Shown in pieces: positions 1 to 64,000 of a DNA stretch of 64,000 bases. A program made the translations under genes and the position numbers. The stretch is from Dryocola sp. LX212 (GTDB lineage Bacteria > Pseudomonadota > Gammaproteobacteria > Enterobacterales > Enterobacteriaceae), in contig CP167917.1 in assembly GCA_041504365.1 (NCBI GenBank), positions 930,001 to 994,000 on the forward strand, written 5' to 3'. Positions within the stretch are counted from its first letter, which is position 1. Every line of letters starts with the position of its first letter. The notes beneath the pieces were generated by a model. It saw only the letters and a program-made list of their open reading frames with translations, ran no database searches and was not told the origin of the DNA.

Positions 1-1
1 A

Positions 2-322
2 TTGCAGAGACTGATGCAAATAGATTCACGGGCAGACTGGCTGCTGCTTGTTCTGAATCTGCCTTTCGCGCTGGTTGAAAGTATTGCCCGCTATATTGCC
101 ATGCAAACCAGCAAGATCCCCCAGTGGTCACCGGAAGTGCTTGAAGCATGCGCTGTTGATCTGCATGACCCGATCAACGTTGGCGCTGAAAACAATTCCC
201 CTCATCGCTGGCGCACCGTGCTGGCAAATGAATCGCGGGAAGTGTACGACGCCAAAAACCAGCGGCTGGCATCGGCAAATCAAAAGATCAAAGCCAAACT
301 TGATGCTCGCTATGGAGGATAA
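2..322 (+). CDS. C-terminal part of an unrecognised T6SS-linked protein
   Basis: The reading frame is open from the window edge, so this is the last ~106 residues of a longer gene that starts upstream. The N-terminal part holds one hydrophobic stretch (LLLVLNLPFALVESIARYI); the rest is polar and ends in a Lys/Ala-rich tail. I do not recognise the family. It lies directly before a PAAR gene (3-base gap, with GGAGG at its own 3' end serving the PAAR start) and upstream of T6SS core genes. That is the usual place for a secreted effector, so an effector C-terminus is the most reasonable guess, by context only. Base composition is more AT-rich than the T6SS core downstream. Confidence 0.5.
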   Translation: MQRLMQIDSRADWLLLVLNLPFALVESIARYIAMQTSKIPQWSPEVLEACAVDLHDPINVGAENNSPHRWRTVLANESREVYDAKNQRLASANQKIKAKLDARYGG

Positions 323-325
323 AAA

Positions 326-592
326 ATGAAAGGTGTTATTCGTATTGGCGATAAAACAACGGGTGGCGGCAAGGTGCTGTCTGGCTCCTCTAAAATGAAG
401 TTTAAAGGTATCGGTGCTGCGCGGTTAAACGATCCTGTCAGTTGCCCTATTGAGGGGCACAGCCCATCCTATATTTCGCAAGGCCATCCTACAATGAAAG
501 ACAGAGGAACCCCTGTTGCCTTTCATGACTATGAGTGTTCCTGTGGTTGTAAGCTCATATCATCCCTGAACAATGCAACTACGAGTAAATAA
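326..592 (+). CDS. PAAR-domain T6SS spike-tip protein
   Basis: 88 residues, the size of a stand-alone PAAR protein. PAAR features are visible: a Gly-rich start (IRIGDKTTGGGKVLSGS), a central CPIEGH with Cys and His, a later HDYECSCGCK segment, and regularly spaced metal-ligand-type His/Cys. PAAR proteins form the metal-bound cone that caps the VgrG trimer and carry or recruit effectors. There is no C-terminal toxin extension, so cargo is probably encoded separately, perhaps by the gene upstream. The start follows a GGAGG ribosome-binding site; the stop overlaps the next start by one base (TAATG). Confidence 0.85.
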   Translation: MKGVIRIGDKTTGGGKVLSGSSKMKFKGIGAARLNDPVSCPIEGHSPSYISQGHPTMKDRGTPVAFHDYECSCGCKLISSLNNATTSK

Positions 593-1815
593 TGCCAGTC
601 GATCTTTCTGCTATTCCTGATGTCGCAAGGAGAACCCGTCAGCCATCAGCAAAACGCTGGTTTGTGATTTTGCTGATATTCATGGTGTTCGGTGGCTTTC
701 TTACCTCCTGGCTGTGGCCAATACATAATAATTCTGCACGGGGCCCCCTTTTTTGGCATTGTTTTATTAGTGCACCACTGGCGATTTGGGTTGTGTTGTT
801 TGGTCTTCGCTGGCTCGCATGGTTATCTACAGTGTGGCCGGCAAATGGATGGGATGATGAGCGTGAACAGGATATAGAGAATGAAATTCAGCGTGGGCAA
901 TGTTTTCTAATACTGGATTTCGCAAGTGTGCGTTTACCTCATGTTGTCACGTCAGGGGCACTGACGGAACAATTCCTGCTGCCCCAGGGGATAAAGTTGC
1001 CTTCTGTTATCGATGCAGCAACACAATCTGTAAGTTATATCGCCCAGTTTAGCGATAAAAGTCTGCCAGCTGCTGAACGTATTCAGAACCGGCTCCGGGA
1101 AATTCTGAGTGACCCGTTATTGAAGACGGGATTATATGAATGCCAAAAAAAGAAATCGCTGCAAGTCATCTTACAGATAGATTCAAGTATTTACCTTTCA
1201 TCAGATGAGCTGGCCGATATTAGGAAGCGTATGATTACGCTTTTACCTGTGAGTAATATTCAAATCTCACCGTATTTTGGAATGTCTGATATCGATAAGT
1301 GGCTGGATAATCCCGAAAGCATGGATACCCTGCTTCTCCTCTCTGTCTGTATCCGAGCGACGGTTTCTGATGGCGAGGGTGAGGCGGCTGTGGCATTGCT
1401 GCTCCATTCCGAAGCCGGTGAAGGGTTTAATAGCAATATGGCAGTTCGCTTCCACCGGCCTGAACAGTCAAAAGATACAAAATCATTACTCTCTACAGCC
1501 ATGCAAGCTTTAGTCTGGGGGAAAACTCACGCTGCAGATATACAGTCCCTGTGGTTTTCTGGAATGGGAACTGAAAATAAAACGCAGTCATTGTTATCAG
1601 AGAATAAATTTCGCTTTCCTCGCGCAGAAGCCAGCGCACAGATTATCGATATTGATTTAAAAACGGGAAGAACCGGTGTTGTTTCCCCCTGGATTGCCAT
1701 TGCGCTTGCTGCCGGGCATTCATGTACATTGCCGTTTCCTCAGTTAATCATGAGCGCGTCAGAAGAGGAAGACCCTTGGTGGGTAGTTATTCGTTCGGGT
1801 AAAGAGAGCTATTAA
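592..1815 (+). CDS. Unrecognised two-helix membrane protein linked to the T6SS
   Basis: 407 residues. After a ~22-residue basic N-terminus there are two hydrophobic helices (about residues 24-43 and 57-80), then a ~320-residue soluble domain without recognised motifs. This would leave a large periplasmic or cytoplasmic domain next to the inner membrane. It starts one base inside the PAAR stop, so it is translationally coupled to it, and precedes tssM. The position between PAAR and tssM fits an immunity protein or an effector adaptor (the Tla3-type adaptors of lipase effectors are one family to compare). I cannot assign it from sequence. It is clearly AT-richer than tssF or tssG, in keeping with an exchangeable cassette. 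Confidence 0.7.
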   Translation: MPVDLSAIPDVARRTRQPSAKRWFVILLIFMVFGGFLTSWLWPIHNNSARGPLFWHCFISAPLAIWVVLFGLRWLAWLSTVWPANGWDDEREQDIENEIQRGQCFLILDFASVRLPHVVTSGALTEQFLLPQGIKLPSVIDAATQSVSYIAQFSDKSLPAAERIQNRLREILSDPLLKTGLYECQKKKSLQVILQIDSSIYLSSDELADIRKRMITLLPVSNIQISPYFGMSDIDKWLDNPESMDTLLLLSVCIRATVSDGEGEAAVALLLHSEAGEGFNSNMAVRFHRPEQSKDTKSLLSTAMQALVWGKTHAADIQSLWFSGMGTENKTQSLLSENKFRFPRAEASAQIIDIDLKTGRTGVVSPWIAIALAAGHSCTLPFPQLIMSASEEEDPWWVVIRSGKESY

Positions 1816-1896
1816 GTCAATTTGATGTCACACAGCATCAGATGCAAAAAGTAATGGGCATTATTGTGTCCAGTCGTTTCGTGTCGGGAGAAAAAA

Positions 1897-4800
1897 GTGA
1901 AACGTATAGTGCAGGGACTAAAGAACACAACATTTCAGTTGTGGTTGATTTTGTTTGTTTTTTTATTTCTGGGTGGCTCCGTCTGCCTGATTATCAAGAA
2001 TTACCCAGATCAGCTTGGTATTCCCCCAGGTTCTGCTTTACAAACGGTCTTGTTTTTTAGTGCTCTGATCCTGACCGCAGGGATGCTTCTTTTTATTTTA
2101 CTTTTGTTTATTACAACTTATTTTTTTGGCAAGAAGACTTATCGCAGGGTGAAAGCTCAAACCTCGGATGAATTTTCTTCGAATCAGATAAAAACAAAAA
2201 ACGATTCTTCTGTTCCTATTACGGTTCGGGGTCTGAAAAAGTATTTACGTACTCGCTACAATTTCTTCTGGCGTCGCAAGGTCCGCCTGCTGCTGATCAC
2301 CGGCGACGAAGCCGCAATCGAACAGCTGGTTCCTGGCCTGCAGGAAAACCAGTGGCTTGAAGGTAACCGTACCGTTCTGCTTTACGGCGGCAGTCTGACC
2401 GCTGAGCCCGACAAGGAAAAATACACCGCGCTGCGTAAACTGCGCCGCGGACGCCCACTGGACGGGATTGTGCGTGTCATGCCGCAGTCGCTTAATCTGA
2501 CCCCGCGGATAAGTGACAACGATTTACGCGGCCTGGAGAAAATCAGCGAGCTGCTCCGTTATTCCGCCCCGGTCTGGCTGTGGCAGCTGTGCGACAGCAC
2601 CTGGTCGCAGTCAAAACGCACTGAACAGGCGGTAGGGGCCAGTTTCCCGCTGCGTGCTAAGCCTGACGATATTACCCGCCAGCTTGAGCTGATGCTGCCG
2701 GCACTACGCACGCAGGGGGTGAGTCAGGTCGCTGAGAACAACGGCCACGACTTCCTGCTGCGCCTGGGCCAGCACCTCAAAGACGGCGGTATCGCCCGCT
2801 GGGCCCAGCAGCTGGTGCCATGGCTGTCTGCCTCACAGCAGCGCGTGCCGCTGCGTGGCCTGATGTTCAGCCTGCCGGAGAATCAACCCGCTGATACGTC
2901 AGAGGGAGCCGCTGCCTCTGCACTGGCCGATGCAGAAAAATATATCCCTGAATCACAACGCCATGCGCTGACCCTGCCGGTAACCTGGCAGGGCATCGTG
3001 GACGACTGTATCCGTATTCGTGGCAGCCGTGTCGGCATGGCCTGGGAGCAGACGCTTGCCTGGACGCTGATGGCTATTATTGGTGTCTGGGGGGCGGGGA
3101 CGCTGCTGTCGTTTGCGGTCAACCGTCTGCAGATTGTCTCTGTGGCGCAGCAGGCGCATGCCCTGGTGGAGCATCCTTCCGTCTCGGATTACCAGCTGAC
3201 GGCCCTGCATACGCTGCGTAATGACGCCGGCCGCCTGCAGCACCGTGTTCAGGAAGGTGCACCCTGGTACCAGCGCTTCGGTCTGGACCATAACCGGCAG
3301 CTGCTCGACGCGATGCTGCCCTGGTACGGCGTGGCGAACAACCGCCTGATACGCGACCCGGCAAATGCCGCCCTGACGCAGAAGCTCAGCGCGCTGGCAA
3401 ACTCCGCGCCCAACGGCGACCAGCGGGCACGGCTGGCGAAGCCGGGCTATGACCAGCTGAAAGCCTGGCTGATGATGTCCCGTCCGGATAAAGCCGACGG
3501 CGCATTTTTCGCGCAGACCATGAAGGCCGTGCAGCCGACGCGCACGGGTATCTCAACCGGCCTGTGGCAAAGCCTGTCGCCGGATTTGTGGGCGTTTTAT
3601 CTCTCCGCACTGCCAGCGCAGCCGCAGTGGAAAATCACCCCGGACATGCAGCTGGTCAGCCAGAGCCGCCAGGTGCTGCTGCAGCAGATAGGGCGGCGCA
3701 ACGCGGAAAGCACGCTGTACGAGAACATGCTCAAATCCGTGCGTCGTAACTTTGCCGATGTCTCTCTGGAGGACATGACCAGCGGTACCGACGCCCGCCG
3801 CCTGTTTACCACCGATGAGGTGGTGCCGGGCATGTTCACCCGCCAGGCATGGGAAGGGGGCATTCAGCAGGCGATTGAGAAGGCGGCACGTTCACGCCGG
3901 GATGAAATTGACTGGGTGCTCAGCGACTCCCATCAGGCCGTATCGGCTGACCTGTCGCCGGAGGCCCTGAAGGCGCGTCTGACGCAGCGCTACTTCGCCG
4001 ACTTTGCCGGCAGCTGGCTGAGCTTCCTCAACGGCCTGCGGCTTAATCCGGCAAATAATATTGCGGACGTCACCGACCAGCTGACGCTGATGAGCGATGT
4101 CCGCCAGTCTCCGCTGATTGCCCTGATGAACACCATTGCCTGGCAGGGGCAGACCGGCCAGCAAAGCGAAGGGCTTTCCGATTCCATCCTCAAATCGGCT
4201 AAAGACCTGGTGGGTGGAAAAGACAAACCCGCGATTGACCAGTCTGCATCAGGCCCGCAGGGGCCGCTCGATGAAACCTTTAGCCCGCTGCTGATGCTGA
4301 TGGGTAAAAACAAAGGCAGCAACGTCATGCCGGCTGACACCTCCCTGAGCCTGCAGACGTATCTGACCCGCATCACCCGCGTGCGTCTGCGTCTGCAACA
4401 GGTGGCCAGCGCTTCCGACCCGCAGGAGATGATGCAGACCCTGGCGCAGACCGTGTTCCAGGGGAAAAGCGTGGACCTGACCGACACCCAGCAGTACGGC
4501 AGCCTGATTTCCGCAAGCCTTGGCGAGGAGTGGAGCGGCTTTGGCAGCACGATGTTTGTGCAGCCGCTGACCCAGGCCTGGGAGACCGTGCTTCAGCCGT
4601 CGGCGGCCAGCCTCAATGACAAGTGGAGCCGCTCCGTGGTGGCGAACTGGCACACCGCCTTTGACGGGCGCTTCCCGTTTGCGGCGAGCAAAAGTGATGC
4701 CTCCCTGCCGATGCTGGCTGAGTTTTTGCGCAAGGACAGCGGACGCATTGAGCGCTTCCTGACGACGGAGCTCAGCGGCGTGCTGCACAAGGAGGGCAGC

Positions 4801-5376
4801 CAGTGGGTGCCGGATAAGGTCAACGGCCAGGGGCTGAGCTTTAACCCGGCCTTCCTGCGGGCGATGAATCAGCTGAGCCAGCTGTCAGACATTCTGTTCA
4901 CCGACGGCAGCCAGGGCATCAGCTTTGAGCTGCAGGCGCGTCCTGTACCGCAGGTGGTGGAAACCCAGCTGACCATTGACGGTCAGAAGCTGCACTACTT
5001 CAATCAGATGGCTGACTGGCAGTCCTTCCGCTGGCCGGGAGACACGTACAGGCCGGGAACCATGCTGACCTGGACCACCGTTAACGCCGGCGCGCGCCTG
5101 TTCGGGGATTACAGCGGGACCTGGGGCTTCATTCGCTGGCTGGAGCAGGGCAAACGCCGACAGCTCGACCGCAGCCAGTGGATGATGAGCTTTACCGCGC
5201 CGGACGGTCGAACCCTGCAGTGGGTGCTGCGCTCACAGCTGGGCAAAGGACCGCTGGCACTGCTGGCACTTCGCGGCTTCACGCTGCCGGACCAGATATT
5301 CAGTGTCGACAGCGCGGCCACGGCTCAGGCATTGATGGCCAACACAGGAAACAATGACATGGACGGAATTGAATAA
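1897..5376 (+). CDS. tssM: T6SS inner-membrane protein TssM (IcmF/VasK)
   Basis: TssM forms the trans-envelope complex with TssL and TssJ. I chose the GTG at 1897 because GGGAG sits six bases before it; an in-frame TTG exists at 1864. The product has ~1159 residues, normal for TssM. Two N-terminal helices (about 14-35 and 51-79), a cytoplasmic domain and a third helix (~385-405, LAWTLMAIIGVWGAGTLLSF) precede the large periplasmic region with the ImcF-related and C-terminal TssM domains. The usual P-loop position after the first cytoplasmic strand reads LLLITGDEAAIEQL, with no GxxxxGKS/T, so the Walker A motif looks absent. The first ~120 codons are AT-rich and the rest GC-rich. The stop overlaps the tssA start by one base. 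Confidence 0.95.
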   Translation: MKRIVQGLKNTTFQLWLILFVFLFLGGSVCLIIKNYPDQLGIPPGSALQTVLFFSALILTAGMLLFILLLFITTYFFGKKTYRRVKAQTSDEFSSNQIKTKNDSSVPITVRGLKKYLRTRYNFFWRRKVRLLLITGDEAAIEQLVPGLQENQWLEGNRTVLLYGGSLTAEPDKEKYTALRKLRRGRPLDGIVRVMPQSLNLTPRISDNDLRGLEKISELLRYSAPVWLWQLCDSTWSQSKRTEQAVGASFPLRAKPDDITRQLELMLPALRTQGVSQVAENNGHDFLLRLGQHLKDGGIARWAQQLVPWLSASQQRVPLRGLMFSLPENQPADTSEGAAASALADAEKYIPESQRHALTLPVTWQGIVDDCIRIRGSRVGMAWEQTLAWTLMAIIGVWGAGTLLSFAVNRLQIVSVAQQAHALVEHPSVSDYQLTALHTLRNDAGRLQHRVQEGAPWYQRFGLDHNRQLLDAMLPWYGVANNRLIRDPANAALTQKLSALANSAPNGDQRARLAKPGYDQLKAWLMMSRPDKADGAFFAQTMKAVQPTRTGISTGLWQSLSPDLWAFYLSALPAQPQWKITPDMQLVSQSRQVLLQQIGRRNAESTLYENMLKSVRRNFADVSLEDMTSGTDARRLFTTDEVVPGMFTRQAWEGGIQQAIEKAARSRRDEIDWVLSDSHQAVSADLSPEALKARLTQRYFADFAGSWLSFLNGLRLNPANNIADVTDQLTLMSDVRQSPLIALMNTIAWQGQTGQQSEGLSDSILKSAKDLVGGKDKPAIDQSASGPQGPLDETFSPLLMLMGKNKGSNVMPADTSLSLQTYLTRITRVRLRLQQVASASDPQEMMQTLAQTVFQGKSVDLTDTQQYGSLISASLGEEWSGFGSTMFVQPLTQAWETVLQPSAASLNDKWSRSVVANWHTAFDGRFPFAASKSDASLPMLAEFLRKDSGRIERFLTTELSGVLHKEGSQWVPDKVNGQGLSFNPAFLRAMNQLSQLSDILFTDGSQGISFELQARPVPQVVETQLTIDGQKLHYFNQMADWQSFRWPGDTYRPGTMLTWTTVNAGARLFGDYSGTWGFIRWLEQGKRRQLDRSQWMMSFTAPDGRTLQWVLRSQLGKGPLALLALRGFTLPDQIFSVDSAATAQALMANTGNNDMDGIE

Positions 5377-6977
5377 TGAGCACTCTGCAGAATCTGGTTG
5401 CCGCCTGTCAGGCTGGCGAAACTCAGCTGCGGCAACAGGCGCAGGCACGCGCGGAAAACTGGCAGCCATGGCTTGTTCCGGTAAATGACGCCAGTCCGAC
5501 CGGAGAAGACCCAGGGTATGACGATGATTTTCAGCGCATTCGGGAAGAGGTTAATAAACTTTCCGGCATCGATACCGGGCTGATTTGCACGCTTGCCGAA
5601 AAACTGTTGACCACCACCGCTAAAGATATCCGGATTGTCACCTATTACTGCTGGGCGCGTCTGCACCAGGACGGGGAAACCGGCTTTGCCGAGGGGCTTG
5701 AGCTGCTGGCGGGAATGCTGCAGCGCTATGGTACGCAGCTTCATCCGCAGCGTGAGCGGAGCCGTAAGGCATCCCTGGAATGGCTGGCGAGCTCCCGGGT
5801 GCTCGACAGCCTGTCGCTCTGGCCGGAAGTGGTACGCGAAGATGCTCAGCGTACCGCCGGTGCATTGCTTCTCAGCAGTGATGCCCTTGAAGCAGAGACG
5901 GAAGCGTCACTGCCAGAATTGAATGCCCTTTATAGCGCCCTGGAGTCCCGCCTGATGAAGGCAGGTGGCGTGGATGCCGTGGTACCGCAGAACGCCAGTA
6001 ACAAAGCTCAGTCACAGAACTCATCACCCACGGCAGAGCCTGATGCACCAGTCCTGAGTCGTATCTCCTCCGGTCAGGATTTGCTGGCCCAGGCCCGTAC
6101 CCTGACGGGGTATCTGCGTGAACAACCTGATGGCTGGCTTGCCGCGCACCGGCTGATGAAAAGCCTGCGTCATGACACATTGAGTGCTATTCCGGCACCG
6201 GATGCCGAAGGAAAAACGCGCATCGAGCCGCCGCGGGCGGACCAGCGTGCGATGCTCAAACGGCTGTACCTGCAGCAGAGCTGGCTGGAGATACTCGAGC
6301 AGGCAGACAGCACCTTCTCGCGTGGCGCCAACCACCTCTGGCTGGATTTGCAGTGGTATATCCACCAGGCCCTGATTAAGTCAGGGCAGGATGTACTGGC
6401 CGATATCATCGCCGCAGACCTGAAAGGGCTATTGCGCCGCCTTACCGGGCTTGAAACTCTGGCCTTTAATGACGGTACGCCGTTTGCCGATGAGGTCACG
6501 CTGAACTGGATAAACCAGAGCGTGCTGGACGGTATGTCAGGCTGGCGGGATGAGCCGGTCAGTGCAGTCGGTGAGACAGATAACGATATCCTGGCCCTCG
6601 AACCGGAAGCGCTGGAGAAAGCGGATGCTGACGGGCTGGATACCACACTCCGCTGGCTGCAGACCCGCCCGGGCAATGATTCCACAAAAGACAAATGGCT
6701 CCTTCGTCTGCTGATGGCCCGCGTGGCCGAGCAGAAGGGCAAGAACGAACTGGCGCTGCACCTGCTGGGTGAACTTGATAATGCCGCACAGTCGATCACC
6801 CTCACGCAGTGGACACCGGCGCTGTTGTTTGAAGTGAAATCGCGTCGCCTCAGATTGCTGCGCATGACAGCCAGCCGCAGTGAAACCGATAAATCACGGC
6901 TTCAGCCTGAGATGGATTTGCTTCTGTCCGGTCTGATTGCGCTCGATCCGGCCAGCAGTGCGGTGCTTTGCGGGTAA
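5376..6977 (+). CDS. tssA: T6SS protein TssA (ImpA N-terminal and VasJ-type C-terminal domains)
   Basis: 533 residues. The N-terminal ~120 residues carry the ImpA_N signature region (PTGEDPGYDDDFQRI, then YYCWARL and the LHPQRERSRKASLEW stretch). A low-complexity linker (~residues 205-225) leads to a long helical C-terminal domain typical of VasJ-type TssA. TssA proteins prime baseplate and tail-tube/sheath assembly and may stay at the distal end of the growing sheath. The start overlaps the tssM stop by one base. A second ImpA_N gene lies at 11330, so the locus encodes two TssA-like proteins with different C-termini. Confidence 0.92.
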   Translation: MSTLQNLVAACQAGETQLRQQAQARAENWQPWLVPVNDASPTGEDPGYDDDFQRIREEVNKLSGIDTGLICTLAEKLLTTTAKDIRIVTYYCWARLHQDGETGFAEGLELLAGMLQRYGTQLHPQRERSRKASLEWLASSRVLDSLSLWPEVVREDAQRTAGALLLSSDALEAETEASLPELNALYSALESRLMKAGGVDAVVPQNASNKAQSQNSSPTAEPDAPVLSRISSGQDLLAQARTLTGYLREQPDGWLAAHRLMKSLRHDTLSAIPAPDAEGKTRIEPPRADQRAMLKRLYLQQSWLEILEQADSTFSRGANHLWLDLQWYIHQALIKSGQDVLADIIAADLKGLLRRLTGLETLAFNDGTPFADEVTLNWINQSVLDGMSGWRDEPVSAVGETDNDILALEPEALEKADADGLDTTLRWLQTRPGNDSTKDKWLLRLLMARVAEQKGKNELALHLLGELDNAAQSITLTQWTPALLFEVKSRRLRLLRMTASRSETDKSRLQPEMDLLLSGLIALDPASSAVLCG

Positions 6978-7019
6978 TAACGCCTTGCATACCTTTAAAA
7001 CTCACATATTCAGGTTTTT

Positions 7020-8774
7020 ATGGATGACTTAACCCTGCGTTATTACGACGCTGAAATGCGCTACCTGCTGGAAGCCGGCGAAGAATTCGCTCGCGCTCAC
7101 CCCGAGCAGGCGGCAATGCTCAATCTCGATAAAGCGGGCGCTCGCGACCCGTACGTGGAGCGCCTGTTTGAAGGCTTTGCCTTCCTGATGGGACGCCTGC
7201 GCGAGAAGCTAGACGATGACCTGCCTGAACTGACGGAAGGGCTGGTCAGCCTGCTGTGGCCGCATTACCTGCGTACCATTCCGTCAATGTCGGTGGTGGA
7301 GTTCACCCCTGACTGGCGTGAGATGAAAGAGCAGATGCGCATCGTCAAAGGCTTCGAGGTGAACTCGCGGCCGATCGGCGATAAAGGCACGCGCTGCCGT
7401 TACACCACCACCAAAGAGATAATGCTTCAGCCGCTGTCGCTGGAGCGGGCCAGCCTGATGACCGATACCGATGGCCGTTCGGTTATCACGCTGCGGTTTA
7501 ACTGCAGTCAGCTTGCCGACTGGAGCCGTATCGATTTAAGCCATATTCCGTTCTATTTCAATGCCGACGCACCGCTGGCGTGTGCGATGCACGAAGCTTT
7601 CACCCTGAAGGTGGCCCGGATGTGGCTGCGTATGTCCGGTGACATAGACAGAAGACCGCTGGAAGGGCATTTCAGCGCGCTGGGATTTGGTGATGACGAT
7701 ACGCTGTGGCCGAAGGGTAACAGCAGCTTTAGTGGCTACCAGCTGCTTCTGGAGTACTTCACCTTCCGTGAGAAATTCATGTTTACCGGCCTGCGTGGGC
7801 TGGAGACCGTAGTCTTTCCGGCTGAGCTCCCATGGTTCGAAATCGACGTGGTGCTGGCAGAGCGCTGGGAGCATGACTTCAGCTTTACCGAAAAGCATCT
7901 GCGCCTGAACTGTGTGCCGGTGATTAACCTGTTCCCGCTGGAATCTGACCCGCTGACGCTCAATTCTCTGCAAACCGAATACATGCTGCGTCCGATGCGC
8001 GTGCAGGACGGCCATACCGAAATTTACGCGGTGGATTCGGTGATGTCATCGAGCCAGCATACCTATGTGCCGTTCTCAAGCTTCCGCCACAAAGGCGGAA
8101 TGATGCGCCATGAAGCGCCGGAATATTACTACCACACCCGCGTGCGCCGTGGCCCGTCCGGGCTGCACAACACCTGGCTTATCCTCGGGGGCGAAGCGTT
8201 TGATAACCACACGGTACCGGAAGACGAGAGCCTGTCGCTGACGCTTACCGGCACCAACGGCCAGCTGCCACGACGTGCACTACAGAGCACTGTACTCGAT
8301 ACGGTGATGAAAACCACCTCGGCCAGTATCGCCGTGCGCAACCTTTGTGCCCCGACGCTGCCCTGTTATCCGCCGGCGCAGGACCGTTTTCACTGGCGCG
8401 TATTGAGCCATCTCGGCAGCGGTTTTCTGTCGATGATGGATAATGCCGACGTGCTGCGCGGCACGCTGGCGCTGTACGAATGGACCGACAGTGAGATGAA
8501 CCGCCGTCGCCTGGAGGCCATTATCGACGTGAAACACAGTGAGACTGAGCGCTTTGAACAGGGCTATCTGGTGCGCGGCGTGCAGATTGAAGTGACGCTT
8601 GATAGCCACGGTTTTGCCGGGCGCGGTGACATCTGCCTGTTCGGCGAGATGCTGAGCCGTTTCTTTGCCCTCTACACCGATATCTATCTGTTTAACCGCC
8701 TGATTATCATTCTGCAACCGACCGGAGAGCGCCTGGAATGGGAAGAGAAGCACAACCGCCGCATTCCCGGTTGA
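7020..8774 (+). CDS. tssF: T6SS baseplate subunit TssF (VasA family)
   Basis: 584 residues, the usual size. The N-terminus (DLTLRYYDAEMRYLLEAG, then DPYVERLFEGFAFLMGRL and a PHYLRTIPSMSVVEF segment) is characteristic of TssF/VasA/ImpG. TssF pairs with TssG and TssK in the cytoplasmic baseplate wedge. It starts 42 bases after tssA and its 3' end overlaps tssG by 37 bases, in keeping with tight stoichiometry. Base composition is GC-rich like tssM's body and tssG. Confidence 0.95.
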   Translation: MDDLTLRYYDAEMRYLLEAGEEFARAHPEQAAMLNLDKAGARDPYVERLFEGFAFLMGRLREKLDDDLPELTEGLVSLLWPHYLRTIPSMSVVEFTPDWREMKEQMRIVKGFEVNSRPIGDKGTRCRYTTTKEIMLQPLSLERASLMTDTDGRSVITLRFNCSQLADWSRIDLSHIPFYFNADAPLACAMHEAFTLKVARMWLRMSGDIDRRPLEGHFSALGFGDDDTLWPKGNSSFSGYQLLLEYFTFREKFMFTGLRGLETVVFPAELPWFEIDVVLAERWEHDFSFTEKHLRLNCVPVINLFPLESDPLTLNSLQTEYMLRPMRVQDGHTEIYAVDSVMSSSQHTYVPFSSFRHKGGMMRHEAPEYYYHTRVRRGPSGLHNTWLILGGEAFDNHTVPEDESLSLTLTGTNGQLPRRALQSTVLDTVMKTTSASIAVRNLCAPTLPCYPPAQDRFHWRVLSHLGSGFLSMMDNADVLRGTLALYEWTDSEMNRRRLEAIIDVKHSETERFEQGYLVRGVQIEVTLDSHGFAGRGDICLFGEMLSRFFALYTDIYLFNRLIIILQPTGERLEWEEKHNRRIPG

Positions 8775-9823
8775 CCACGCGACTGGAAGCCGAGCTTAAC
8801 CGGATAAATTTCTATCGCTTCTGCCAGCTGCTGGAGAAGCAGAATCCGGATAAACCGCTGCTGGGCTCAACCAGCCACCCCGCGGATGATCCGGTACGCT
8901 TTGCCCCGCATCCGGGGATGGGTTTTCCGGTCAGCGAGCTGAAGGCCGTCGAATACAGCGAAGATGATGACAGCAAACCGCCGGTCATACGCACGACCTT
9001 CATGGGTATGTATGGCGTCGACTCCCCGCTGCCGACTGCGTATCTCGATGACATCACCCAGCGCCAGGAAGGGCACGAGGCGCTGCAGGGTTTTCTGGAC
9101 ATTTTCAGCCACCGTATCCTGACGCAGTTTTACCGCATCTGGCGCAAATACTCTTACCCGGCCACCTTCGAGCCGGGAGGAACCGATAACATCTCTCAGG
9201 CGCTGCTGGGTCTGGTGGGGCTGGGTATTCCCGGCACCGCAGAGCATATCGCCACCCCGGTATCACGTTTTCTGTCGCTGCTTGGCGTGCTGCAGCAGCC
9301 CGGTAAAACCCAGGAAGGGATGCAGGCACTGGTGAGTTTACTGGCACCCGATACCACAGTGCTGGTCAGTCCGTACTGCCTGCGCCCGGTGGAGGTCAGT
9401 CAGCCGCTGGGCTTTTACGGTGATGATGATTTTCTGCTGGACGGCAACACGCCGCTGGGTGAAGAAGCTATGGATGCTAACAGTCAGTTGCTGATTGCCC
9501 TTTCTACTGACAACGAGCTGGAGTCCCAGGGCTGGAAGCCGGATGGCCTGCTGTATCAGGATTTTCTGGTCATGCTGCGGGTCTATCTGGGCTGGCGCTT
9601 TAAGGCAAAAATCACCCTGACCACCGATACCCGTCTGCTGGCGGTCCCGCCGCTGGGCGAGGGGACTTTCTGGCTCGGCATGAACGGCGTGCTGGGCGCG
9701 GAAGACGAAGACCTCCCGGACGATATCCCGCAGACCTTTACGACGGAGCTGGGCTATTACACCGGGCTGCAGCCCGCAATACCACAACAAGGAAACCGAC
9801 GTGTTACGTATAAGTTTAACTAA
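8738..9823 (+). CDS. tssG: T6SS baseplate subunit TssG (VasB/ImpH family)
   Basis: 361 residues. Family features include the N-terminal FYRFCQLLEK, the VRFAPHPGMGFPVSEL stretch and the MGMYGVDSPLPTAYLDDI segment, which are strongly conserved in TssG/VasB. It binds TssF and TssK in the baseplate. The chosen ATG lies 37 bases inside tssF, and the 3' end overlaps the tssJ start by 23 bases. Confidence 0.94.
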   Translation: MGREAQPPHSRLTTRLEAELNRINFYRFCQLLEKQNPDKPLLGSTSHPADDPVRFAPHPGMGFPVSELKAVEYSEDDDSKPPVIRTTFMGMYGVDSPLPTAYLDDITQRQEGHEALQGFLDIFSHRILTQFYRIWRKYSYPATFEPGGTDNISQALLGLVGLGIPGTAEHIATPVSRFLSLLGVLQQPGKTQEGMQALVSLLAPDTTVLVSPYCLRPVEVSQPLGFYGDDDFLLDGNTPLGEEAMDANSQLLIALSTDNELESQGWKPDGLLYQDFLVMLRVYLGWRFKAKITLTTDTRLLAVPPLGEGTFWLGMNGVLGAEDEDLPDDIPQTFTTELGYYTGLQPAIPQQGNRRVTYKFN

Positions 9824-10346
9824 AACCGCACGCTGGCTGCTGCCGGTACTGGCTATGAGCCTGACGGGCTGTGGCGTGACGCAGGGTGTCACGGATGGCA
9901 CAAAATCAGTCTATACCGCCGTGTTTTACAAAAGTATTAAGGTGCTGCATCTGGACTTTACGGCACGTGAAGCGCTGAACACCGATGCACGTGAAAGCAA
10001 TTCGCTATCAGAGCCGGTGGTGGTGCGGGTTTACCAGCTGAAAGATCGTAAGACCTTTGATAAAACGGTCTATCAGCAGCTGCTTAAAGATGGTGACACC
10101 GTGTTGAAAGCTGATTTGTTGGCTACCCGCGATGTGGTGGTGAAACCGGGCGGGGATGCGAACCTCGATATGCCGATGGAAGATGACGCACAGTTTGTGG
10201 CGGTGGTGGGGTTGTTCCGCCATCCGAATATGGTCAACAACACCTGGAAGCAGGTTATCAAACGCAACGATTTAGATCCGGATAAGCCACGCATTCTCGA
10301 AGCCGGGAATAACCACCTGACGTTACAGCCGATGAAGGATGACTGA
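9801..10346 (+). CDS. tssJ: T6SS outer-membrane lipoprotein TssJ (VasD/Lip)
   Basis: 181 residues with a lipoprotein signal peptide: basic start (LRISLTKTARW), hydrophobic core and lipobox LTGC, so Cys24 should be lipidated. The rest is a small beta-rich domain with the VVRVYQLKDRKTF segment common in TssJ. TssJ anchors the TssJLM complex to the outer membrane and contacts the TssM C-terminus. The start is GTG, with AAGGA about ten bases upstream, inside the end of tssG. Confidence 0.93.
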   Translation: MLRISLTKTARWLLPVLAMSLTGCGVTQGVTDGTKSVYTAVFYKSIKVLHLDFTAREALNTDARESNSLSEPVVVRVYQLKDRKTFDKTVYQQLLKDGDTVLKADLLATRDVVVKPGGDANLDMPMEDDAQFVAVVGLFRHPNMVNNTWKQVIKRNDLDPDKPRILEAGNNHLTLQPMKDD

Positions 10347-10801
10347 TGCCAGAAGGACATAACACGCCCTCGCTGTATGAAATGCTGAGCGGTCATTTTT
10401 CCGGTGGCCTGAGCCTCAATCAGGTCAGCGAGCAGAACCAGGTGATTTTATCCGTCCTCGATAATATGCAGCGCATCCTCAACTGCCGCGCCGGTACGCT
10501 GGCGCACCTGCCTGACTATGGCCTGCCGGATATGACTAAAATCCTGCAGGGAATGCCGGGAACGGCCCATGAACTGATGGGCACCTTATCAGCCGTATTA
10601 CTCAAATACGAACCGCGACTGAAAAGCATCGATGTCATCCTCCTCGACCAGAACATTCCCGGTGAACTTCGCTATGCCATCGATGCTGAGCTCAAAGGGG
10701 TCGGCCTGGTGCGCTACGGCACCGAATTTATGCCTGAGGGGCGGGTGCTGATACGCCACCTTAAACAGCAGCAGTATCTTGACGCTCAAACCCGCCTCTA
10801 A
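10346..10801 (+). CDS. tssE: T6SS baseplate wedge protein TssE (gp25-like)
   Basis: 151 residues with the gp25/lysozyme-like baseplate fold signature: ILNCRAGTLAHLPDYGLPDM and a C-terminal strand region (GELRYAIDAELK). TssE is the T4 gp25 homologue that nucleates sheath assembly. The ATG overlaps the tssJ stop (TGATG), so translation is coupled. Confidence 0.94.
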   Translation: MPEGHNTPSLYEMLSGHFSGGLSLNQVSEQNQVILSVLDNMQRILNCRAGTLAHLPDYGLPDMTKILQGMPGTAHELMGTLSAVLLKYEPRLKSIDVILLDQNIPGELRYAIDAELKGVGLVRYGTEFMPEGRVLIRHLKQQQYLDAQTRL

Positions 10802-10823
10802 CCTCCTGACGGACAGTGAAAGT

Positions 10824-11297
10824 ATGTCGGCAAAAGCCCGTTTTTTGAAAAAATTGCAGGATCAACACCCCCGCAGCACGGCCTTTGGCACGAAGGCCGA
10901 AGCTGATATCGCGGCCTTTCGCCAGGGAATAAGCCAGCTTCAGGCGTCAATGGAAACATGGCTTGCCGGAACAGAAGTGCGCACTGAAACCACAAACACG
11001 GCGCTGGTTGAGTTTCTGATTGGCGGTAGCACATTTTCCGTCCCGGGTATCGTCCTGCACTATCAGCAGCGGAATATCCGCTTTACCCCCATCTTTCTTT
11101 ACGGCCAGGGCGTGACCGGCTGTGTTGAGGTCTGCCTGAGTACAGCGGGCGATATCCGGCCCCTGTACCGCCTGTTTATGCGCAGCGGTGAGGGGGAGGG
11201 ATGGACCTGTTGTCCGGCGGGAGCGCTGAGCGTAAATCCTGCCCCATTTGATGAAGAAGCGTTCTTTACGATGATTGCTCCTCTGCTCCCTGAGTAA
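10824..11297 (+). CDS. Unrecognised T6SS-linked protein
   Basis: 157 residues from the ATG at 10824. A TTG 45 bases upstream, inside tssE, is a possible longer start, but neither has a strong ribosome-binding site. There is no signal peptide or membrane helix. The N-terminal ~60 residues are helical and polar; the C-terminal part is predicted beta-rich (FLIGGSTFSVPGIVLHYQ). I do not recognise the family. It lies between tssE and a VasL gene, is on the same strand and is GC-rich like them, so it is probably an accessory T6SS cytoplasmic protein. Confidence 0.7.
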   Translation: MSAKARFLKKLQDQHPRSTAFGTKAEADIAAFRQGISQLQASMETWLAGTEVRTETTNTALVEFLIGGSTFSVPGIVLHYQQRNIRFTPIFLYGQGVTGCVEVCLSTAGDIRPLYRLFMRSGEGEGWTCCPAGALSVNPAPFDEEAFFTMIAPLLPE

Positions 11298-11329
11298 CCC
11301 CCGCCTCTGACTTTGACCCTGCTCTTTTT

Positions 11330-12748
11330 ATGCCCACGGACAACCAAAACATGTATGACCAACAATCCCGGCCGGTGAGAACCGGCGGCGATCCGCGTTC
11401 AGTGCCTGAGTTTCTGGCACTGCGCGATGAGATGAGTAAGCTGACGCATCCGGCACGCCCGGACGTCGACTGGCATCAGGTGGAAAAGCTGTCGCTCAGC
11501 CTGTTTGAAATCAACGGCGTGGAGCTGCAGACTTGCGCCTGGTATACCCATGCGCGCACCCAGCTGGCGCGGGTCAGCGGGATGAACGAGGGGCTGGCCA
11601 TTCTGACAGCGCTGCTGGGTCATCAGTGGGCGCAGTTCTGGCCACAACCGGCTCATGTCCGGGCGGAGATACTCAATGGCCTGTTACAGCGGCTACAGAA
11701 GTGCTTTCGTACGTTTTCACTGACATCCGCAGATGTTCCGGCTCTGGAGCTGGCTGAACAGCGTATTCAGGAGGTTAAAGACATTCTCAGGCGCCATGAG
11801 CTGGAGCATGTCTGCCGGATGAATCCGCTGCAGCAGCTGATACGCAGTGCGTTAAGTCGTCTGGAGAACAGTCCTCGGTCGGAAGAGGCCAAAGCGGACA
11901 ACATGGCGCCTCTTCCGGCATTCGCCATGCCGGAAGAGGCAATCACACCGTCCAGTCGTCTGGTGTATGTCCTTCACAAGGAGCCTGAGGTTGAGGTTCA
12001 GGTGACAGAGGACGTCCCGACACCGCCGAAGCGCTGGCCTGCGTTTGTAGCAGGAATGGCAACCGCCCTGGTACTTAGCGCTGCCACCGTATTTGGCTGG
12101 CAGGCTCTCCATCGTCCGGATGAGGCCACGCAGGCAATGGCGGCCTCGGTTGCCTGGGTACCTGAGCCGATGACCCCGATGCAGATTGAAGCCTTCCGTG
12201 GGACAGAGAATTACAGGACGCATTCCGGGCTGTGGCTGGCGCGCATGACGAATCAGGTCAACTGGATAACAACCCTTGCCCCGGGCTGGCGGCTTCGCTA
12301 CGGTCAGGGACTGGTGGCGCAGGCGAAGGCGCTGTGGCCGGATGACCCGGCTACACGGATACTGGTACAGCGCTGGGAGCACTATCAGGCAGGCAGAACG
12401 CTACCCGCGAGCGAGCTGAACGGCTGGCATAACGGGATGATGCAGCTCCGGGCTTTGTCGGCACAGCTCGATGCGCTGGACAGGCAAAAAGGCAAATACC
12501 TGACGGGCAGCGAGCTGAAGACGATTGTCTGGCGTATTACGAATACATTTGCCAGCGCAGTCCCGGCTGAAGAGCGATTACGGCAATTGGTTCCTGCCCC
12601 CGGGGAGAAAAATGCTCCCCAGGTCAATGTTGAGCCGGCAGCACGGCACCTGGACTCGCTGATACATATGCTTGAGCTGCTGTCAGCAAATAATGTCGAT
12701 CTCATATCGGGAAAACCAGTGCCAGTAACTGAATCGCCACGGGATTAA
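11330..12748 (+). CDS. VasL-type T6SS protein (ImpA N-terminal domain plus membrane segment)
   Basis: 472 residues. The first ~130 residues match the ImpA_N domain (RTGGDPRSVPEFLALRDE, WHQVEKLSL, LQTCAWYTHAR). A linker follows, then one membrane helix (~residues 235-256, PAFVAGMATALVLSAATVFG) and a ~215-residue C-terminal domain of the VasL type. VasL/TagA-like proteins are related to TssA but membrane-anchored; TagA proteins stop sheath polymerisation at the opposite membrane. It is the last T6SS gene here, 32 bases after the preceding gene, and is followed by a possible IS remnant. Confidence 0.88.
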   Translation: MPTDNQNMYDQQSRPVRTGGDPRSVPEFLALRDEMSKLTHPARPDVDWHQVEKLSLSLFEINGVELQTCAWYTHARTQLARVSGMNEGLAILTALLGHQWAQFWPQPAHVRAEILNGLLQRLQKCFRTFSLTSADVPALELAEQRIQEVKDILRRHELEHVCRMNPLQQLIRSALSRLENSPRSEEAKADNMAPLPAFAMPEEAITPSSRLVYVLHKEPEVEVQVTEDVPTPPKRWPAFVAGMATALVLSAATVFGWQALHRPDEATQAMAASVAWVPEPMTPMQIEAFRGTENYRTHSGLWLARMTNQVNWITTLAPGWRLRYGQGLVAQAKALWPDDPATRILVQRWEHYQAGRTLPASELNGWHNGMMQLRALSAQLDALDRQKGKYLTGSELKTIVWRITNTFASAVPAEERLRQLVPAPGEKNAPQVNVEPAARHLDSLIHMLELLSANNVDLISGKPVPVTESPRD

Positions 12749-12820
12749 CAAAGCAGCATCCTGGACTGATGTTGCCCCGGTAGACGATCCTGCCCTATAG
12801 TTTGAGCACAGGAAGAGCTT

Positions 12821-12900
12821 ATGGGCACCCCACGTTTTACACCCGAACTCAAAGAACAGGGCGAGAGTCCGATCCGCAAAAAGGTATGTTCAGAACACCG
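12821..12900 (+). mobile_element. Possible remnant of an IS3-family transposase OrfA start
   Basis: After GGAAGAG an ATG opens MGTPRFTPELKEQ, which resembles the first residues of OrfA of some IS3-family elements (MGTPRFTPEFKEE in intact copies, from memory). The similarity fades after ~20 codons and the frame runs into the 3' end of the opposing adhesin gene. No second IS end or orfB is visible. It sits exactly between the T6SS locus and the fimbrial operon, so it may mark an old insertion or recombination scar. Confidence 0.45.
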
Positions 12901-12902
12901 TT

Positions 12903-13985
12903 CTAGTTATAAATCAGACTAAACGTTGCGAGGCTATCTGCTTGCCCGGCGGTGGCCTGTGTACCCGTTTTGACATATTGCGCATCGTAGTGCAGGCTCA
13001 GTTGAGTCTGATTTGCACTGTCAGGAAAAACGGAAACATTGGTGCTGTTTAGGGCAACTACATTTCCTTGCGCCGCACCATAGTTATCACCATAGTTGAT
13101 TCGGATCCCGACGCCGGTGGCCGATCCTTCCTGCTGGCTCAGTGTCAGAACATCATTATTAGCCGCATCTTTTTCACTGGGACCATAAAAACCAATTTTT
13201 ATGGTACTTGTTTGATTCGCCTCACAGGTCAGTGGGATCGTAAAAGTGTGCTTTGCACCATCGGAGCCTTGATTGAGTTCGCTGACGCTGGTTTGCCCCA
13301 TATCGACGGTAATATCATTCTCAGACACAAAGCAGCTGGCCTTGTGCACTTTCAGGTCAGTAGCGGCTACATTCACGGTGACACCTGCTTCAGAAATCAC
13401 GTTGCCGTTGCTGTCTTCGAGGATAAGTGTTCCCGCGTTTATCTGGCCGCTATTTGGCTGCTCATAATCAATGTCCTGCGCCGTTTTATAGAAAACGACA
13501 AAAAATTGCGTTGCCATTTGCGAGGGATCATTGGTGCTACATATCGGAACATCTTCATCACCGAACGCAATGTAATGTACCGGATCGCCAGCACAGTGGG
13601 TGGTTTCCCTTACTCCGACGGCAAATCCCACCCCATGAATATCTGGAACGTTATACACCGCAGCAGGCGATCCGACGCCGTTAGGCGTCACGCCACTGAC
13701 CCCTGCAACGGTCAGACCTTTATTGGCTACAAAGCGCATCGTTACCGGGCCGGTTCCCTCAGGGCAGTTGTAAAATGAACGATTTTCCTGCCCAAGAATG
13801 GCCCCAGAGAGCATGGAACCAGGCGGTAACGTGGGGTAGTCGGTAATGGAATAATTTTGAAAATTGATCACCGCATCATTCATGGTTGGCGGGCAAAGTT
13901 GTCCTGCTGCTGCTGTGCCTGACATAATCAGGCAGCTGGCACTCAGTAACAGCAGCATCGGAAAAATTCGCAACAGTCGTTTCAC
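12903..13985 (-). CDS. Fimbrial tip adhesin (two-domain, chaperone-usher)
   Basis: 360 residues from a GTG at 13985, which has ACAGGTGA just upstream and gives a classic signal peptide (VKRLLRIF, then LLLLSASCLIMSGTAAA). An ATG at 14009 would add eight residues. The N-terminal ~190 residues form a lectin-like domain with paired Cys; the C-terminal part is a pilin domain with Cys pairs and the terminal beta strand ending SLATFSLIYN, as used in donor-strand exchange. Its size and last position in the operon fit the tip adhesin. The receptor cannot be told from sequence. It follows the usher gene. Confidence 0.85.
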   Translation of the reverse strand: MKRLLRIFPMLLLLSASCLIMSGTAAAGQLCPPTMNDAVINFQNYSITDYPTLPPGSMLSGAILGQENRSFYNCPEGTGPVTMRFVANKGLTVAGVSGVTPNGVGSPAAVYNVPDIHGVGFAVGVRETTHCAGDPVHYIAFGDEDVPICSTNDPSQMATQFFVVFYKTAQDIDYEQPNSGQINAGTLILEDSNGNVISEAGVTVNVAATDLKVHKASCFVSENDITVDMGQTSVSELNQGSDGAKHTFTIPLTCEANQTSTIKIGFYGPSEKDAANNDVLTLSQQEGSATGVGIRINYGDNYGAAQGNVVALNSTNVSVFPDSANQTQLSLHYDAQYVKTGTQATAGQADSLATFSLIYN

Positions 13986-13999
13986 GTATTCACCTGTGT

Positions 14000-16513
14000 T
14001 TAGTGGCATTCAGCCGTAAGGATCCGCACAGGGTTGCCTGATGTCGGAATCGGTAATGTCAGTGGAGTCGAACATTGAATGGTCTGGCTGTTTTGTAGCC
14101 ACTGAGCGTGCACTGTTCCCGTTAGCGGAACACCGCTAAGGTAAACCTGTCCCCCTTCGCCCGCGATGCCTGCGCTCGATTTAGCCTCCTCGTCACCCAC
14201 CACATAGGCCTGTGTACCGAAGGGAACCGGGTGACCATCATAATTGAGCGTTAATAACACCCGGGCACCAACATGCGTTTTGTAATTTGCCAGCACAACG
14301 GCACCGCTCGTCGGCACCACAACTTGGCTGTTCTGTTCCAAATCCACATCATCGCCCAGCGTTTCAGTATCCAGCGAGAGCGTATTTTTATGATAAGAAG
14401 AAAGCGTTGGCATGACGGCATAGCCCCGGCCATCAGTATGGACATTCGACGTGCCCTCCACTTCAACACCAGAAGTTCCTTCAGCGCGTACCAGGCCGAT
14501 CGTATCCCCCAGGGTTTGACTCAACGTAACACCATATTGCGTCGCCACAATGCCGCCTGAAGCGCCATAGTTCAGGCGATCGCTGTCACGATCGTGGCTG
14601 TATCCCAGAGTGACGTCACCGTATCCACTGCGATAATCGAGAGATACATTACTGTTCGCGCCATTATTCTGGTTATCAAAGCCCTGTTGAACGTTATAGC
14701 TGAGCTTATTATTTGCGAGCGCAGTACCGTACAGCGAAACCTGCTGAGTCGTGTGATTGTCGAGATCGTTGTTCAGGCTGTAGCTCACCGAACCGCCCGG
14801 CAGCCATTTATTCAGCGGTATGCTCAGCGTCAAGTTAACTGAGCGTTCGTTGTCACTATCGTCTTCATAGGCGCGAGTCACATAGTAACCAAGGCTCCAT
14901 GAGATTCCTCTGTAGCTATTGTAATACCCCAAATGTACAGTCTGATCGATGGATGCGGTATCCCAATATTGCTGACGATAAAATGAACCACTGATATTGC
15001 CCCATACACCAAAATCTTGAGTCAGACTCATTTCTACGCGGTTACGACGATTATTAATGTGCGAGTCAGGAGAACGGTAGCTATTGGCTTCAGTAAAAGT
15101 ATAAAAGCGATGGGTTGAGTAATAATATTCCGACATATTAAGTGAAGTGCCGGTTGTTGAGAAATCCTTCTGGTATTGGGCGCGAACGGCCTGTCCGGTG
15201 TAATTACCGTCGTTACCAAGATCGGTTTTCGCAACGGTGGTATCAACGCCCAACGCACCTATTTCGCCGAAATCTCGTCCCACTCCGACAGCCACAGTCT
15301 GGTACTGATCTGAGAATTGCGCACCGCCGTACAGAGTCAGACTCCAGGGAAGGCCATAGAATGCAGACGCCTGAACAAAATTAGGTTCACTTTCGTCTTC
15401 TTCAGCGGCTTTATATTGACCGACGCTGGTACTAAATTTAAAACGGCCCTGGCGCAGCATGAAAGATACCGCAGAGTAGGGTTGTGTGAATTTACGCTCT
15501 GAGCCATTACTCTCGCGGATCGTGACTTCAAGATCGCCACTTTGTGCGGTGGGAAAGAGATCGTTAATAACGAAGGCGCCGGGTGCCACATATGTTTCAT
15601 AAATAACATAACCGTGCTGGCGTACGGTTATTTGCGCATTACTGTGGGCAACGCCACGGATGGTTGGAGCAAAACCACGTTGGCTATCCGGCAGCATATT
15701 ATCATCAGACTCCAGCTTGACGCCGGTGAACTGGAAACTGTCGAAGATCTCGCCAGAGGTATAGGACTCACCGAGCGTTAATTCGCTTTTCAATGATCTA
15801 ACATCTCGCTGAAGTGAGGTGCCTTGAGTTTGCCAGTGAGTTTTATCATCAAATGCCACCGAGGAATAGTTACGCAAGCGCCATGCACCAATATTCACTC
15901 CGCTGCGCAAGTTAAGGTAGCTATTATTGTCATGAAGATTATCCATGCTGGTTGTTGAACCACTTAACGTGTAATCGACAAATGCAGCCGGTATCCCTTC
16001 ATCCCATTTTTCAGGTGGAACGTATCCCTGGCTTTTTTGCACCATTGCTGCCTGAGGGATGCTGAAATAGAGGTGTTGAGTAGCAAAGTCGAATTTGCTT
16101 GTTGCGTCTGGGATATACTTCCCCAAATCGGTAAAAGAATCGCCTTCCTTTAATGAATCAAAAGAAGCAAACGCTGCAGTATTCACGCCCAAAGACTGCA
16201 GGTATTTCACATTCAGTACAGGAAGCAGCTGCTCGTTATTGCTGATAAATTCGAATTTTCGAATCTCAACTTGTTGCTGATTGACAAAAACAGTCGCCCG
16301 ATAGGTTCCTGGACTCTGGCCACCTCGTTCTGAAAAATAGCTGAGATCGCTGGCTTTTTGCTGATCCCCTGTAATTTCAAGCGCCGCAGGATCAAAATAA
16401 TCATCCGCGAACACCGATCGGGGTAAGCAGAATATAGACAAGGTACAAAAAAAGAAGACAAAACTCATGGGGGAGTGGCTTCTGTTTCTGAGCTGTCGAT
16501 CGTAATTCATCAT
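14000..16513 (-). CDS. Outer-membrane fimbrial usher (FimD/PapC family)
   Basis: About 837 residues from the ATG at 16513; an in-frame GTG at 16573 gives 857. A signal peptide (MSFVFFFCTLSIFCLPRSVFA) leads to the usher N-terminal domain (FDPAALEITG), the beta-barrel with plug (GVAHSNAQITVRQHGYVIYE, PGAFVINDLFP) and C-terminal domains (PFGTQAYVVGDEE, GIAGEGGQVYLSG). The usher secretes and polymerises pilins delivered by the chaperone encoded just upstream. The gene is GC-intermediate (near 50%), unlike the GC-rich T6SS locus. Confidence 0.95.
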   Translation of the reverse strand: MMNYDRQLRNRSHSPMSFVFFFCTLSIFCLPRSVFADDYFDPAALEITGDQQKASDLSYFSERGGQSPGTYRATVFVNQQQVEIRKFEFISNNEQLLPVLNVKYLQSLGVNTAAFASFDSLKEGDSFTDLGKYIPDATSKFDFATQHLYFSIPQAAMVQKSQGYVPPEKWDEGIPAAFVDYTLSGSTTSMDNLHDNNSYLNLRSGVNIGAWRLRNYSSVAFDDKTHWQTQGTSLQRDVRSLKSELTLGESYTSGEIFDSFQFTGVKLESDDNMLPDSQRGFAPTIRGVAHSNAQITVRQHGYVIYETYVAPGAFVINDLFPTAQSGDLEVTIRESNGSERKFTQPYSAVSFMLRQGRFKFSTSVGQYKAAEEDESEPNFVQASAFYGLPWSLTLYGGAQFSDQYQTVAVGVGRDFGEIGALGVDTTVAKTDLGNDGNYTGQAVRAQYQKDFSTTGTSLNMSEYYYSTHRFYTFTEANSYRSPDSHINNRRNRVEMSLTQDFGVWGNISGSFYRQQYWDTASIDQTVHLGYYNSYRGISWSLGYYVTRAYEDDSDNERSVNLTLSIPLNKWLPGGSVSYSLNNDLDNHTTQQVSLYGTALANNKLSYNVQQGFDNQNNGANSNVSLDYRSGYGDVTLGYSHDRDSDRLNYGASGGIVATQYGVTLSQTLGDTIGLVRAEGTSGVEVEGTSNVHTDGRGYAVMPTLSSYHKNTLSLDTETLGDDVDLEQNSQVVVPTSGAVVLANYKTHVGARVLLTLNYDGHPVPFGTQAYVVGDEEAKSSAGIAGEGGQVYLSGVPLTGTVHAQWLQNSQTIQCSTPLTLPIPTSGNPVRILTAECH

Positions 16514-16578
16514 GTTTTGCCGGGCGTTAAATCGCCATTTGGGGCTGGCGATAGATTCATCATCAGCTATCACTAAAA

Positions 16579-17253
16579 TCAGGACTGTATTGCTGTTCGG
16601 GTAAGTCCACCAAAATCGTTAATCGCCTGCCAGCTCACCTTTCCACCGCATGGGATGTTCCAATGTTCGTCGCTGAACGGGAAGACCATTCCAGGTTCTT
16701 TTATCGAAGAGGCTCCGATTTTGACGCTATAAAAGGATACGAAATACGCCGTTGGGTTATGCACCGTGAGCTGATTGCCGCTACTGCATGTAAATGTTAA
16801 TTGCTTGTAAGCTAAATTGGCATCGCCTTTGAGCCCTTCAGGACGGAAGAAAATTTTGAATTTGGATCTGACATTGATTTGTAGTTTGTTACTATTTTCT
16901 TTGTGTGACGGGGAAATATTCTTAACATTTAATAAAAATATTGACTCTCGATCGCTGGCGAGTGGCGTGCCTAAGTAGCTAATGCGCAGAACATTCTTCT
17001 GCTCTGGGTCTAAGCGAAACAGCGGGGGGGTCACGACGAAAGGAACCGGCTGGGTACTCTTACTATTGAAATTTTCGATCCATGACTGAATTAGATACGG
17101 AGTACTTTTATCCATGTTGGTAATTGAAAAAGCAACTTCACGTTTTCCCTGCGGATAAATTACACGGGTACCTCCCATAACAACACCGGCATGTGCATAA
17201 GCACTTACCAGTAAGGGAAAAAATAACCCGAGAGCAGTAGTGTTTCTCATCAT
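16579..17253 (-). CDS. Periplasmic fimbrial chaperone (PapD/FimC family)
   Basis: 224 residues with a signal peptide ending AYAHA. It shows the chaperone signature: GGTRVIYPQGKREVAFSITN in the G1/A1 region, PPLFRLDPEQKNVLRI, and an Ig-like second domain containing RSKFKIFFRPEGL. The short F1-G1 region suggests the FGS subclass. It stabilises pilins in the periplasm and delivers them to the usher. AGGACATTC precedes the ATG. It lies downstream of the pilin gene, separated by a hairpin at 17277-17306. Confidence 0.94.
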   Translation of the reverse strand: MMRNTTALGLFFPLLVSAYAHAGVVMGGTRVIYPQGKREVAFSITNMDKSTPYLIQSWIENFNSKSTQPVPFVVTPPLFRLDPEQKNVLRISYLGTPLASDRESIFLLNVKNISPSHKENSNKLQINVRSKFKIFFRPEGLKGDANLAYKQLTFTCSSGNQLTVHNPTAYFVSFYSVKIGASSIKEPGMVFPFSDEHWNIPCGGKVSWQAINDFGGLTRTAIQS

Positions 17254-17276
17254 GAATGTCCTGAATACATCAAATG

Positions 17277-17306
17277 GAGATAAGCAGCGTCATCTCTGCT
17301 TATCTC
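17277..17306 (-). terminator. Intercistronic hairpin after the major pilin gene
   Basis: An 11-bp perfect inverted repeat (GAGATAAGCAG / CTGCTTATCTC) with an 8-base loop lies between the pilin stop and the chaperone start. No U-run follows it on the minus strand. It therefore looks like an mRNA-stabilising or attenuating hairpin that favours pilin over chaperone/usher expression, rather than a full terminator. The hairpin is seen; the function is inferred from other fimbrial operons. Confidence 0.6.
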
Positions 17307-17313
17307 TGAGGTT

Positions 17314-17907
17314 TTAGTTGTAAACCATCAAGAAATTAGCATCGGCGTCTGCCTCACCTGTCGTAACGGTATCGGTAACGGCATCATAGTTTGCGAAAAA
17401 GTCTAATGTTTTGGAATCTTCTCCAGTCAGTAAATCAACCGAATTAGAAACGTTGCCGATCTTAATTTGAGTGTTACGATCGCTTTCGTACAGTTTGACA
17501 GCAACACCTTTTGCTGTATTTCCGTCAGCATCCGTCGCAGAGTTCAGCCCCAAAAGGGTGTTATCTGTGGTATCTTTCGTTCCATCGAAGAGCACGGCAA
17601 TCGACTTTACAGAGTCAGGGCAATCTTCGACTGAAATATGGAATGGGGTACGGGTAGTTTCTTTCTGAGTGGTAAAGTAGCTTGCAGCCCAGGTACCAAG
17701 ATCTACATTTTGCCCGGTAGTATCTGTCGTGACGTTACACGAAGCATCGGTGATTTTACCAGTGAAGTGAACTACCCCACCTGTTCCCTGAGTACCTGCA
17801 TCAGTGCCAGGGTTGCTATTCATACCGTTATCACTTGTATCTGCTGATGCACCAGTACTGGCCATCATTAGGCCGCATACAAGTACGGCTAATATATTTC
17901 TCTTCAT
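17314..17907 (-). CDS. Major fimbrial subunit (type 1-like pilin)
   Basis: 197 residues. Signal peptide (MKRNILAVLVCGLMMASTGASA) followed by a Gly/Thr-rich N-terminal extension and a pilin fold: VHFTGKITDASCNVTTD with the conserved Cys, a second Cys in VEDCP, and the C-terminal strand ending in NFLMVYN with the penultimate Tyr. This is the first gene of the operon and should be the shaft subunit. GGGAGA lies ~10 bases before the ATG. Confidence 0.93.
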   Translation of the reverse strand: MKRNILAVLVCGLMMASTGASADTSDNGMNSNPGTDAGTQGTGGVVHFTGKITDASCNVTTDTTGQNVDLGTWAASYFTTQKETTRTPFHISVEDCPDSVKSIAVLFDGTKDTTDNTLLGLNSATDADGNTAKGVAVKLYESDRNTQIKIGNVSNSVDLLTGEDSKTLDFFANYDAVTDTVTTGEADADANFLMVYN

Positions 17908-17929
17908 TCTGAGTGTCTCCCAAGTAATT

Positions 17930-18985
17930 AGATGTTATTAAATTATTATATTAATGCAGGGCTTGTATCCGTGTAGAAAAAATAAAATCCCTTAAACAGC
18001 CATCATGAGGCTTCTACGACGCGAGATTATGTCTAAATGCGATGACACCATAAGCATATGAGTTATTTAATCATCAGCTCTTTATATGAAAACGAAGCGA
18101 TAGTACTAACTCTATAATTTCATTGCACATGAAAATAATTTAAAAATAAACTAACAGCTACGCATTTAATACTCATCTATAATCAATCCAAAGATATAAG
18201 TGAATGCTTACTTCGCGCGCGGTACTTAGTGCCGAGCATCTCACAGGATATAATCACGGCAGGGAGTATAGCAGTTGATGAAAATATCTTGTTGGGTTGA
18301 ATAACTTACCGCAATTATTATCCAATATAGTTTACTCATGTTACCATCATAAAGGAGACGAGTTTTGACGTGAAATTCATAAAAATTCATTAGTGGCTTT
18401 GAGTTTTTTATTCGGAAAAGACCGAATTGTATTCGAATGGAGTGGAAAATAAGAAAGTAACGACGTTGCGGAAGTGATGATTGTTATACCATCAAGAAAT
18501 ACTAAAAGTTGGATGAAGGGGGAGTAATTGATATCAGCAATAAAATGACTGAAGCAATATGTAAAAGTAAAATGGATGTGTTGTTTAATAGAATGACTAC
18601 TGAATAGTGGTGGAACAGACATCCGCTTAATACAAATCTGTTATATCAATCAACACCAGCGCATCACAACTCGTAATAACGCTAGTTTTCGTCCAAGTAA
18701 TGTTAATATCATCTGATTGAAGCTTACCAAAAATTGCATACCAGATGGCGCATATTTAAACTGTGGGATTTACAGTCCATGGCACCGCTGGCAGATATTA
18801 TAGCTCACCACACCAAGCGTGAATAATATCCGATACCACGCGGAGGTATTACTGACCTTATGCTCCTTCTATAAAGGTAGTGGCAGGATCCCACCCACGA
18901 AGTTTTAACACGTAAAAACGACGTAATGCAGTTTGAGCTATCCTCAATATGTTTGCTACATCATGGAATAATGTTAGCTAATTTG
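17930..18985. other. AT-rich gene-poor stretch
   Basis: About 1.05 kb between the pilin gene and a MarC-family gene. It should hold the fimbrial promoter at its left side. One 81-codon minus-strand frame (18377-18622) has no clear ribosome-binding site or recognisable protein features. The right third, 18700-18960, is less AT-rich and may be decayed coding sequence, but I could not recognise a family on either strand. No recombinase gene or inverted-repeat fimbrial switch was identified. Confidence 0.5.
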
Positions 18986-18989
18986 TACA

Positions 18990-19655
18990 TCAAGTTGTAT
19001 GAGCACTTACGGCCATCCACATAACGAGCACTTGATGAATGCCGTTAATTATAAACTGTACTCCCATACTGATGAGCACGAAGCCAAGGATTTGTGAGAG
19101 GGCTTTGAGGCCATGATTTCCCAGACATTTTATAATTGTACTGGAGCTTCGTATCGCCCCCCAAACTAGTAATGCAAAAATAAGGAAGACGAGTAAAGGC
19201 GTAATATTGACGGATAACGTAGAGAACATCATTCCATTTTTTAACGTTGATGCATAGCTGATGATCACAGCCATGGTTCCTGGCCCGACCGTTCCTGGCA
19301 TGGCAAGAGGTATTAACGAGATATCACGATCGTCTGAATCGACAGATGTTATATCTTTTTTGCTTTCGGTTGGGGGTAATAGCATACGAAAGCCTAGCAA
19401 TAAGATAATTAAACCACCAGAAATACGTAAACCAGGAATAGACACCCCTATAATATTTATAATAAGACCACCGATATAAAAAACAATGATCATAATAATG
19501 AAAGTGTTAAGGGCTGTTTTCTTTGCTATAGAAGCATGTTCTTTCGCTGAAATACCCTTTGACAGCCCTAGATAAAGAATCATTGTAAAGATTGGATTGG
19601 CTATGGGTAACAGCAAAAGCAGACCAAAAGTAATGCTTTTAAAAAGATCAATCAT
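18990..19655 (-). CDS. MarC-family integral membrane protein
   Basis: 221 residues from the ATG at 19655, with AAGGAG eight bases upstream; an earlier GTG at 19664 is too close to that site. There are about six hydrophobic helices and the family signatures LLPIANPIFTMILYL near the N-terminus and IPLAMPGTVGPGTMAV in the middle. MarC/UPF0056 proteins are inner-membrane proteins of unproven function; the old link to multiple antibiotic resistance was not upheld. It follows the broken phaC gene on the same strand with a 26-base gap and may be co-transcribed with the PHB genes. Confidence 0.88.
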   Translation of the reverse strand: MIDLFKSITFGLLLLLPIANPIFTMILYLGLSKGISAKEHASIAKKTALNTFIIMIIVFYIGGLIINIIGVSIPGLRISGGLIILLLGFRMLLPPTESKKDITSVDSDDRDISLIPLAMPGTVGPGTMAVIISYASTLKNGMMFSTLSVNITPLLVFLIFALLVWGAIRSSSTIIKCLGNHGLKALSQILGFVLISMGVQFIINGIHQVLVMWMAVSAHTT

Positions 19656-19690
19656 TGTTATCACTCCTTGATTTGACTAAATTCGATATA

Positions 19691-21125
19691 TCAGCACTTT
19701 TCAAGCACGTACTGGCCTGGCGCATCGTAGATTGGTGGGTAACGTGTATTTCCTAATTCAGGAGATGGGACGAGTTTGTTGACATTTTCCTGCTCAACTA
19801 GCCAACTATACCAATGCTCCCACCAGGACCCAGGTTGAAAAACAGCATTCTCCAGCCATTTATTATGGTCGGATGAAGTTAAGGGACTAGTCCAGTAACC
19901 ATATTTATTTTGTTGAGGAGGGTTAATGATGCCTGCAACGTGCCCGGATTTACCCAAGGTGTACTGGCAGTCTTTGGGTAATTTACTTGCCCCCATGAAA
20001 CATGCTTCCCAGGGGTTATGTGATCGCTTTGTGTACCAACAAAATAAGAAGGTGAAGTTATAGATTCTATATTAACGGTAACCCCTCCAATTTGAATTCC
20101 CTCTGAACCAGAAAAATTATTCGCTTTGTAAAATTCATTACTAATGCCATGGCAGAATTTTGTATTAAGATTCATACCATCACCGCTCCAGAACAGGAAA
20201 TCAGAAATCGTGGGGGGTACCTGAAAAATATTTACTGATATAGTAATTCCAGTACAATGTGTTTTCGCGTAACAAATTGAACACTACATTCAGATCTCTT
20301 CCATCAATATGTTTATTAATACTATCAGCAGACAACAGTAGCTGGCACATAGGGTTGTTGATGAAATAAGCCAGATCGCCAGGACTGGTAAAGTCCAGAA
20401 GGGTCGCAAAAAATGAGGTTGTTTTAATCTTAGATGGTAGCCCTTTTTTGTTATAATAGGCTACGGTCAGTGCCAGCAGGGTCCCGCCAAGACAATAGCC
20501 TACAGCGTGGACTGATTTTTTTAGTAATATTAGTGATAACAGATAATGCTACAGTTACACCCTTCAGAATATAGTCTGAGATACCATGATTGTCTGTATC
20601 AGGCCCAGGGTTACGCCAGGATATCATGAAAACAGTATAATTTTTCTCAACTAACCACTTGACCATCGATTTTTGATCATTTAAATCAAGAATGTAATAT
20701 TTATTAATTACGGATGGTACGAATAGTAAAGGGGTTGAATGTGATTTTTCGCTGTTAGATTTATACTGAATGAGTTCAAATAGATCATTTTTAAAAACAA
20801 CACTACCGCATGTAGTAGCAATATTCTGACCAACTGTAAATGAATTATTGGGCGTGAGTTGTATGTTAAGAAAGTTAGCACTATTTTTTAGATCGTCATT
20901 AAAATATTCTAGCCGAGAAAGGAAGTTGTCAATATTATTATTGTCTGTGACATCATTGGTCAAACCATAATATTTAAGCAATGATAATGATTGTGTTTGT
21001 ATAGCACTTGAAAGTTGACGATACAAGAAATGCTGCTGTCCGTTATGGTCAGTCTGTTTTTCTGCGAAACTACCAAAAGTATTATTAGAACAATTGTCGA
21101 TAAATTGTTGCATAAAGTTAATCAT
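19691..21125 (-). pseudogene. phaC: Poly(3-hydroxyalkanoate) synthase PhaC, broken by three frameshifts
   Basis: Read across frames this is a class I-like PHA synthase. The N-terminal part ends in PLLFVPSVINKYYILDL and MVKWLVEKNYTVFMISWRNP. The next frame carries the lipase-box-like GYCLGG with the nucleophile Cys. The next has GTQSDHITP (catalytic Asp), and the last GKSGHVAGIINPP (catalytic His) and NKYGYW. The breaks sit at a 7-T run (20516-20522), a 6-G run (20212-20217) and a 5-C run (19990-19994), plus-strand bases. Removing one base at each of the first two and adding one at the third restores one open frame. All catalytic residues survive, so decay is recent or the calls are wrong. Confidence 0.9.
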
Positions 21126-21186
21126 TATAACCCCATTAAATTTTATATGAAATATTAATTATAATAAATAGAAATTCAAAAAATAT

Positions 21187-21210
21187 AGCCGTTCTGAATT
21201 CAGAACGGCT
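21187..21210 (-). terminator. Rho-independent terminator after the phasin gene
   Basis: Perfect 24-base palindrome (AGCCGTTCTGAA and its complement). On the minus strand it is followed by TATTTTTT. It lies seven bases beyond the phasin stop and before the phaC start, so it would limit read-through from phaB-phaP into phaC. Confidence 0.8.
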
Positions 21211-21216
21211 AATGAC

Positions 21217-21570
21217 TTACGAGGCCTTTTTCGACGTTGGCACGTACGCTTCTTTTTGAGGTGGCACCATGTCGTTTTTGAATACACTCATCATTTCTTT
21301 CATTGCAATGAGATTTTCAATATTTTTGTTGGACAACATAGCCATATTAGCCATGGTCTGCTCATTATATTTAATGAATGAGTTTAACTCCTTGATGTTA
21401 TTGGCTCCCTCAAGCTGTGAGATAAAGACGTTACTGTAGGTTTCAGCCATATCTTTATTAAGTTTGATGGCCTTGCAAGTATTGTCTACACAATTATCTT
21501 TTAAGTTACCGATCGGTTCGAAAGCAATGGTCATTTTTTCAAGAACTGGTTTGTAAAATTTATCGTACAT
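21217..21570 (-). CDS. phaP: Phasin-like PHB granule protein
   Basis: 117 residues, intact, nearly all helical and amphipathic, without a signal peptide. It begins MYDKFYKPVLEKMTIAFEPI, like small phasins of phaBPC clusters, and has a Lys/Pro-rich tail. Phasins coat PHB granules and control their size. GAGG lies just before the ATG. Placement between phaB and phaC (order B-P-C) matches phaBPCA-type operons such as those of Acinetobacter, except that no phaA follows. The assignment rests on size, helicity and context. Confidence 0.75.
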   Translation of the reverse strand: MYDKFYKPVLEKMTIAFEPIGNLKDNCVDNTCKAIKLNKDMAETYSNVFISQLEGANNIKELNSFIKYNEQTMANMAMLSNKNIENLIAMKEMMSVFKNDMVPPQKEAYVPTSKKAS

Positions 21571-21623
21571 AAATACCTCGTTATTATGAAATTAAAATAC
21601 TTATATTTTTGAAATTAAATTTT

Positions 21624-22360
21624 TTACTTCATATAAAGACCTCCATTGATTGAGATTGTTTCGCCTGTGATATAGCCAGCTGATGTACTAGCGAGAAAAA
21701 CAGCAGCGGCAGCAATCTCATCAGGTGTACCCATCCTTTTAAGTGGGATACCATCCTGGATACTTTCGAGGACGTTATTGGGAATTTTTTCCAGCATCGG
21801 GGTCTGGGTATATCCCGGAGCAATGGCATTTACAGTAACCTGATATCTTGCACCTTCATATGCTAATGCTTTTGTAAAGCCAAGCATTCCCGCTTTTGCC
21901 GCGGCATAATTAACCTGACAAAACTGACCTTTTAAGGCATTAATTGAACTGATATTAATTATCCGGCCATATTTATGGTTGCACATAGATGAAAATAGTG
22001 GCTTGGTTACGTTATAAAGACTGCCGAGGTTCGTGTCGATCACCGAATCCCATTGTTTCCGTGTCATTTTTTTGAAACAGACATCATCTGTACAACCGGC
22101 ATTATTAATAAGGACATCTATTTTTGTATGAACGTCAAGAAGTTCACCGATTACAGATTGACATTGTTCGGTGTCAGTAACATCAAGCGAGACTAGTTGT
22201 ACCTGCTGCGGAGAATAAGAATTTTTCCTGTGCCAGCTTTTTGCTTCCACTTCACTCCAGGGGGATGCACTGCCAAAACTTTATAGCCTGATGAAATGAA
22301 ACTATTTGTCATTGCTGAGCCTATACCACCTTTGGCTCCTGTTATTAAAACGGTTTTCAT
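21624..22360 (-). pseudogene. phaB: Acetoacetyl-CoA reductase PhaB (SDR), one frameshift
   Basis: The ATG at 22360 follows GAGGGA and opens MKTVLITGAKGGIGSAM, the Rossmann TGxxxGIG. About 30 codons later, around 22258-22275, the frame shifts by one base. The rest reads on from MEAKSW to the NNAG motif, the catalytic SSINALKGQFCQVNYAAAKAG (Ser, Tyr, Lys) and a C-terminal GETISINGGLYMK. With one base restored the length is ~246 residues, exactly that of PhaB. The enzyme would make 3-hydroxybutyryl-CoA with NADPH. Intact translation is impossible as read, though the downstream frame could give an N-terminally truncated product. Confidence 0.85.
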
Positions 22361-22407
22361 ATTATCCCTCGGTTATAAATACTGGGGTTATGCACCCCAT
22401 CAGTCAG

Positions 22408-22776
22408 TTAAGCGTCGACGAGCATCGCAGAGTAAATCACGACATTTTTGTCAGTTTCATTTTTCCACCAATGCGCAACATCATTGAACTCAATACTCAC
22501 TGAACCAACGGAATGGAAGATTGGCATCTCATGATTTGAGTTATATTCAACAATACTGCCTTCAGCGATATACATAATTGCCGGGCGATGAAGATGCGAA
22601 TGAAAAGAAACAATGCCGCCAGGCTCAACTTCGACTTTGTTCAAGCGAAGGCTTTTATCAATAAGATTTCTTCCACCTGGCGCAATATTCACATCATGAA
22701 GCGCGATCGTCCCAAGAACGCTTTCGGTTTCACCAACTGATTCCATAGGAACTGATTTTTGATGTATGAATGTCAT
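22408..22776 (-). CDS. Small cupin-domain protein
   Basis: 122 residues, a single cupin barrel. Cupin motif 1 reads PGGIVSFHSHLHRPAIMYI (two His of the HxH metal site) followed by AEGS; motif 2 contains FNDVAHWWKN. AAGGAA precedes the ATG. It lies between phaB and the patatin gene in the PHB cluster. It is clearly related to the cupin at 30263-30670 (same HSHxxRPAxxY core and H-W-KN motif), which suggests duplication within the island. The substrate is unknown. Confidence 0.82.
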   Translation of the reverse strand: MTFIHQKSVPMESVGETESVLGTIALHDVNIAPGGRNLIDKSLRLNKVEVEPGGIVSFHSHLHRPAIMYIAEGSIVEYNSNHEMPIFHSVGSVSIEFNDVAHWWKNETDKNVVIYSAMLVDA

Positions 22777-22803
22777 ATTGTTAGTTTCCTTATTAAAATA
22801 TTA

Positions 22804-23813
22804 TTAGTGTGAAATTATTTTCTTTAAGTTGACGCTATCTGAAACGCCGATCATATCGTAATTTTCATCAATCCAACGTGCCGCAGCATTACGGCCAATT
22901 TCTTTTAGATGTAATAAAAATGAAAGTTCTGTATTCATTTTAGAGGATGCCCCTAATGGATTCATGTGCTCTTGAGATTCGATAATATGAATTTTCATAG
23001 AACGATATTTTTTGTTATCGATAATATTATCTTTTAACAATCGTTGGATGAATTCGATAGCACGTAACTCTTTCAACAAACTTTGATTGAAGGTTATCTC
23101 ATCAATGCGGTTGTTTATCTCAATATTAGTTTTGGGCTTATCTTGTCTGACTATTGGGCTGATTTGCACAATGACAATATCTTCACATTCACCATTTTTT
23201 ATTATTGGGTATAGAGGAGGGTTACCTGAATAACCACCATCCCAATATAGTTTGCCTTCTATTTCAACAGAATCATATAGCCTTGGAAGGCACGCTGAAG
23301 CCATAATGACATCAAGCGAAAGTTCATGGCGATGGAAGACTCTTGCTTTACCCGTCTCAACCTGAGTGGTACCAACAAAAATTTTCGGACCCGGTTGCTT
23401 ATGCAAATTTTCAAAATCTATTGTGGTACTCAAGATTTCCCGTAATGGATTAATATTGAGTGGGTTCATTGTTCCCGGGGTAAAGAATCGCGACATATAG
23501 TCCATATAAAGATAAGCAGGACTATTGTCGATATTCCAGTTTCCCATCCAGATGTCAAAAAATGAACGATGAATTAATCCATATTTTGATAGCGCATGCC
23601 AAAATCCGGACAGTTTTTCACGGGCCAATTCAGCATTCCCTGAGCTTAATCCATCAGCAGTGATGACAGCATTGATAGCGCCTGCGGAAGTACCGCTAAT
23701 TGAACATAGAGAAAGCGAGCCTTCCTCAAGAATATAATCAATAACGCCCCAGGTAAAAGCGCCGTGGGCCCCTCCACCCTGGAGGGCTAGATTAATACTT
23801 TTTTCTTTTTCAC
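22804..23813 (-). CDS. Patatin-like phospholipase (start region frameshifted)
   Basis: About 335 residues. The patatin motifs are complete: LALQGGGAHGAFTWG (oxyanion GGGxxG), GTSAGA (nucleophile Ser in GxSxG) and DGGYSGNPP (catalytic Asp). Relatives sit beside 3-hydroxybutyrate dehydrogenase genes in other proteobacteria, perhaps acting on granule lipids or PHB. The likely start is the GTG at 23813, four bases after GGAGAG and just beyond the dehydrogenase stop, but it is one base out of frame. Losing one T from 23799-23804 or 23806-23810 would join them as VKKKSINLALQGGG. Without that, the only open start is a long implausible one antisense-free at 23898 inside the dehydrogenase gene. Confidence 0.82.
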
Positions 23814-23828
23814 TGGTCTCTCCAACTG

Positions 23829-24626
23829 CTATTGTGCAGTCCAGCCACCATCGATTGTGAGGGCTGCACCCGTTGTTGATGCGGCTTCTTCCGTACACAG
23901 AAAACTGACCATTGCAGAAATTTGCTCCGTGGTAACAAATTTTTGGGTTGGTTGGGCAGCAAGCAGGACTTTTTCAATCACTTCTTTTTCTGTCATGTTT
24001 TTTACTTTTGCCGTTTCCGGAATCTGACGCTCGACTAAAGGTGTCAGAACATATCCTGGGCAGATCGCATTTACGGTAATATTCTCTTTTGCAACTTCAA
24101 GAGCGATGTTTTGTCAACCCGATAATGCCATGCTTCGCAGTAACATAGGCCGACTTAAAAGGGGAGGCTACAAGGCCATGTGCAGAGGCAATATTGATAA
24201 TTCGACCGAACCCTCTTGCCTTCATATCGGCTATGACAGCTTTAATCAGATAAAACGCAGAGGATAAGTTGAGGTTGATGATTTTTTCCCACATTTCATC
24301 AGGGAAATCTTCAACAGGTGAAACATGCTGGATACCTGCGTTATTCACCAGAATATCAATTTCTCCAAACTCTTTCTTAACTTTAGCAATAAAAACTTGC
24401 GCTTCGTTTGCATCAGATAAGTCTGCACATAAGTAGACGACCGTAACTTTGTGTTTTATGGCAAATTCATCACACGTATCCTTCATGCTTTGAGCACTTT
24501 CGATGCCGTGCAAAATAATGTCACAGCCTTTCGCTGCAAGCGCATCTGCAATAGCATATCCAATACCACTTGATGAGCCTGTGATAATGGCTTTTTTCCT
24601 GCGAATATTTTTTCAATATGATCCAT
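23829..24626 (-). pseudogene. 3-hydroxybutyrate dehydrogenase (SDR), two frameshifts
   Basis: The first codons read MDHIEKIFAGKK; after a 6-T run at 24592-24597 (plus strand) the frame must change to read AIITGSSSGIGYAIADALAAKG. A second break at the 4-T run 24109-24112 separates the catalytic part (NNAG, Ser in IASAHG, YVTAKHG) from ALEVAKENITVNAICPGYV and the family-typical end LTIDGGWTAQ. Reassembled it is ~260 residues and matches NAD-dependent D-3-hydroxybutyrate dehydrogenases, which oxidise PHB monomers to acetoacetate. It is the first gene of the PHB cluster. All active-site residues survive. Confidence 0.85.
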
Positions 24627-24713
24627 GGTCTATCCTTATAGAATATTATCGGATTGCGAACTGTAGAGTATGATATTCAAACCCTTAAATTTTTTGTGGT
24701 CTATGATTTTTTG

Positions 24714-24983
24714 TTATCGATAAATAATTGCGGTTGCACTTATATCTGAACCCATGCCCACACGACCCATCGATGTAACCCGATAGTGGGTGGCCGATTC
24801 CCTATCTGCCGCTTTACTTAGTGCCGCCATTGCTTCTGAATAGGTACCATTTTTTACACTCACAGAAACATGACCAATTTCTTGTTTCATGTCAGGTATT
24901 TCTCTGTCATGGATTTCTGTGGCAGCCAGAGAAGTAAAACTGATGCTCATTAGTAACGGAATGACATAAAATATTTTTTTCAT
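24714..24983 (-). CDS. DUF1471 (YhcN/RclB-like) small periplasmic protein
   Basis: 89 residues from the ATG at 24983, which has AAGGAAG upstream. Signal peptide ending SFTSLAA, then a BhsA/McbA-type fold: VSVSVKNGTYSEAMAALSKAADRESATHYRVTSM followed by a final strand ISATAIIYR. DUF1471 proteins are small stress-induced periplasmic proteins of enterobacteria; RclB of the reactive-chlorine operon belongs here. It follows an RclC-like gene, which supports the comparison with RclBC. Confidence 0.82.
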   Translation of the reverse strand: MKKIFYVIPLLMSISFTSLAATEIHDREIPDMKQEIGHVSVSVKNGTYSEAMAALSKAADRESATHYRVTSMGRVGMGSDISATAIIYR

Positions 24984-25100
24984 AGACTTCTTCCTTTTTC
25001 TAAACACTTTAAGTGCTGGAAAATATTAACTATTTTTATGTTGCATCTCTATTTTTTTTGCAACGCTTAAATATTTTTTGTAGCAATGGTCGGTTACGCG

Positions 25101-25553
25101 TTATCTCACTTCAAGCAAAACGAAAGATGCGGCGAGTAAAACAATATCCTTTAGTAAAAACTGAGAAGTACTGCTAAGTGCTGGAAACCCTCCAGCTTCA
25201 GCGACAAACTTCCCCGGTGTACTAAAGAGCAAAGTTGTTGTCATAATAAAAGTAATTGTTGACCCCATTGCACCAAGCAAACCAGGCAAACGGAACCAAA
25301 ATCCAAGCAACAACAGCAGACCATAAAGCCATTCTGCAACACCCAGGATAAAACTACCTCCTCTGATACCTACCACTTGATACATCCATGACAGGAATGG
25401 GCTGTTTTCAATAAAGTTGACTAATCCTTGTGCTTCGTAGTCAAACCATTTGGCATAACCAAAGAAAAAGAAAATGACAACCAGGCTTAAACGCAACACA
25501 AACATATCAAGATTGTTTATCCCTATTGCGGGTTTTTGTTGATTACTCTCCAT
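25101..25553 (-). CDS. DUF417 (YkgB/RclC-like) inner-membrane protein
   Basis: 150 residues with four hydrophobic helices. The start (LDMFVLRLSLVVIFFFFGYAKWFDYEAQGLVNFIENSPFLSW) resembles RclC/YkgB; the family's longer loop between helices 1 and 2 is missing, which explains the shorter length (RclC is near 197). GGAGG sits four bases before the ATG. RclC is part of the HOCl-induced rclABC operon of E. coli; its biochemical role is unknown. No rclA-like flavoprotein or RclR-like regulator is in the window. Confidence 0.82.
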   Translation of the reverse strand: MESNQQKPAIGINNLDMFVLRLSLVVIFFFFGYAKWFDYEAQGLVNFIENSPFLSWMYQVVGIRGGSFILGVAEWLYGLLLLLGFWFRLPGLLGAMGSTITFIMTTTLLFSTPGKFVAEAGGFPALSSTSQFLLKDIVLLAASFVLLEVR

Positions 25554-25559
25554 AATGCC

Positions 25560-26820
25560 TCCTGTTAGATATTCAATTAAGGGTCATATAAGTTGCCTTA
25601 TCTATTAATATAAATGGATGTTATTGCATCATCTTATATATGACTACAGTTGTTATTAACTGCTTTTTTATTTCCCATTCCTTTTTTGTACGCGGATACT
25701 AAATTTGAAGCCAATGCTTTTTAATTTAAAATTAAATTTTATAGCTGTTTTATATCATTGGGTTAGTTGAATCGGTTCAGCATGGTAAATTAAGTTAATT
25801 AATTTATAGGATGTTATCTTTGTATGGTCTTATATGTTCCTCATGCCATTAAAAATGATTAGTGCTACAGATACTAGTTATTTCATACTGGGAGCCTGAA
25901 TTCCGCAACCAGGCGCATTTCCCTCGTCCATCACCATAGTGGTTGGCGTTTCGAACTAAAATCGGTACCGTATGTTCCCGTTAGAGGTAGTTACTTAGTC
26001 CTAATGCTGGAGAAAAATGTAGGGGGCGTAATAAATCGCGGCGCCGAATAGCCGCACGCTTATGAAAGTAAGACAGGTTTAGATTTCCTTCAAAATGGTA
26101 GCTATGTTCTCCAGTTGAGGTTTGGCTGTAACAAGAAATGCTTGTATTCAGGCTAGATATAATTCGGGCCAATGACTATCAAATCCAGATTGCCGGGTTT
26201 AGTACGTCAGCTGTCGATTAGCTGGAGAGTTTCTTCCTGGCAGAATTGCGATACTGTAGTGATTAAATCTTGAGCATTAACGCGGGGAGTGAGCTGGAGG
26301 CAAGTTGTCACCGGTTTGCGAGTTAAAAAGCGGTAAACCTCTCATGAAAATTACGCATTCAAACGATGGTGACCGCCAGTATTTGAATGAGAGGGTCGGG
26401 TAGCCTCTAAGGTGCCATTCCTGGTCGTCACTTTAAGGGATGTAGGTTTGCTACTGCAGGTGATGCGAAACCGGTGATGAATGCCTCGAGGCCATCTTTA
26501 GATACGCCGACCGGGAATATATCTGCTTACAGAAAGATTGCGCAAAGCCCGTTAATGAATACGGCATGGCCATACAGTCAAGATTAGGTGTCAGCATACC
26601 TGGACTGCCGCCATACACCCCATAATTCCGACCTTACCCACATCAATAATGTGAATAATGTCGGGATTATGGGGGAGAGTTTTTTCGCACTGCCGCTTTG
26701 ACCTTCAGCAACAGCCGTCACTGAAGACAACAATGTCACCCGGCAAATACCAGTATAGCAGATCGTTAGCATTCTTTATTCATGATATGCCCTCATTATT
26801 TTTGATTTGCTATTATGTTA
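25560..26820. other. Gene-poor stretch with a long hairpin
   Basis: About 1.26 kb between the DUF417 gene and the DUF302 gene. The part near 25,560-25,860 is very AT-rich and should carry the promoter for the RclBC-like pair. From ~25,900 the composition rises towards 45-50% GC, unlike its neighbours, suggesting decayed foreign sequence. Short frames exist on both strands (for example 25981-26172 and 26584-26772, minus), but none has a recognisable domain or good start. A strong imperfect palindrome lies at 26618-26674. Confidence 0.5.
26618..26674. repeat. Long imperfect palindrome
   Basis: 15-base arms CCCCATAATTCCGAC and GTCGGGATTATGGGG match at 14 of 15 positions around a 27-base loop, and the loop contains a smaller CACAT/ATGTG repeat. 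It lacks a following T-run on either strand. It could be an old IS end pair, a protein-binding site or a structured RNA; I cannot choose between these. Confidence 0.6.
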
Positions 26821-26827
26821 TGTGTAC

Positions 26828-27244
26828 TCACCAACTGACGGTATAGTCGAGCCATCCAGGCAATAAATGATAAATTTCTGTAACAGCACCATCAGCGCCA
26901 TTCAGGTCGTAAGCGTTGTTCATATGGTCTATATCAGTACAGCGGATCCAGACTTGTCCATCGTCTGCCTTCCAGATAAACACCTTTATTGGCAGATCAA
27001 ACCCTGCTTCAATATTTGTTGAAATGATTTTGCCAACCAAAGCACAATTTTGAAACAGTAGGCACTCAGCCTCTCTGATTTTAATATCTCTGAATTCAGC
27101 GACTTTTTTCTGATCGACACGAGCAATGATCATTACAGAAGGGTATTCAGCAAGCTTACCCAGCAACCTGTCAGCTGTTTCTTTGACTGAATACGGGCTT
27201 TGTCTTAGCCATTTACTATTATAACTACCTTTTAACTGGCTCAT
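26828..27244 (-). CDS. DUF302-domain protein
   Basis: 138 residues, no signal peptide. The central part matches DUF302: IIARVDQKKVAEFRDIKIREAECLLFQNC, then AGFDLPIKVFIWKADDGQVWIRC. DUF302 proteins are small alpha/beta proteins, often near oxidative- or metal-stress genes; no activity is established. AAGGATTAAAA precedes the ATG. It is the last gene of the long minus-strand run that begins at 34847. Confidence 0.82.
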   Translation of the reverse strand: MSQLKGSYNSKWLRQSPYSVKETADRLLGKLAEYPSVMIIARVDQKKVAEFRDIKIREAECLLFQNCALVGKIISTNIEAGFDLPIKVFIWKADDGQVWIRCTDIDHMNNAYDLNGADGAVTEIYHLLPGWLDYTVSW

Positions 27245-27283
27245 TTTTAATCCTTGGTCTATTTAATGTGATGGGTAACAATA

Positions 27284-27526
27284 CTATAGAGCATTAACAT
27301 CTGCCGGATCCCAAATTTCCATGATCAAATACGTAGCAGAATGTGTGGACGAGTCAATATTTATAGACGCGTCTTTATTATTTACCAAGTCGACAGGTGG
27401 TGATTTCTCAAGCGCCTGCTTGTGGTTATTGGTAGCAATGTTGAGCTTACCATCAAGGACGATTAGATATGTGGGTCGATTTGTATAGTCCTTATGCGGC
27501 AACGCAACACCTGGCGCTAACTTCAC
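27284..27526 (-). pseudogene. Cupin remnant (N-terminal part lost or frameshifted)
   Basis: 80 codons open with the cupin-like KLAPGVALPHKDYTNRPTYLIVLDGK and end EIWDPADVNAL. There is no good ribosome-binding site, and the start would be a GTG. One base added near 27528 would extend the frame upstream to LPLEKFNQ, but no ATG follows before a stop, and only 60 bases separate it from the hupE-like stop. It looks like a third, decayed member of the HxxxxxRPxxxY cupin group in this island. Confidence 0.55.
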
Positions 27527-27586
27527 TGGTTAAATTTTTCAAGCGGTAGGGTAAATAATAAGATGTATTTAGATTTCCAGTTTTAA

Positions 27587-28165
27587 TTAAATAATGGTCG
27601 TCAACATATACAGGCCACAGATGGCACTTATAGACCCAAGAATACGCAATAGTATATCACCACCATGCGTTTTCAAAAGATAGTGTGCACATACAGCACC
27701 CATGAGATGCAATGTTGCGGTGGTCGCCAGGAATCCAGCAGTGTAGGCCAATTTATTCTGCATTAACGGCATTTCGTAACCATGAGCGTAGCCATGGAAA
27801 ATACCAAAAAATGCGGTCGCCATTGCAGCCAGATACACTGGCAGGATCTTTTTCACACTGATAGCCAAACCGAGCAGTAGCACAGAAAGGGAGACGCCCA
27901 CTTCTGTACCAGATATTTCGATGTGCTCGAAGCCGATTAACCCGCCGGTAAACATGAAGAAGACAAAAGCGGAAGGTACAATCCAGATTGCTTTGCCTCC
28001 AATCTGGCTGCTCCAGGCGCCGACAGATATCATTGCTAAGAGATGGTCCATCCCGGACAGGGGATGTAACCAACCCGTTGATTCGCCGCTGCTATGTGCA
28101 TAGGCGCTGTTCATCATTAATAAAGATGCAAGCAGTAGGGAAATATTGACAGGTGACTTATTCAT
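27587..28165 (-). CDS. HupE/UreJ-family membrane protein
   Basis: 192 residues from the ATG at 28165, which overlaps the previous stop (ATGA). A signal-like helix is followed by HSSGESTGWLHPLSGMDHLLAM, the metal-binding HP(L)xGxDHxxxM signature, and five further helices including FGIFHGYAHGYEMP with more His. HupE/UreJ proteins are secondary nickel or cobalt permeases or their outer-face diffusion facilitators. Its coupling to DUF4198 suggests a joint envelope metal-handling role, but which metal is not shown. Confidence 0.9.
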   Translation of the reverse strand: MNKSPVNISLLLASLLMMNSAYAHSSGESTGWLHPLSGMDHLLAMISVGAWSSQIGGKAIWIVPSAFVFFMFTGGLIGFEHIEISGTEVGVSLSVLLLGLAISVKKILPVYLAAMATAFFGIFHGYAHGYEMPLMQNKLAYTAGFLATTATLHLMGAVCAHYLLKTHGGDILLRILGSISAICGLYMLTTII

Positions 28166-28998
28166 GCCGCATCTCCTTCTGCCACCGGGAGAGTTATCGA
28201 TGCCCAAATACTCTTCCAGTCAGCGTCTTCAAGCGGCGAAGTATCCATATCGACAGAACTAAATAACCATTCACCCTTTTGCGGCAAAATAAAGCTGGCA
28301 AGACCTTGCTCGTCGGTAGTGGCTCGCAGGATAATCGGCGGTGTAGTGTTTAATTCTGCTTTAACTTGCAGATTGGCTAATGGTTGGGAAGACGATAATA
28401 ATTTAACGACGTAAGGGGTACCCGGCTTGTAGTACAGCGGTTCGGTGACGGGTACGAGTTCATGCTCGAGTCCGATAACTTTGTTGTACCCTTCACTTTT
28501 ATTATCGACAAAAATAAGCGCTTTAGCACAGCGGTAAAAAAGTTCACTTCCAGGCTGGTCTGAAGCACCGTTATCTTTACGAGCAGTGATAATTTTACCT
28601 AATCCCTCTTCCTTTAAGTAATCCTCAAATTCATCTGCGGGTAGCGTGATTTTTGCCCCATTAGTGGTGAGCGAAGCAATAGTCGCCCCTGAAACTCGAG
28701 TTTTAAGATGTCCAATCACCAGCGCGCCATCATGGCCAGCGACTTTCCGCTGCCCTAACGCATCCCAGGAATTAAATGTTTCAATAAGACCTGGAAGGCG
28801 AGGGGTTTGTTTACCCGGGACACCTGGCCCTATGCGTAATTCAAAAACAACCTGATTGCCTTTGGCTGTAAGTGCGTCGTGGGGCAAGATCCAAAAGTCA
28901 TGAGCGAAAGCATTGCTGCTGCACAGGGCCAGCAGTCCCAAAATTTGCTGAAAACGTTTAATAACTGCTTTAGGTATCCTGAATGCCGATCCTGTCAT
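28162..28998 (-). CDS. DUF4198 periplasmic protein
   Basis: 278 residues with a signal peptide ending SSNAFAHDFWILPHDALT, where the His residues directly after cleavage are typical of the DUF4198 (nickel uptake substrate-specific-like) family. A beta-rich body follows, with a Greek-key-like C-terminus (LRATTDEQGLASFILPQKGEW). Members sit beside TonB receptors or HupE/NikMN genes and are thought to help metal uptake. Its stop overlaps the HupE/UreJ start by four bases, so the pair is translationally coupled. Confidence 0.85.
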   Translation of the reverse strand: MTGSAFRIPKAVIKRFQQILGLLALCSSNAFAHDFWILPHDALTAKGNQVVFELRIGPGVPGKQTPRLPGLIETFNSWDALGQRKVAGHDGALVIGHLKTRVSGATIASLTTNGAKITLPADEFEDYLKEEGLGKIITARKDNGASDQPGSELFYRCAKALIFVDNKSEGYNKVIGLEHELVPVTEPLYYKPGTPYVVKLLSSSQPLANLQVKAELNTTPPIILRATTDEQGLASFILPQKGEWLFSSVDMDTSPLEDADWKSIWASITLPVAEGDAA

Positions 28999-29028
28999 AC
29001 CTCAATCCTTTGTCAGGGCTTAAAAGTT

Positions 29029-29065
29029 ATCAGCCATGCATGATATATAGCTGAACATGGCTGAT
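29029..29065 (-). terminator. Hairpin between DUF4331 and DUF4198 genes
   Basis: 10-bp inverted repeat ATCAGCCATG / CATGGCTGAT with a 17-base loop, 14 bases after the DUF4331 stop. Only a short T-rich stretch (AACTTTTAA) follows on the minus strand, so it may attenuate transcription or protect the upstream mRNA rather than terminate fully. Confidence 0.45.
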
Positions 29066-29078
29066 GGTATTTCGGAGC

Positions 29079-30140
29079 TTATTTCAGCTCGCCTGGGATC
29101 AAATACGGGAAGTTTTTCGTATATAACTTCTGATTAATGATGTGTTGATCGGTTGGCTGACCAATCAGTAACGTTAGCATAGCACTCATTGCGTCATCAC
29201 TCAGGCTCCGGCCGTTGATTGATGCCGCTGAAAACTTAGCGGGAGTCCCTACTTTGTAGGTGATAACGTCAGGCACAAGCATATTGGCAACTTTGTCGCC
29301 GTAAACCTGCGGCTCCTTCTGAGAATGTGCGAAGGTACTGGCGCGGGCGGTACGAGCCGAAACAAAATTCTTCATGTCCTGCGAATTATCAGGACGGCTT
29401 TGGTTATGCTCGGCCTTAAGGTATTCATTCTCAAAAATCATGGAGTGAGAGAACAGTGGTATTGCCGAGTATTGCACCTGTTTCCAGCTGGCATCTTTAT
29501 CGACTGCTGTGGTCATGAAGACCTGAATTTTTTTACCCAGCATTTTGTTAGGAATATCAAGGACGATGGCCCCGCAATTGCGGCCGGTGAAGATATTTTT
29601 ACCTTTGACGGACGTCCAGATATTTGGATCATAACTCCCCTTAGCCAGCTGATCACGCAGGATATGTAGGCCCGGAGAGTTGCCGAAGAACGGGTCTTTT
29701 GCCACCCCAGCCCAGACCAGAATACCGTTACTCAGTTTGGTGCTTTTATCCTTTTCACCGTTACCGATTTCCTTGCCCTTTGTGCCTATTGGCGCGTTAG
29801 GAGCTGCAATTTCATGGACCGTGTAGTTTCCCTTATCATCAAAAATTAGAGAGAAAGTGTGCCCGGTTTTAAAATGTGCATCATCAGAAATATGGATGTT
29901 ATACATTGCGCCTGGTTTGAAAACGCCACCAGGCACATTTTTTGGGGAGGGGTTAATATCCATGATGAAGACGGTTGCATTTGGTCGGGTAGACTGGAAG
30001 ACATAGTTATCGAGCTGATTGATTGTCGGATCCTGCAGCACGGCAGCGGACTCGAAATGATGGCTGGCAAAAGCGCTACCCGAACAAGCGAGCAAGGTGG
30101 CGAGAACAATCATATTAATATTCAATTTGTGATCGCACAT
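29079..30140 (-). CDS. DUF4331 exported protein
   Basis: 353 residues. Signal peptide ending SGSAFA, then SHHFESAAVLQDPTINQLDNYVFQS, the DUF4331 start in which His residues follow cleavage and an aromatic LDNYVF motif precedes a strand (ATVFIMDINPSP). DUF4331 proteins are secreted and beta-rich and occur beside HupE and similar genes; no activity is known. Length is normal for the family. AAAGGG precedes the ATG. Contains a single Cys after the signal region (GRNCGAIVLDIP), in the family core. Confidence 0.82.
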   Translation of the reverse strand: MCDHKLNINMIVLATLLACSGSAFASHHFESAAVLQDPTINQLDNYVFQSTRPNATVFIMDINPSPKNVPGGVFKPGAMYNIHISDDAHFKTGHTFSLIFDDKGNYTVHEIAAPNAPIGTKGKEIGNGEKDKSTKLSNGILVWAGVAKDPFFGNSPGLHILRDQLAKGSYDPNIWTSVKGKNIFTGRNCGAIVLDIPNKMLGKKIQVFMTTAVDKDASWKQVQYSAIPLFSHSMIFENEYLKAEHNQSRPDNSQDMKNFVSARTARASTFAHSQKEPQVYGDKVANMLVPDVITYKVGTPAKFSAASINGRSLSDDAMSAMLTLLIGQPTDQHIINQKLYTKNFPYLIPGELK

Positions 30141-30262
30141 AATAATCCCTTTGTTAAATATTATATATACTACTGATACAACCCGATATAATATATGCGG
30201 TTGTATCCTGGTATATAAATTCGCTACCTTAAATATGGAGTCCGTAGCTAATGACCTGATAC

Positions 30263-30670
30263 TTAGCAGCCGTTTTCACAATCTATAGAATCAGGGCCGT
30301 CATCAAGTAGATCGAATGTCAGAACACGCAATGGTATGACATCGGAACGATTCTTAACCCAATGCTCTGTGTCGTTGTATTCTGCATAGCAATCACCTTC
30401 TTTCCAGATAGCTGTGCCAGGATGTTTATTGCTATGCTCTTCGCCGGAACCTTGAAGCACATATAACAATGCAGGGCGATTTTTATGTGAGTGCAGGGGG
30501 ATGATTTTTCCTGGATGGCATTCAAGCACTCGGCAGCGCATCCTTCTTTCAAGGAGTGGTTTTGCACCTTCGGGGACAATAATATCTGCCATAAAAATTG
30601 ATGCCAATTCGGTAGATATCTCATTCTCATTTAGTGCAATAGTCTCTTTTGGGTAAGTTACATTATTCAT
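30263..30670 (-). CDS. Small cupin-domain protein
   Basis: 135 residues, one cupin domain: ECHPGKIIPLHSHKNRPALLYVLQGSG (HxH and Gly of motif 1) and YNDTEHWVKN in motif 2. It is close in pattern to the cupin at 22408-22776. Likely a metal-binding cupin; substrate unknown. It lies between RidA and DUF4331 genes in the same transcription direction, with short gaps of 36 and 122 bases. Confidence 0.82.
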   Translation of the reverse strand: MNNVTYPKETIALNENEISTELASIFMADIIVPEGAKPLLERRMRCRVLECHPGKIIPLHSHKNRPALLYVLQGSGEEHSNKHPGTAIWKEGDCYAEYNDTEHWVKNRSDVIPLRVLTFDLLDDGPDSIDCENGC

Positions 30671-30705
30671 AATATGTATTCCTATTGTGTCATATGATTA
30701 TCAGG

Positions 30706-31056
30706 TTAAATTCCTGCAAAAACCTGAACTTCTACCTGCCATTCGGGGTTAGCCAGACGAGCAACCTGAATAGCTGAGCGTGAGGGCGATTGCCCGTTTT
30801 CGGAATCAATCCATTGATCCCATACTTGGTTGAACAACTCATAATTGTTCATATCTGTCAAAAAAATATTGGCATATATAACCTTTGATTTACTGGTGCC
30901 TGCTTTTCGCAGAAGTTCGTCGATGTGCCTGAATAAATTCTCGGCCTGTTCGGTTACACCATGTCCTTCGGATATCTGTCCTGACAGCACCACTAAATTT
31001 CCATTTAATGAGGCTTGACTCATACGTGGACTGGAATCAATTCGTTTAATTTCCAT
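30706..31056 (-). CDS. RidA-family protein (YjgF/YER057c/UK114)
   Basis: 116 residues, the size of RidA. It shows LVVLSGQISEGHG, EQAENLFRHIDELLRKAG and KVIYANIFLTDMNNY, and a NPEWQVEVQVFAG end. The Arg that holds the imine carboxylate is expected in the SPSRSAIQV segment and is present. RidA proteins deaminate reactive enamine/imine intermediates, and E. coli RidA becomes a chaperone after N-chlorination by HOCl. GGAGA precedes the ATG. Confidence 0.9.
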   Translation of the reverse strand: MEIKRIDSSPRMSQASLNGNLVVLSGQISEGHGVTEQAENLFRHIDELLRKAGTSKSKVIYANIFLTDMNNYELFNQVWDQWIDSENGQSPSRSAIQVARLANPEWQVEVQVFAGI

Positions 31057-31231
31057 TTATTCTCCTGGATGGATCAAAAACAGATGTTAAGTGTTAATGA
31101 GATTCATGATTTCCTATCCTTGCTTCCTGTTGTATCCTCAGAACCCCGTTTATTTATCTGAAGCACATTACTCTAATTTTGAAAGCGATACAGTCCTGTG
31201 TTCGTGGTTATTCAGCGGGGGAGATAATTGT

Positions 31232-32539
31232 TTAATGTTGATAAGGAATCGTCACAATCCCATAAGAGTGGATCTTATCGCTGCCAGGATACGCCGCAAC
31301 TTTTGTTAAGCCGCCATTATGTTCATCAATTTTGAAGACAAATGTTTTCCCGGTATTACCACTAATCACATTCACATACTTGCTATCAGCGCTCATATCC
31401 ATATCGAGGAAATATTCGCCATAACCTGGTTCCTGATAGGCTAGCTCTTTATCAAGTTTGATACTGCTATCCTTATTAACGCTATAAGTTGAGATACTTG
31501 ATGTTAGCGGATTTGTTGTCCAGGCATATTTCCCGTCTTTTGAAACAGTTACCCAACATACAGCTTGCTGGCCACCCCAAATACCGCTACCGGCGAGTAC
31601 ATCGGGGGATACCATGGTTAATTTCCCTTTATCATCGATATTATAAGATGTGACGGAACCTGTTTGCCCCTGGAAAAGATGAATGAAAGGGTATTTCTTT
31701 TTCTGTTCAGGTGTTGACTTATAGAAATTATGTGAACTATCTATGAATCGTGTTTCGGTAACCAGCAGTGTGGTATTGCCGCCTTCGGCCTTGGTCATTT
31801 TGGTGCCAATAGGCAATGCGAAGAAACGATTTTTATCAGCTTGTGGTGAATAAATCATCGAAACGGGATCGGCGGACAATACGCCATCTTGGCCAATCGC
31901 GTAAGAGCGAATCAGCCCTGTGGTAATTTCTACCGCGACAAGATATTTACCATCTGGAGTAATTTCAATACTTGCCGGGCGACCTGAAAGCTTACGTAAC
32001 GAATTGGGCATTGCGGATAAACGGCCAGTATCATCAATGGTATAAGCTTTGATGTTCCCTTCGGAAGGATCGTCAACCTTCTTACCCATACTGGCAACAT
32101 AAACATAGTTCTTAAACGATGCAATACTATTCGGTTTGATATCTCCCGCAGTAATTTTATTAACCATTTTAAGCGAGAGATCATCTTCGACGTGCAGTGA
32201 AGTAATTGTGCCATCACCCGCATTCACGACAAGAACATTTTTATTATCTGCTGAACGCCACAAACCGTAGGAAGACGCTAGTGGATCAATACCATCTTTA
32301 AAAGTGTGGCCGGATGCAGGATCATACGGCAAGCCAAAAAGTTCGACATTTCCTGTTCCTTTACCTCCTGTTTTGAACTCACCAATTTTTGATAATGTTC
32401 CATCAGAAAATTGCTGATAACCTACCACTGAGTTTTCAGCAGCATTGTTAGTAGCAACATATACACCACCTGTAATATCTTTAGCGGCAGCATTAAATGA
32501 AAGGGAAACTAATACTGCACATAGCGTCATTTTTTTCAT
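31232..32539 (-). CDS. Exported beta-propeller (lactonase-like) protein A
   Basis: 435 residues with a signal peptide ending SFNAAA. Repeats with the pattern of YVTN/lactonase propellers are visible: GGVYVATNNAAENSVVGYQQFSDGTLSKI, NNKNVLVVNAGDGTITSLHV, NYVYVASMG, GKYLVAVEITTGLIRSYAI, GKYAWTTNPLTSSISTYSV and SKYVNVISGNTGKTFVFKI, about seven blades. It is paralogous to the protein at 33224-34486. No lactonase active site can be confirmed, and a ligand- or protein-binding role is equally possible. AAGGA precedes the ATG. Confidence 0.85.
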   Translation of the reverse strand: MKKMTLCAVLVSLSFNAAAKDITGGVYVATNNAAENSVVGYQQFSDGTLSKIGEFKTGGKGTGNVELFGLPYDPASGHTFKDGIDPLASSYGLWRSADNKNVLVVNAGDGTITSLHVEDDLSLKMVNKITAGDIKPNSIASFKNYVYVASMGKKVDDPSEGNIKAYTIDDTGRLSAMPNSLRKLSGRPASIEITPDGKYLVAVEITTGLIRSYAIGQDGVLSADPVSMIYSPQADKNRFFALPIGTKMTKAEGGNTTLLVTETRFIDSSHNFYKSTPEQKKKYPFIHLFQGQTGSVTSYNIDDKGKLTMVSPDVLAGSGIWGGQQAVCWVTVSKDGKYAWTTNPLTSSISTYSVNKDSSIKLDKELAYQEPGYGEYFLDMDMSADSKYVNVISGNTGKTFVFKIDEHNGGLTKVAAYPGSDKIHSYGIVTIPYQH

Positions 32540-32632
32540 AAAGCATCCTTGATATATAATAATGTTAGTTTAAATAAATAAGCGATGATAGTCATTCTTA
32601 AAAAATATTTGTTGCAGGTGATAATATTGTCT

Positions 32633-33193
32633 CTATTGGCCTGGAGGGGTAGAAATTTTCCCTTGAGCCATAAATATTCTGGACCAAATGTTCATTAATA
32701 ATGTGGTGTTGGTTAACTCCTCTATTTCTGGTTGGCTAAACCCCGTGCTGATTAATTTGTCGAAAGCCAATTGGATATTGTCGTAATTTAATTCCGCAAG
32801 TGTTTCTGCATAATTTAACGCTGCTTTCTCCTTGCTGGAAAATAGATCGCTTTGGCGCCATGTAGAAAGACTATCTACTTTAGCCATTGGAATAGCTAGT
32901 TTGATGGTTTGTTTAGTATGTAAAATTACACAGTAATTACATTTATCAATCTGTGAAACTCTTAATCTAACCAGTTCTGCTAATTTACTATCAATGTATT
33001 TTAATTTGGTTGAATCTGAGCCATAATCTTTTGCCCATTCTTTTGGTAATTTAAGATAATCAGTACTGTTGCTTCCCAAACGAGTTACTTTAAATGTCAC
33101 ATCGTTATAATCCCTTTGCGAAATGTTTTTTTGCGCATAAGCATCTGTGTAGAAACTAAAAATCATCAGAACAGATAACATAATTTTTAACAT
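32633..33193 (-). CDS. Exported AhpD/carboxymuconolactone decarboxylase-like protein
   Basis: 186 residues from the ATG at 33193, which has GGAG six bases upstream; a start four codons earlier is less good. Signal peptide ending TDAYA. The CMD core reads LAELVRLRVSQIDKCNYCVILH with the redox CxxC and the following His of AhpD-like peroxidase partners, then a second helical pair (EKAALNYAETLAEL). AhpD-like proteins are usually cytoplasmic, so a periplasmic version between two beta-propellers is unusual. Confidence 0.85.
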   Translation of the reverse strand: MLKIMLSVLMIFSFYTDAYAQKNISQRDYNDVTFKVTRLGSNSTDYLKLPKEWAKDYGSDSTKLKYIDSKLAELVRLRVSQIDKCNYCVILHTKQTIKLAIPMAKVDSLSTWRQSDLFSSKEKAALNYAETLAELNYDNIQLAFDKLISTGFSQPEIEELTNTTLLMNIWSRIFMAQGKISTPPGQ

Positions 33194-33223
33194 GGCGAAC
33201 TCCATTCGTTAGTGAGTAATTGA

Positions 33224-34486
33224 TTAAAAACCATCAATACCTTGTGTGCTGTTTAATGGGATAGCATTGTCACCAACCCTGATCAGTTCATCACCAGACA
33301 TTTTGTACCCTATCAATTTAGCCGCCGACGGGTAAAGTTGGTAAAAGTAGCCATTAGGTGATGACCAGTTTCCAATTGGTGAACCCGACGCGATAGCATG
33401 CATGTCGTTTGAGAGATCTGTTTTCTCTAACAGTCCCTGTTTACCTTTACCGGTGGTGATGTTATTGCCATTAATGCGGAAGCTAATCACTTCACCAATA
33501 TCAAAGGCAGAAACATACGCGACTTTGCCATCGACAGAGTAGCTGACCCAGCAGGTGCCAACTTTGCCATTTTCATCAGCTTCGCCAGCCGGTGATTGTG
33601 CTGAAGAAAGGATTTGTACATTACCGTTTTCATCGATATGGTTAAATACCGCAAGGCCAGGTGAAGAATCGAGAGTATTAACAAAGTCTCCTTTCCTTTC
33701 GGACATAAACCGGAGCCCAAAAGGTGCTGGGCCTCCGGCGTCAAAGAAGCGCGGCTTTCCCAAATTACCATCATGTTGAATTGGGTATACGGCAAGGCCA
33801 TCCTTTATGTCGGTATTAGAAGGAAATGCCTGAAGCTTTCCGTTGACCTTTTGCGGACGTTTTTCAAAAACGACATTCGCTAAAAGGAACTTATTAGTAG
33901 GGTCCACCTGTATCTGGCTTAAAACACGGTCGTGTGCCTCCGGTGTATTCACCGTCTGTGTCACTTTCAACAACTTCAAACGTCCATTGCTGACTTTAAA
34001 TGCTTTTATATGGTCGGGTCCAAAGGAATGCCCCACATAAAGAATATTCAGTTTATCGTTATATGATAATGTATTTGCATTGCCGGATTCCCCGGTTGCT
34101 TCAACATCGATGAATTTTAGCTGGCCATCTTTCTGGATGCTAAAACTAGAGACACTGTTATCTGCGGTGTTCACTACAAATAGAAGCTTATGATCCTTGC
34201 TGAGGGTGAGCGCACCTGAACTGGCGAGCGCATCCGGGGCTGAAACTTGATCGGTAAGTTTCTTATAACCAGCAGTACCTTTCCCATTAGTCGGTAATCG
34301 GCTAATTTCAACTAATTCCCCATCTTTCTTTTGCGCATAATGAATGACCTTGTTAGCTGCGTCATTACTATTAACATAAACATGGTGACCACTAAAGTCG
34401 TCAGATCCATTTGCATAACTATTTTGTGAAATCATGATTGAGCTAATGAGCAGCATGTAAAATTTGTTTTTATTGAAATTTACCAT
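33224..34486 (-). CDS. Exported beta-propeller (lactonase-like) protein B
   Basis: 420 residues with a signal peptide ending SQNSYA. It has the same propeller repeats as protein A: HHVYVNSNDAANKVIHYAQ, HKLLFVVNTADNSVSSFSI, LNILYVGHSFGPDHIKAF, GKVAYVSAFDIGEVISFRI. Shared blade order, Ala-Ala-Asn motifs after blade one and length point to duplication. Its start follows AAGGAAGAG. It lies upstream of the AhpD-like gene with a 30-base gap, so the three form a tight cassette. Confidence 0.85.
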   Translation of the reverse strand: MVNFNKNKFYMLLISSIMISQNSYANGSDDFSGHHVYVNSNDAANKVIHYAQKKDGELVEISRLPTNGKGTAGYKKLTDQVSAPDALASSGALTLSKDHKLLFVVNTADNSVSSFSIQKDGQLKFIDVEATGESGNANTLSYNDKLNILYVGHSFGPDHIKAFKVSNGRLKLLKVTQTVNTPEAHDRVLSQIQVDPTNKFLLANVVFEKRPQKVNGKLQAFPSNTDIKDGLAVYPIQHDGNLGKPRFFDAGGPAPFGLRFMSERKGDFVNTLDSSPGLAVFNHIDENGNVQILSSAQSPAGEADENGKVGTCWVSYSVDGKVAYVSAFDIGEVISFRINGNNITTGKGKQGLLEKTDLSNDMHAIASGSPIGNWSSPNGYFYQLYPSAAKLIGYKMSGDELIRVGDNAIPLNSTQGIDGF

Positions 34487-34559
34487 TTATCTCTTCCTTT
34501 TAATATGTGGGTTTCTTGCAGGTGTCATAACAAATGAGTGCTAATTAATTCATATCTGA

Positions 34560-34847
34560 TCACGGAAAAAGCGTGGGCGTGATATTTGAATGTTTATTGA
34601 TATGTCCAGCTATACGCCGTAAGATATCGCCAATGAAATGAATCACGCTGGGAGTGAAAGTATAAGACAACACCCAGGTAATGAGAAGTCCTAGAAACTC
34701 TGGTCCTGCTGCACCTTGACTCCATTTATGCAATAGCAGTGTTGGAGTAGATATAGTAGCAGCGTAAATGTACGATAAAATTATATTCATTGAGATAAAT
34801 ATAAACAATGTAAACATTATTTGAATAGCAAATGAAAACTTTTTCAA
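34560..34847 (-). CDS. Small membrane protein of unknown function
   Basis: 95 residues from a TTG with AAGGAA six bases upstream. Two hydrophobic helices (about 8-30 and 50-68) and a polar C-terminus rich in His and Asn (GHINKHSNITPTLFP). It is the first gene of the minus-strand run, 73 bases before the beta-propeller B gene. I do not recognise it; the initiation codon and lack of family evidence keep confidence moderate. Confidence 0.6.
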   Translation of the reverse strand: MKKFSFAIQIMFTLFIFISMNIILSYIYAATISTPTLLLHKWSQGAAGPEFLGLLITWVLSYTFTPSVIHFIGDILRRIAGHINKHSNITPTLFP

Positions 34848-34849
34848 TG

Positions 34850-35222
34850 TAGGTTCCTTACTAACAATGCATTAATCATTTGATATTGAGCTGTATAATG
34901 GTCTCATTTATGCCCATTGGTTTATTTACCCTTTTTCCTGCTGAACTAACAATTATCAACTCGTATGAAGTTATGCAAAGCAAAGCTTGTTTAAAATTAA
35001 ATTTTCATTGTTTTCATGTTTGAATGTGTTAAGGATCACTGTTTAATTGTCTCATAAATGATTGTTGTTAAATGGCCTGATAATTATTTGAGGTTCTTTA
35101 AGTGAGTATTGGTTTAATATAAGACTAATATCTGGCGTTCATTTTTTAATTAATATATTTAAAAACACGGGTAAGTTAGTCTAATAAGAAACTACTTTCT
35201 CACTAAGTGGCGAATTAGGGGC
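34850..35222. other. AT-rich intergenic region at the right island edge
   Basis: About 370 bases with no convincing gene. It should contain the promoter of the minus-strand secreted-protein cluster. The GC-rich hpx region begins right after it. No tRNA gene, integrase or clear direct repeat marks the edge. Confidence 0.6.
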
Positions 35223-35225
35223 ATT

Positions 35226-35256
35226 AAAAAGCCCTGAATCAGCAATGATTCAGGGC
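35226..35256 (-). terminator. Rho-independent terminator of the NCS1 permease gene
   Basis: Perfect 10-bp stem GCCCTGAATC / GATTCAGGGC with a 6-base loop; on the minus strand it is followed by TTTTTAA. It lies 16 bases after the permease stop and also marks the end of the GC-rich hpx region. Confidence 0.9.
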
Positions 35257-35271
35257 TTTGTCTTTTCTGAC

Positions 35272-36762
35272 CTACTCTTTCGACACGGCAACTTCGCCGC
35301 TGTAGCTCACCATATCACTCTCTTTTTCCGCACGAGCCAGCCAGCGGTAGCAGCCCGCGCTCATAAACGCGCCGATAAACCAGCTGAAGTTTGCAATTTC
35401 ATGCAGGGAAGGGATGAAGCTTATCGTCAGACAAACCGCGACGGACGGCACCAGCGCAATAATTGCCTTCGGATTAAACCCGCCTTTATACCAGTAGCGC
35501 CCCTGCGGCGTGTCATTAAACAGTTCGTCCACGTACACCTTGCTGCGCTTGATGATGTAGAAATCCATCAGCAGAATGCCGAACAGCGGCCCGATGAACG
35601 ACCCGAGCACGTCCAGAGTGTAGTGAATCAGCTCCGGGGACTGGAACAGGTTCCACGGCGTAAGCAGCACTGAGCCAACGGCGGCAATCATTCCGCCGGT
35701 ACGGAAGCTGATTTTCTGCGGTGAACAGTTAGAGAAATCAAAAGCCGGAGAAACAAAGTTTGCCACGATATTAATGCCGATTGTCGCGGTGATCATCGTC
35801 AGCAGGCCAATCGCCATTGCCAGGCTGTTACCCACGTGGCTGACGGTTTCAATCGGGTCTGTGATCATCCTGCCAAACAGCGACTGTGTGCCGGAGACAA
35901 TTACCACGGTCACAATCGAGAACAGCAGGAAGTTAAACGGCAGCCCCCAGCGGTTGCCTCGGCGGATCTCCTTCATACTTTTGCCGTAGCGGGAGAAGTC
36001 GCCGAAGTTGAGCAGCGGGCCGGAGAAGTAGGAGACAACCAGCGCGGTTGCCGTCAGCATCTGCCAGGCCTGTTCGCCGGAGGTGAGCTGCTTGCTGGCA
36101 AGCGTGAAGGAGATGCCGTCAAAACCCGTCTGATACAGGATCCAACCCGCCAGCGCCATCATCACCACGTAGACCGCAGGTCCGGCAATATCGATAAAGC
36201 GTTTGATCGCGTTCATGCCGTGCCAGAACACCATTGCCTGCAGCACCCACATAATGCCGAAGCAGATCCAGCCCAGATGCGACAGGCCGAGGAAGTGGCC
36301 GGTGGTCATTGGCGCCAGCGACGGCCAGAACTTCAGCATCACCAGCATCAGGGCGTTCGCCGCCAGATAAGTTTGAATGCCGTACCAGGCAAAGGCGATC
36401 AGCCCGCGGATCACCGCCGGAATATTCGCACCGAATACGCCGAAGGCCTGGCGGCAAATAACGGCGTAGGGCACGCCCGCCATCTGGCTAGGTTTGGCCA
36501 CCAGGTTGGCGCACAGCTGGACGATGCAAATTCCCACCAGCAGGCAAAGCAGCACCTGCCAGCTCGCCAGCCCCAGGGTAAAGAAGCTGGCGGCGACGAC
36601 GTAGCCGCCCATGCTGTGCACGTCGGACATCCAGAAAGAAAAGATATTGTACCAGGACCAGTTCTGATTGCGCGTCGGCGCCAGATCTTCATTACACAGG
36701 CGCGGGCTGTAGCCAGCGTTAAGGTTGTCGACCAGAGTCGTAGCGTGTTCAACGTTTGGCAT
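35272..36762 (-). CDS. hpxC: NCS1-family allantoin/nucleobase permease
   Basis: 496 residues, about 12 hydrophobic helices, with the NCS1 start (PTRNQNWSWYNIFSFWMSDVHSMGGYV), the WYGIQTYLAANAL segment and DFSRYGKSMKEIRRG. NCS1 carriers co-transport purine- or hydantoin-related compounds with a cation. Context points to allantoin: it diverges from allantoin racemase and allantoinase genes, the place of hpxC in Klebsiella. AAGGAG precedes the ATG. Substrate is inferred from the neighbourhood. Confidence 0.88.
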   Translation of the reverse strand: MPNVEHATTLVDNLNAGYSPRLCNEDLAPTRNQNWSWYNIFSFWMSDVHSMGGYVVAASFFTLGLASWQVLLCLLVGICIVQLCANLVAKPSQMAGVPYAVICRQAFGVFGANIPAVIRGLIAFAWYGIQTYLAANALMLVMLKFWPSLAPMTTGHFLGLSHLGWICFGIMWVLQAMVFWHGMNAIKRFIDIAGPAVYVVMMALAGWILYQTGFDGISFTLASKQLTSGEQAWQMLTATALVVSYFSGPLLNFGDFSRYGKSMKEIRRGNRWGLPFNFLLFSIVTVVIVSGTQSLFGRMITDPIETVSHVGNSLAMAIGLLTMITATIGINIVANFVSPAFDFSNCSPQKISFRTGGMIAAVGSVLLTPWNLFQSPELIHYTLDVLGSFIGPLFGILLMDFYIIKRSKVYVDELFNDTPQGRYWYKGGFNPKAIIALVPSVAVCLTISFIPSLHEIANFSWFIGAFMSAGCYRWLARAEKESDMVSYSGEVAVSKE

Positions 36763-36983
36763 GAAATCTGCTCCTTAAAAACAGATGCTGACGGAATGTC
36801 TGCAACTTTCGTTGCATTAACCAGGCCAGGTTTCATACTTCACCAATTTGCGGGCTTTTAATAGGTAGTTAGCGCCAGTAAAGGGTTGTATTGATGCATC
36901 CAATGCATTATCACGGTGCAAACGCATAAATAAATGCCCGACGCTGGTGCTCATCGGCGGGCTAAAAACGACAAGGATCCAGC
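36763..36983. promoter_or_regulatory. Divergent hpxC / hpxA promoter region
   Basis: 221 bases between two divergent starts. The stretch 36892-36927 holds an inverted repeat TGCATCCAATGCA inside TGAT...ATCA, followed by CGGTGCAAACGCAT, which resembles the GGTGC...GCA motifs at 43241 and 48235. It is a candidate site for a hpx regulator, not a demonstrated one. Confidence 0.5.
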
Positions 36984-37721
36984 ATGACGCAACATTTGAT
37001 TCAGGTGATTAATCCCAATACCAGCGTGGCGATGACCGACACCATCGGCGAAGCGGCGCGCAGCGTGGCTACCCCCACCAGCAGGATTGTGGCGGTCTGT
37101 CCGACGCAGGGCGTGGAGTCTATAGAAGGGCATTTCGACGAGGTGATTGCGGCGGTAGGCGTACTGGAGCAAATCAAACTCGGCAAAGCGCAGGGTGCCA
37201 GCGGCCACGTCATCGCCTGCTTTGGCGACCCAGGCCTGCTGGCAGCGCGCGAGCTGGCAACCGGCCCCGTTATCGGCATTGCGGAAGCGGCTATGCATAC
37301 CGCAACTTTGGTGGCGACACGTTTTTCCATTGTCACCACGTTGCCGCGCACGGTGATCATCGCCCGCCATTTATTACGTCAGTACGGCTTCGAACATCAC
37401 TGCGCCGCGCTGCACGCCATCGATTTACCGGTGCTGGCTTTAGAAGATGGCACGGGTCTTGCTCAACAGAAGGTACGCGAGCGTTGCATCCAGGCCATGC
37501 GTGAAGATAACAGCGGGGCCATCGTGCTTGGCTGTGGGGGTATGGCAAACCTGGCGCAGGAGCTGACCGCCGAACTGGGGATCCCGGTTATCGACGGCGT
37601 CACCGCGGCGGTGAAAATGGTGGAGTCTCTTATCGCCCTCGGCTTTGGCACCAGCAAGCATGGTGACCTCGCGTATCCCAATAAAAAGCCGCTATCAGGC
37701 TGTTTTGACATGCTGAGCTGA
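36984..37721 (+). CDS. hpxA: Allantoin/hydantoin racemase
   Basis: 245 residues, Asp/Glu racemase family. Starts IQVINPNTSVAMTDTIGEAA; the two catalytic Cys are in VIACFGDPG and IVLGCGGMANL. HpxA interconverts allantoin enantiomers so that a stereospecific allantoinase can use both. It is the first gene of an hpxAB pair, 32 bases before hpxB, with AAGGA before the ATG. Confidence 0.93.
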   Translation: MTQHLIQVINPNTSVAMTDTIGEAARSVATPTSRIVAVCPTQGVESIEGHFDEVIAAVGVLEQIKLGKAQGASGHVIACFGDPGLLAARELATGPVIGIAEAAMHTATLVATRFSIVTTLPRTVIIARHLLRQYGFEHHCAALHAIDLPVLALEDGTGLAQQKVRERCIQAMREDNSGAIVLGCGGMANLAQELTAELGIPVIDGVTAAVKMVESLIALGFGTSKHGDLAYPNKKPLSGCFDMLS

Positions 37722-37753
37722 TATTCGGCTCGGCCAGAGCAAGGATACGAACC

Positions 37754-38713
37754 ATGCAGGCTGTACCGAAAACCTACAATTTTACCGAGAACTACCCCCG
37801 TGACATGAAGGGCTACGGCGGGAAACCGCCCCATGCGCAGTGGCCGGGCAAAGCGCGAATCGCTCTGCAGTTTGTGCTTAATTTTGAAGAGGGTGGTGAA
37901 AACCACGTCCTGCACGGCGACAGCGGCTCGGAGCAGTTCCTGTCCGACATTATTGGTGCGGCGAGCTTCCTCGATCGCCATATGTCGATGGATTCGCTCT
38001 ATGAATACGGCTCCCGCGCGGGCTTCTGGCGTATCCACAACGAATTTCAGAAGCGCGGGCTGACCATGACGGTGTTCGGCGTGGCGATGGCGCTGGCGCG
38101 TAACCCGGAGATCGTCGCCGCCATTAAAGCGGCCGACTACGATGTGGTCAGCCACGGCTGGCGCTGGATCCACTATCAGAACCTGGACGTTGCCACTGAG
38201 CGCCAGCACATGCATCAGGCGATAGAAATACTGGAAGATCTGTTCGGCAAGAAGCCGCTCGGCTGGTACACGGGCCGCGACAGCCCAAACACCCGCAGGC
38301 TGGTGGCGGAAAACGGCGGCTTTCTGTACGACAGCGATTATTACGGCGATGATTTACCGTTCTGGAGCAAGGTGAACTGCGAAGACGGCTCGGTGAAACC
38401 CCATCTCATCGTGCCCTACACGCTGGATACTAACGACATGCGCTTTGCTACCGCGCAGGGTTTTAACACCGCCGAACAGTTCTATACCTATCTGAAAGAC
38501 AGTTTTGACGTGCTGTACGAAGAGGGGGAAACTGCGCCGAAAATGATGTCGATTGGTATGCACTGCCGCCTGCTGGGCCGCCCCGGACGCTTCCGGGCGC
38601 TACAGCGTTTTCTGGACTACGTGCAGCAGTTCGACGACGTGTGGATTTGCCGCCGTCAGGAGATTGCCGAACACTGGGTGAAAACCCACCCAGCACGTTT
38701 GTCGGGTGGATAA
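37754..38713 (+). CDS. hpxB: Allantoinase PuuE/HpxB (polysaccharide-deacetylase fold)
   Basis: 319 residues. It shows the PuuE-type start KTYNFTENYPRDMKGYGG, NFEEGGENHVLHGD, the DVVSHGWRWIHY motif and the GWYTGRDSPNTRRL and SIGMHCRLLGRPGR segments typical of the metal-independent allantoinase family. The reaction is hydrolysis of allantoin to allantoate. The stop codon lies inside a REP palindrome. Co-directional with hpxA. Confidence 0.94.
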   Translation: MQAVPKTYNFTENYPRDMKGYGGKPPHAQWPGKARIALQFVLNFEEGGENHVLHGDSGSEQFLSDIIGAASFLDRHMSMDSLYEYGSRAGFWRIHNEFQKRGLTMTVFGVAMALARNPEIVAAIKAADYDVVSHGWRWIHYQNLDVATERQHMHQAIEILEDLFGKKPLGWYTGRDSPNTRRLVAENGGFLYDSDYYGDDLPFWSKVNCEDGSVKPHLIVPYTLDTNDMRFATAQGFNTAEQFYTYLKDSFDVLYEEGETAPKMMSIGMHCRLLGRPGRFRALQRFLDYVQQFDDVWICRRQEIAEHWVKTHPARLSGG

Positions 38714-38731
38714 GCGGCAGCGCCATCCACC
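38703..38731. repeat. REP-type palindrome
   Basis: GGTGGATAAGCG...GCGCCATCCACC palindrome overlapping the end of hpxB and between convergent hpxB and hpxZ. Similar elements are at 43311, 57198 and 60555. Confidence 0.8.
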
Positions 38732-38737
38732 ACTACA

Positions 38738-39121
38738 TCAGACCATCAAACTGACATGCGCCGCCACGATGCGCCAGCCGTACGGGAACTTCACCCAGGT
38801 CTGCATCTGGCGGCCAATTTTCTCGCTGCCGTCGCGGGAAAATTCGGTGCTGGCCACCGCCATATCATCGCCGTAGGTGGTGATGGTGGTGTTATCCAGC
38901 AGCCTCTCCAGCCCCTGGGATGGACGGGCATTGCGGAAAGCACGGATCTGCTCAATGCCGTACAAATTCTCGGATGCGCCGTAGCGCACGGTGCGGGCAT
39001 CGTCCCAGAAAAGCTCGTCGAGCACGGCGATATCGTTGCTGATCAACGCCTGCTCATAGCGGTAAAACGCCGCGCGAACTTCGTTGAGGATCGCCGGGCG
39101 GTCAATATTGTCACGCATCAT
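38738..39121 (-). CDS. hpxZ: Oxalurate catabolism protein HpxZ (DUF3225)
   Basis: 127 residues, NTF2/SnoaL-like fold of the DUF3225 family: ALISNDIAVLDELFWDDARTVRYGASENLYG, then AFRNARPSQGLER. The exact role in oxalurate/oxamate breakdown is not established. It directly follows the amidase stop, the last gene of hpxWXYZ. Confidence 0.9.
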   Translation of the reverse strand: MMRDNIDRPAILNEVRAAFYRYEQALISNDIAVLDELFWDDARTVRYGASENLYGIEQIRAFRNARPSQGLERLLDNTTITTYGDDMAVASTEFSRDGSEKIGRQMQTWVKFPYGWRIVAAHVSLMV

Positions 39122-40498
39122 TTAATTTACCTTCACGTCCACTATTCCCTGCATTTCGAGCAGTCGTGCGGCCTGCAAACAGACATCCTCGCGCCACGGA
39201 GCGGCGATGAGCTGTACGCCAATCGGCAGGCCGCTGGCGGTGCGTAACGGTACGCTGACCACCGGCAATCCCAGAAATGAAATTGGCTGGGCAAGCATTC
39301 CCATGCTGGCTTTCACGGGCAGATCTGCGCCGTTGATGCGCATCGTCTGCTGCCCTTTTAGCGTCGCACAGCAGGGCGTAGCAGGGGCGATAAGCACATC
39401 GAACTGGTCAAAGAGCGGCAGAGTCTGGTCGCGGAACCAGGCGCGGAAGCGCTGTGCCTGAGTGTACCACGCGGAGGGGGCCATAGCTCCGGCTAACAGG
39501 CGCTCCCGGGAATTCAGCTCAAAGCGTTGCGGCTCGCGGCGTAAAGCGGGCAGATAAGCGTTCCCCCCTTCGGCTGCGGTGAGTAAAAAAGCTGCCGAGC
39601 GGGCTAGTTCTGCCTCGGGAAGCGTAATGCTTTCAGACGCCTCGAGAGCACAGGCTACCGTCGCAACGGCATTTCTGGCAGCATCGTCGCACCAGGTATC
39701 GAAGAAGCCACCGAGCATCGCGCACCGCAATCTTCCGATGTTATTTAGCTTCGCGGCGATTTTTTCTGCTGGCCGCTCAGACTGAAAATGGTCGCTGCTG
39801 TCCGCACCCTGCAAAATGTCATACACCAGCGCCAGGTCCTCCACGCTGCTCGCCAGCGGGCCGATGTGGTCGAGGCTTGCGACAAACGGCTGGCTGCCGC
39901 TGCGGGACAATCTACCAAACGTAGGCTTTAGCCCCAGCAGACCGCATAAAGATGCCGGAACGCGAATCGAGCCGTTGGTATCGGTGCCGAGCGTAAAGTT
40001 AACCATCCCCGCAGCGACGGCGGCAGCCGAGCCGCCGGACGATCCTCCTGCTACCCTGGTGATATCCCGCGGATTGCTTGTCGCGCCGTAGTGGCTGTTT
40101 TCTGTGGTGAAGCCGTAGGCATAGGCGTCCATATTCAGCGCGCCAGCAAGCGTAGCCCCGGCTTCCCTAAGCCTGTGAACGGCAAAGGCATCTTTCGCGG
40201 CGGCGGGAGTCGTGCTGAACAGCTCCGCCCCGGCAAGGGTTGTTACACCCTCGATATCGAAAAGATTTTTTACCGCGTAGGGCACTCCCGCCAGCGGCGG
40301 CAGAGTTTCGCCTCTGGCACGCAGACGGTCGATAACCGAGGCTTCCCGCAGCATGCGCTCCTGCGTCACGCAGGTAAAAGCATTGATCTTTGGATTAGTC
40401 TGTTCAATCGTTGCCAGCGTTTTCTGAGCCAGCTCGCCGGCGGAAAACTCACCCTTCGCCAGCCCCTGCTGGATCGCTTTTATCGACAGTAAACTCAT
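39122..40498 (-). CDS. hpxY: AtzE-like amidase HpxY
   Basis: 458 residues, amidase-signature family. The catalytic Lys (PYAVKNLFDI), cis-Ser (VAGGSSGGSAAAVAAG) and nucleophile Ser (GTDTNGSIRVPAS) are all visible. Related AtzE/biuret-type enzymes hydrolyse small amides with a DUF4089 partner, and HpxX is such a partner just upstream with a 4-base ATGA overlap. In Klebsiella the hpxWXYZ genes serve oxalurate/oxamate use; the precise HpxY substrate is unsettled. Confidence 0.9.
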   Translation of the reverse strand: MSLLSIKAIQQGLAKGEFSAGELAQKTLATIEQTNPKINAFTCVTQERMLREASVIDRLRARGETLPPLAGVPYAVKNLFDIEGVTTLAGAELFSTTPAAAKDAFAVHRLREAGATLAGALNMDAYAYGFTTENSHYGATSNPRDITRVAGGSSGGSAAAVAAGMVNFTLGTDTNGSIRVPASLCGLLGLKPTFGRLSRSGSQPFVASLDHIGPLASSVEDLALVYDILQGADSSDHFQSERPAEKIAAKLNNIGRLRCAMLGGFFDTWCDDAARNAVATVACALEASESITLPEAELARSAAFLLTAAEGGNAYLPALRREPQRFELNSRERLLAGAMAPSAWYTQAQRFRAWFRDQTLPLFDQFDVLIAPATPCCATLKGQQTMRINGADLPVKASMGMLAQPISFLGLPVVSVPLRTASGLPIGVQLIAAPWREDVCLQAARLLEMQGIVDVKVN

Positions 40499-40680
40499 AG
40501 CTTGTAGACCCCCGCAACGTCCTGACGCTGCGGTAAATCGAACGCCATCAGCGGGGCCGCCATGTCTGCCATGCGGGTCAGCTGCACCGCCAGCTCTTTA
40601 CGCCGTTCGTCATCCAGCGGTATATCAAGCAGCTGTTCCATACAGTCGATGTACGTCGGCCAGTCAATTTCTTGTCTCAT
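40495..40680 (-). CDS. hpxX: Small DUF4089 protein HpxX
   Basis: 61 residues from the ATG at 40680. All-helical DUF4089/AtzG-like sequence (DWPTYIDCMEQLLDIPLDDE). AtzG-like proteins bind AtzE-like amidases as stabilising subunits (like GatC with GatA), matching its 4-base overlap with hpxY. An upstream in-frame start would run into hpxW and is not used. Confidence 0.87.
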   Translation of the reverse strand: MRQEIDWPTYIDCMEQLLDIPLDDERRKELAVQLTRMADMAAPLMAFDLPQRQDVAGVYKL

Positions 40681-40690
40681 CTGCTTCTCC

Positions 40691-42277
40691 TCAGAATCCG
40701 GCGGCGCTGCCGTTGCTGCGTGGATCGTAGGCACCTTCGAGCATGCCGTTGGTGTGGCGCACAATGGCCCCCGCGTGGCCGACGGCCTCGCTGAAGTCGG
40801 GCAGGGATTCAACGTCATGCCCCAGCCTGCGCAGCGTTTCGAAGGTTTCCGGGCTGAAGCGCCCCTCCAGTTTCAGGCTGTCGGTGGCCTGGCCCCAGGT
40901 CCTGCCCAGCAGCCAGCGCGGGGCGCTAACCGCCTCCTGTAACGGCATCCCCTGCACCACGTGACGGGTGAATATTGCCGCCTGGGTTTGCGGCTGACCG
41001 TCGCCGCCCATTGAGCCGTAAACCATAATTCTCCCATCCGCGAGGCGTGCAGCGGCCGGGTTCAGCGTGTGGAAAGGCTGTTTGCCGGGGGCGAGGGCAA
41101 GGAGATGTTCCGGATTGAGGCTGAACGCCGCGCCCCGGTTCTGCCACAGCACACCGCTTTTCGGCAGCACCACGCCGCTGCCAAACTCGTGATAAATGCT
41201 CTGGATAAATGACACCGCCAGCCCGCTGTTATCAATCACGCCCATCCAGACCGTGTCGCCGGGCCCTTTGCCGGTTCCCCAGGCCGCGGCCTTTTCATCA
41301 TCGATTTGCGCGGCCAGCGTGGCAAGTGGCTCCGGCGCAAGCAGGCTCTGAATCGAGGTAGTGATATGGCGCGGATCGGTAATGTAACGGTCGCGCAGGG
41401 CGAAGGCTTTCTTGGTTGCTTCCACGATGCGGTGGACGGTCTGCGCCTCGTCTGCATCTTTCATCGGCAGGTTGTCGGTCATGCCCAGAATCGCCAGCGA
41501 AACCAGACCTTGCGTCGGCGGCGTCATATTGAAGATTTCCCCGTGCTGATGCTCGAGGCGCAGCGGGACGCGGCTTTTTGCACGCTGGGCTGCAAGATCC
41601 TGATAATTAATTGGCATGCCCAGCTCGCGCAGCTCTTCCGCCATCAGCGCGGCGAGCGGCCCACGATAAAAACTGTCCAGCCCTTCAACCGTCAGGCGCG
41701 TCAGCGTTTCCGCAAGCTTCGGCTGGGTGAAACGGCTGCCCGCGCGGGGAATTTCGCCACGGTGTAAAAACGTCTGGGCAAAGCCGGGAATATCAACCAG
41801 CTCGGCGTATTTACCGTGGGTGGCGCTGGCCTGCGACTGGGTGACGGGAATGCCGTCGGCGGCGTAGCGAATGGCATCCGCCAGCAGACGTGAAAGCGGC
41901 AGCGTGCCGCCGCCCAGCCGGGCAGAAACTTTTAATGCTTCGTCCCAGCCGCTCAAGGTGCCCGGCACGGTTATTGCCGACTTTGGCCCACGGTGGGGAA
42001 TCGCCTGCTCTCCGGCAAAAAAATCGAAGTTGGCAAGGGTGCCCGCGGCCCCGCTCGCGTCTATGGCAATCGGCTCACCTTCGGGTGGGACGATAAGCCA
42101 GAAGCCATCGCCCCCGATGCCGTTCATATGCGGATACACCACGGCAATAGTCGCGGCGGCGGCCACCATCGCCTCAATGGCATCGCCGCCGTGGCGTAAA
42201 ACGGACAGCGCGGTTTCGCTGGCGAGATGGTGCGGTGTGACGGCCATGCCGGAGGGAGCCATATTGCTTTGCATCAT
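40691..42277 (-). CDS. hpxW: Oxamate amidohydrolase HpxW (gamma-glutamyltransferase family)
   Basis: 528 residues, Ntn-hydrolase of the GGT family without a signal peptide. The autocatalytic Thr lies in GPGDTVWMGVID, with FGSGVV and GSMGGDGQPQTQ further on. HpxW of Klebsiella pneumoniae hydrolyses oxamate to oxalate and ammonia. It is the first gene of hpxWXYZ and diverges from hpxU. Confidence 0.9.
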   Translation of the reverse strand: MMQSNMAPSGMAVTPHHLASETALSVLRHGGDAIEAMVAAAATIAVVYPHMNGIGGDGFWLIVPPEGEPIAIDASGAAGTLANFDFFAGEQAIPHRGPKSAITVPGTLSGWDEALKVSARLGGGTLPLSRLLADAIRYAADGIPVTQSQASATHGKYAELVDIPGFAQTFLHRGEIPRAGSRFTQPKLAETLTRLTVEGLDSFYRGPLAALMAEELRELGMPINYQDLAAQRAKSRVPLRLEHQHGEIFNMTPPTQGLVSLAILGMTDNLPMKDADEAQTVHRIVEATKKAFALRDRYITDPRHITTSIQSLLAPEPLATLAAQIDDEKAAAWGTGKGPGDTVWMGVIDNSGLAVSFIQSIYHEFGSGVVLPKSGVLWQNRGAAFSLNPEHLLALAPGKQPFHTLNPAAARLADGRIMVYGSMGGDGQPQTQAAIFTRHVVQGMPLQEAVSAPRWLLGRTWGQATDSLKLEGRFSPETFETLRRLGHDVESLPDFSEAVGHAGAIVRHTNGMLEGAYDPRSNGSAAGF

Positions 42278-42288
42278 CGTTATTGTCT

Positions 42289-42301
42289 CTTTGGACCAAA
42301 G
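42289..42301. promoter_or_regulatory. Candidate operator between hpxW and hpxU
   Basis: CTTTGGACCAAAG is a 13-base palindrome around a single central base, in the divergent promoter region 42278-42393. RpiR regulators bind such dyads; HpxU is the obvious candidate. Inference. Confidence 0.45.
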
Positions 42302-42393
42302 TCGGTGGTGTAATCAAGCAAGAGCTGTTCCAGGTTGACGGGGATCGTTTCGCTGTGTCAGGCTCCGGTGAAACAAAAATTCCAGGAGCCATC

Positions 42394-43233
42394 GTGAAAC
42401 AGCTAGATGAACGGCTGCGCGCCGCATACGACAAGCTATCCCCGCAGGAGCAGCGCGTGGCGGCGTTTATCATCGACCATTTCGATGACCTGATTAGCTA
42501 CAACAGCGCCGAGCTGGCGCGCCTTTCCGGCGTCTCGAAAGCCACGGTCAGCCGCCTGTTCAAACGGCTGGGCTACGACCGCTATAAAGACATGCGCGAC
42601 GAGCTGCGGACGCTGCGCCAGAGCGGCATGCCGCTGACGGAAAACCGTGACGCGGTGCAGGGCAACACCCTGCTGGCGCGGCATTATAAACAGGAAATGG
42701 CCAATTTAACCCAGTGGGTAAACGCCCTGGACGCGCAGCAGTTTGCCGCCGTGGTTAGCGCGTTGGTGAATGGCCGACGCATTTTTATCATCGGCCTGCG
42801 CAACTCGTGGCCGGTGGCAATCCATCTTCGCCAGCAGCTTTTACAAAGCCGCAGCGACGTCTATCTGCTGCCGCAGCCGGGCCAGACGCTGGCGGAAGAG
42901 CTGGTGGATCTCAGCGCAGAAGATTGCGTGGTAGCGATCGCCTTCCGCCGCCGCCCGCGCATCATCAAACCGCTGCTGGCGAACCTGCATGAGCGCGGTA
43001 TTCCTCTGGTGGTGATGAGCGAAACCCAGGCCTCCGGGCTGGCCCCGCTCTGCCGTTGGCACCTTTCCGCCCCGCTGGAAAGCGTCTCTGCCTTTGACAG
43101 CTACAGTAGCGCCATGAGTCTGGTGAACCTGCTGGCCAACGCCGTGCTGCACGAAGCGCTATCCACGGGCCGCCAGCGCATCCATAAGATTGCCGATCTC
43201 TATAACGAGCTGGATGAATTAGAACAACGTTAA
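42394..43233 (+). CDS. hpxU: MurR/RpiR-family regulator HpxU
   Basis: 279 residues from a GTG at 42394 with AGGAG five bases upstream; an in-frame ATG at 42283 would add 37 atypical residues and lacks a good site. N-terminal HTH_6 (LSPQEQRVAAFIIDH, SYNSAELARLSGVSKATVSRLFKRLG) and a C-terminal SIS domain (NGRRIFIIGLRNSWPVA). Divergent from hpxW, so likely local control of oxalurate use. Confidence 0.92.
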   Translation: MKQLDERLRAAYDKLSPQEQRVAAFIIDHFDDLISYNSAELARLSGVSKATVSRLFKRLGYDRYKDMRDELRTLRQSGMPLTENRDAVQGNTLLARHYKQEMANLTQWVNALDAQQFAAVVSALVNGRRIFIIGLRNSWPVAIHLRQQLLQSRSDVYLLPQPGQTLAEELVDLSAEDCVVAIAFRRRPRIIKPLLANLHERGIPLVVMSETQASGLAPLCRWHLSAPLESVSAFDSYSSAMSLVNLLANAVLHEALSTGRQRIHKIADLYNELDELEQR

Positions 43234-43240
43234 CGCACCT

Positions 43241-43257
43241 GCATGGTGCGATTGCAC
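43241..43257. promoter_or_regulatory. Candidate hpx operator upstream of hpxJ
   Basis: GCATGGTGCGATTGCAC in the 200-base hpxU-hpxJ gap shares the GGTGCGATT core and a following GCAC with the dyad at 48235-48256 in front of the GntR gene. It may be a binding site of that GntR protein. Unproven. Confidence 0.45.
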
Positions 43258-43310
43258 ATCATCAGTGAACCGTTATGGTTCATTATTGCCTGGCAAATCA
43301 TTCACATCTG

Positions 43311-43343
43311 GTAGGGTGGATAAGCGCCGCGCCATCCACCGCC
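43311..43343. repeat. REP-type palindrome
   Basis: GGTGGATAAGCGCCGCGCC flanked by ATCCACC, upstream of hpxJ; same family as the copy at 38703. Confidence 0.8.
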
Positions 43344-43433
43344 CTTTCTCTAAATCTTTTCGCTTCATGGCACATTAGTTGCAAAACCATACATAAAGAA
43401 TCTTTTGTTTCACGCAGAATAAAAGGAACGCGC

Positions 43434-44675
43434 ATGTTCGCCATTCAGGACTACCCACAGATTAATCCGCCGCACCGTCTGCTGATGGGGCCGGGGCCAA
43501 TCAATGCCGATCCGCGCGTGCTGCGCGCTATGGCAAGCCAGCTTATCGGTCAGTACGATCCGGTGATGACGGGCTATATGAATGAGGTGATGACGCTGTA
43601 TCGCGAGCTGTTCCGCACGCAGAACCGCTGGACCATGCTGGTGGACGGCACGTCCCGGGCTGGCATCGAGGCGATTCTGCTGTCGGCTATCCGTCCCGGC
43701 GACAAAGTGCTGGTGCCGGTGTTCGGTCGTTTCGGCCATCTGCTTTGTGAAATTGCCCGCCGCTGCCGCGCCGAAGTGCATACCATTGAAGTGCCGTGGG
43801 GAGAAGTCTTCACCGCCGACCAAATTGAAGACGCGATCAAAAAGATTGGACCGCGCCTGCTGCTGACGGTGCAGGGCGACACCTCAACCACTATGCTGCA
43901 GCCGCTGGCAGAGCTGGGGGATATCTGCCGCCGCCACGACGTGCTGTTTTACACCGATGCCACGGCTTCCTTCGGCGGTAACGCGCTGGAAACCGACGCC
44001 TGGGGGCTGGACGCCGTCTCTGCGGGCTTACAAAAATGCCTCGGCGGCCCGTCCGGCAGCTCGCCGGTCACAATCAGCCCGAAGATGGAAGAGGTTATCC
44101 GCCGCCGCAAGTGCGTGGAGGAAGGGATCCGCACCGCTGCACACGAAGATGGCGACGACGAGATGATCTACTCCAACTATTTCGATCTCGGTATGGTGAT
44201 GGACTACTGGGGGCCGGAGCGCCTTAATCACCACACCGAAGCGACAAGCATGCTGTTTGCCGCTCGCGAATGCGCCCGCGTGATCCTCGAAGAAGGGGTA
44301 GATCGCGGTATCGCCCGCCATGAGCTGCACGGCAGAGCGATGGTGGCGGGTATTCAGGGAATGGGGCTGGAAACCTTCGGCGACCTGAAACACAAAATGA
44401 ACAACGTGCTGGGCGTGGTGATCCCCTCCGCCGTGCACGGTGAGGAAGTCCGCAAGCTGCTGCTGGAAGATTTCCATATTGAGATCGGCACCTCCTTCGG
44501 CCCGCTGCAGGGCAAAATCTGGCGCATCGGCACCATGGGCTACAACGCCCGTAAAGACTGCGTGCTGCAAACGCTGACCGCGCTGGAGGCGGTACTTAAC
44601 CGGCTCGGTTTCAAAACGACCCAGGGCGCGGCGATGCAGGCGGCGTGGGATGTCTACGCGCAGGGGAGCCGCTGA
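43434..44675 (+). CDS. hpxJ: Ureidoglycine-glyoxylate aminotransferase HpxJ (PucG-like)
   Basis: 413 residues from the ATG at 43434 (AAAGGAA upstream; an in-frame start far upstream spans the REP element and is unlikely). Class V aminotransferase: PPHRLLMGPGPINADPRVLRAM at the start, YTDATASFGGNALETDAWG, and the PLP Lys in SAGLQKCLGGPSG. PucG-type enzymes convert ureidoglycine and glyoxylate to oxalurate and glycine, linking allantoate breakdown with hpxWXYZ. Confidence 0.93.
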   Translation: MFAIQDYPQINPPHRLLMGPGPINADPRVLRAMASQLIGQYDPVMTGYMNEVMTLYRELFRTQNRWTMLVDGTSRAGIEAILLSAIRPGDKVLVPVFGRFGHLLCEIARRCRAEVHTIEVPWGEVFTADQIEDAIKKIGPRLLLTVQGDTSTTMLQPLAELGDICRRHDVLFYTDATASFGGNALETDAWGLDAVSAGLQKCLGGPSGSSPVTISPKMEEVIRRRKCVEEGIRTAAHEDGDDEMIYSNYFDLGMVMDYWGPERLNHHTEATSMLFAARECARVILEEGVDRGIARHELHGRAMVAGIQGMGLETFGDLKHKMNNVLGVVIPSAVHGEEVRKLLLEDFHIEIGTSFGPLQGKIWRIGTMGYNARKDCVLQTLTALEAVLNRLGFKTTQGAAMQAAWDVYAQGSR

Positions 44676-46426
44676 TGGTAAAACTTGCCATGACGCCTGC
44701 TGCGGCAGAGGCGGCAGCGCTTCGCATCATGCAGCGAGCGGATACGCTGGCTGCGCTTAGCGAAACGCCGGACGGCCTGACGCGCGTCTATCTGTCACCC
44801 GAACATCTGCGCGCCAACCACCTGGTCGCCAGCTGGATGGAGCAGGTTGGCATGACCACCTGGCAGGATGCGGTGGGTAATATCTGCGGCCGCTACGAAG
44901 GCGCGAACGAGGGCGCGCAGGCTGTGCTGCTTGGCTCGCACCTGGACACCGTGCGCAACGCCGGACGCTATGACGGCATGCTCGGCGTGCTGAGCGGGCT
45001 GGAAGTCGTCGCTTATCTTTATCAGAACGCCATCCAGCTGGAGCAGGCGATTGAAATCGTGGGCTTTGGCGATGAAGAAGGTACGCGTTTTGGCGTCACG
45101 CTGCTGGGCAGTAAAGGGTTGACCGGGACATGGCCGGAAAGCTGGCTGGCCTGTGAAGATGCCGCTGGCATCAGCGTGGCGCAGGCGCTGCTCAACGCGG
45201 GTTTCGACCCTTCGCGCATCGCGCACGCCGCCCGCCAACCGGAAGCATTCAGCGCCTATCTGGAATTACACATCGAACAAGGCCCGGTGCTCGAGCGGCA
45301 CGGTCTTGCCCTTGGCGTGGTTAGCGCGATTAACGGCGCGCGCCGTCTGAACTGCAAATTTACCGGCGAAGCAGGGCACGCGGGGACGGTGCCGATGTCG
45401 ATTCGCAAAGATGCGCTGGCCGGAGCCGCCGAGTGGATGTCCCTCATCGAAAAGATCACGCGTGAGCAAGACCCGGACCTGGTTGCCACAGTCGGTTCGC
45501 TGCAGTGTTCGCCTGGGGCGGTCAACGTCATCCCCGGTGAAGTGCATCTGACGCTGGATATTCGCAGCCCGCAGGACGGCAATCTTGACGATTTGCTCCG
45601 CCAGTTATTAAGCGAAGGCGAAGAAATTGCCGTTCGTCGCGGCCTGGTATTCAGCGCCGAAACTTACTATTCCATTCCGGCCACCCCCTGTGACGAAGAG
45701 CTACAGGCGCAGCTCGGGGCTGCCGTCAGCGCCGTGCAGGGCCGCAGCCTGTCGTTGCCGAGCGGGGCGGGGCACGACGCTATCGCTATTGCCGAACGCT
45801 GGCCGGTGGGGATGCTGTTTGTGCGCTGCGATCGGGGCATCAGCCATCATCCGGCCGAATCGGTCACCCAGGCCGACGTCGCTCAGGCGGTACGGGCATA
45901 CACCCATGCGGTTATGCATCTGGCCCAGTCGCCGCTTGCAGATTTCAACAGCGCAGAGGAGCAGGACGCACAACGCCGGGTTTCTCCGTGCGTTGCGCTC
46001 CCTGAATGGGTAAATGGCGTGGTTGCGGGCAGACCGTATGACGCCTTTAACGAGCTGCTGGATCGTGCTGCCAATCTGGCTGGAGGCTGGGATCGGCGGG
46101 ATCTTGAGCAGGCCCTCTCCGCCCATCCCCGCATCGGTGAAAAAGCCAGGGGCGGCGGCAAAGAGGCCGTGCTGTCCCGGGGCGAACAATCCTCCGTGGA
46201 TCAGCAAAATACCGCGCTCAGTCTGGCGCTTGCCCAGGGCAACGCAGAGTACGAAGCCAAATTCGGACGCGTATTTCTTATCCGCGCTAAGGGCCGCAGC
46301 GGGGAAGAGATCCTTGCTGAGCTTCATCGCCGCCTGAAAAATTCGCAGGAACAGGAAGAAACCGAGGCGCTGGAACAACTGCGCCAGATTACGTTGCTAC
46401 GACTTGAAGGAGCGTTCGCCCGATGA
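44675..46426 (+). CDS. hpxK: Allantoate amidohydrolase fused to OHCU decarboxylase
   Basis: 583 residues from the ATG at 44675, coupled to the hpxJ stop (TGATG). Residues ~10-420 are an M20-type amidohydrolase with GSHLDTV, FGDEEGTRFG, a dimerisation domain and the SGAGHDA and HHPAESV motifs. Residues ~425-583 are a UraD/OHCU decarboxylase domain with FNELLDRAA and HPRIGEK. The protein may therefore act at two pathway steps, decarboxylating OHCU to S-allantoin and hydrolysing allantoate. Confidence 0.92.
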   Translation: MVKLAMTPAAAEAAALRIMQRADTLAALSETPDGLTRVYLSPEHLRANHLVASWMEQVGMTTWQDAVGNICGRYEGANEGAQAVLLGSHLDTVRNAGRYDGMLGVLSGLEVVAYLYQNAIQLEQAIEIVGFGDEEGTRFGVTLLGSKGLTGTWPESWLACEDAAGISVAQALLNAGFDPSRIAHAARQPEAFSAYLELHIEQGPVLERHGLALGVVSAINGARRLNCKFTGEAGHAGTVPMSIRKDALAGAAEWMSLIEKITREQDPDLVATVGSLQCSPGAVNVIPGEVHLTLDIRSPQDGNLDDLLRQLLSEGEEIAVRRGLVFSAETYYSIPATPCDEELQAQLGAAVSAVQGRSLSLPSGAGHDAIAIAERWPVGMLFVRCDRGISHHPAESVTQADVAQAVRAYTHAVMHLAQSPLADFNSAEEQDAQRRVSPCVALPEWVNGVVAGRPYDAFNELLDRAANLAGGWDRRDLEQALSAHPRIGEKARGGGKEAVLSRGEQSSVDQQNTALSLALAQGNAEYEAKFGRVFLIRAKGRSGEEILAELHRRLKNSQEQEETEALEQLRQITLLRLEGAFAR

Positions 46427-46758
46427 GCCAGCTAAGCACCCATGTTCTTGATACCGCGCTGGGAAAACCTGCCGGGGGCGTAATTATTCACCTGGAATAC
46501 CAGTTCGCTGACGGCTGGGAAATTATCGGCGAAGGGCAAACCGATGCCGACGGGCGGCTGAAAGATCTGCTGCCCGTTCCGCTTGAAGCCGGGCGCTATC
46601 GTCTGACGGCAGACATTGGCCAGTACTTTGCGGCGACCTCGCGGGAGACGCTATATCCCACGGCGCAAATCGATTTTGTTATTCCCGAGGGCGGTGGCCA
46701 CTACCATCTGCCGTTCCTTATCTCCCCCTGGTCGTGGTCTACCTATCGCGGCAGTTGA
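46423..46758 (+). CDS. hpxT: 5-hydroxyisourate hydrolase (transthyretin-like)
   Basis: 111 residues. The family signatures LSTHVLDTALGKPA at the N-terminus, the GRLKDLL stretch and the C-terminal YRGS are all present. It hydrolyses 5-hydroxyisourate to OHCU, directly before the step of the decarboxylase domain fused in the upstream gene. Its ATG overlaps the hpxK stop by four bases. Also known as uraH. Confidence 0.95.
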   Translation: MSQLSTHVLDTALGKPAGGVIIHLEYQFADGWEIIGEGQTDADGRLKDLLPVPLEAGRYRLTADIGQYFAATSRETLYPTAQIDFVIPEGGGHYHLPFLISPWSWSTYRGS

Positions 46759-46782
46759 ACCCACTAAAAACGGAAGGGCAGC

Positions 46783-48123
46783 ATGAAAGAGAATAATAGC
46801 GCCTGCGCGCGCCCGGAAGACCAGCGTTACCCCATCGTCAAAACTTTCACCTGGGGATTGCAGCATGTGCTGACGATGTACGGTGGGATCATCGCCCCGC
46901 CGTTAATCATCGGCAGCGCAGCCGGACTCGGCGCTACGGATATTGGCCTGCTTGTCACCGCCGCGCTGTTTATCAGTGGATTATCAACATTGTTGCAGTC
47001 CCTCGGCGTGCCGTTTTTTGGTTCGCGGCTGCCGCTGGTACAGGGCGTGTCGTTTGCCGGGGTGGCGACAATGGTGGCGATTGTTACCGGCGGCGGCGGT
47101 TTGCCAGTGGTATTCGGAGCCGTGATTGCTTCTTCAATACTCGGTTTACTGATCACGCCGTTTTTTGCGCAGATCATCCGCTTTTTCCCGCCCGTTGTGA
47201 CCGGCTGCGTGATCGCGGTGATCGGCCTTTCGCTGATGCCTGTGGCGGCGCGCTGGGCGATGGGGGGCAACATGAAAGCTGCAGACTGGGGCGCACCTTC
47301 AAACATTGGCCTGGCGGCGCTGACGCTTGGCGTGATCCTTCTTCTTAACCGGATCGGTTGGAGCAGCATTACGCGGATTGCCGTGCTGGCGGCCATGATC
47401 GTGGGCACGCTGGTGGCGGTAGTAACCGGCAAAGCAGATTTCAGCGGCGTGCTGAACGGCAGCTGGGTGGCGATGCCGACGATGTTTGCCTTTGGCACGC
47501 CCGTCTTCGACAGCGCGGCGATCCTATCGATGTTCCTGATTGTGCTGGTGCTGCTGACGGAGACCACCGCCGGACTGATGGCGGTAGGCGAGATCGTCGG
47601 CACGGACGTCAATGGACGACGTATTGCTAATGGCCTGCGTGCGGACATGCTGACCAGCGCCATCGCGCCAGTATTTAACTCCTTCCCGCAAAGCGCCTTT
47701 GCCCAGAACATCGGGCTGGTGGCGATTACCGGCATCAAAAGCCGCTTTGTAGTGAGCGCCGGCGGAGCGATCCTGGTCGTGCTTGGTCTACTGCCGGTGC
47801 TGGGGCGGGTAATTGCCTGCATTCCGATGCCGGTACTCGGCGGCGCGGGCGTCGTGCTGTTCGGCTCGGTAGCGGCAAGCGGTATCCGCACGCTGGCGAA
47901 GGTGGATTACAAAGAGAATATGAATCTTGTGGTGGTGGCAACCGCGCTGGCCTTCGGCATGATCCCTATCGTGATGCCAACCTTCTACGATCAGTTCCCC
48001 GGCTGGGTGCGCACGCTGCTGCATTCCGGCATCAGCGCAACCTGTCTTGTCGCTTTTATCCTGAATATCCTGTTTAACACACGTCTACTCCCTTCGCGTC
48101 GCCGCCTGCCGGAAGCCTCCTGA
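46783..48123 (+). CDS. NCS2-family urate/xanthine-type permease
   Basis: 446 residues with ~12-14 helices. NAT/NCS2 signatures are visible: FGLQHV-like TWGLQHVLTMYGG, the PLVQGVSFAG segment, ETTAGLMAVGEIVG and the motif QNIGLVAITGIKSR. Similar carriers (UacT, XanQ, PucJK) import urate or xanthine by proton symport, and hpxT/hpxK next door favour urate. 24 bases after hpxT. Confidence 0.9.
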   Translation: MKENNSACARPEDQRYPIVKTFTWGLQHVLTMYGGIIAPPLIIGSAAGLGATDIGLLVTAALFISGLSTLLQSLGVPFFGSRLPLVQGVSFAGVATMVAIVTGGGGLPVVFGAVIASSILGLLITPFFAQIIRFFPPVVTGCVIAVIGLSLMPVAARWAMGGNMKAADWGAPSNIGLAALTLGVILLLNRIGWSSITRIAVLAAMIVGTLVAVVTGKADFSGVLNGSWVAMPTMFAFGTPVFDSAAILSMFLIVLVLLTETTAGLMAVGEIVGTDVNGRRIANGLRADMLTSAIAPVFNSFPQSAFAQNIGLVAITGIKSRFVVSAGGAILVVLGLLPVLGRVIACIPMPVLGGAGVVLFGSVAASGIRTLAKVDYKENMNLVVVATALAFGMIPIVMPTFYDQFPGWVRTLLHSGISATCLVAFILNILFNTRLLPSRRRLPEAS

Positions 48124-48145
48124 TTAAGCCCCTTCTTACTCATTC

Positions 48146-48178
48146 ATTCCGCACGCTGTTTAGTGCTGCGTGCGGAAT
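48146..48178 (+). terminator. Hairpin after the NCS2 permease gene
   Basis: 11-bp perfect stem ATTCCGCACGC / GCGTGCGGAAT with an 11-base loop, 22 bases beyond the stop. No strong T-run follows, so termination efficiency is uncertain. Confidence 0.6.
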
Positions 48179-48230
48179 TAACAAATAAAAAACACAATTG
48201 CATCATTTTGATCTTATTAGTTAACAAATG

Positions 48231-48266
48231 CACAGCATTGGTGCGATTAATGCACCGTTTCTGTGC
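48231..48266. promoter_or_regulatory. Nested dyad upstream of the GntR gene
   Basis: GGTGC-N7-GCACC (48240-48256) lies inside an outer GCACAG...CTGTGC repeat. Position ~230 bases before the GntR start and similarity to 43241-43257 suggest an operator for this regulator. The rest of the 48124-48493 gap is AT-rich, with a second GAACCA...TGGTTC repeat at 48371-48391. Confidence 0.5.
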
Positions 48267-48366
48267 GTTTTCAGTACGCATGTCAAAGGGCATGAGAAAG
48301 ATCGAACCAATAAAATGTAATTAATTTTCAAGTTTATCAAACAGATAATTTTATATTTCACAATTA

Positions 48367-48489
48367 TTACGAACCATTCAGAAATTGGTTCAACTCTTGC
48401 AAGTCATTAGCAAGGTAAGCATTACGCGACGCGCTGAGGCTGACCAGCACAACAATAAATAAAATTAATGACGCAACGATAGCAGGCAT
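48367..48489 (-). CDS. Possible 40-residue single-helix membrane protein
   Basis: On the minus strand an ATG at 48489 opens a 40-residue frame with one hydrophobic helix (IVASLILFIVVLVSL) and a polar tail (NAYLANDLQELNQFLNGS). It diverges from the GntR gene, whose start is five bases away. The tail looks protein-like and the segment is GC-richer than its flanks. The nearest GGAGG is ~14 bases from the ATG, which is long, and the frame stays open upstream as an antisense shadow. It may therefore be chance. Confidence 0.35.
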   Translation of the reverse strand: MPAIVASLILFIVVLVSLSASRNAYLANDLQELNQFLNGS

Positions 48490-48493
48490 CTGA

Positions 48494-49213
48494 ATGGCAA
48501 ATACCTCCCGGTTTCTGGCAAATTCCAGTTCCGCGCTGGAAAGGCTGCGGGCGTTGATCCACTCCCATGACTCGACGCCGGGCATTCCTCTGCCCACCGA
48601 GCGCGAGCTTAGCGAACGACTGGGCGTCGGGCGTCGTGAAATCCGCCGGGCGCTGGACGTGCTGGAGGAAGAGGGGCGTATCTGGCGCAAGCAGGGAAAA
48701 GGCACGTTTATTGGCCCAGCGGCTCCCGTCGAGCCACTGGCGCTACAGGGTCTGCTGCAGCAGACCAACCTGCACGAAGTGATGGAGGCGCGACTCCAGC
48801 TTGAACCGGGTCTGGCCCGTCTGGCGGCCCTGCGCGCGACGGGTGAACAGATAGCACTGATGGAGCGGCTGATTGAGCGGATCGAGCAGGTCAGCCCGAG
48901 CGATCCGGATCTCAACGAGCTGTGGGACAGCGCCTTTCACCGCGCTATTGCCGAGGCCGCCGGCAACCGCCTGATGCTCGGCCTTTTTGATGCGATTGAC
49001 GCCGTACGCCGTGAGCCAAGCTGGCAGCACCTGCGAGAGCTGGCTCGCACCCCGGCCCGCGTCACCCGCTATGACGATCACCACCAGAAAATCCTTACCC
49101 ATATTGCTGCACGGCAGCCCGTTGAGGCCGCCGCCGCGATGCACGACCATCTTCTCGACCTGCAGCAGGCGCTTATTCAGGCCATCAACCACCAGGAAAC
49201 CACGAGCTTATGA
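48494..49213 (+). CDS. hpxS: GntR/FadR-family regulator
   Basis: 239 residues. N-terminal winged helix (LPTERELSERLGVGRREIRRALDVLEEEGRI) and an all-helical FCD ligand domain (MEARLQLEPGLARLAA, DSAFHRAIAEAAGN, ARQPVEAAAAMHDHL) with the metal-binding His pattern. GntR proteins of this class answer carboxylate metabolites. Its 3' end overlaps the ABC ATPase gene by four bases, so it probably controls the transporter and perhaps the hpx genes. The symbol hpxS is by analogy with Klebsiella. Confidence 0.85.
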   Translation: MANTSRFLANSSSALERLRALIHSHDSTPGIPLPTERELSERLGVGRREIRRALDVLEEEGRIWRKQGKGTFIGPAAPVEPLALQGLLQQTNLHEVMEARLQLEPGLARLAALRATGEQIALMERLIERIEQVSPSDPDLNELWDSAFHRAIAEAAGNRLMLGLFDAIDAVRREPSWQHLRELARTPARVTRYDDHHQKILTHIAARQPVEAAAAMHDHLLDLQQALIQAINHQETTSL

Positions 49214-50223
49214 CGACGATTCCTCTGAACGCGCCTGCACCAGTCCTGCGTCTGCGCAACCTGAACGTAAGATTTAGCGGCTCGCCCGTCAGCGTGCTGG
49301 ACGGCATCTCTCTGACGCTGAAGGCGGGGGAAACGCTGGCGCTGGTGGGGGAGTCAGGCTGCGGTAAAAGCATTACCTCACTGGCGCTGATGGGCCTGCT
49401 GCCCGCCAGCGCGCAGATTGTCAGCGGTGAGATGCAGTTCAACCATTATGACCTGCGCAGCCTGTCGCCGCGGGAGTATGCCGATATCCGCGGCAACCAG
49501 CTGGCGATGATTTTTCAGGAGCCGATGACCTCCCTGAATCCGGCTTTTACCCTCGGCGACCAGCTCAGCGAAGCGATTATGCGCCATCGTAAGGTGAACC
49601 GCCGCGAGGCGATGTTAGCCGCGCTTGCCATTCTGGAGAAGGTACAAATCCCCGCGCCGGAAATGCGTCTGAAAAGTTATCCGCACCAGCTTTCCGGTGG
49701 AATGCGTCAGCGTGTGATGATTGCCATGGCGCTGATCAACCATCCGCAGCTATTGATAGCCGATGAGCCGACGACCGCGCTGGACGTAACGATTCAGGCG
49801 CAGATCCTCTCGCTGCTCAACACGCTGAAAGAAGAGACCGGCACGGCGGTGCTGATGATCACTCACGATCTGGGCGTGGTAGCGGAAGTCGCGCAGCACG
49901 TTGCGGTGATGTACGCCGGCCAGGTCGTCGAAAGCGGCACGGTGGAGACGATTTTTGCCGATCCGCAGCACCCTTACACCATTGGCTTGATGGGATCGAT
50001 TCCTTCTTTGGGCGCGCGCAAAGGCTCACTCGCTACGATACCCGGCTCGGTGCCGCTGCCTGAATCGATGCCGCAGGGCTGCCGCTTTGCTACGCGCTGC
50101 CCGTTCGCGGAACCTCGCTGTCACAAACAGAAGCCTGCTCTGCAAAACATGGGAAGCCACCATCAGGTCGCGTGCTTCCGCGTGCCGCTGGAGCAACACA
50201 TCGCGCTGGGAGAAATCGCATGA
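49210..50223 (+). CDS. Peptide-type ABC transporter ATPase (DppD-like)
   Basis: 337 residues. Walker A GESGCGKSIT, signature LSGGMRQRVMIA, Walker B LLIADEPTTALD, and the oligopeptide-ABC C-terminal Cys-rich motif (GCRFATRCPFAEPRC). It overlaps the GntR stop and the next ATPase start (ATGA). Belongs to a five-component Dpp/Opp-like importer. Confidence 0.92.
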   Translation: MTTIPLNAPAPVLRLRNLNVRFSGSPVSVLDGISLTLKAGETLALVGESGCGKSITSLALMGLLPASAQIVSGEMQFNHYDLRSLSPREYADIRGNQLAMIFQEPMTSLNPAFTLGDQLSEAIMRHRKVNRREAMLAALAILEKVQIPAPEMRLKSYPHQLSGGMRQRVMIAMALINHPQLLIADEPTTALDVTIQAQILSLLNTLKEETGTAVLMITHDLGVVAEVAQHVAVMYAGQVVESGTVETIFADPQHPYTIGLMGSIPSLGARKGSLATIPGSVPLPESMPQGCRFATRCPFAEPRCHKQKPALQNMGSHHQVACFRVPLEQHIALGEIA

Positions 50224-51284
50224 CGACGCCGATCCTCGAATGTCTGGAGTTAAGTAAGACCTTTGCCGGGCCTAAACGCCTGTTTGCCCGCAGCAGCCAG
50301 GTGACGGCGGTCGATCGCATCTCGCTGAAAGTCTGGCCGGGTGAAACGCTGGCGATTGTCGGCGAGTCCGGTTCGGGCAAGTCAACCCTCGGGCGGCTCC
50401 TGCTCCGCCTGTTAGCGCCATCTCAGGGACAGGTTTACTACCAGGGTGAGGAGATTACGCAGGTCAACGCCGCGCGCCTGAACCAGCTTCGTCGTGAGCT
50501 GCAAATTATCTTCCAGGATCCCTTTGCGTCGCTTAACCCGCGGATGACAGTGGAGCAGATCGTCGGCGAACCTTTATGGCTGCACCAGAACATGGGCAGG
50601 TCAGACCGTACCCATCGCGTAGCCGAGCTGCTGAAAACTGTCGGCCTGCCGGCGGCCTGGGCCAGACGCTATCCGCATGAGTTTTCGGGCGGTCAGCGTC
50701 AGCGTATTGGTATCGCTCGCGCCCTGGCATCCGGGCCGAAGCTGCTGCTGGGAGATGAACCTGTGTCGGCACTGGATGTTTCCGTACAGGCACAGGTGGT
50801 TAACCTGCTGGAAAGCCTGAAAGACCAGTTCGGACTGACGATGATTATCGTGGCGCACGGTCTGGCGGTGATTCGCCATATGAGCGACCGCGTGGCGGTG
50901 ATGTATCTCGGGCAGATCGTTGAGCTTGCCCATGTCGACGATATTTTTGATGCGCCGCTGCACCCTTATACCCAGGCGCTGATCGCCTCTGCGCCGCAGA
51001 TGCAGCCTGGCGTTGCGCGCCAGACGCCGCTGTTGCAGGGCGATTTACCGGATCCGTCAAACCCGCCGACAGGCTGCCGTTTCCACACCCGCTGTCCCCA
51101 CGCGAAAGAAGAATGTCAGCAGCGCGAACCGATCGTTCAGGTTCTGGATGGCGGTCGCCAGGTGGCCTGCCACCGTTGGCAGGAGATCAATCGTGACCGC
51201 AGCGTCATTCACATTGCACCACCTTCTGCCGCATTTGTTCGTCGCCGCGCGCTGTTTGAACATGCGGCATCCCAACAATCCTGA
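50220..51284 (+). CDS. Peptide-type ABC transporter ATPase (DppF-like)
   Basis: 354 residues from the ATG at 50220, which overlaps the previous stop by four bases. Walker A GESGSGKST, signature FSGGQRQRIGIA, Walker B LLLGDEPVSALD and the C-terminal GCRFHTRCPHAKEEC motif. Pairs with the DppD-like ATPase. Confidence 0.92.
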   Translation: MTTPILECLELSKTFAGPKRLFARSSQVTAVDRISLKVWPGETLAIVGESGSGKSTLGRLLLRLLAPSQGQVYYQGEEITQVNAARLNQLRRELQIIFQDPFASLNPRMTVEQIVGEPLWLHQNMGRSDRTHRVAELLKTVGLPAAWARRYPHEFSGGQRQRIGIARALASGPKLLLGDEPVSALDVSVQAQVVNLLESLKDQFGLTMIIVAHGLAVIRHMSDRVAVMYLGQIVELAHVDDIFDAPLHPYTQALIASAPQMQPGVARQTPLLQGDLPDPSNPPTGCRFHTRCPHAKEECQQREPIVQVLDGGRQVACHRWQEINRDRSVIHIAPPSAAFVRRRALFEHAASQQS

Positions 51285-51307
51285 CCCCTCTGGAGTGAAA
51301 AATAACA

Positions 51308-52822
51308 ATGAAATTGCGAAATGCAGTGGTGACTACCCTGGGAAGTGTGTTGTTGCTGGGAGCCAGCGCCCAGACCTATGCCGAAAGCGTGCTGCGCATT
51401 GGCTTAGGGGCCGACCCGGACATGCTCGATCCGCATCAGGCCCGCACCTATTACGGCCGCTTTGTCTTTGCAGCCCTATGCGATCGGCTGGTGGACGTGG
51501 ACGAAAATCTCAAGGTTGTGCCGGGGCTGGCGAAAGAGTGGACGTGGAGTGACGAAGGCAAAACGCTGACTCTGAACCTGCGCGAAGGCGTGACCTTCCA
51601 CGACGGCGAAAAGTTTGATGCCGAAGCGGTGAAATATAACCTCGACCGGGCTATGACGATGCCGGGTTCGCTGCGTAAAAGCGATCTGTCGTCCGTTGAA
51701 TCTGTAGAGGTGAAAAGCCCAACGCAGGTTGTGCTGCACCTGAAATCGCCGGATGCGGCCCTGCTCAGCCAGCTGACCGACCGCGCCGGCGCGATGCTGG
51801 CGCCGAAAGCTGCGGCGAAGGCGGATTTTGCCGCCCATCCGGTCTGCTCCGGGCCGTATCAGTTCGAAAGCCGCGTCTCACAAGACCGCATCGTACTTAA
51901 GCGCTTTGATAACTACTGGAACAAAGGTGCCTATCACTTCGATAAGGTGATTTTCCTGCCAATCCCGGACGCATCCGTCCGTCTGGCTAACCTGCGAGCC
52001 GGGGATCTGGACGTCACCGAAGGGATTGCCGCAAGCGATGTGAAAACCGTGGAGGTCGACAGCAAGCTGAGCCTCGCGAAGGTCACCGGCCTTGGCTATC
52101 AGGGCATCACTTTTAACATTAACAACGGCAAGGTACCGGCAAACGATCCGTTCAAGGATGCCCGTGTACGTGAAGCTTTCTCGCTGGCTATCGATCGCGA
52201 CGCTTTAAATCAGGTGGTGTTTGAAGGGCTTTACGCACCGTCAAATCAGGGCCTGTCCACGGTCAGCCCTTACCACGTCAAACTTCCCGTTGCGCCTCGC
52301 GATGTCGACAAAGCAAAAGCGCTGCTGAAAGAAGCGGGCATTACCGCGCCGCTGAACGTCTCCCTGCTGGTGCCGAACAACCCGACCTCTCAGCAGGTGG
52401 GCCAGGTGCTGCAGGCGATGACCGCCGAAGCGGGCTTTACTCTCAACCTGCAAATGACCGAGTTTGCCACGCTGCTCGACCGTCAGCAGAGCGGCGACTA
52501 CCAGCTCAGCCTCTCCGGCTGGTCAGGACGCCCGGATCCGGACGGCAGCCTGTTTGCGTTCATCAACAGCAAAGGCAACCTCAACGACGGGCGCTACAGC
52601 AATCCGCAGGTGGATGAATGGCTGACCCAGGCCCGCCAGAGCAACGACCAGGCCACGCGCCAGGCGCTGTATGACAAAGTGGTTAAGCAGCTGCAAAGCG
52701 ATACGCCGATTGCCTATCTCTACTTTGAGCCGCGCATCTTTGGGCTGAACAAAAAAGTGCAGGGCTTTAAACCTTACCCGGACGGCATCGTGCGTCTGGC
52801 GGGTTTAACGCTGGCACCTTAA
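51308..52822 (+). CDS. Peptide-type ABC substrate-binding protein
   Basis: 504 residues, SBP_bac_5 family. Signal peptide (basic MKLRNAVV, core, ending TYAES) then VLRIGLGADPDMLDPHQA, the conserved cluster-C start, and the LREGVTFHDGEKFDAEAVKYN stretch. Periplasmic receptor of the importer. Position next to a GGT-like enzyme suggests a gamma-glutamyl or other modified peptide ligand; that is inference. Confidence 0.92.
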   Translation: MKLRNAVVTTLGSVLLLGASAQTYAESVLRIGLGADPDMLDPHQARTYYGRFVFAALCDRLVDVDENLKVVPGLAKEWTWSDEGKTLTLNLREGVTFHDGEKFDAEAVKYNLDRAMTMPGSLRKSDLSSVESVEVKSPTQVVLHLKSPDAALLSQLTDRAGAMLAPKAAAKADFAAHPVCSGPYQFESRVSQDRIVLKRFDNYWNKGAYHFDKVIFLPIPDASVRLANLRAGDLDVTEGIAASDVKTVEVDSKLSLAKVTGLGYQGITFNINNGKVPANDPFKDARVREAFSLAIDRDALNQVVFEGLYAPSNQGLSTVSPYHVKLPVAPRDVDKAKALLKEAGITAPLNVSLLVPNNPTSQQVGQVLQAMTAEAGFTLNLQMTEFATLLDRQQSGDYQLSLSGWSGRPDPDGSLFAFINSKGNLNDGRYSNPQVDEWLTQARQSNDQATRQALYDKVVKQLQSDTPIAYLYFEPRIFGLNKKVQGFKPYPDGIVRLAGLTLAP

Positions 52823-52844
52823 CCGACGGGCGAGAGGAGAGACC

Positions 52845-53786
52845 ATGCTGGAACTGATTTGCAAACGCCTGCTGTTGGCCATACCGACGCTGCTTATCGT
52901 CAGCGTCATGGTGTTCGGCCTGCAAAAACTCCTGCCGGGCGATCCGCTGATCGCCATGGCGGGGGAGGAGCGCGACCCGGCGGTGATCGCCCAGCTGCGT
53001 GAAGAGCTGCACCTTAACGATCCGATCCCGGTGCAGTATTTTCACTGGCTGACCAGCGCGCTACAGGGTGACCTGGGGATCTCCTTACGTACCCATGAAC
53101 CGGTCACCACGCTGATTGCCAGCAAATTACCGGTGACCCTCGAGCTGTCGCTGCTGGCGATGATTATCGCGCTGCTGGTGGGCATCAGCATGGGGATCGT
53201 CGCGGCGGTGCATAAAAATAGCTGGATCGACCACGGCACTAACTTCGTGGCGATCTCGGGGATCTCGGTGCCGCACTTCTGGCTCGGCATCCTGCTGATC
53301 CTCGTCTTTTCGGTCAATCTTCAGTGGCTGCCCGCCTCGGGCTTTGTCCCCTTCAGTGAGGATGCGCTGATGAACCTGCGCACCCTGCTGCTCCCTGCTT
53401 TAGTACTGGGGACGGGGCTTGCGGCCACGCTGATGCGCCATACCAGGGCATCGATGATCGCCGTGCTGAAAGCCGATTACATTCGTACCGCTCGCGCCAA
53501 GGGGCTGCTGCCCAAACGCGTCATCCTGAAGCATGCGTTTCGTAATGCGCTGGTGCCGGTGATTACCTTAACCACGCTGCTGTTCGGCGAGCTGCTTGGC
53601 GGGGCGGTGCTGACCGAGCAGGTCTTTACCATCCCGGGCTTTGGCAAAATGATCGTCGACTCCGTCTTTAACCGCGATTACGCCGTGGTACAGGGTGTTG
53701 TGCTGGTGGTGGCGATAGGTTTCCTGCTGTTGAACCTGGTGGCGGACGTGCTCTACGTCCTAATCAACCCGAAAATGCGGAGCTGA
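52845..53786 (+). CDS. Peptide-type ABC permease (DppB-like)
   Basis: 313 residues, about six helices, with the DppB start (ICKRLLLAIPTLLIVSVMVF), LPGDPL, and the EAA loop (YIRTARAKGLLPKRVILKHAFRNAL). 22 bases after the binding-protein gene. Confidence 0.93.
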   Translation: MLELICKRLLLAIPTLLIVSVMVFGLQKLLPGDPLIAMAGEERDPAVIAQLREELHLNDPIPVQYFHWLTSALQGDLGISLRTHEPVTTLIASKLPVTLELSLLAMIIALLVGISMGIVAAVHKNSWIDHGTNFVAISGISVPHFWLGILLILVFSVNLQWLPASGFVPFSEDALMNLRTLLLPALVLGTGLAATLMRHTRASMIAVLKADYIRTARAKGLLPKRVILKHAFRNALVPVITLTTLLFGELLGGAVLTEQVFTIPGFGKMIVDSVFNRDYAVVQGVVLVVAIGFLLLNLVADVLYVLINPKMRS

Positions 53787-53788
53787 TC

Positions 53789-54664
53789 ATGGCTGAATTA
53801 TCCACAACGGGCGTGGCGGTCGCGCTGCCCAAAGCGCCAAATCGCGTGCTGAAAAAATTCCTCGCTAACAAAAGCGCGATGATTGGTGCGGTCATTGTTG
53901 TCGTGTTTGTCCTGGTAGCGCTGCTCGCGCCCTGGATTGCCCCCTTTGACCCGGTGAAGGCCAACTTCCTGGCGGTGCGCAAGCCGCCCTCTGAACTCTA
54001 CTGGTTTGGCACGGACGAGCTTGGGCGCGACATTCTTTCACGCATCGTCTGGGGCGCGCGTACGTCGCTGCTGGCGGGCTGCATATCGGTCTTCATTGCC
54101 GTGGTTATCGGCGTGCCGCTGGGGCTGGTGGCCGGCTATTTTCAGGGAATGTGGGATGGGGTGATCTCGCGCTTCATCGAGGCGCTGCTGGCCTGTCCGT
54201 TCCTGATCATGGCCATCGCGCTGGGGGCCTTTTTAGGTCCGAGCCTGAGCAATGCGATGATCGCCATTGGCCTGTCGGCGATGCCGATCTTCGCGCGTCT
54301 GACTCGCGGCCAGGTGATCGCTATCCGTAATGAAGAGTATATCGACGGCGCAAGGGCGATCGGCCTGCCCGATCGCTGGATCATCATCCGTTACGTGCTG
54401 CCCAACGTGATGTCCCCGATTCTGGTGCAGTCTACGCTTGCGATTGCTGCCGCCATTATCACCGAGGCGAGCCTCTCGTTCCTCGGCCTTGGCCAGCAGC
54501 CGCCAAACCCCTCCTGGGGCGCGATGCTCAATACCGCGAAAGGTTTTCTGGAGCAGGCCCCGTGGATGTCTATCTTCCCCGGCGTCGCTATTTTTCTGAC
54601 GGTGCAAGGCTTCAACTTATTAGGTGACGGGCTGCGCGACGCGCTTGATCCGCGCAATGACTGA
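53789..54664 (+). CDS. Peptide-type ABC permease (DppC-like)
   Basis: 291 residues. N-terminal helix, GTDELGRDILSRIVWGARTSL, the EAA motif in YIDGARAIGLPDRWIIIRYVLPN and the LSFLGLGQQPPNPSWG end typical of DppC. Two bases separate it from the DppB-like gene. Confidence 0.93.
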   Translation: MAELSTTGVAVALPKAPNRVLKKFLANKSAMIGAVIVVVFVLVALLAPWIAPFDPVKANFLAVRKPPSELYWFGTDELGRDILSRIVWGARTSLLAGCISVFIAVVIGVPLGLVAGYFQGMWDGVISRFIEALLACPFLIMAIALGAFLGPSLSNAMIAIGLSAMPIFARLTRGQVIAIRNEEYIDGARAIGLPDRWIIIRYVLPNVMSPILVQSTLAIAAAIITEASLSFLGLGQQPPNPSWGAMLNTAKGFLEQAPWMSIFPGVAIFLTVQGFNLLGDGLRDALDPRND

Positions 54665-54679
54665 CATGCAGGAGATGTA

Positions 54680-56281
54680 ATGAAAGACTCACTCGATTTT
54701 CAGGTAGGTTATCCCTCTCACCGTCCGGCCATGATGGGCCGCAACGCCGTCACCACCTCTCAGCCGCTGGCGGCCCAGGCTGGTCTGCGCATGCTGTTAC
54801 AGGGCGGGAATGCCGTTGATGCGGCCATTGCCAGTGCCATGGCCCTGACGGTCGTTGAGCCGACCGGCTGCGGCATCGGCAGCGATGCCTATGCGATAGT
54901 CTGGGACGGCAAACAGCTCCATGCGTTAAACGCAACGGGCCGCGCGCCGGCAGCCTGGCACCACGACCATTTCGCGCACTACCCGACGATGCCGGAAACC
55001 GGCTGGGATGCGGTAACCGTACCGGGTGCGGTCTCCGGCTGGGTAGCGCTGGCCGAACGTTTTGGCACTTTACCGCTGACGACGCTTGCCCAACCGGCAA
55101 TTGAATATGCCCGCAACGGTTTCCCCGTTTCGCCACTGATAGGCCAGCTCTGGGAGCGCGGCTACAAAAAATTGAAAGAGCAGCCGGGCTTCAGCGAATG
55201 CTTTGCGCCGGAAGGAAGAGCGCCGAAAATCGGTGAAATTTTCCGTAACCCGGCGCAGGCCGACACGCTGGAAAAAATCGCGGCCACTAACGGTGAGGCT
55301 TTCTATCACGGCGAGCTGGCACAGAAAATTGTCGCCTTTGCGCAAGAGCACGGCGCGCATCTGACGAAAGAAGATTTAGCCAGCCATAAAGCCGACTGGG
55401 TGGAGCTGCTGTCGAAAGAGTTTGCGGGCGGATCGGTGCAGGAGCTGCCGCCAAACGGGCAGGGCATCGCTACGCTGATTGCGCTGGGCATCCTGGAGCA
55501 GTGGGATATTGGCCGCTACGGTCCGGATTCAATAGAAACGCTGCACTTGTCCATTGAAGCGATGAAGCTGGCGTTGGCCGACCTGGACCGCTACGTTGCC
55601 GATGAAGATCACATGGAGTTCGCGGCAAAGCATCTGTTAAGCGACGAATATCTCAGGCTGCGGGCGGCGCTGATTGACCCGGACAAGGCGAGCGACTTCA
55701 CCTTTGGCTCACCGACCCAGAGCGGCACGGTTTACCTCTCTACCGCCGACGCCAGCGGCATGATGGTGTCGTTTATTCAGTCGAACTTTATGGGCTTCGG
55801 TTCGGGCGTGGTGGTACCAGGCACCGGTATCAGCCTGCAAAACCGCGGTGCGGGCTTCGTGACTGACAAAAATCACCCTAACTGCGTGGCGGGCAGCAAG
55901 CGTCCTTTCCATACCATTATCCCGGCGTTCGCGCTGGATAAAGACGGACAACCGCTGATGTCGTTTGGGGTCATGGGGGGGCCGATGCAGGCTCAGGGGC
56001 ATCTACAGATGGCTATCCGCATCATGCTGCATAAGCAGAACCCGCAGGCGGCTATTGATGCGCCGCGTTGGCGAGTGGTGCAAGGTAGGGAAGTGGTAGT
56101 GGAATCAACCATGGACCGTAATACCATCGCTGCGCTGCGTGAGCGAGGCCACGCCATCGTGGTTGAAGATCCGCTCCAGGCCTATAACTTTGGCGGTGCG
56201 CAGATCATCGTTCGTGCGCCGGAAGGGCATTACATCGCCGCGACCGAGAGCCGTAAGGACGGGCAGGCGCTGGTTTATTGA
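54680..56281 (+). CDS. Cytoplasmic gamma-glutamyltransferase-family protein
   Basis: 533 residues, GGT/Ntn-hydrolase. GGNAVDAAIA at the start, the likely nucleophile Thr in PTQSGTVYLSTAD, GFGSGVVVPGTGI and MGGPMQAQGHLQ. There is no signal peptide, unlike Ggt, so it would act on imported substrate. It is distinct from HpxW (528 residues) and closes the ABC operon, 15 bases after dppC-like, with GGAG before the ATG. A role in cleaving gamma-glutamyl or oxamate-like amides brought in by the transporter is plausible but unproven. Confidence 0.87.
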   Translation: MKDSLDFQVGYPSHRPAMMGRNAVTTSQPLAAQAGLRMLLQGGNAVDAAIASAMALTVVEPTGCGIGSDAYAIVWDGKQLHALNATGRAPAAWHHDHFAHYPTMPETGWDAVTVPGAVSGWVALAERFGTLPLTTLAQPAIEYARNGFPVSPLIGQLWERGYKKLKEQPGFSECFAPEGRAPKIGEIFRNPAQADTLEKIAATNGEAFYHGELAQKIVAFAQEHGAHLTKEDLASHKADWVELLSKEFAGGSVQELPPNGQGIATLIALGILEQWDIGRYGPDSIETLHLSIEAMKLALADLDRYVADEDHMEFAAKHLLSDEYLRLRAALIDPDKASDFTFGSPTQSGTVYLSTADASGMMVSFIQSNFMGFGSGVVVPGTGISLQNRGAGFVTDKNHPNCVAGSKRPFHTIIPAFALDKDGQPLMSFGVMGGPMQAQGHLQMAIRIMLHKQNPQAAIDAPRWRVVQGREVVVESTMDRNTIAALRERGHAIVVEDPLQAYNFGGAQIIVRAPEGHYIAATESRKDGQALVY

Positions 56282-56303
56282 GGAGAGGGTTATCATCGAT
56301 CCA

Positions 56304-56334
56304 GTCCCCTCTCCCCTTTTTTGGGGGAGGGGAA
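56304..56334. repeat. GC-rich hairpin between convergent genes
   Basis: GTCCCCTCTCCCC and GGGGGAGGGGAAAC form an imperfect stem around a T-rich loop, in the 58-base gap between the GGT-like gene and yafV, which converge. No T-run follows on either side. Probably a repeated intergenic hairpin acting as a weak bidirectional terminator. Confidence 0.4.
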
Positions 56335-56339
56335 ACAGA

Positions 56340-57107
56340 CTATAAGCTAAACGGGTCCGCATCCTGCCAGGCTGGAAATTTCTCGCGGTACTCCTGCAAG
56401 GCGATCAGTGAGAGATCCGCATCCAGACGCGTGGCCTGGTGGGCGTCGGCGCTCGCCAGAATCTCACCCTGTGGATTGATAATTTTGCTGTCGCCGCGAT
56501 AGTGGTGGCCGTTACCATCCGTACCTACGCGGTTACAACCTGCTACGTACGCCTGGTTTTCAATCGCACGCGCTACCAGCAGGCTCTGCCAGTGCAGGGA
56601 GCGTGGCGCGGGCCAGTTGGCGACGTACAGTGCCAGATCGTAATCGTTGCGGTTGCGCGACCAGACCGGGAAGCGCAGATCGTAGCAGACCATCGGCAGA
56701 ATTCTCCAACCGCGCCATTCCACAATCACCCGCTCTTCGCCCGCCTGATAATGATGGTGTTCATCGGCCATGCGGAACAGGTGGCGCTTATCGTAGAAAT
56801 GCACCTTGCCATCCGGTTGGACAAGCAGAAAACGGTTTACCGGGCCGCGCTCGGTTTGCAGCGCGGCGCTGCCCGCGATCATCGCCTGCGTCTGCTGGGC
56901 TTTGAACTGCATCCAGTCGATGACCTCTTCTTCCGCCAGCGACTGTTTTGCCGCCTCCATCGCAAAACCGGTGGTAAACATCTCGGGCAAAATAATCAGG
57001 TCGCGGCCATGGATGCCGTCGAGCAGCACGTCGAAATGGCGCAGGTTAGCGGCGCCGTCCATCCAGACCAGCGGCTGTTGTAGCAGGGTAATTTTCAGGC
57101 CAGACAC
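56340..57107 (-). CDS. yafV: Omega-amidase YafV (nitrilase superfamily)
   Basis: 255 residues, matching YafV. The nitrilase triad is visible: Glu in ILPEMFTTG, Lys in DKRHLFRM and Cys in MVCYDLRFPVWSRN. YafV hydrolyses 2-oxoglutaramate-like omega-amides. Backbone gene, next to fadE as in E. coli, though the lysozyme inhibitor gene ivy that separates them there is absent. Confidence 0.94.
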   Translation of the reverse strand: MSGLKITLLQQPLVWMDGAANLRHFDVLLDGIHGRDLIILPEMFTTGFAMEAAKQSLAEEEVIDWMQFKAQQTQAMIAGSAALQTERGPVNRFLLVQPDGKVHFYDKRHLFRMADEHHHYQAGEERVIVEWRGWRILPMVCYDLRFPVWSRNRNDYDLALYVANWPAPRSLHWQSLLVARAIENQAYVAGCNRVGTDGNGHHYRGDSKIINPQGEILASADAHQATRLDADLSLIALQEYREKFPAWQDADPFSL

Positions 57108-57197
57108 AATCGTGATCCCATCAGAGTCAGTATCTCTTCACTGTAGCATGGGAAATGCGGGTTTTTGTTAATGGCAAAGAAAGGATGTGAGGTTTTG

Positions 57198-57228
57198 TAG
57201 GGGGGATAAGCGTCAGCGCCATCCACCA
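57198..57228. repeat. REP-type palindrome
   Basis: GTAGGGGGGATAAGCG...GCGCCATCCACCA in the yafV-fadE gap, a degenerate copy of the REP family seen at 38703, 43311 and 60555. Confidence 0.75.
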
Positions 57229-57248
57229 TTGACGATCTTTTAGCAATA

Positions 57249-57272
57249 AAAAACCCCGCGAACGGGGTTTTT
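57249..57272 (-). terminator. Rho-independent terminator of fadE
   Basis: Stem AAAAACCCCG / CGGGGTTTTT with a CGAA loop, 15 bases beyond the fadE stop. The A/T flanks make it bidirectional. Confidence 0.9.
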
Positions 57273-57286
57273 AAACTTCAGGTTAA

Positions 57287-59731
57287 TTAAGCCGCTTCAA
57301 TCTTGCGGTGTTTCTCCGGCAGCTTTACCGGCTTAGTCGCCAACTCCTCCGGTTCGAACTCATCTACGTTAATGCTGCGCAGGCGGCTGATTTCGGCGGT
57401 GGTGAGGATCGCCGCTTCTTCCGCGTTGATTTTCCCCTCTGCCAGCCATTGTTTCGCCTGTTCGTCCAGGCGGGTGAACGGCAGATTGTGACCCATCTCT
57501 TTGCACACGCGAAGATGGATTGGCTCGGCGGCCATCACATCGAGCAGGGCCTGCTCCAGCAGACCGGCCGGGTTATGCTCGCTCGGCGTCAGATACTGAC
57601 CGCGACCGATGCGGGAACGGGTCGCTGAAGGCACCTGCATGATTTTCGCCAGCTTATGATCGAGCTTGTCAGACGGCGCATCGTACCGGCGGCCGAGCGG
57701 GAAGATAACCAGGCGCATTGCGCCGGCGATAAAGCCGTTCGGGAAGTTGCGCAGCAGATCGTCAATCGCCTGCTCTGCCTGGAACAGCGCATCCTGCACG
57801 CCCCAGTGAACCAGCGGTAGATCCGCCTCGTTGCGGCCTTCATCTTCGTAGCGTTTGAGGACTGCCGAGGCCAGATAGAGCTGGCTCAGCACGTCACCCA
57901 GACGAGCGGAGATGCGTTCCCGACGCTTCAGGCTGCCGCCCAGCACCGCCATGGAGACGTCTGACAGCAGCGCAAGGTTCGCGCTCAGGCGGTTCAGATG
58001 CTGGTAGTAGCGTTTGGTGGCGTCACGGGTTGGCGTGGCGCTGGTTAAGCCGTTGGTCAGGCCCAGCCACAGACTGCGCATTTTGTTGCTGCCAACGTGG
58101 CCGATATGTTTGAACAGCAGTTTGTCGAAGGCATTAACGTCGTTGGTCTGCGCCGCCGCCATCTCTTCGAGCACGTACGGGTGGCAGCGAATCGCACCCT
58201 GGCCGAAGATAATCATACTGCGGGTGAGAATGTTCGCGCCTTCCACCGTAATGGCAATAGGTGCGCCCTGGTAGGCTCGGGCCACGAAGTTGGAGTCACC
58301 CAGCATGATGCCTTTCCCGCCGAGAATATCCATTGCATCGAGAATGGAACGCTGACCACGGTGGGTACAGTGATACTTCACAATTGCGGAGAGCACCGCA
58401 GGTTTTTCACCCAGCACGATACCGTAGGTAATGAGTGACGCAGCCGCATCCATGACGTAAGTGTTACCCGCAATTCGCGCCAGCGGCTCTTCAATGCCTT
58501 CCATCTTACCGATAGAGATCCTGAACTGTCGGCGGATGTGGGCATAGGCGCCGGTTGCCATCGCCACAGATTTCAGGCCGCCGGTCGCGTTAGACGGCAG
58601 GGTGATGCCGCGTCCCACGGACAGACACTCAACCAGCATGCGCCAGCCCTGGCCGGCCATTTTCGGGCCGCCGATGATGTAATCGATCGGCACGAAGATA
58701 TCTTTGCCGCGCGTCGGGCCGTTCTGGAACGGCACGTTGAGCGGGAAGTGACGTCTGCCGATCTCGACGCCAGGCGTATGGGTTGGGATCAGCGCGCAGG
58801 TAATGCCTGGCTCTTCGTCGTCGCCCAGCAGGTGATCCGGGTCGGACAGCTTAAAGGCCAGCCCCAGAACGGTAGCGATAGGTGCCAGCGTAATATAACG
58901 CTTGTTCCACGTCAGGCGCATGCCCAGCACCTGCTGCCCCTGCCATTCGCCCATGCAGACGACGCCGGTATCAGGAATAGCGCCCGCATCGGAACCCGCT
59001 TCCGGGCTGGTCAGCGCGAAGCAAGGGATCTCCTGGCCACGTGCCAGACGTGGCAGATAATGATCTTTTTGCTCTTCGGTACCGTAGTGCTGGAGCAGCT
59101 CGCCCGGGCCTAAAGAGTTAGGCACGCCGACGGTGATCGCAAGGATCCCGGATACGCCGGAAAGCTTCTGCAGCACGCGGGCCTGGGCGTAAGCCGAGAA
59201 CTCCAGCCCGCCGTACTCTTTCTTGATGATCATCGCAAAGAAGCGATGCTCTTTCAGGTACGCCCACAGCTCCGGCGGCAGATCGGCCAGCTCGTGGGTG
59301 ATCTGGAAGTCGCTTGCCATGCGGCAGGCTTCTTCAACCGGGCCGTCAATAAACGCCTGCTCTTCGGCTGTCAGCTTAGGCTGCGGGTAATTATGCAGCT
59401 TTTCCCAGTCCGGCTTACCGCGGAATAGATCGCCTTCCCACCAGGTGGTGCCCGCGTCGATCGCTTCTTTTTCAGTGCGGGACATCGGCGGCATCACTTT
59501 ACGGAAGCCCTTGAACACCGGGGCAGAAATCAGCGATTTACGCAGCGGGGTAAAGACCAGCGGTATCAGAATAATGGCCAGCGGCACCAGTACCCAGAAG
59601 GACCAGATACCGGCAAACCCTAAGGCCGCCGTCCACGCGAGGAGGAGGGCGCTGCTCAGCAGCAGATTGACCTGGTGATAAAACAGCACACCGAGGAGAA
59701 CAACGGTTGCAACAACACTCAAAATCAACAT
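57287..59731 (-). CDS. fadE: Acyl-CoA dehydrogenase FadE
   Basis: 814 residues from the ATG at 59731 (GGAG upstream), the same length as E. coli FadE. Two N-terminal membrane helices precede the dehydrogenase core ([45 protein letters not shown]) and the family-specific C-terminal domain. It catalyses the first step of fatty-acid beta-oxidation with FAD. A FadR operator lies directly upstream. Confidence 0.97.
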
Positions 59732-59752
59732 AACGAAAGCTCCCTTGCTTGT

Positions 59753-59769
59753 AGGAGGTCTGACCACTT
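59753..59769 (-). promoter_or_regulatory. FadR operator of fadE
   Basis: On the minus strand AAGTGGTCAGACCTCCT; the central TGGTCNGACCT matches the FadR consensus exactly. It lies 22 bases before the fadE start. FadR represses fad genes until long-chain acyl-CoA binds it. Confidence 0.85.
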
Positions 59770-59946
59770 GTGATGTATTGGTTTTAGTGTATGGGTGATT
59801 TTTTAGCAATGTGTTTACAAAATAATTACAACCTTGCTCACATTGTTGCCGCACGGAAATCCAAAAGCAGGAGGTTATGGCGCTTCTCGCGCTATCCGGT
59901 AAACTGCAGAGGTTTACTCAATCAATAAATACTGAAGGACATCCTC

Positions 59947-60528
59947 ATGTACCAGGATCTTATTCGTAACGAATTGAATGAAGCTGCCGAAACGCTGGCT
60001 AACTTCCTGAAAGATGACGCCAATATTCACGCCGTACAGCGCGCTGCGGTACTGCTGGCGGACAGCTTTAAGGCCGGGGGTAAAGTGCTTTCCTGCGGTA
60101 ACGGCGGCTCCCACTGCGACGCAATGCACTTCGCGGAAGAGCTGACTGGCCGCTATCGTGAAAACCGCCCGGGCTACCCGGCGATCGCCATTTCCGACGT
60201 CAGCCACATCTCCTGCGTGAGCAACGACTTCGGTTATGACTATATCTTTTCCCGCTATATCGAGGCGGTTGGCCGTGAAGGCGATGTGCTGCTGGGTATT
60301 TCTACCTCCGGCAACTCCGCAAACGTCATCAAGGCGATTGAAGCGGCGCGTGAGAAAGGCATGAAGGTGATTACGCTGACCGGCAAAGACGGCGGCAAAA
60401 TGGCGGGCACGGCGGATATCGAAATTCGCGTCCCGCACTTTGGCTACGCGGACCGCATTCAGGAAATTCACATCAAAGTGATCCACATCCTGATCCAGCT
60501 GATCGAAAAAGAGATGGTTAAGGCTTAA
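59947..60528 (+). CDS. gmhA: Sedoheptulose-7-phosphate isomerase GmhA/LpcA
   Basis: 193 residues, SIS domain with [21 protein letters not shown] and [22 protein letters not shown]. First committed step of ADP-heptose synthesis for the lipopolysaccharide inner core. Also named lpcA. Divergent from fadE. Confidence 0.97.
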
Positions 60529-60554
60529 GGCGTTGACGCTTCGCTATCGTGGCC

Positions 60555-60584
60555 GTAGGGCGGATAAGCGAAGCGTCATCCGCC
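60555..60584. repeat. REP-type palindrome
   Basis: GTAGGGCGGATAAGCGAAGC followed by GTCATCCGCC, in the gmhA-yafJ gap. Confidence 0.82.
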
Positions 60585-60605
60585 GGTAATTTGGGGGAGT
60601 TAAAT

Positions 60606-61373
60606 ATGTGCGAACTGCTTGGGATGAGCGCCAACGTGCCGACGGATATCTGCTTTAGCTTTACAGGTCTGGTGCAGCGCGGCGGCGGGACTGGTCCTCA
60701 TAAAGATGGTTGGGGGATTACCTTCTACGAAGGGAAAGGCTGCCGCACGTTCAAAGATCCCCAGCCGAGCTATAGCTCACCCATTGCCAGACTGGTGCAG
60801 GATTACCCCATTAAGTCCTGCTCTGTCGTCGCACACATTCGTCAGGCCAACCGTGGCAAAGTCGCGCTGGAAAATACCCATCCCTTTACCCGTGAGCTGT
60901 GGGGCCGTAACTGGACCTATGCCCATAACGGACAGCTCAAAGGTCACCGCACGCTGGACACCGGGCCGTTTCGTCCGATTGGCGAAACGGACAGCGAACA
61001 GGCGTTTTGCTGGCTTCTGCACAAGCTGACGCAGCGTTATCCCCGCACGCCCGGCAACATGCAGGCGGTCTTCCGTTACATCACCGAACTGGCGGCGGAG
61101 CTGCGCGAAAAAGGCGTGTTCAATATGCTGCTGTCGGATGGGCGCTACGTGATGGCGTTCTGCTCCACAAACCTCTACTGGATAACCCGTCGGGCACCGT
61201 TTGGCGTGGCAAAACTGTTGGATCAGGATGTGGAGATAGACTTTCAGGAAGAGACCACGCCGAACGATGTGGTCTCTGTTATTGCGACTCAGCCGCTGAC
61301 AGGTAACGAAACCTGGCACAAAATTGCGCCAGGGGAATCGGTACTATTTTGTCTCGGTGAGCGAATAGTTTGA
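60606..61373 (+). CDS. yafJ: Class II glutamine amidotransferase YafJ
   Basis: 255 residues from the ATG at 60606, where Cys2 becomes the N-terminal nucleophile ([15 protein letters not shown]). Ntn-type amidotransferase with [11 protein letters not shown] and AHNGQLKG. Substrate unknown. Its end overlaps the convergent yafK gene by 30 bases. Confidence 0.95.
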
Positions 61374-62081
61374 GGCGAGCTGCGGTTGCGCCGTTGGGGT
61401 GACCGGTTTGCTGATCACGTAGTTGCCGCTGATGACCGAGACGCCAGGCGGCTGGTGATTGGCGGTAAAGAAGTCGTAACCCGGCTTCAGCTGTTTCCAG
61501 AAGTTGATGTAATAAGAGTACTTGTGGCGCTCCATGTTCGCGTCCGTCATGCGGAACGGATAAATGCTGACCTGGACTTTTGGCTGACCAAACACCAGCG
61601 CACCCGTCACAAACTGGAAAATCTCATCGATATTGCTGTCGGTCATGGCGTAGCAGCCAACGGACACGCAGGCACCGTGGATCATCAGATACTGCCCCTG
61701 ATAACCATGTGAGCGGTCATACGCATTCGGGAAACCAATATTAATGGCTTTATAGAAGCGGCTGTCCGGCTTGAGCTGGCTGCGGTCGACGCTGTAGAAG
61801 CCTTCCGGACTCTTAAAGTCGCCCTGGCGCTGCTTTGGTCCCAGACCACCGGAATAGTTACAGATGCGATAGCTGTCCAGCAGTTGATACTGTTCGCCCA
61901 TCTTTACGTAGAGCTCAAGCGTGCGCTCTTCTTTAAAGATTTGAATATAAACGGGCGAGCCCATTAACTGCTGCTTAAATTCTTTGCTGATTGGCGTCGA
62001 TGAAGGCGTGCCATTGAGTAAGCTGGCAAACGACATTAACGGCATCAAAAGCATCGCAATAACGAGTGCGATCTTGGGCAT
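61344..62081 (-). CDS. yafK: L,D-transpeptidase-family protein YafK (DpaA/LdtF)
   Basis: 245 residues. Signal peptide ending SFASLL region, YkuD domain with the catalytic [14 protein letters not shown] (His and Cys). In E. coli the enzyme releases Braun's lipoprotein from peptidoglycan. Convergent with yafJ. Confidence 0.95.
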
Positions 62082-62084
62082 GCT

Positions 62085-62560
62085 GCGTGATTCCTTGATA
62101 AAGCTCTAACCAAATGCCAGGACGGCACAAAAGACCCTGAATCAGACTAATCCGTATTCGGTGCGGTCACATTAGCACCATCAACAAAATTCGCAAGTAC
62201 AAGTCGTAGGTTTTCAGAAAGGGATAGTAAATAATTCGCTGATAAAGTGAAAGAGTTGTTAGATTTGCGTAATAGCTCGCATTGCGGGCCTGAACTTTAC
62301 CTAATTCTCCCCAATCCGGGCGGCAATAATGCTAAAATCCCCCCAAATAATGACCTGCGGATAAGAAAGGACGCTTTCCATAAGTCTGATGCCCTGGCCT
62401 GGCCGGGACGACTTAGTCTCTGACGAGCGTTACGAATGGATGCATTTCCCCGCTTTCTTACCTGCCTGGCGTGTTTTCATGGTTGAGCACAGATTCAGCC
62501 CATTCGTAGTCGGCTAGCGTTTTTGTCGGTTTTTAATAGCCTATTTTATACGTGATAACC
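62085..62560. other. Divergent yafK / nqrA upstream region
   Basis: ~480 bases without a gene. It must hold both promoters. AT-rich 62180-62280 precedes the GC-richer nqr leader (62330-62560). No riboswitch class or strong operator was recognised. Confidence 0.5.
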
Positions 62561-62562
62561 TT

Positions 62563-63906
62563 ATGATAAAAATCAGAAAAGGTCTGGATTTGCCCATCGC
62601 CGGCCTGCCCGAGCAGCACATTCATGATGGACCCGCGATTACACAGGTTGCCTTACTTGGCGAAGAGTACGTTGGAATGCGTCCCTCTATGCTGGTGAAA
62701 GAAGGTGACCGCGTCCTGAAGGGACAGCCTCTGTTTGAGGATAAACGCAATCCAGGTGTGATGTTTACCGCGCCTGCCAGCGGCATCGTCAGCGCGATCC
62801 ATCGCGGCGAACGCCGTGTACTGCAGGCAGTCGTCATTGATGTTCAGGGCGGGGAAGCTGTTGCTTTTGAACGTCATGCACCAGAATCACTGGCAACTCT
62901 GCCCCGGGAAGTCGTACAGGCTCAGATGCTCTCTTCTGGCCTGTGGACGGCGATGCGTACTCGTCCATTTAGCAAAACGCCGCTGCCTGGCACGGTTCCT
63001 GCGGCTATTTTTGTCACTGCCATGGACACCAATCCGCTGGCAGCAGATCCACAGCCCATCATCCTTGCCCATCGCCAGATGTTCGACGCGGGCCTGACGC
63101 TGCTGTCGCGTCTCACGGACGGGAAAATCCACGTTTGCCAGGCCGGTGGCGGCAAGCTGGGTGGGCATCCTGTGGGTCAAGTAACCTTTAATGAATTCGC
63201 CGGGCCGCATCCAGCAGGGTTGGCGGGTACTCACATTCATTTCATCGAGCCGGTAAGCCAGCAAAAGCAGGTCTGGCACCTGAACTATCAGGATGTCATT
63301 GCCCTCGGCAAGCTGTTCATCGAAGGCGAACTGTGGAACGAACGAGTCATTTCACTGGCCGGTCCGCAGGTGAAGCAGCCCCGTCTTATCCGTACCTGTC
63401 TGGGGGCTTCTACCGTTGAGCTGACCCGTAATGAACTGCTGGAAGGGGAAAACCGTGTTATCTCCGGTTCGGTGCTGAGCGGCGTTAACGCCAGCGGCCC
63501 GCGAGCCTGGCTCGGTCGATTCCATTTGCAGGTGACCGTACTGATAGAAGGACGCGAGAAAGAGCTATTCGGCTGGGTTAAGCCGGGGGCCGATAAATTC
63601 TCGATCACGCGCACCACGCTTGGTCACTTCCTGAAACGTAAGCTGTTCAACTTCTCCACCGACACCAACGGTGGCGAGCGTGCAATGGTGCCCATCGGCA
63701 ACTATGAGCGCGTTATGCCGCTGGATATCCTGCCGACCATGCTGCTGCGTGACCTGCTGGCAGGTGACACGGACAGCGCGCAGGCGCTGGGCTGTCTGGA
63801 ACTGGATGAAGAAGATCTGGCGCTTTGTACCTATGTTTGCCCCGGGAAGTACGAGTATGGCCCGGTGCTACGCGAGGTCTTAACTCGCATTGAGCAGGAA
63901 GGATAA
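62563..63906 (+). CDS. nqrA: Na+-translocating NADH:quinone oxidoreductase subunit A
   Basis: 447 residues. [18 protein letters not shown] start and [24 protein letters not shown] and C-terminal cysteines ([17 protein letters not shown]) typical of NqrA, the quinone-binding peripheral subunit. First gene of nqrA-F, three bases before nqrB. Confidence 0.97.
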
Positions 63907-63909
63907 CTC

Positions 63910-64000
63910 ATGGGCCTGAAGCAACTCTTTGAAAAAATCGAGCCGCACTTCACAAAGGGCGGCAAATTAGAAAAGTACTACCCGCTGTATGAAGCAACGG
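63910..64000 (+). CDS. nqrB: NqrB, N-terminal fragment (cut by window end)
   Basis: First 30 codons [18 protein letters not shown]... reading [11 protein letters not shown], the start of the NqrB integral-membrane subunit that carries covalent FMN. Follows nqrA directly; the rest lies outside the window. Confidence 0.93.

Follow-up and report, generated by a model that had tools for sequence, protein, structure and literature searches.

In Dryocola sp. LX212, a rare gene cluster for largely exported proteins looks like two joined kits of known type, one for bleach-like oxidants and one for nickel capture and import

Introduction

Thirteen adjacent genes in Dryocola sp. LX212 raise the question of whether they form one system or an assembly of separate parts. 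We analyzed the 64,000-nucleotide stretch that contains them (contig CP167917.1, positions 930,001 to 994,000; here called the window, to which all coordinates refer). With a probability of about 0.45, we tentatively propose an acquired composite cell-envelope locus in which protection from reactive chlorine is coupled to nickel/copper capture and uptake.

Layout and content of the run

Between 24714 and 34847 we found 13 open reading frames, all on the minus strand, which confirmed the roughly twelve closely spaced same-strand genes described there by a first-pass annotation. The features are listed from the island junction through the first gene to the last.

35222..35223, no strand: right-hand boundary of the tRNA-Asp island; homology to three congeners begins again at 35223
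35039..35060, minus: second occurrence of a 22-nt repeat that precedes the run, possible operator
34891..34912, minus: first copy of this repeat, possible operator
34560..34847, minus: first gene of the run, for a small membrane protein of 95 aa with a TTG start; no Pfam family
33224..34486, minus: propeller 1, exported lactonase-type beta-propeller (PF10282, Lactonase)
32633..33205, minus: exported protein of CMD/AhpD type (PF02627) carrying a CNYC motif
31232..32539, minus: propeller 2, exported (PF10282, Lactonase)
30706..31056, minus: RidA-type protein without export signal (PF01042)
30263..30670, minus: cupin 1, without export signal (Cupin_2)
29079..30140, minus: exported DUF4331 protein (PF14224); mature N-terminus S-H-H-F-E, read by eye
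28162..28998, minus: exported DUF4198 protein (PF10670); predicted mature N-terminal His (cleavage between AFA and HDFW)
27587..28165, minus: HupE/UreJ Ni/Co-type permease (PF04955, HupE_UreJ)
27284..27526, minus: cupin remnant, 80 aa; no Pfam family
26828..27244, minus: DUF302 protein (Pfam DUF302)
25101..25553, minus: DUF417 membrane protein, distant RclC relative (PF04224)
24714..25007, minus: exported DUF1471 (YdgH/BhsA-like) protein, probable weak RclB relative (PF07338, YdgH_BhsA)

Pfam agreed with the family names given earlier for 11 of the 13 products. From the first gene to DUF302, the gaps range from an overlap (DUF4198/HupE) up to 175 bp, and the 1.3-kb gap noted before DUF417 measures 1274 bp by ORF coordinates. 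The ORF list starts HupE at 28207, but a start at the ATG of 28165 overlaps the stop codon of DUF4198. As had been claimed, seven products carry plausible signal peptides (A-x-A, read by eye): both propellers, the CxxC protein, DUF4331, DUF4198, HupE, and DUF1471. Pfam detected no regulator among the 13 genes. Promoter-like and terminator-like matches did not exceed chance level (27 versus 30.5 expected and 8 versus 8.8 expected, respectively).

Genomic island and selection

A tRNA-Asp gene is the insertion site of a 92.6-kb island whose right end holds the run, and two congeners have this site empty. Other island cargo includes a type VI secretion cluster and fimbriae, both named by eye, and broken polyhydroxybutyrate genes.

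Nine of the 13 genes (all except those for the small membrane protein, the cupin remnant, DUF302, and DUF1471) were compared with relatives. They gave pN/pS values of 0.14 to 0.30, which are rough with synonymous sites near saturation and correspond to purifying selection. The run is therefore not noise.

Oxidant-type genes

Judged by sequence, the DUF417 protein is a distant relative of RclC, and the DUF1471 protein appears to be one of RclB. The former is 28% identical to Escherichia coli RclC (E = 6e-16) and matches PF04224 with an E value of 1.1e-31; the latter matches RclB weakly (31%, E = 5e-4) and falls in family PF07338. No RclA orthologue was found in the genome (best matches, 29 to 30%). 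According to excerpts of published work, HOSCN defense needs RclB and RclC, whose mechanism is unknown (PMC12096828), HOCl defense needs the DUF417 protein RcrB (PMC9600549), and RidA turns into a chaperone upon chlorination (PMC7464077). Periplasmic oxidation by HOSCN is described, also in an excerpt, as unchanged in E. coli rcl deletions.

The CMD/AhpD-type protein matches PF02627 (E = 1.8e-9) and contains CNYCVILH, which we take to fit the AhpD-type CxxC...H motif. Its relatives in the PDB include AhpD (6k40), peroxidase-related proteins, and also a CMD-family protein.

Parts of this set recur elsewhere. A Scandinavium plasmid unites DUF417, propeller 1 (61% identity), cupin, DUF302, and DUF1471; its DUF302 protein scores slightly below the Pfam cut-off, and its longer cupin protein is 32% identical to the cupin remnant, in the second half only. 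A congener holds DUF417, MsrB, MsrA, RidA, and cupin 1 in one neighborhood, with cupin 1 adjoining RidA as it does in the window. Propeller 2 is 78 to 79% identical to a congener protein that likewise adjoins the CxxC gene. At locus L015, the DUF417 protein encoded beside MsrA/B gave no match to RclC.

Metal-type genes

The DUF4331 protein of the window matches PF14224 at 69 bits (cut-off, 27), and a six-frame genome search at an E value of 1e-10 missed it. The literature searched yielded no paper on DUF4331. All 33 readable DUF4331 proteins have a predicted mature N-terminus of S-x-H; those of the window and of eight close loci, nine in total, are not independent evidence. An S-x-H N-terminus is a nickel/copper (ATCUN) motif, and the shared N-terminus, which is new here, makes a candidate metal-binding tip. 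That DUF4331 is an unrecognized metalloprotein family with an S-x-H Ni/Cu site, recruited into reactive-chlorine defense in this branch, is a possibility that we hold as doubtful. S-x-H would then be kept both in exported forms, by signal cleavage, and in cytosolic forms, by Met removal, with differing Ni/Co permeases as partners. Such a protein might remove redox-active Ni/Cu, or its bound metal might decompose hypochlorite.

The DUF4198 protein matches PF10670 (E = 3.6e-26), and three relatives share the residues FA followed by H at the cleavage site read by eye. In the excerpts of PMC12537917, nickel is bound by a DUF4198 protein via its N-terminal His. HupE matches PF04955 over its full length (E = 1.4e-45), and its His-rich segments HPL-G-DH and FG--HGYAHGYE are invariant among three proteins.

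The order DUF4331-DUF4198-HupE, with DUF4331 upstream, was found at six of the eight close loci, at one of them with a cytochrome c gene interposed; L027 and L028 have DUF4331 without the other two. On a Pseudomonas aeruginosa plasmid, DUF4331 is also followed by DUF4198 and HupE, and there too a cytochrome c gene is present. On three rhizobial plasmids DUF4331 adjoins HupE or HoxN/NixA, and in five of the nine plasmid regions examined no Ni/Co-type permease is listed beside it. A HupE/UreJ_2 permease lies downstream of DUF4331 in 10 of 15 distant genomes.

One system or a composite

The first-pass annotation had suggested one periplasmic system, possibly redox or metal related. The latter words fit both halves of the run. 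RidA and the cupins lack export signals. Linkage elsewhere, on which the suggestion was to stand or fall, holds for modules only. Four pieces recur separately: DUF4331-DUF4198-HupE; propeller-CxxC; DUF417-propeller-cupin-DUF302-DUF1471; and RidA-cupin. No other locus with the full 13-gene set was found, and the matching pieces in a congener are scattered over five contigs. We therefore regard the run as an assembled composite.

The two halves could be unrelated cargo, one set for oxidants and one for nickel uptake, that happen to be neighbors in a hotspot of the island and serve different ends. This is a plausible alternative, in keeping with the scattered congener pieces and the island's mixed cargo. 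What argues against it, in a small sample, is that an rcl-type gene lies within about 2.5 kb of DUF4331 at four of the eight loci (L022, L025, L027, and L028), in four genera, and that on the P. aeruginosa plasmid DUF417 lies about 1.8 kb beyond HupE. The resulting tie between the halves is loose. What counts as rcl-type at L027 and L028 is no more than an AraC regulator 28 to 30% identical to RclR, and no other locus showed an RclR-like AraC gene beside DUF4331. No DUF417/DUF1471 match lies near DUF4331 in L021 (which ends at a contig end), L023, L024, or L026; for the last three this result concerns these two families and does not extend to Pfam assignment of regulators. Both observations favor unrelated cargo.

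The run could also be a nickel/copper tolerance or acquisition locus whose redox proteins merely repair metal-induced damage. Its DUF4331-DUF4198-HupE core would suit this, as would excerpted reports that the most nickel-induced gene of a Sphingobium encodes a HupE/UreJ-domain protein (PMC5557971) and that RclA is a Cu(II) reductase (PMC7464077). Away from the cluster, the genome encodes a large subunit of [NiFe]-hydrogenase type, a possible nickel user; no urease was found, nor any nickel enzyme linked to the cluster. We consider this reading improbable, as Pfam identifies none of the 13 genes as an efflux pump or metal regulator gene and the MsrA/MsrB/RidA linkage points to HOCl. A periplasmic aromatic-acid pathway, suggested by the Pfam names lactonase (carboxymuconate-cyclase type), carboxymuconolactone decarboxylase, and cupin, by the annotation "3-carboxymuconate cyclase," and by gentisate genes that neighbor the module on the P. 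aeruginosa plasmid, is very improbable given the AhpD-type CxxC and solved relatives of the CMD protein and a run in which Pfam finds no ring-cleavage dioxygenase.

Proposed model

According to the coupled composite that we favor, the locus would have been acquired horizontally and assembled from two kits of known type. The oxidant half, presumably oxidant induced and most likely directed at reactive chlorine, would comprise the RclC/RclB-type DUF417 and DUF1471, RidA, the cupins, and the CxxC AhpD-type protein, and would also take in the two propellers and DUF302. The metal half would capture Ni(II)/Cu(II) and take it up by a relay, in which the mature N-termini of the exported DUF4331 (S-x-H) and DUF4198 (His1) would hold the metal before its transfer to the HupE permease. 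Coupling between the halves may exist because loose redox-active Ni/Cu worsens HOCl-type damage, or because Ni/Cu capture helps against it. If rcl-type genes are indeed linked to a set for Ni/Cu capture, a testable idea would follow, that metal control helps cells survive bleach-like oxidants, and it would bear on both the RclB/RclC mechanism and DUF4331 function.

Comparison with known systems

Like RclABC of E. coli, which defends against HOCl and HOSCN, the run has an adjacent DUF417 membrane protein and small exported DUF1471 protein. Unlike RclABC, it lacks RclA and RclR, shares identities of only 28 to 31%, and adds propellers, a cupin, and DUF302. In RcrARB of uropathogenic E. coli, a DUF417 protein is described as part of an accessory locus that confers HOCl resistance (PMC9600549); the run has no RcrR-type repressor, and the other genes differ. 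A chlorite-dismutase neighborhood resembles it by description, in that a small cupin is associated with chlorine redox genes and with mobile DNA (excerpts of PMC9751292), whereas no chlorite dismutase is among the 13 genes. As with the DUF4198 nickel-binding proteins and HupE/UreJ-2 "anglerases" in the excerpts of PMC12537917, an exported DUF4198 protein with a predicted N-terminal His adjoins a HupE/UreJ permease. The permease of the run, however, has plain HupE_UreJ (PF04955) as its best match and lacks the N-terminal Ang domain, and the gene order of the run is led by DUF4331, a family unnamed in those excerpts.

Cluster integrity and island setting

The 13 minus-strand ORFs that the first-pass annotation had placed at 24714-34847 were all found there, and its family names for them were backed by Pfam. 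Its proposal that they form one system held in part: modules of the cluster recur in other genomes, but the set as a whole is not conserved. The cluster is a composite of recurrent modules rather than a conserved whole. Nine of the 13 genes, each compared with its relatives, gave pN/pS values of 0.14 to 0.30 with near-saturated synonymous change and are therefore considered maintained. The 80-aa cupin remnant (27284-27526) looks decayed. We conclude that this is a genuine, acquired cluster and that at least most of it is maintained. On sequence grounds, it is best read as oxidant defence (module A) together with capture and uptake of nickel or copper (module B, DUF4331-DUF4198-HupE).

Two copies of a 22-nt repeat lie upstream of the first gene and may be operators for one regulator. 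No third copy occurs in the window with up to three mismatches allowed, and in the genome the repeat core has no further exact match and two sites with two mismatches. The 1.3-kb gap before DUF417 holds an inverted repeat of 26 nt with 85% complementarity (26618-26674), which may be left over from a small mobile element.

Features of the island
Contig 872571-872577 to 965222: inserted interval, about 92.6 kb
Contig 903014-904222: tyrosine integrase, inside the island
Contig 905273-930322 and window 592-12748: type VI secretion cluster, on the island (by eye)
Window 19691-24513: polyhydroxybutyrate-type genes, broken (PhaC in pieces, phasin-sized ORF, SDR reductase, split 3-hydroxybutyrate-dehydrogenase-like gene)

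Homology with three congeners starts at window position 35223. In two of them, tRNA-Asp ends two bases short of this point, with a dnaQ-like gene (by eye) on its left; in the third, G002, other DNA occupies that position, left of the homology. In the window's own genome, this left flank with its tRNA-Asp stops at contig position 872571-872577, where the interval begins; the interval is an insertion relative to the two congeners with tRNA-Asp. The G+C content is 38-47% in the cluster region, about 59% in the DNA on its right and 56-62% in the type VI part on the left; from these contrasts, the island is a mosaic. It also carries fimbrial genes (by eye), and at 920-930 kb, in the type VI region, similar ORFs of about 342 and 360 aa are repeated several times.

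The polyhydroxybutyrate genes neighbouring the cluster look decayed, the dehydrogenase-like gene being read in two frames. An intact-looking patatin gene and a cupin gene adjoin them. One stretch of a Rhizobium plasmid (L031) carries patatin, 3-hydroxybutyrate dehydrogenase, LysR, cupin, MFS and DUF302 genes, with 42% (patatin), 49% (dehydrogenase) and 32% (DUF302) identity to window proteins at 22804-27244. The patatin-dehydrogenase-cupin-DUF302 grouping is thus found in both, and the relation may reach beyond the cluster's annotated end. DoxX, DUF692 (MNIO) and DUF2282 genes adjoin the plasmid patatin and dehydrogenase genes (L031, 1766-6498).

DUF4331 and its neighbours

Using a three-sequence alignment as the query, we recovered eight DUF4331 loci from 84,980 genomes, one per species. 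DUF4198 and HupE lie downstream in six (Rahnella bruchi, Cedecea sulfonylureivorans, Pseudomonas segetis, P. antarctica and two Halomonas), with a cytochrome c gene interposed in P. antarctica; both are absent from the two most distant loci, Pseudoalteromonas luteoviolacea and Shewanella hanedai. DUF4331 also occurred in 13 plasmid records. Among the nine whose neighbourhoods were read, a Ni/Co-type permease gene adjoins DUF4331 or lies near it in four (HupE in three, HoxN/NixA in one). The gene tables of the other five list none; in its place, one plasmid has a TauE/SafE transporter and another a transporter of the tellurite-resistance family.

A phylum search (PF14224, E 1e-10), which overlooked the window's own divergent copy, was positive in 15 of 398 genomes and 0 of 14 controls. 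A HupE_UreJ_2 protein is encoded downstream in 10 of the 15 (8 of 11 genera), two being called by Pfam and the others by BLAST to those two. In nine of the 10, a histidine is N-terminal after a signal-like stretch (by eye); the start of the tenth was not read. A divergent DUF4198 stands beside DUF4331 in two genomes (one by Pfam), and three of the 15 have neither partner. ECF sigma and RskA-type anti-sigma genes adjoin in nine of the 15, where Pfam identified one pair and BLAST the other eight. In many genomes (loci L053-L065), the DUF4331 set comprises these two, a lipoprotein-like Ig/cadherin domain protein, a TPR protein and the HupE_UreJ_2 permease.

At the DUF4331 N-terminus, after a signal-like stretch (slash, presumed cleavage), all 15 proteins of the distant genomes read A/SSHREAP; the window protein and the eight species loci read A/SHHFE, nine sequences that are not independent evidence, because the window was part of the alignment and the motif was built into the search pattern. 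Others read A/SQHFD (second G002 copy), A/SDHQD (Nostoc) and A/SHHFE (a P. aeruginosa plasmid), and six signal-less proteins begin M-SHH, L073 only with an internal ATG as start. The predicted processed start is therefore S-x-H in 33 of 33 readable proteins, those nine included, with cleavage sites placed by eye. The count excludes a broken, unreadable Vibrio copy, the four unread plasmid records and the first G002 copy, which is the C. sulfonylureivorans gene. The structure model is too weak at residues 1-6 to bear on this start. Once processed, it would be an NH2-x-x-His (ATCUN) arrangement, known for nickel and copper chemistry.

No urease was found in the whole genome. The single hydrogenase-family match above the Pfam cut-off spans 68 of 508 positions, in a 574-residue frame that by eye is HycE/HyfG-like, with paired CxxC motifs as in [NiFe]-hydrogenase large subunits. 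A nickel user may therefore be encoded away from the cluster.

Oxidant-type genes and their link to DUF4331

A Scandinavium goeteborgense plasmid carries, in order, DUF417 and propeller 1 (each 61% identical to its window counterpart), a cupin protein, a DUF302-like protein (42%; 21.6 bits against a Pfam cut-off of 23) and DUF1471 (44%). Both halves of the cupin protein match window cupin 1 (38% and 28%), and Pfam detects one Cupin_2. In G002, a single strand encodes DUF417 (35%), MsrB (SelR), MsrA (PMSR), RidA (72%) and cupin 1 (81%), this DUF417 giving no match to RclC; also in G002, propeller 2 (79%) adjoins the CxxC protein (58%). On a Ca. Methylocalor plasmid, a distant propeller (24%) adjoins a gene annotated as peroxidase-related.

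Genes resembling E. coli rcl genes lie within about 2.5 kb of DUF4331 in four of the eight species loci. In C. sulfonylureivorans the gene is DUF1471 (48%), immediately upstream; in P. antarctica it is DUF417, and in the two most distant loci a divergent Cupin_6-AraC regulator with 28-30% identity to RclR. The other four, one cut by a contig end, gave no DUF417 or DUF1471 match. On the P. aeruginosa plasmid, DUF4331 is accompanied by cytochrome c, DUF4198 and HupE genes, and DUF417 follows 1.8 kb on. Cytochrome P460 genes stand beside DUF417 in P. antarctica (L025, 6895-7587), beside DUF4331 in a Halomonas (L026, 9134-9793) and near a lactonase propeller in Sinorhizobium mexicanum (L032, 6676-7272). 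RclB, RclC, RcrB, RidA and Msr enzymes are tied to survival of HOCl or HOSCN in published work (PMC12096828, PMC9600549, PMC7464077).
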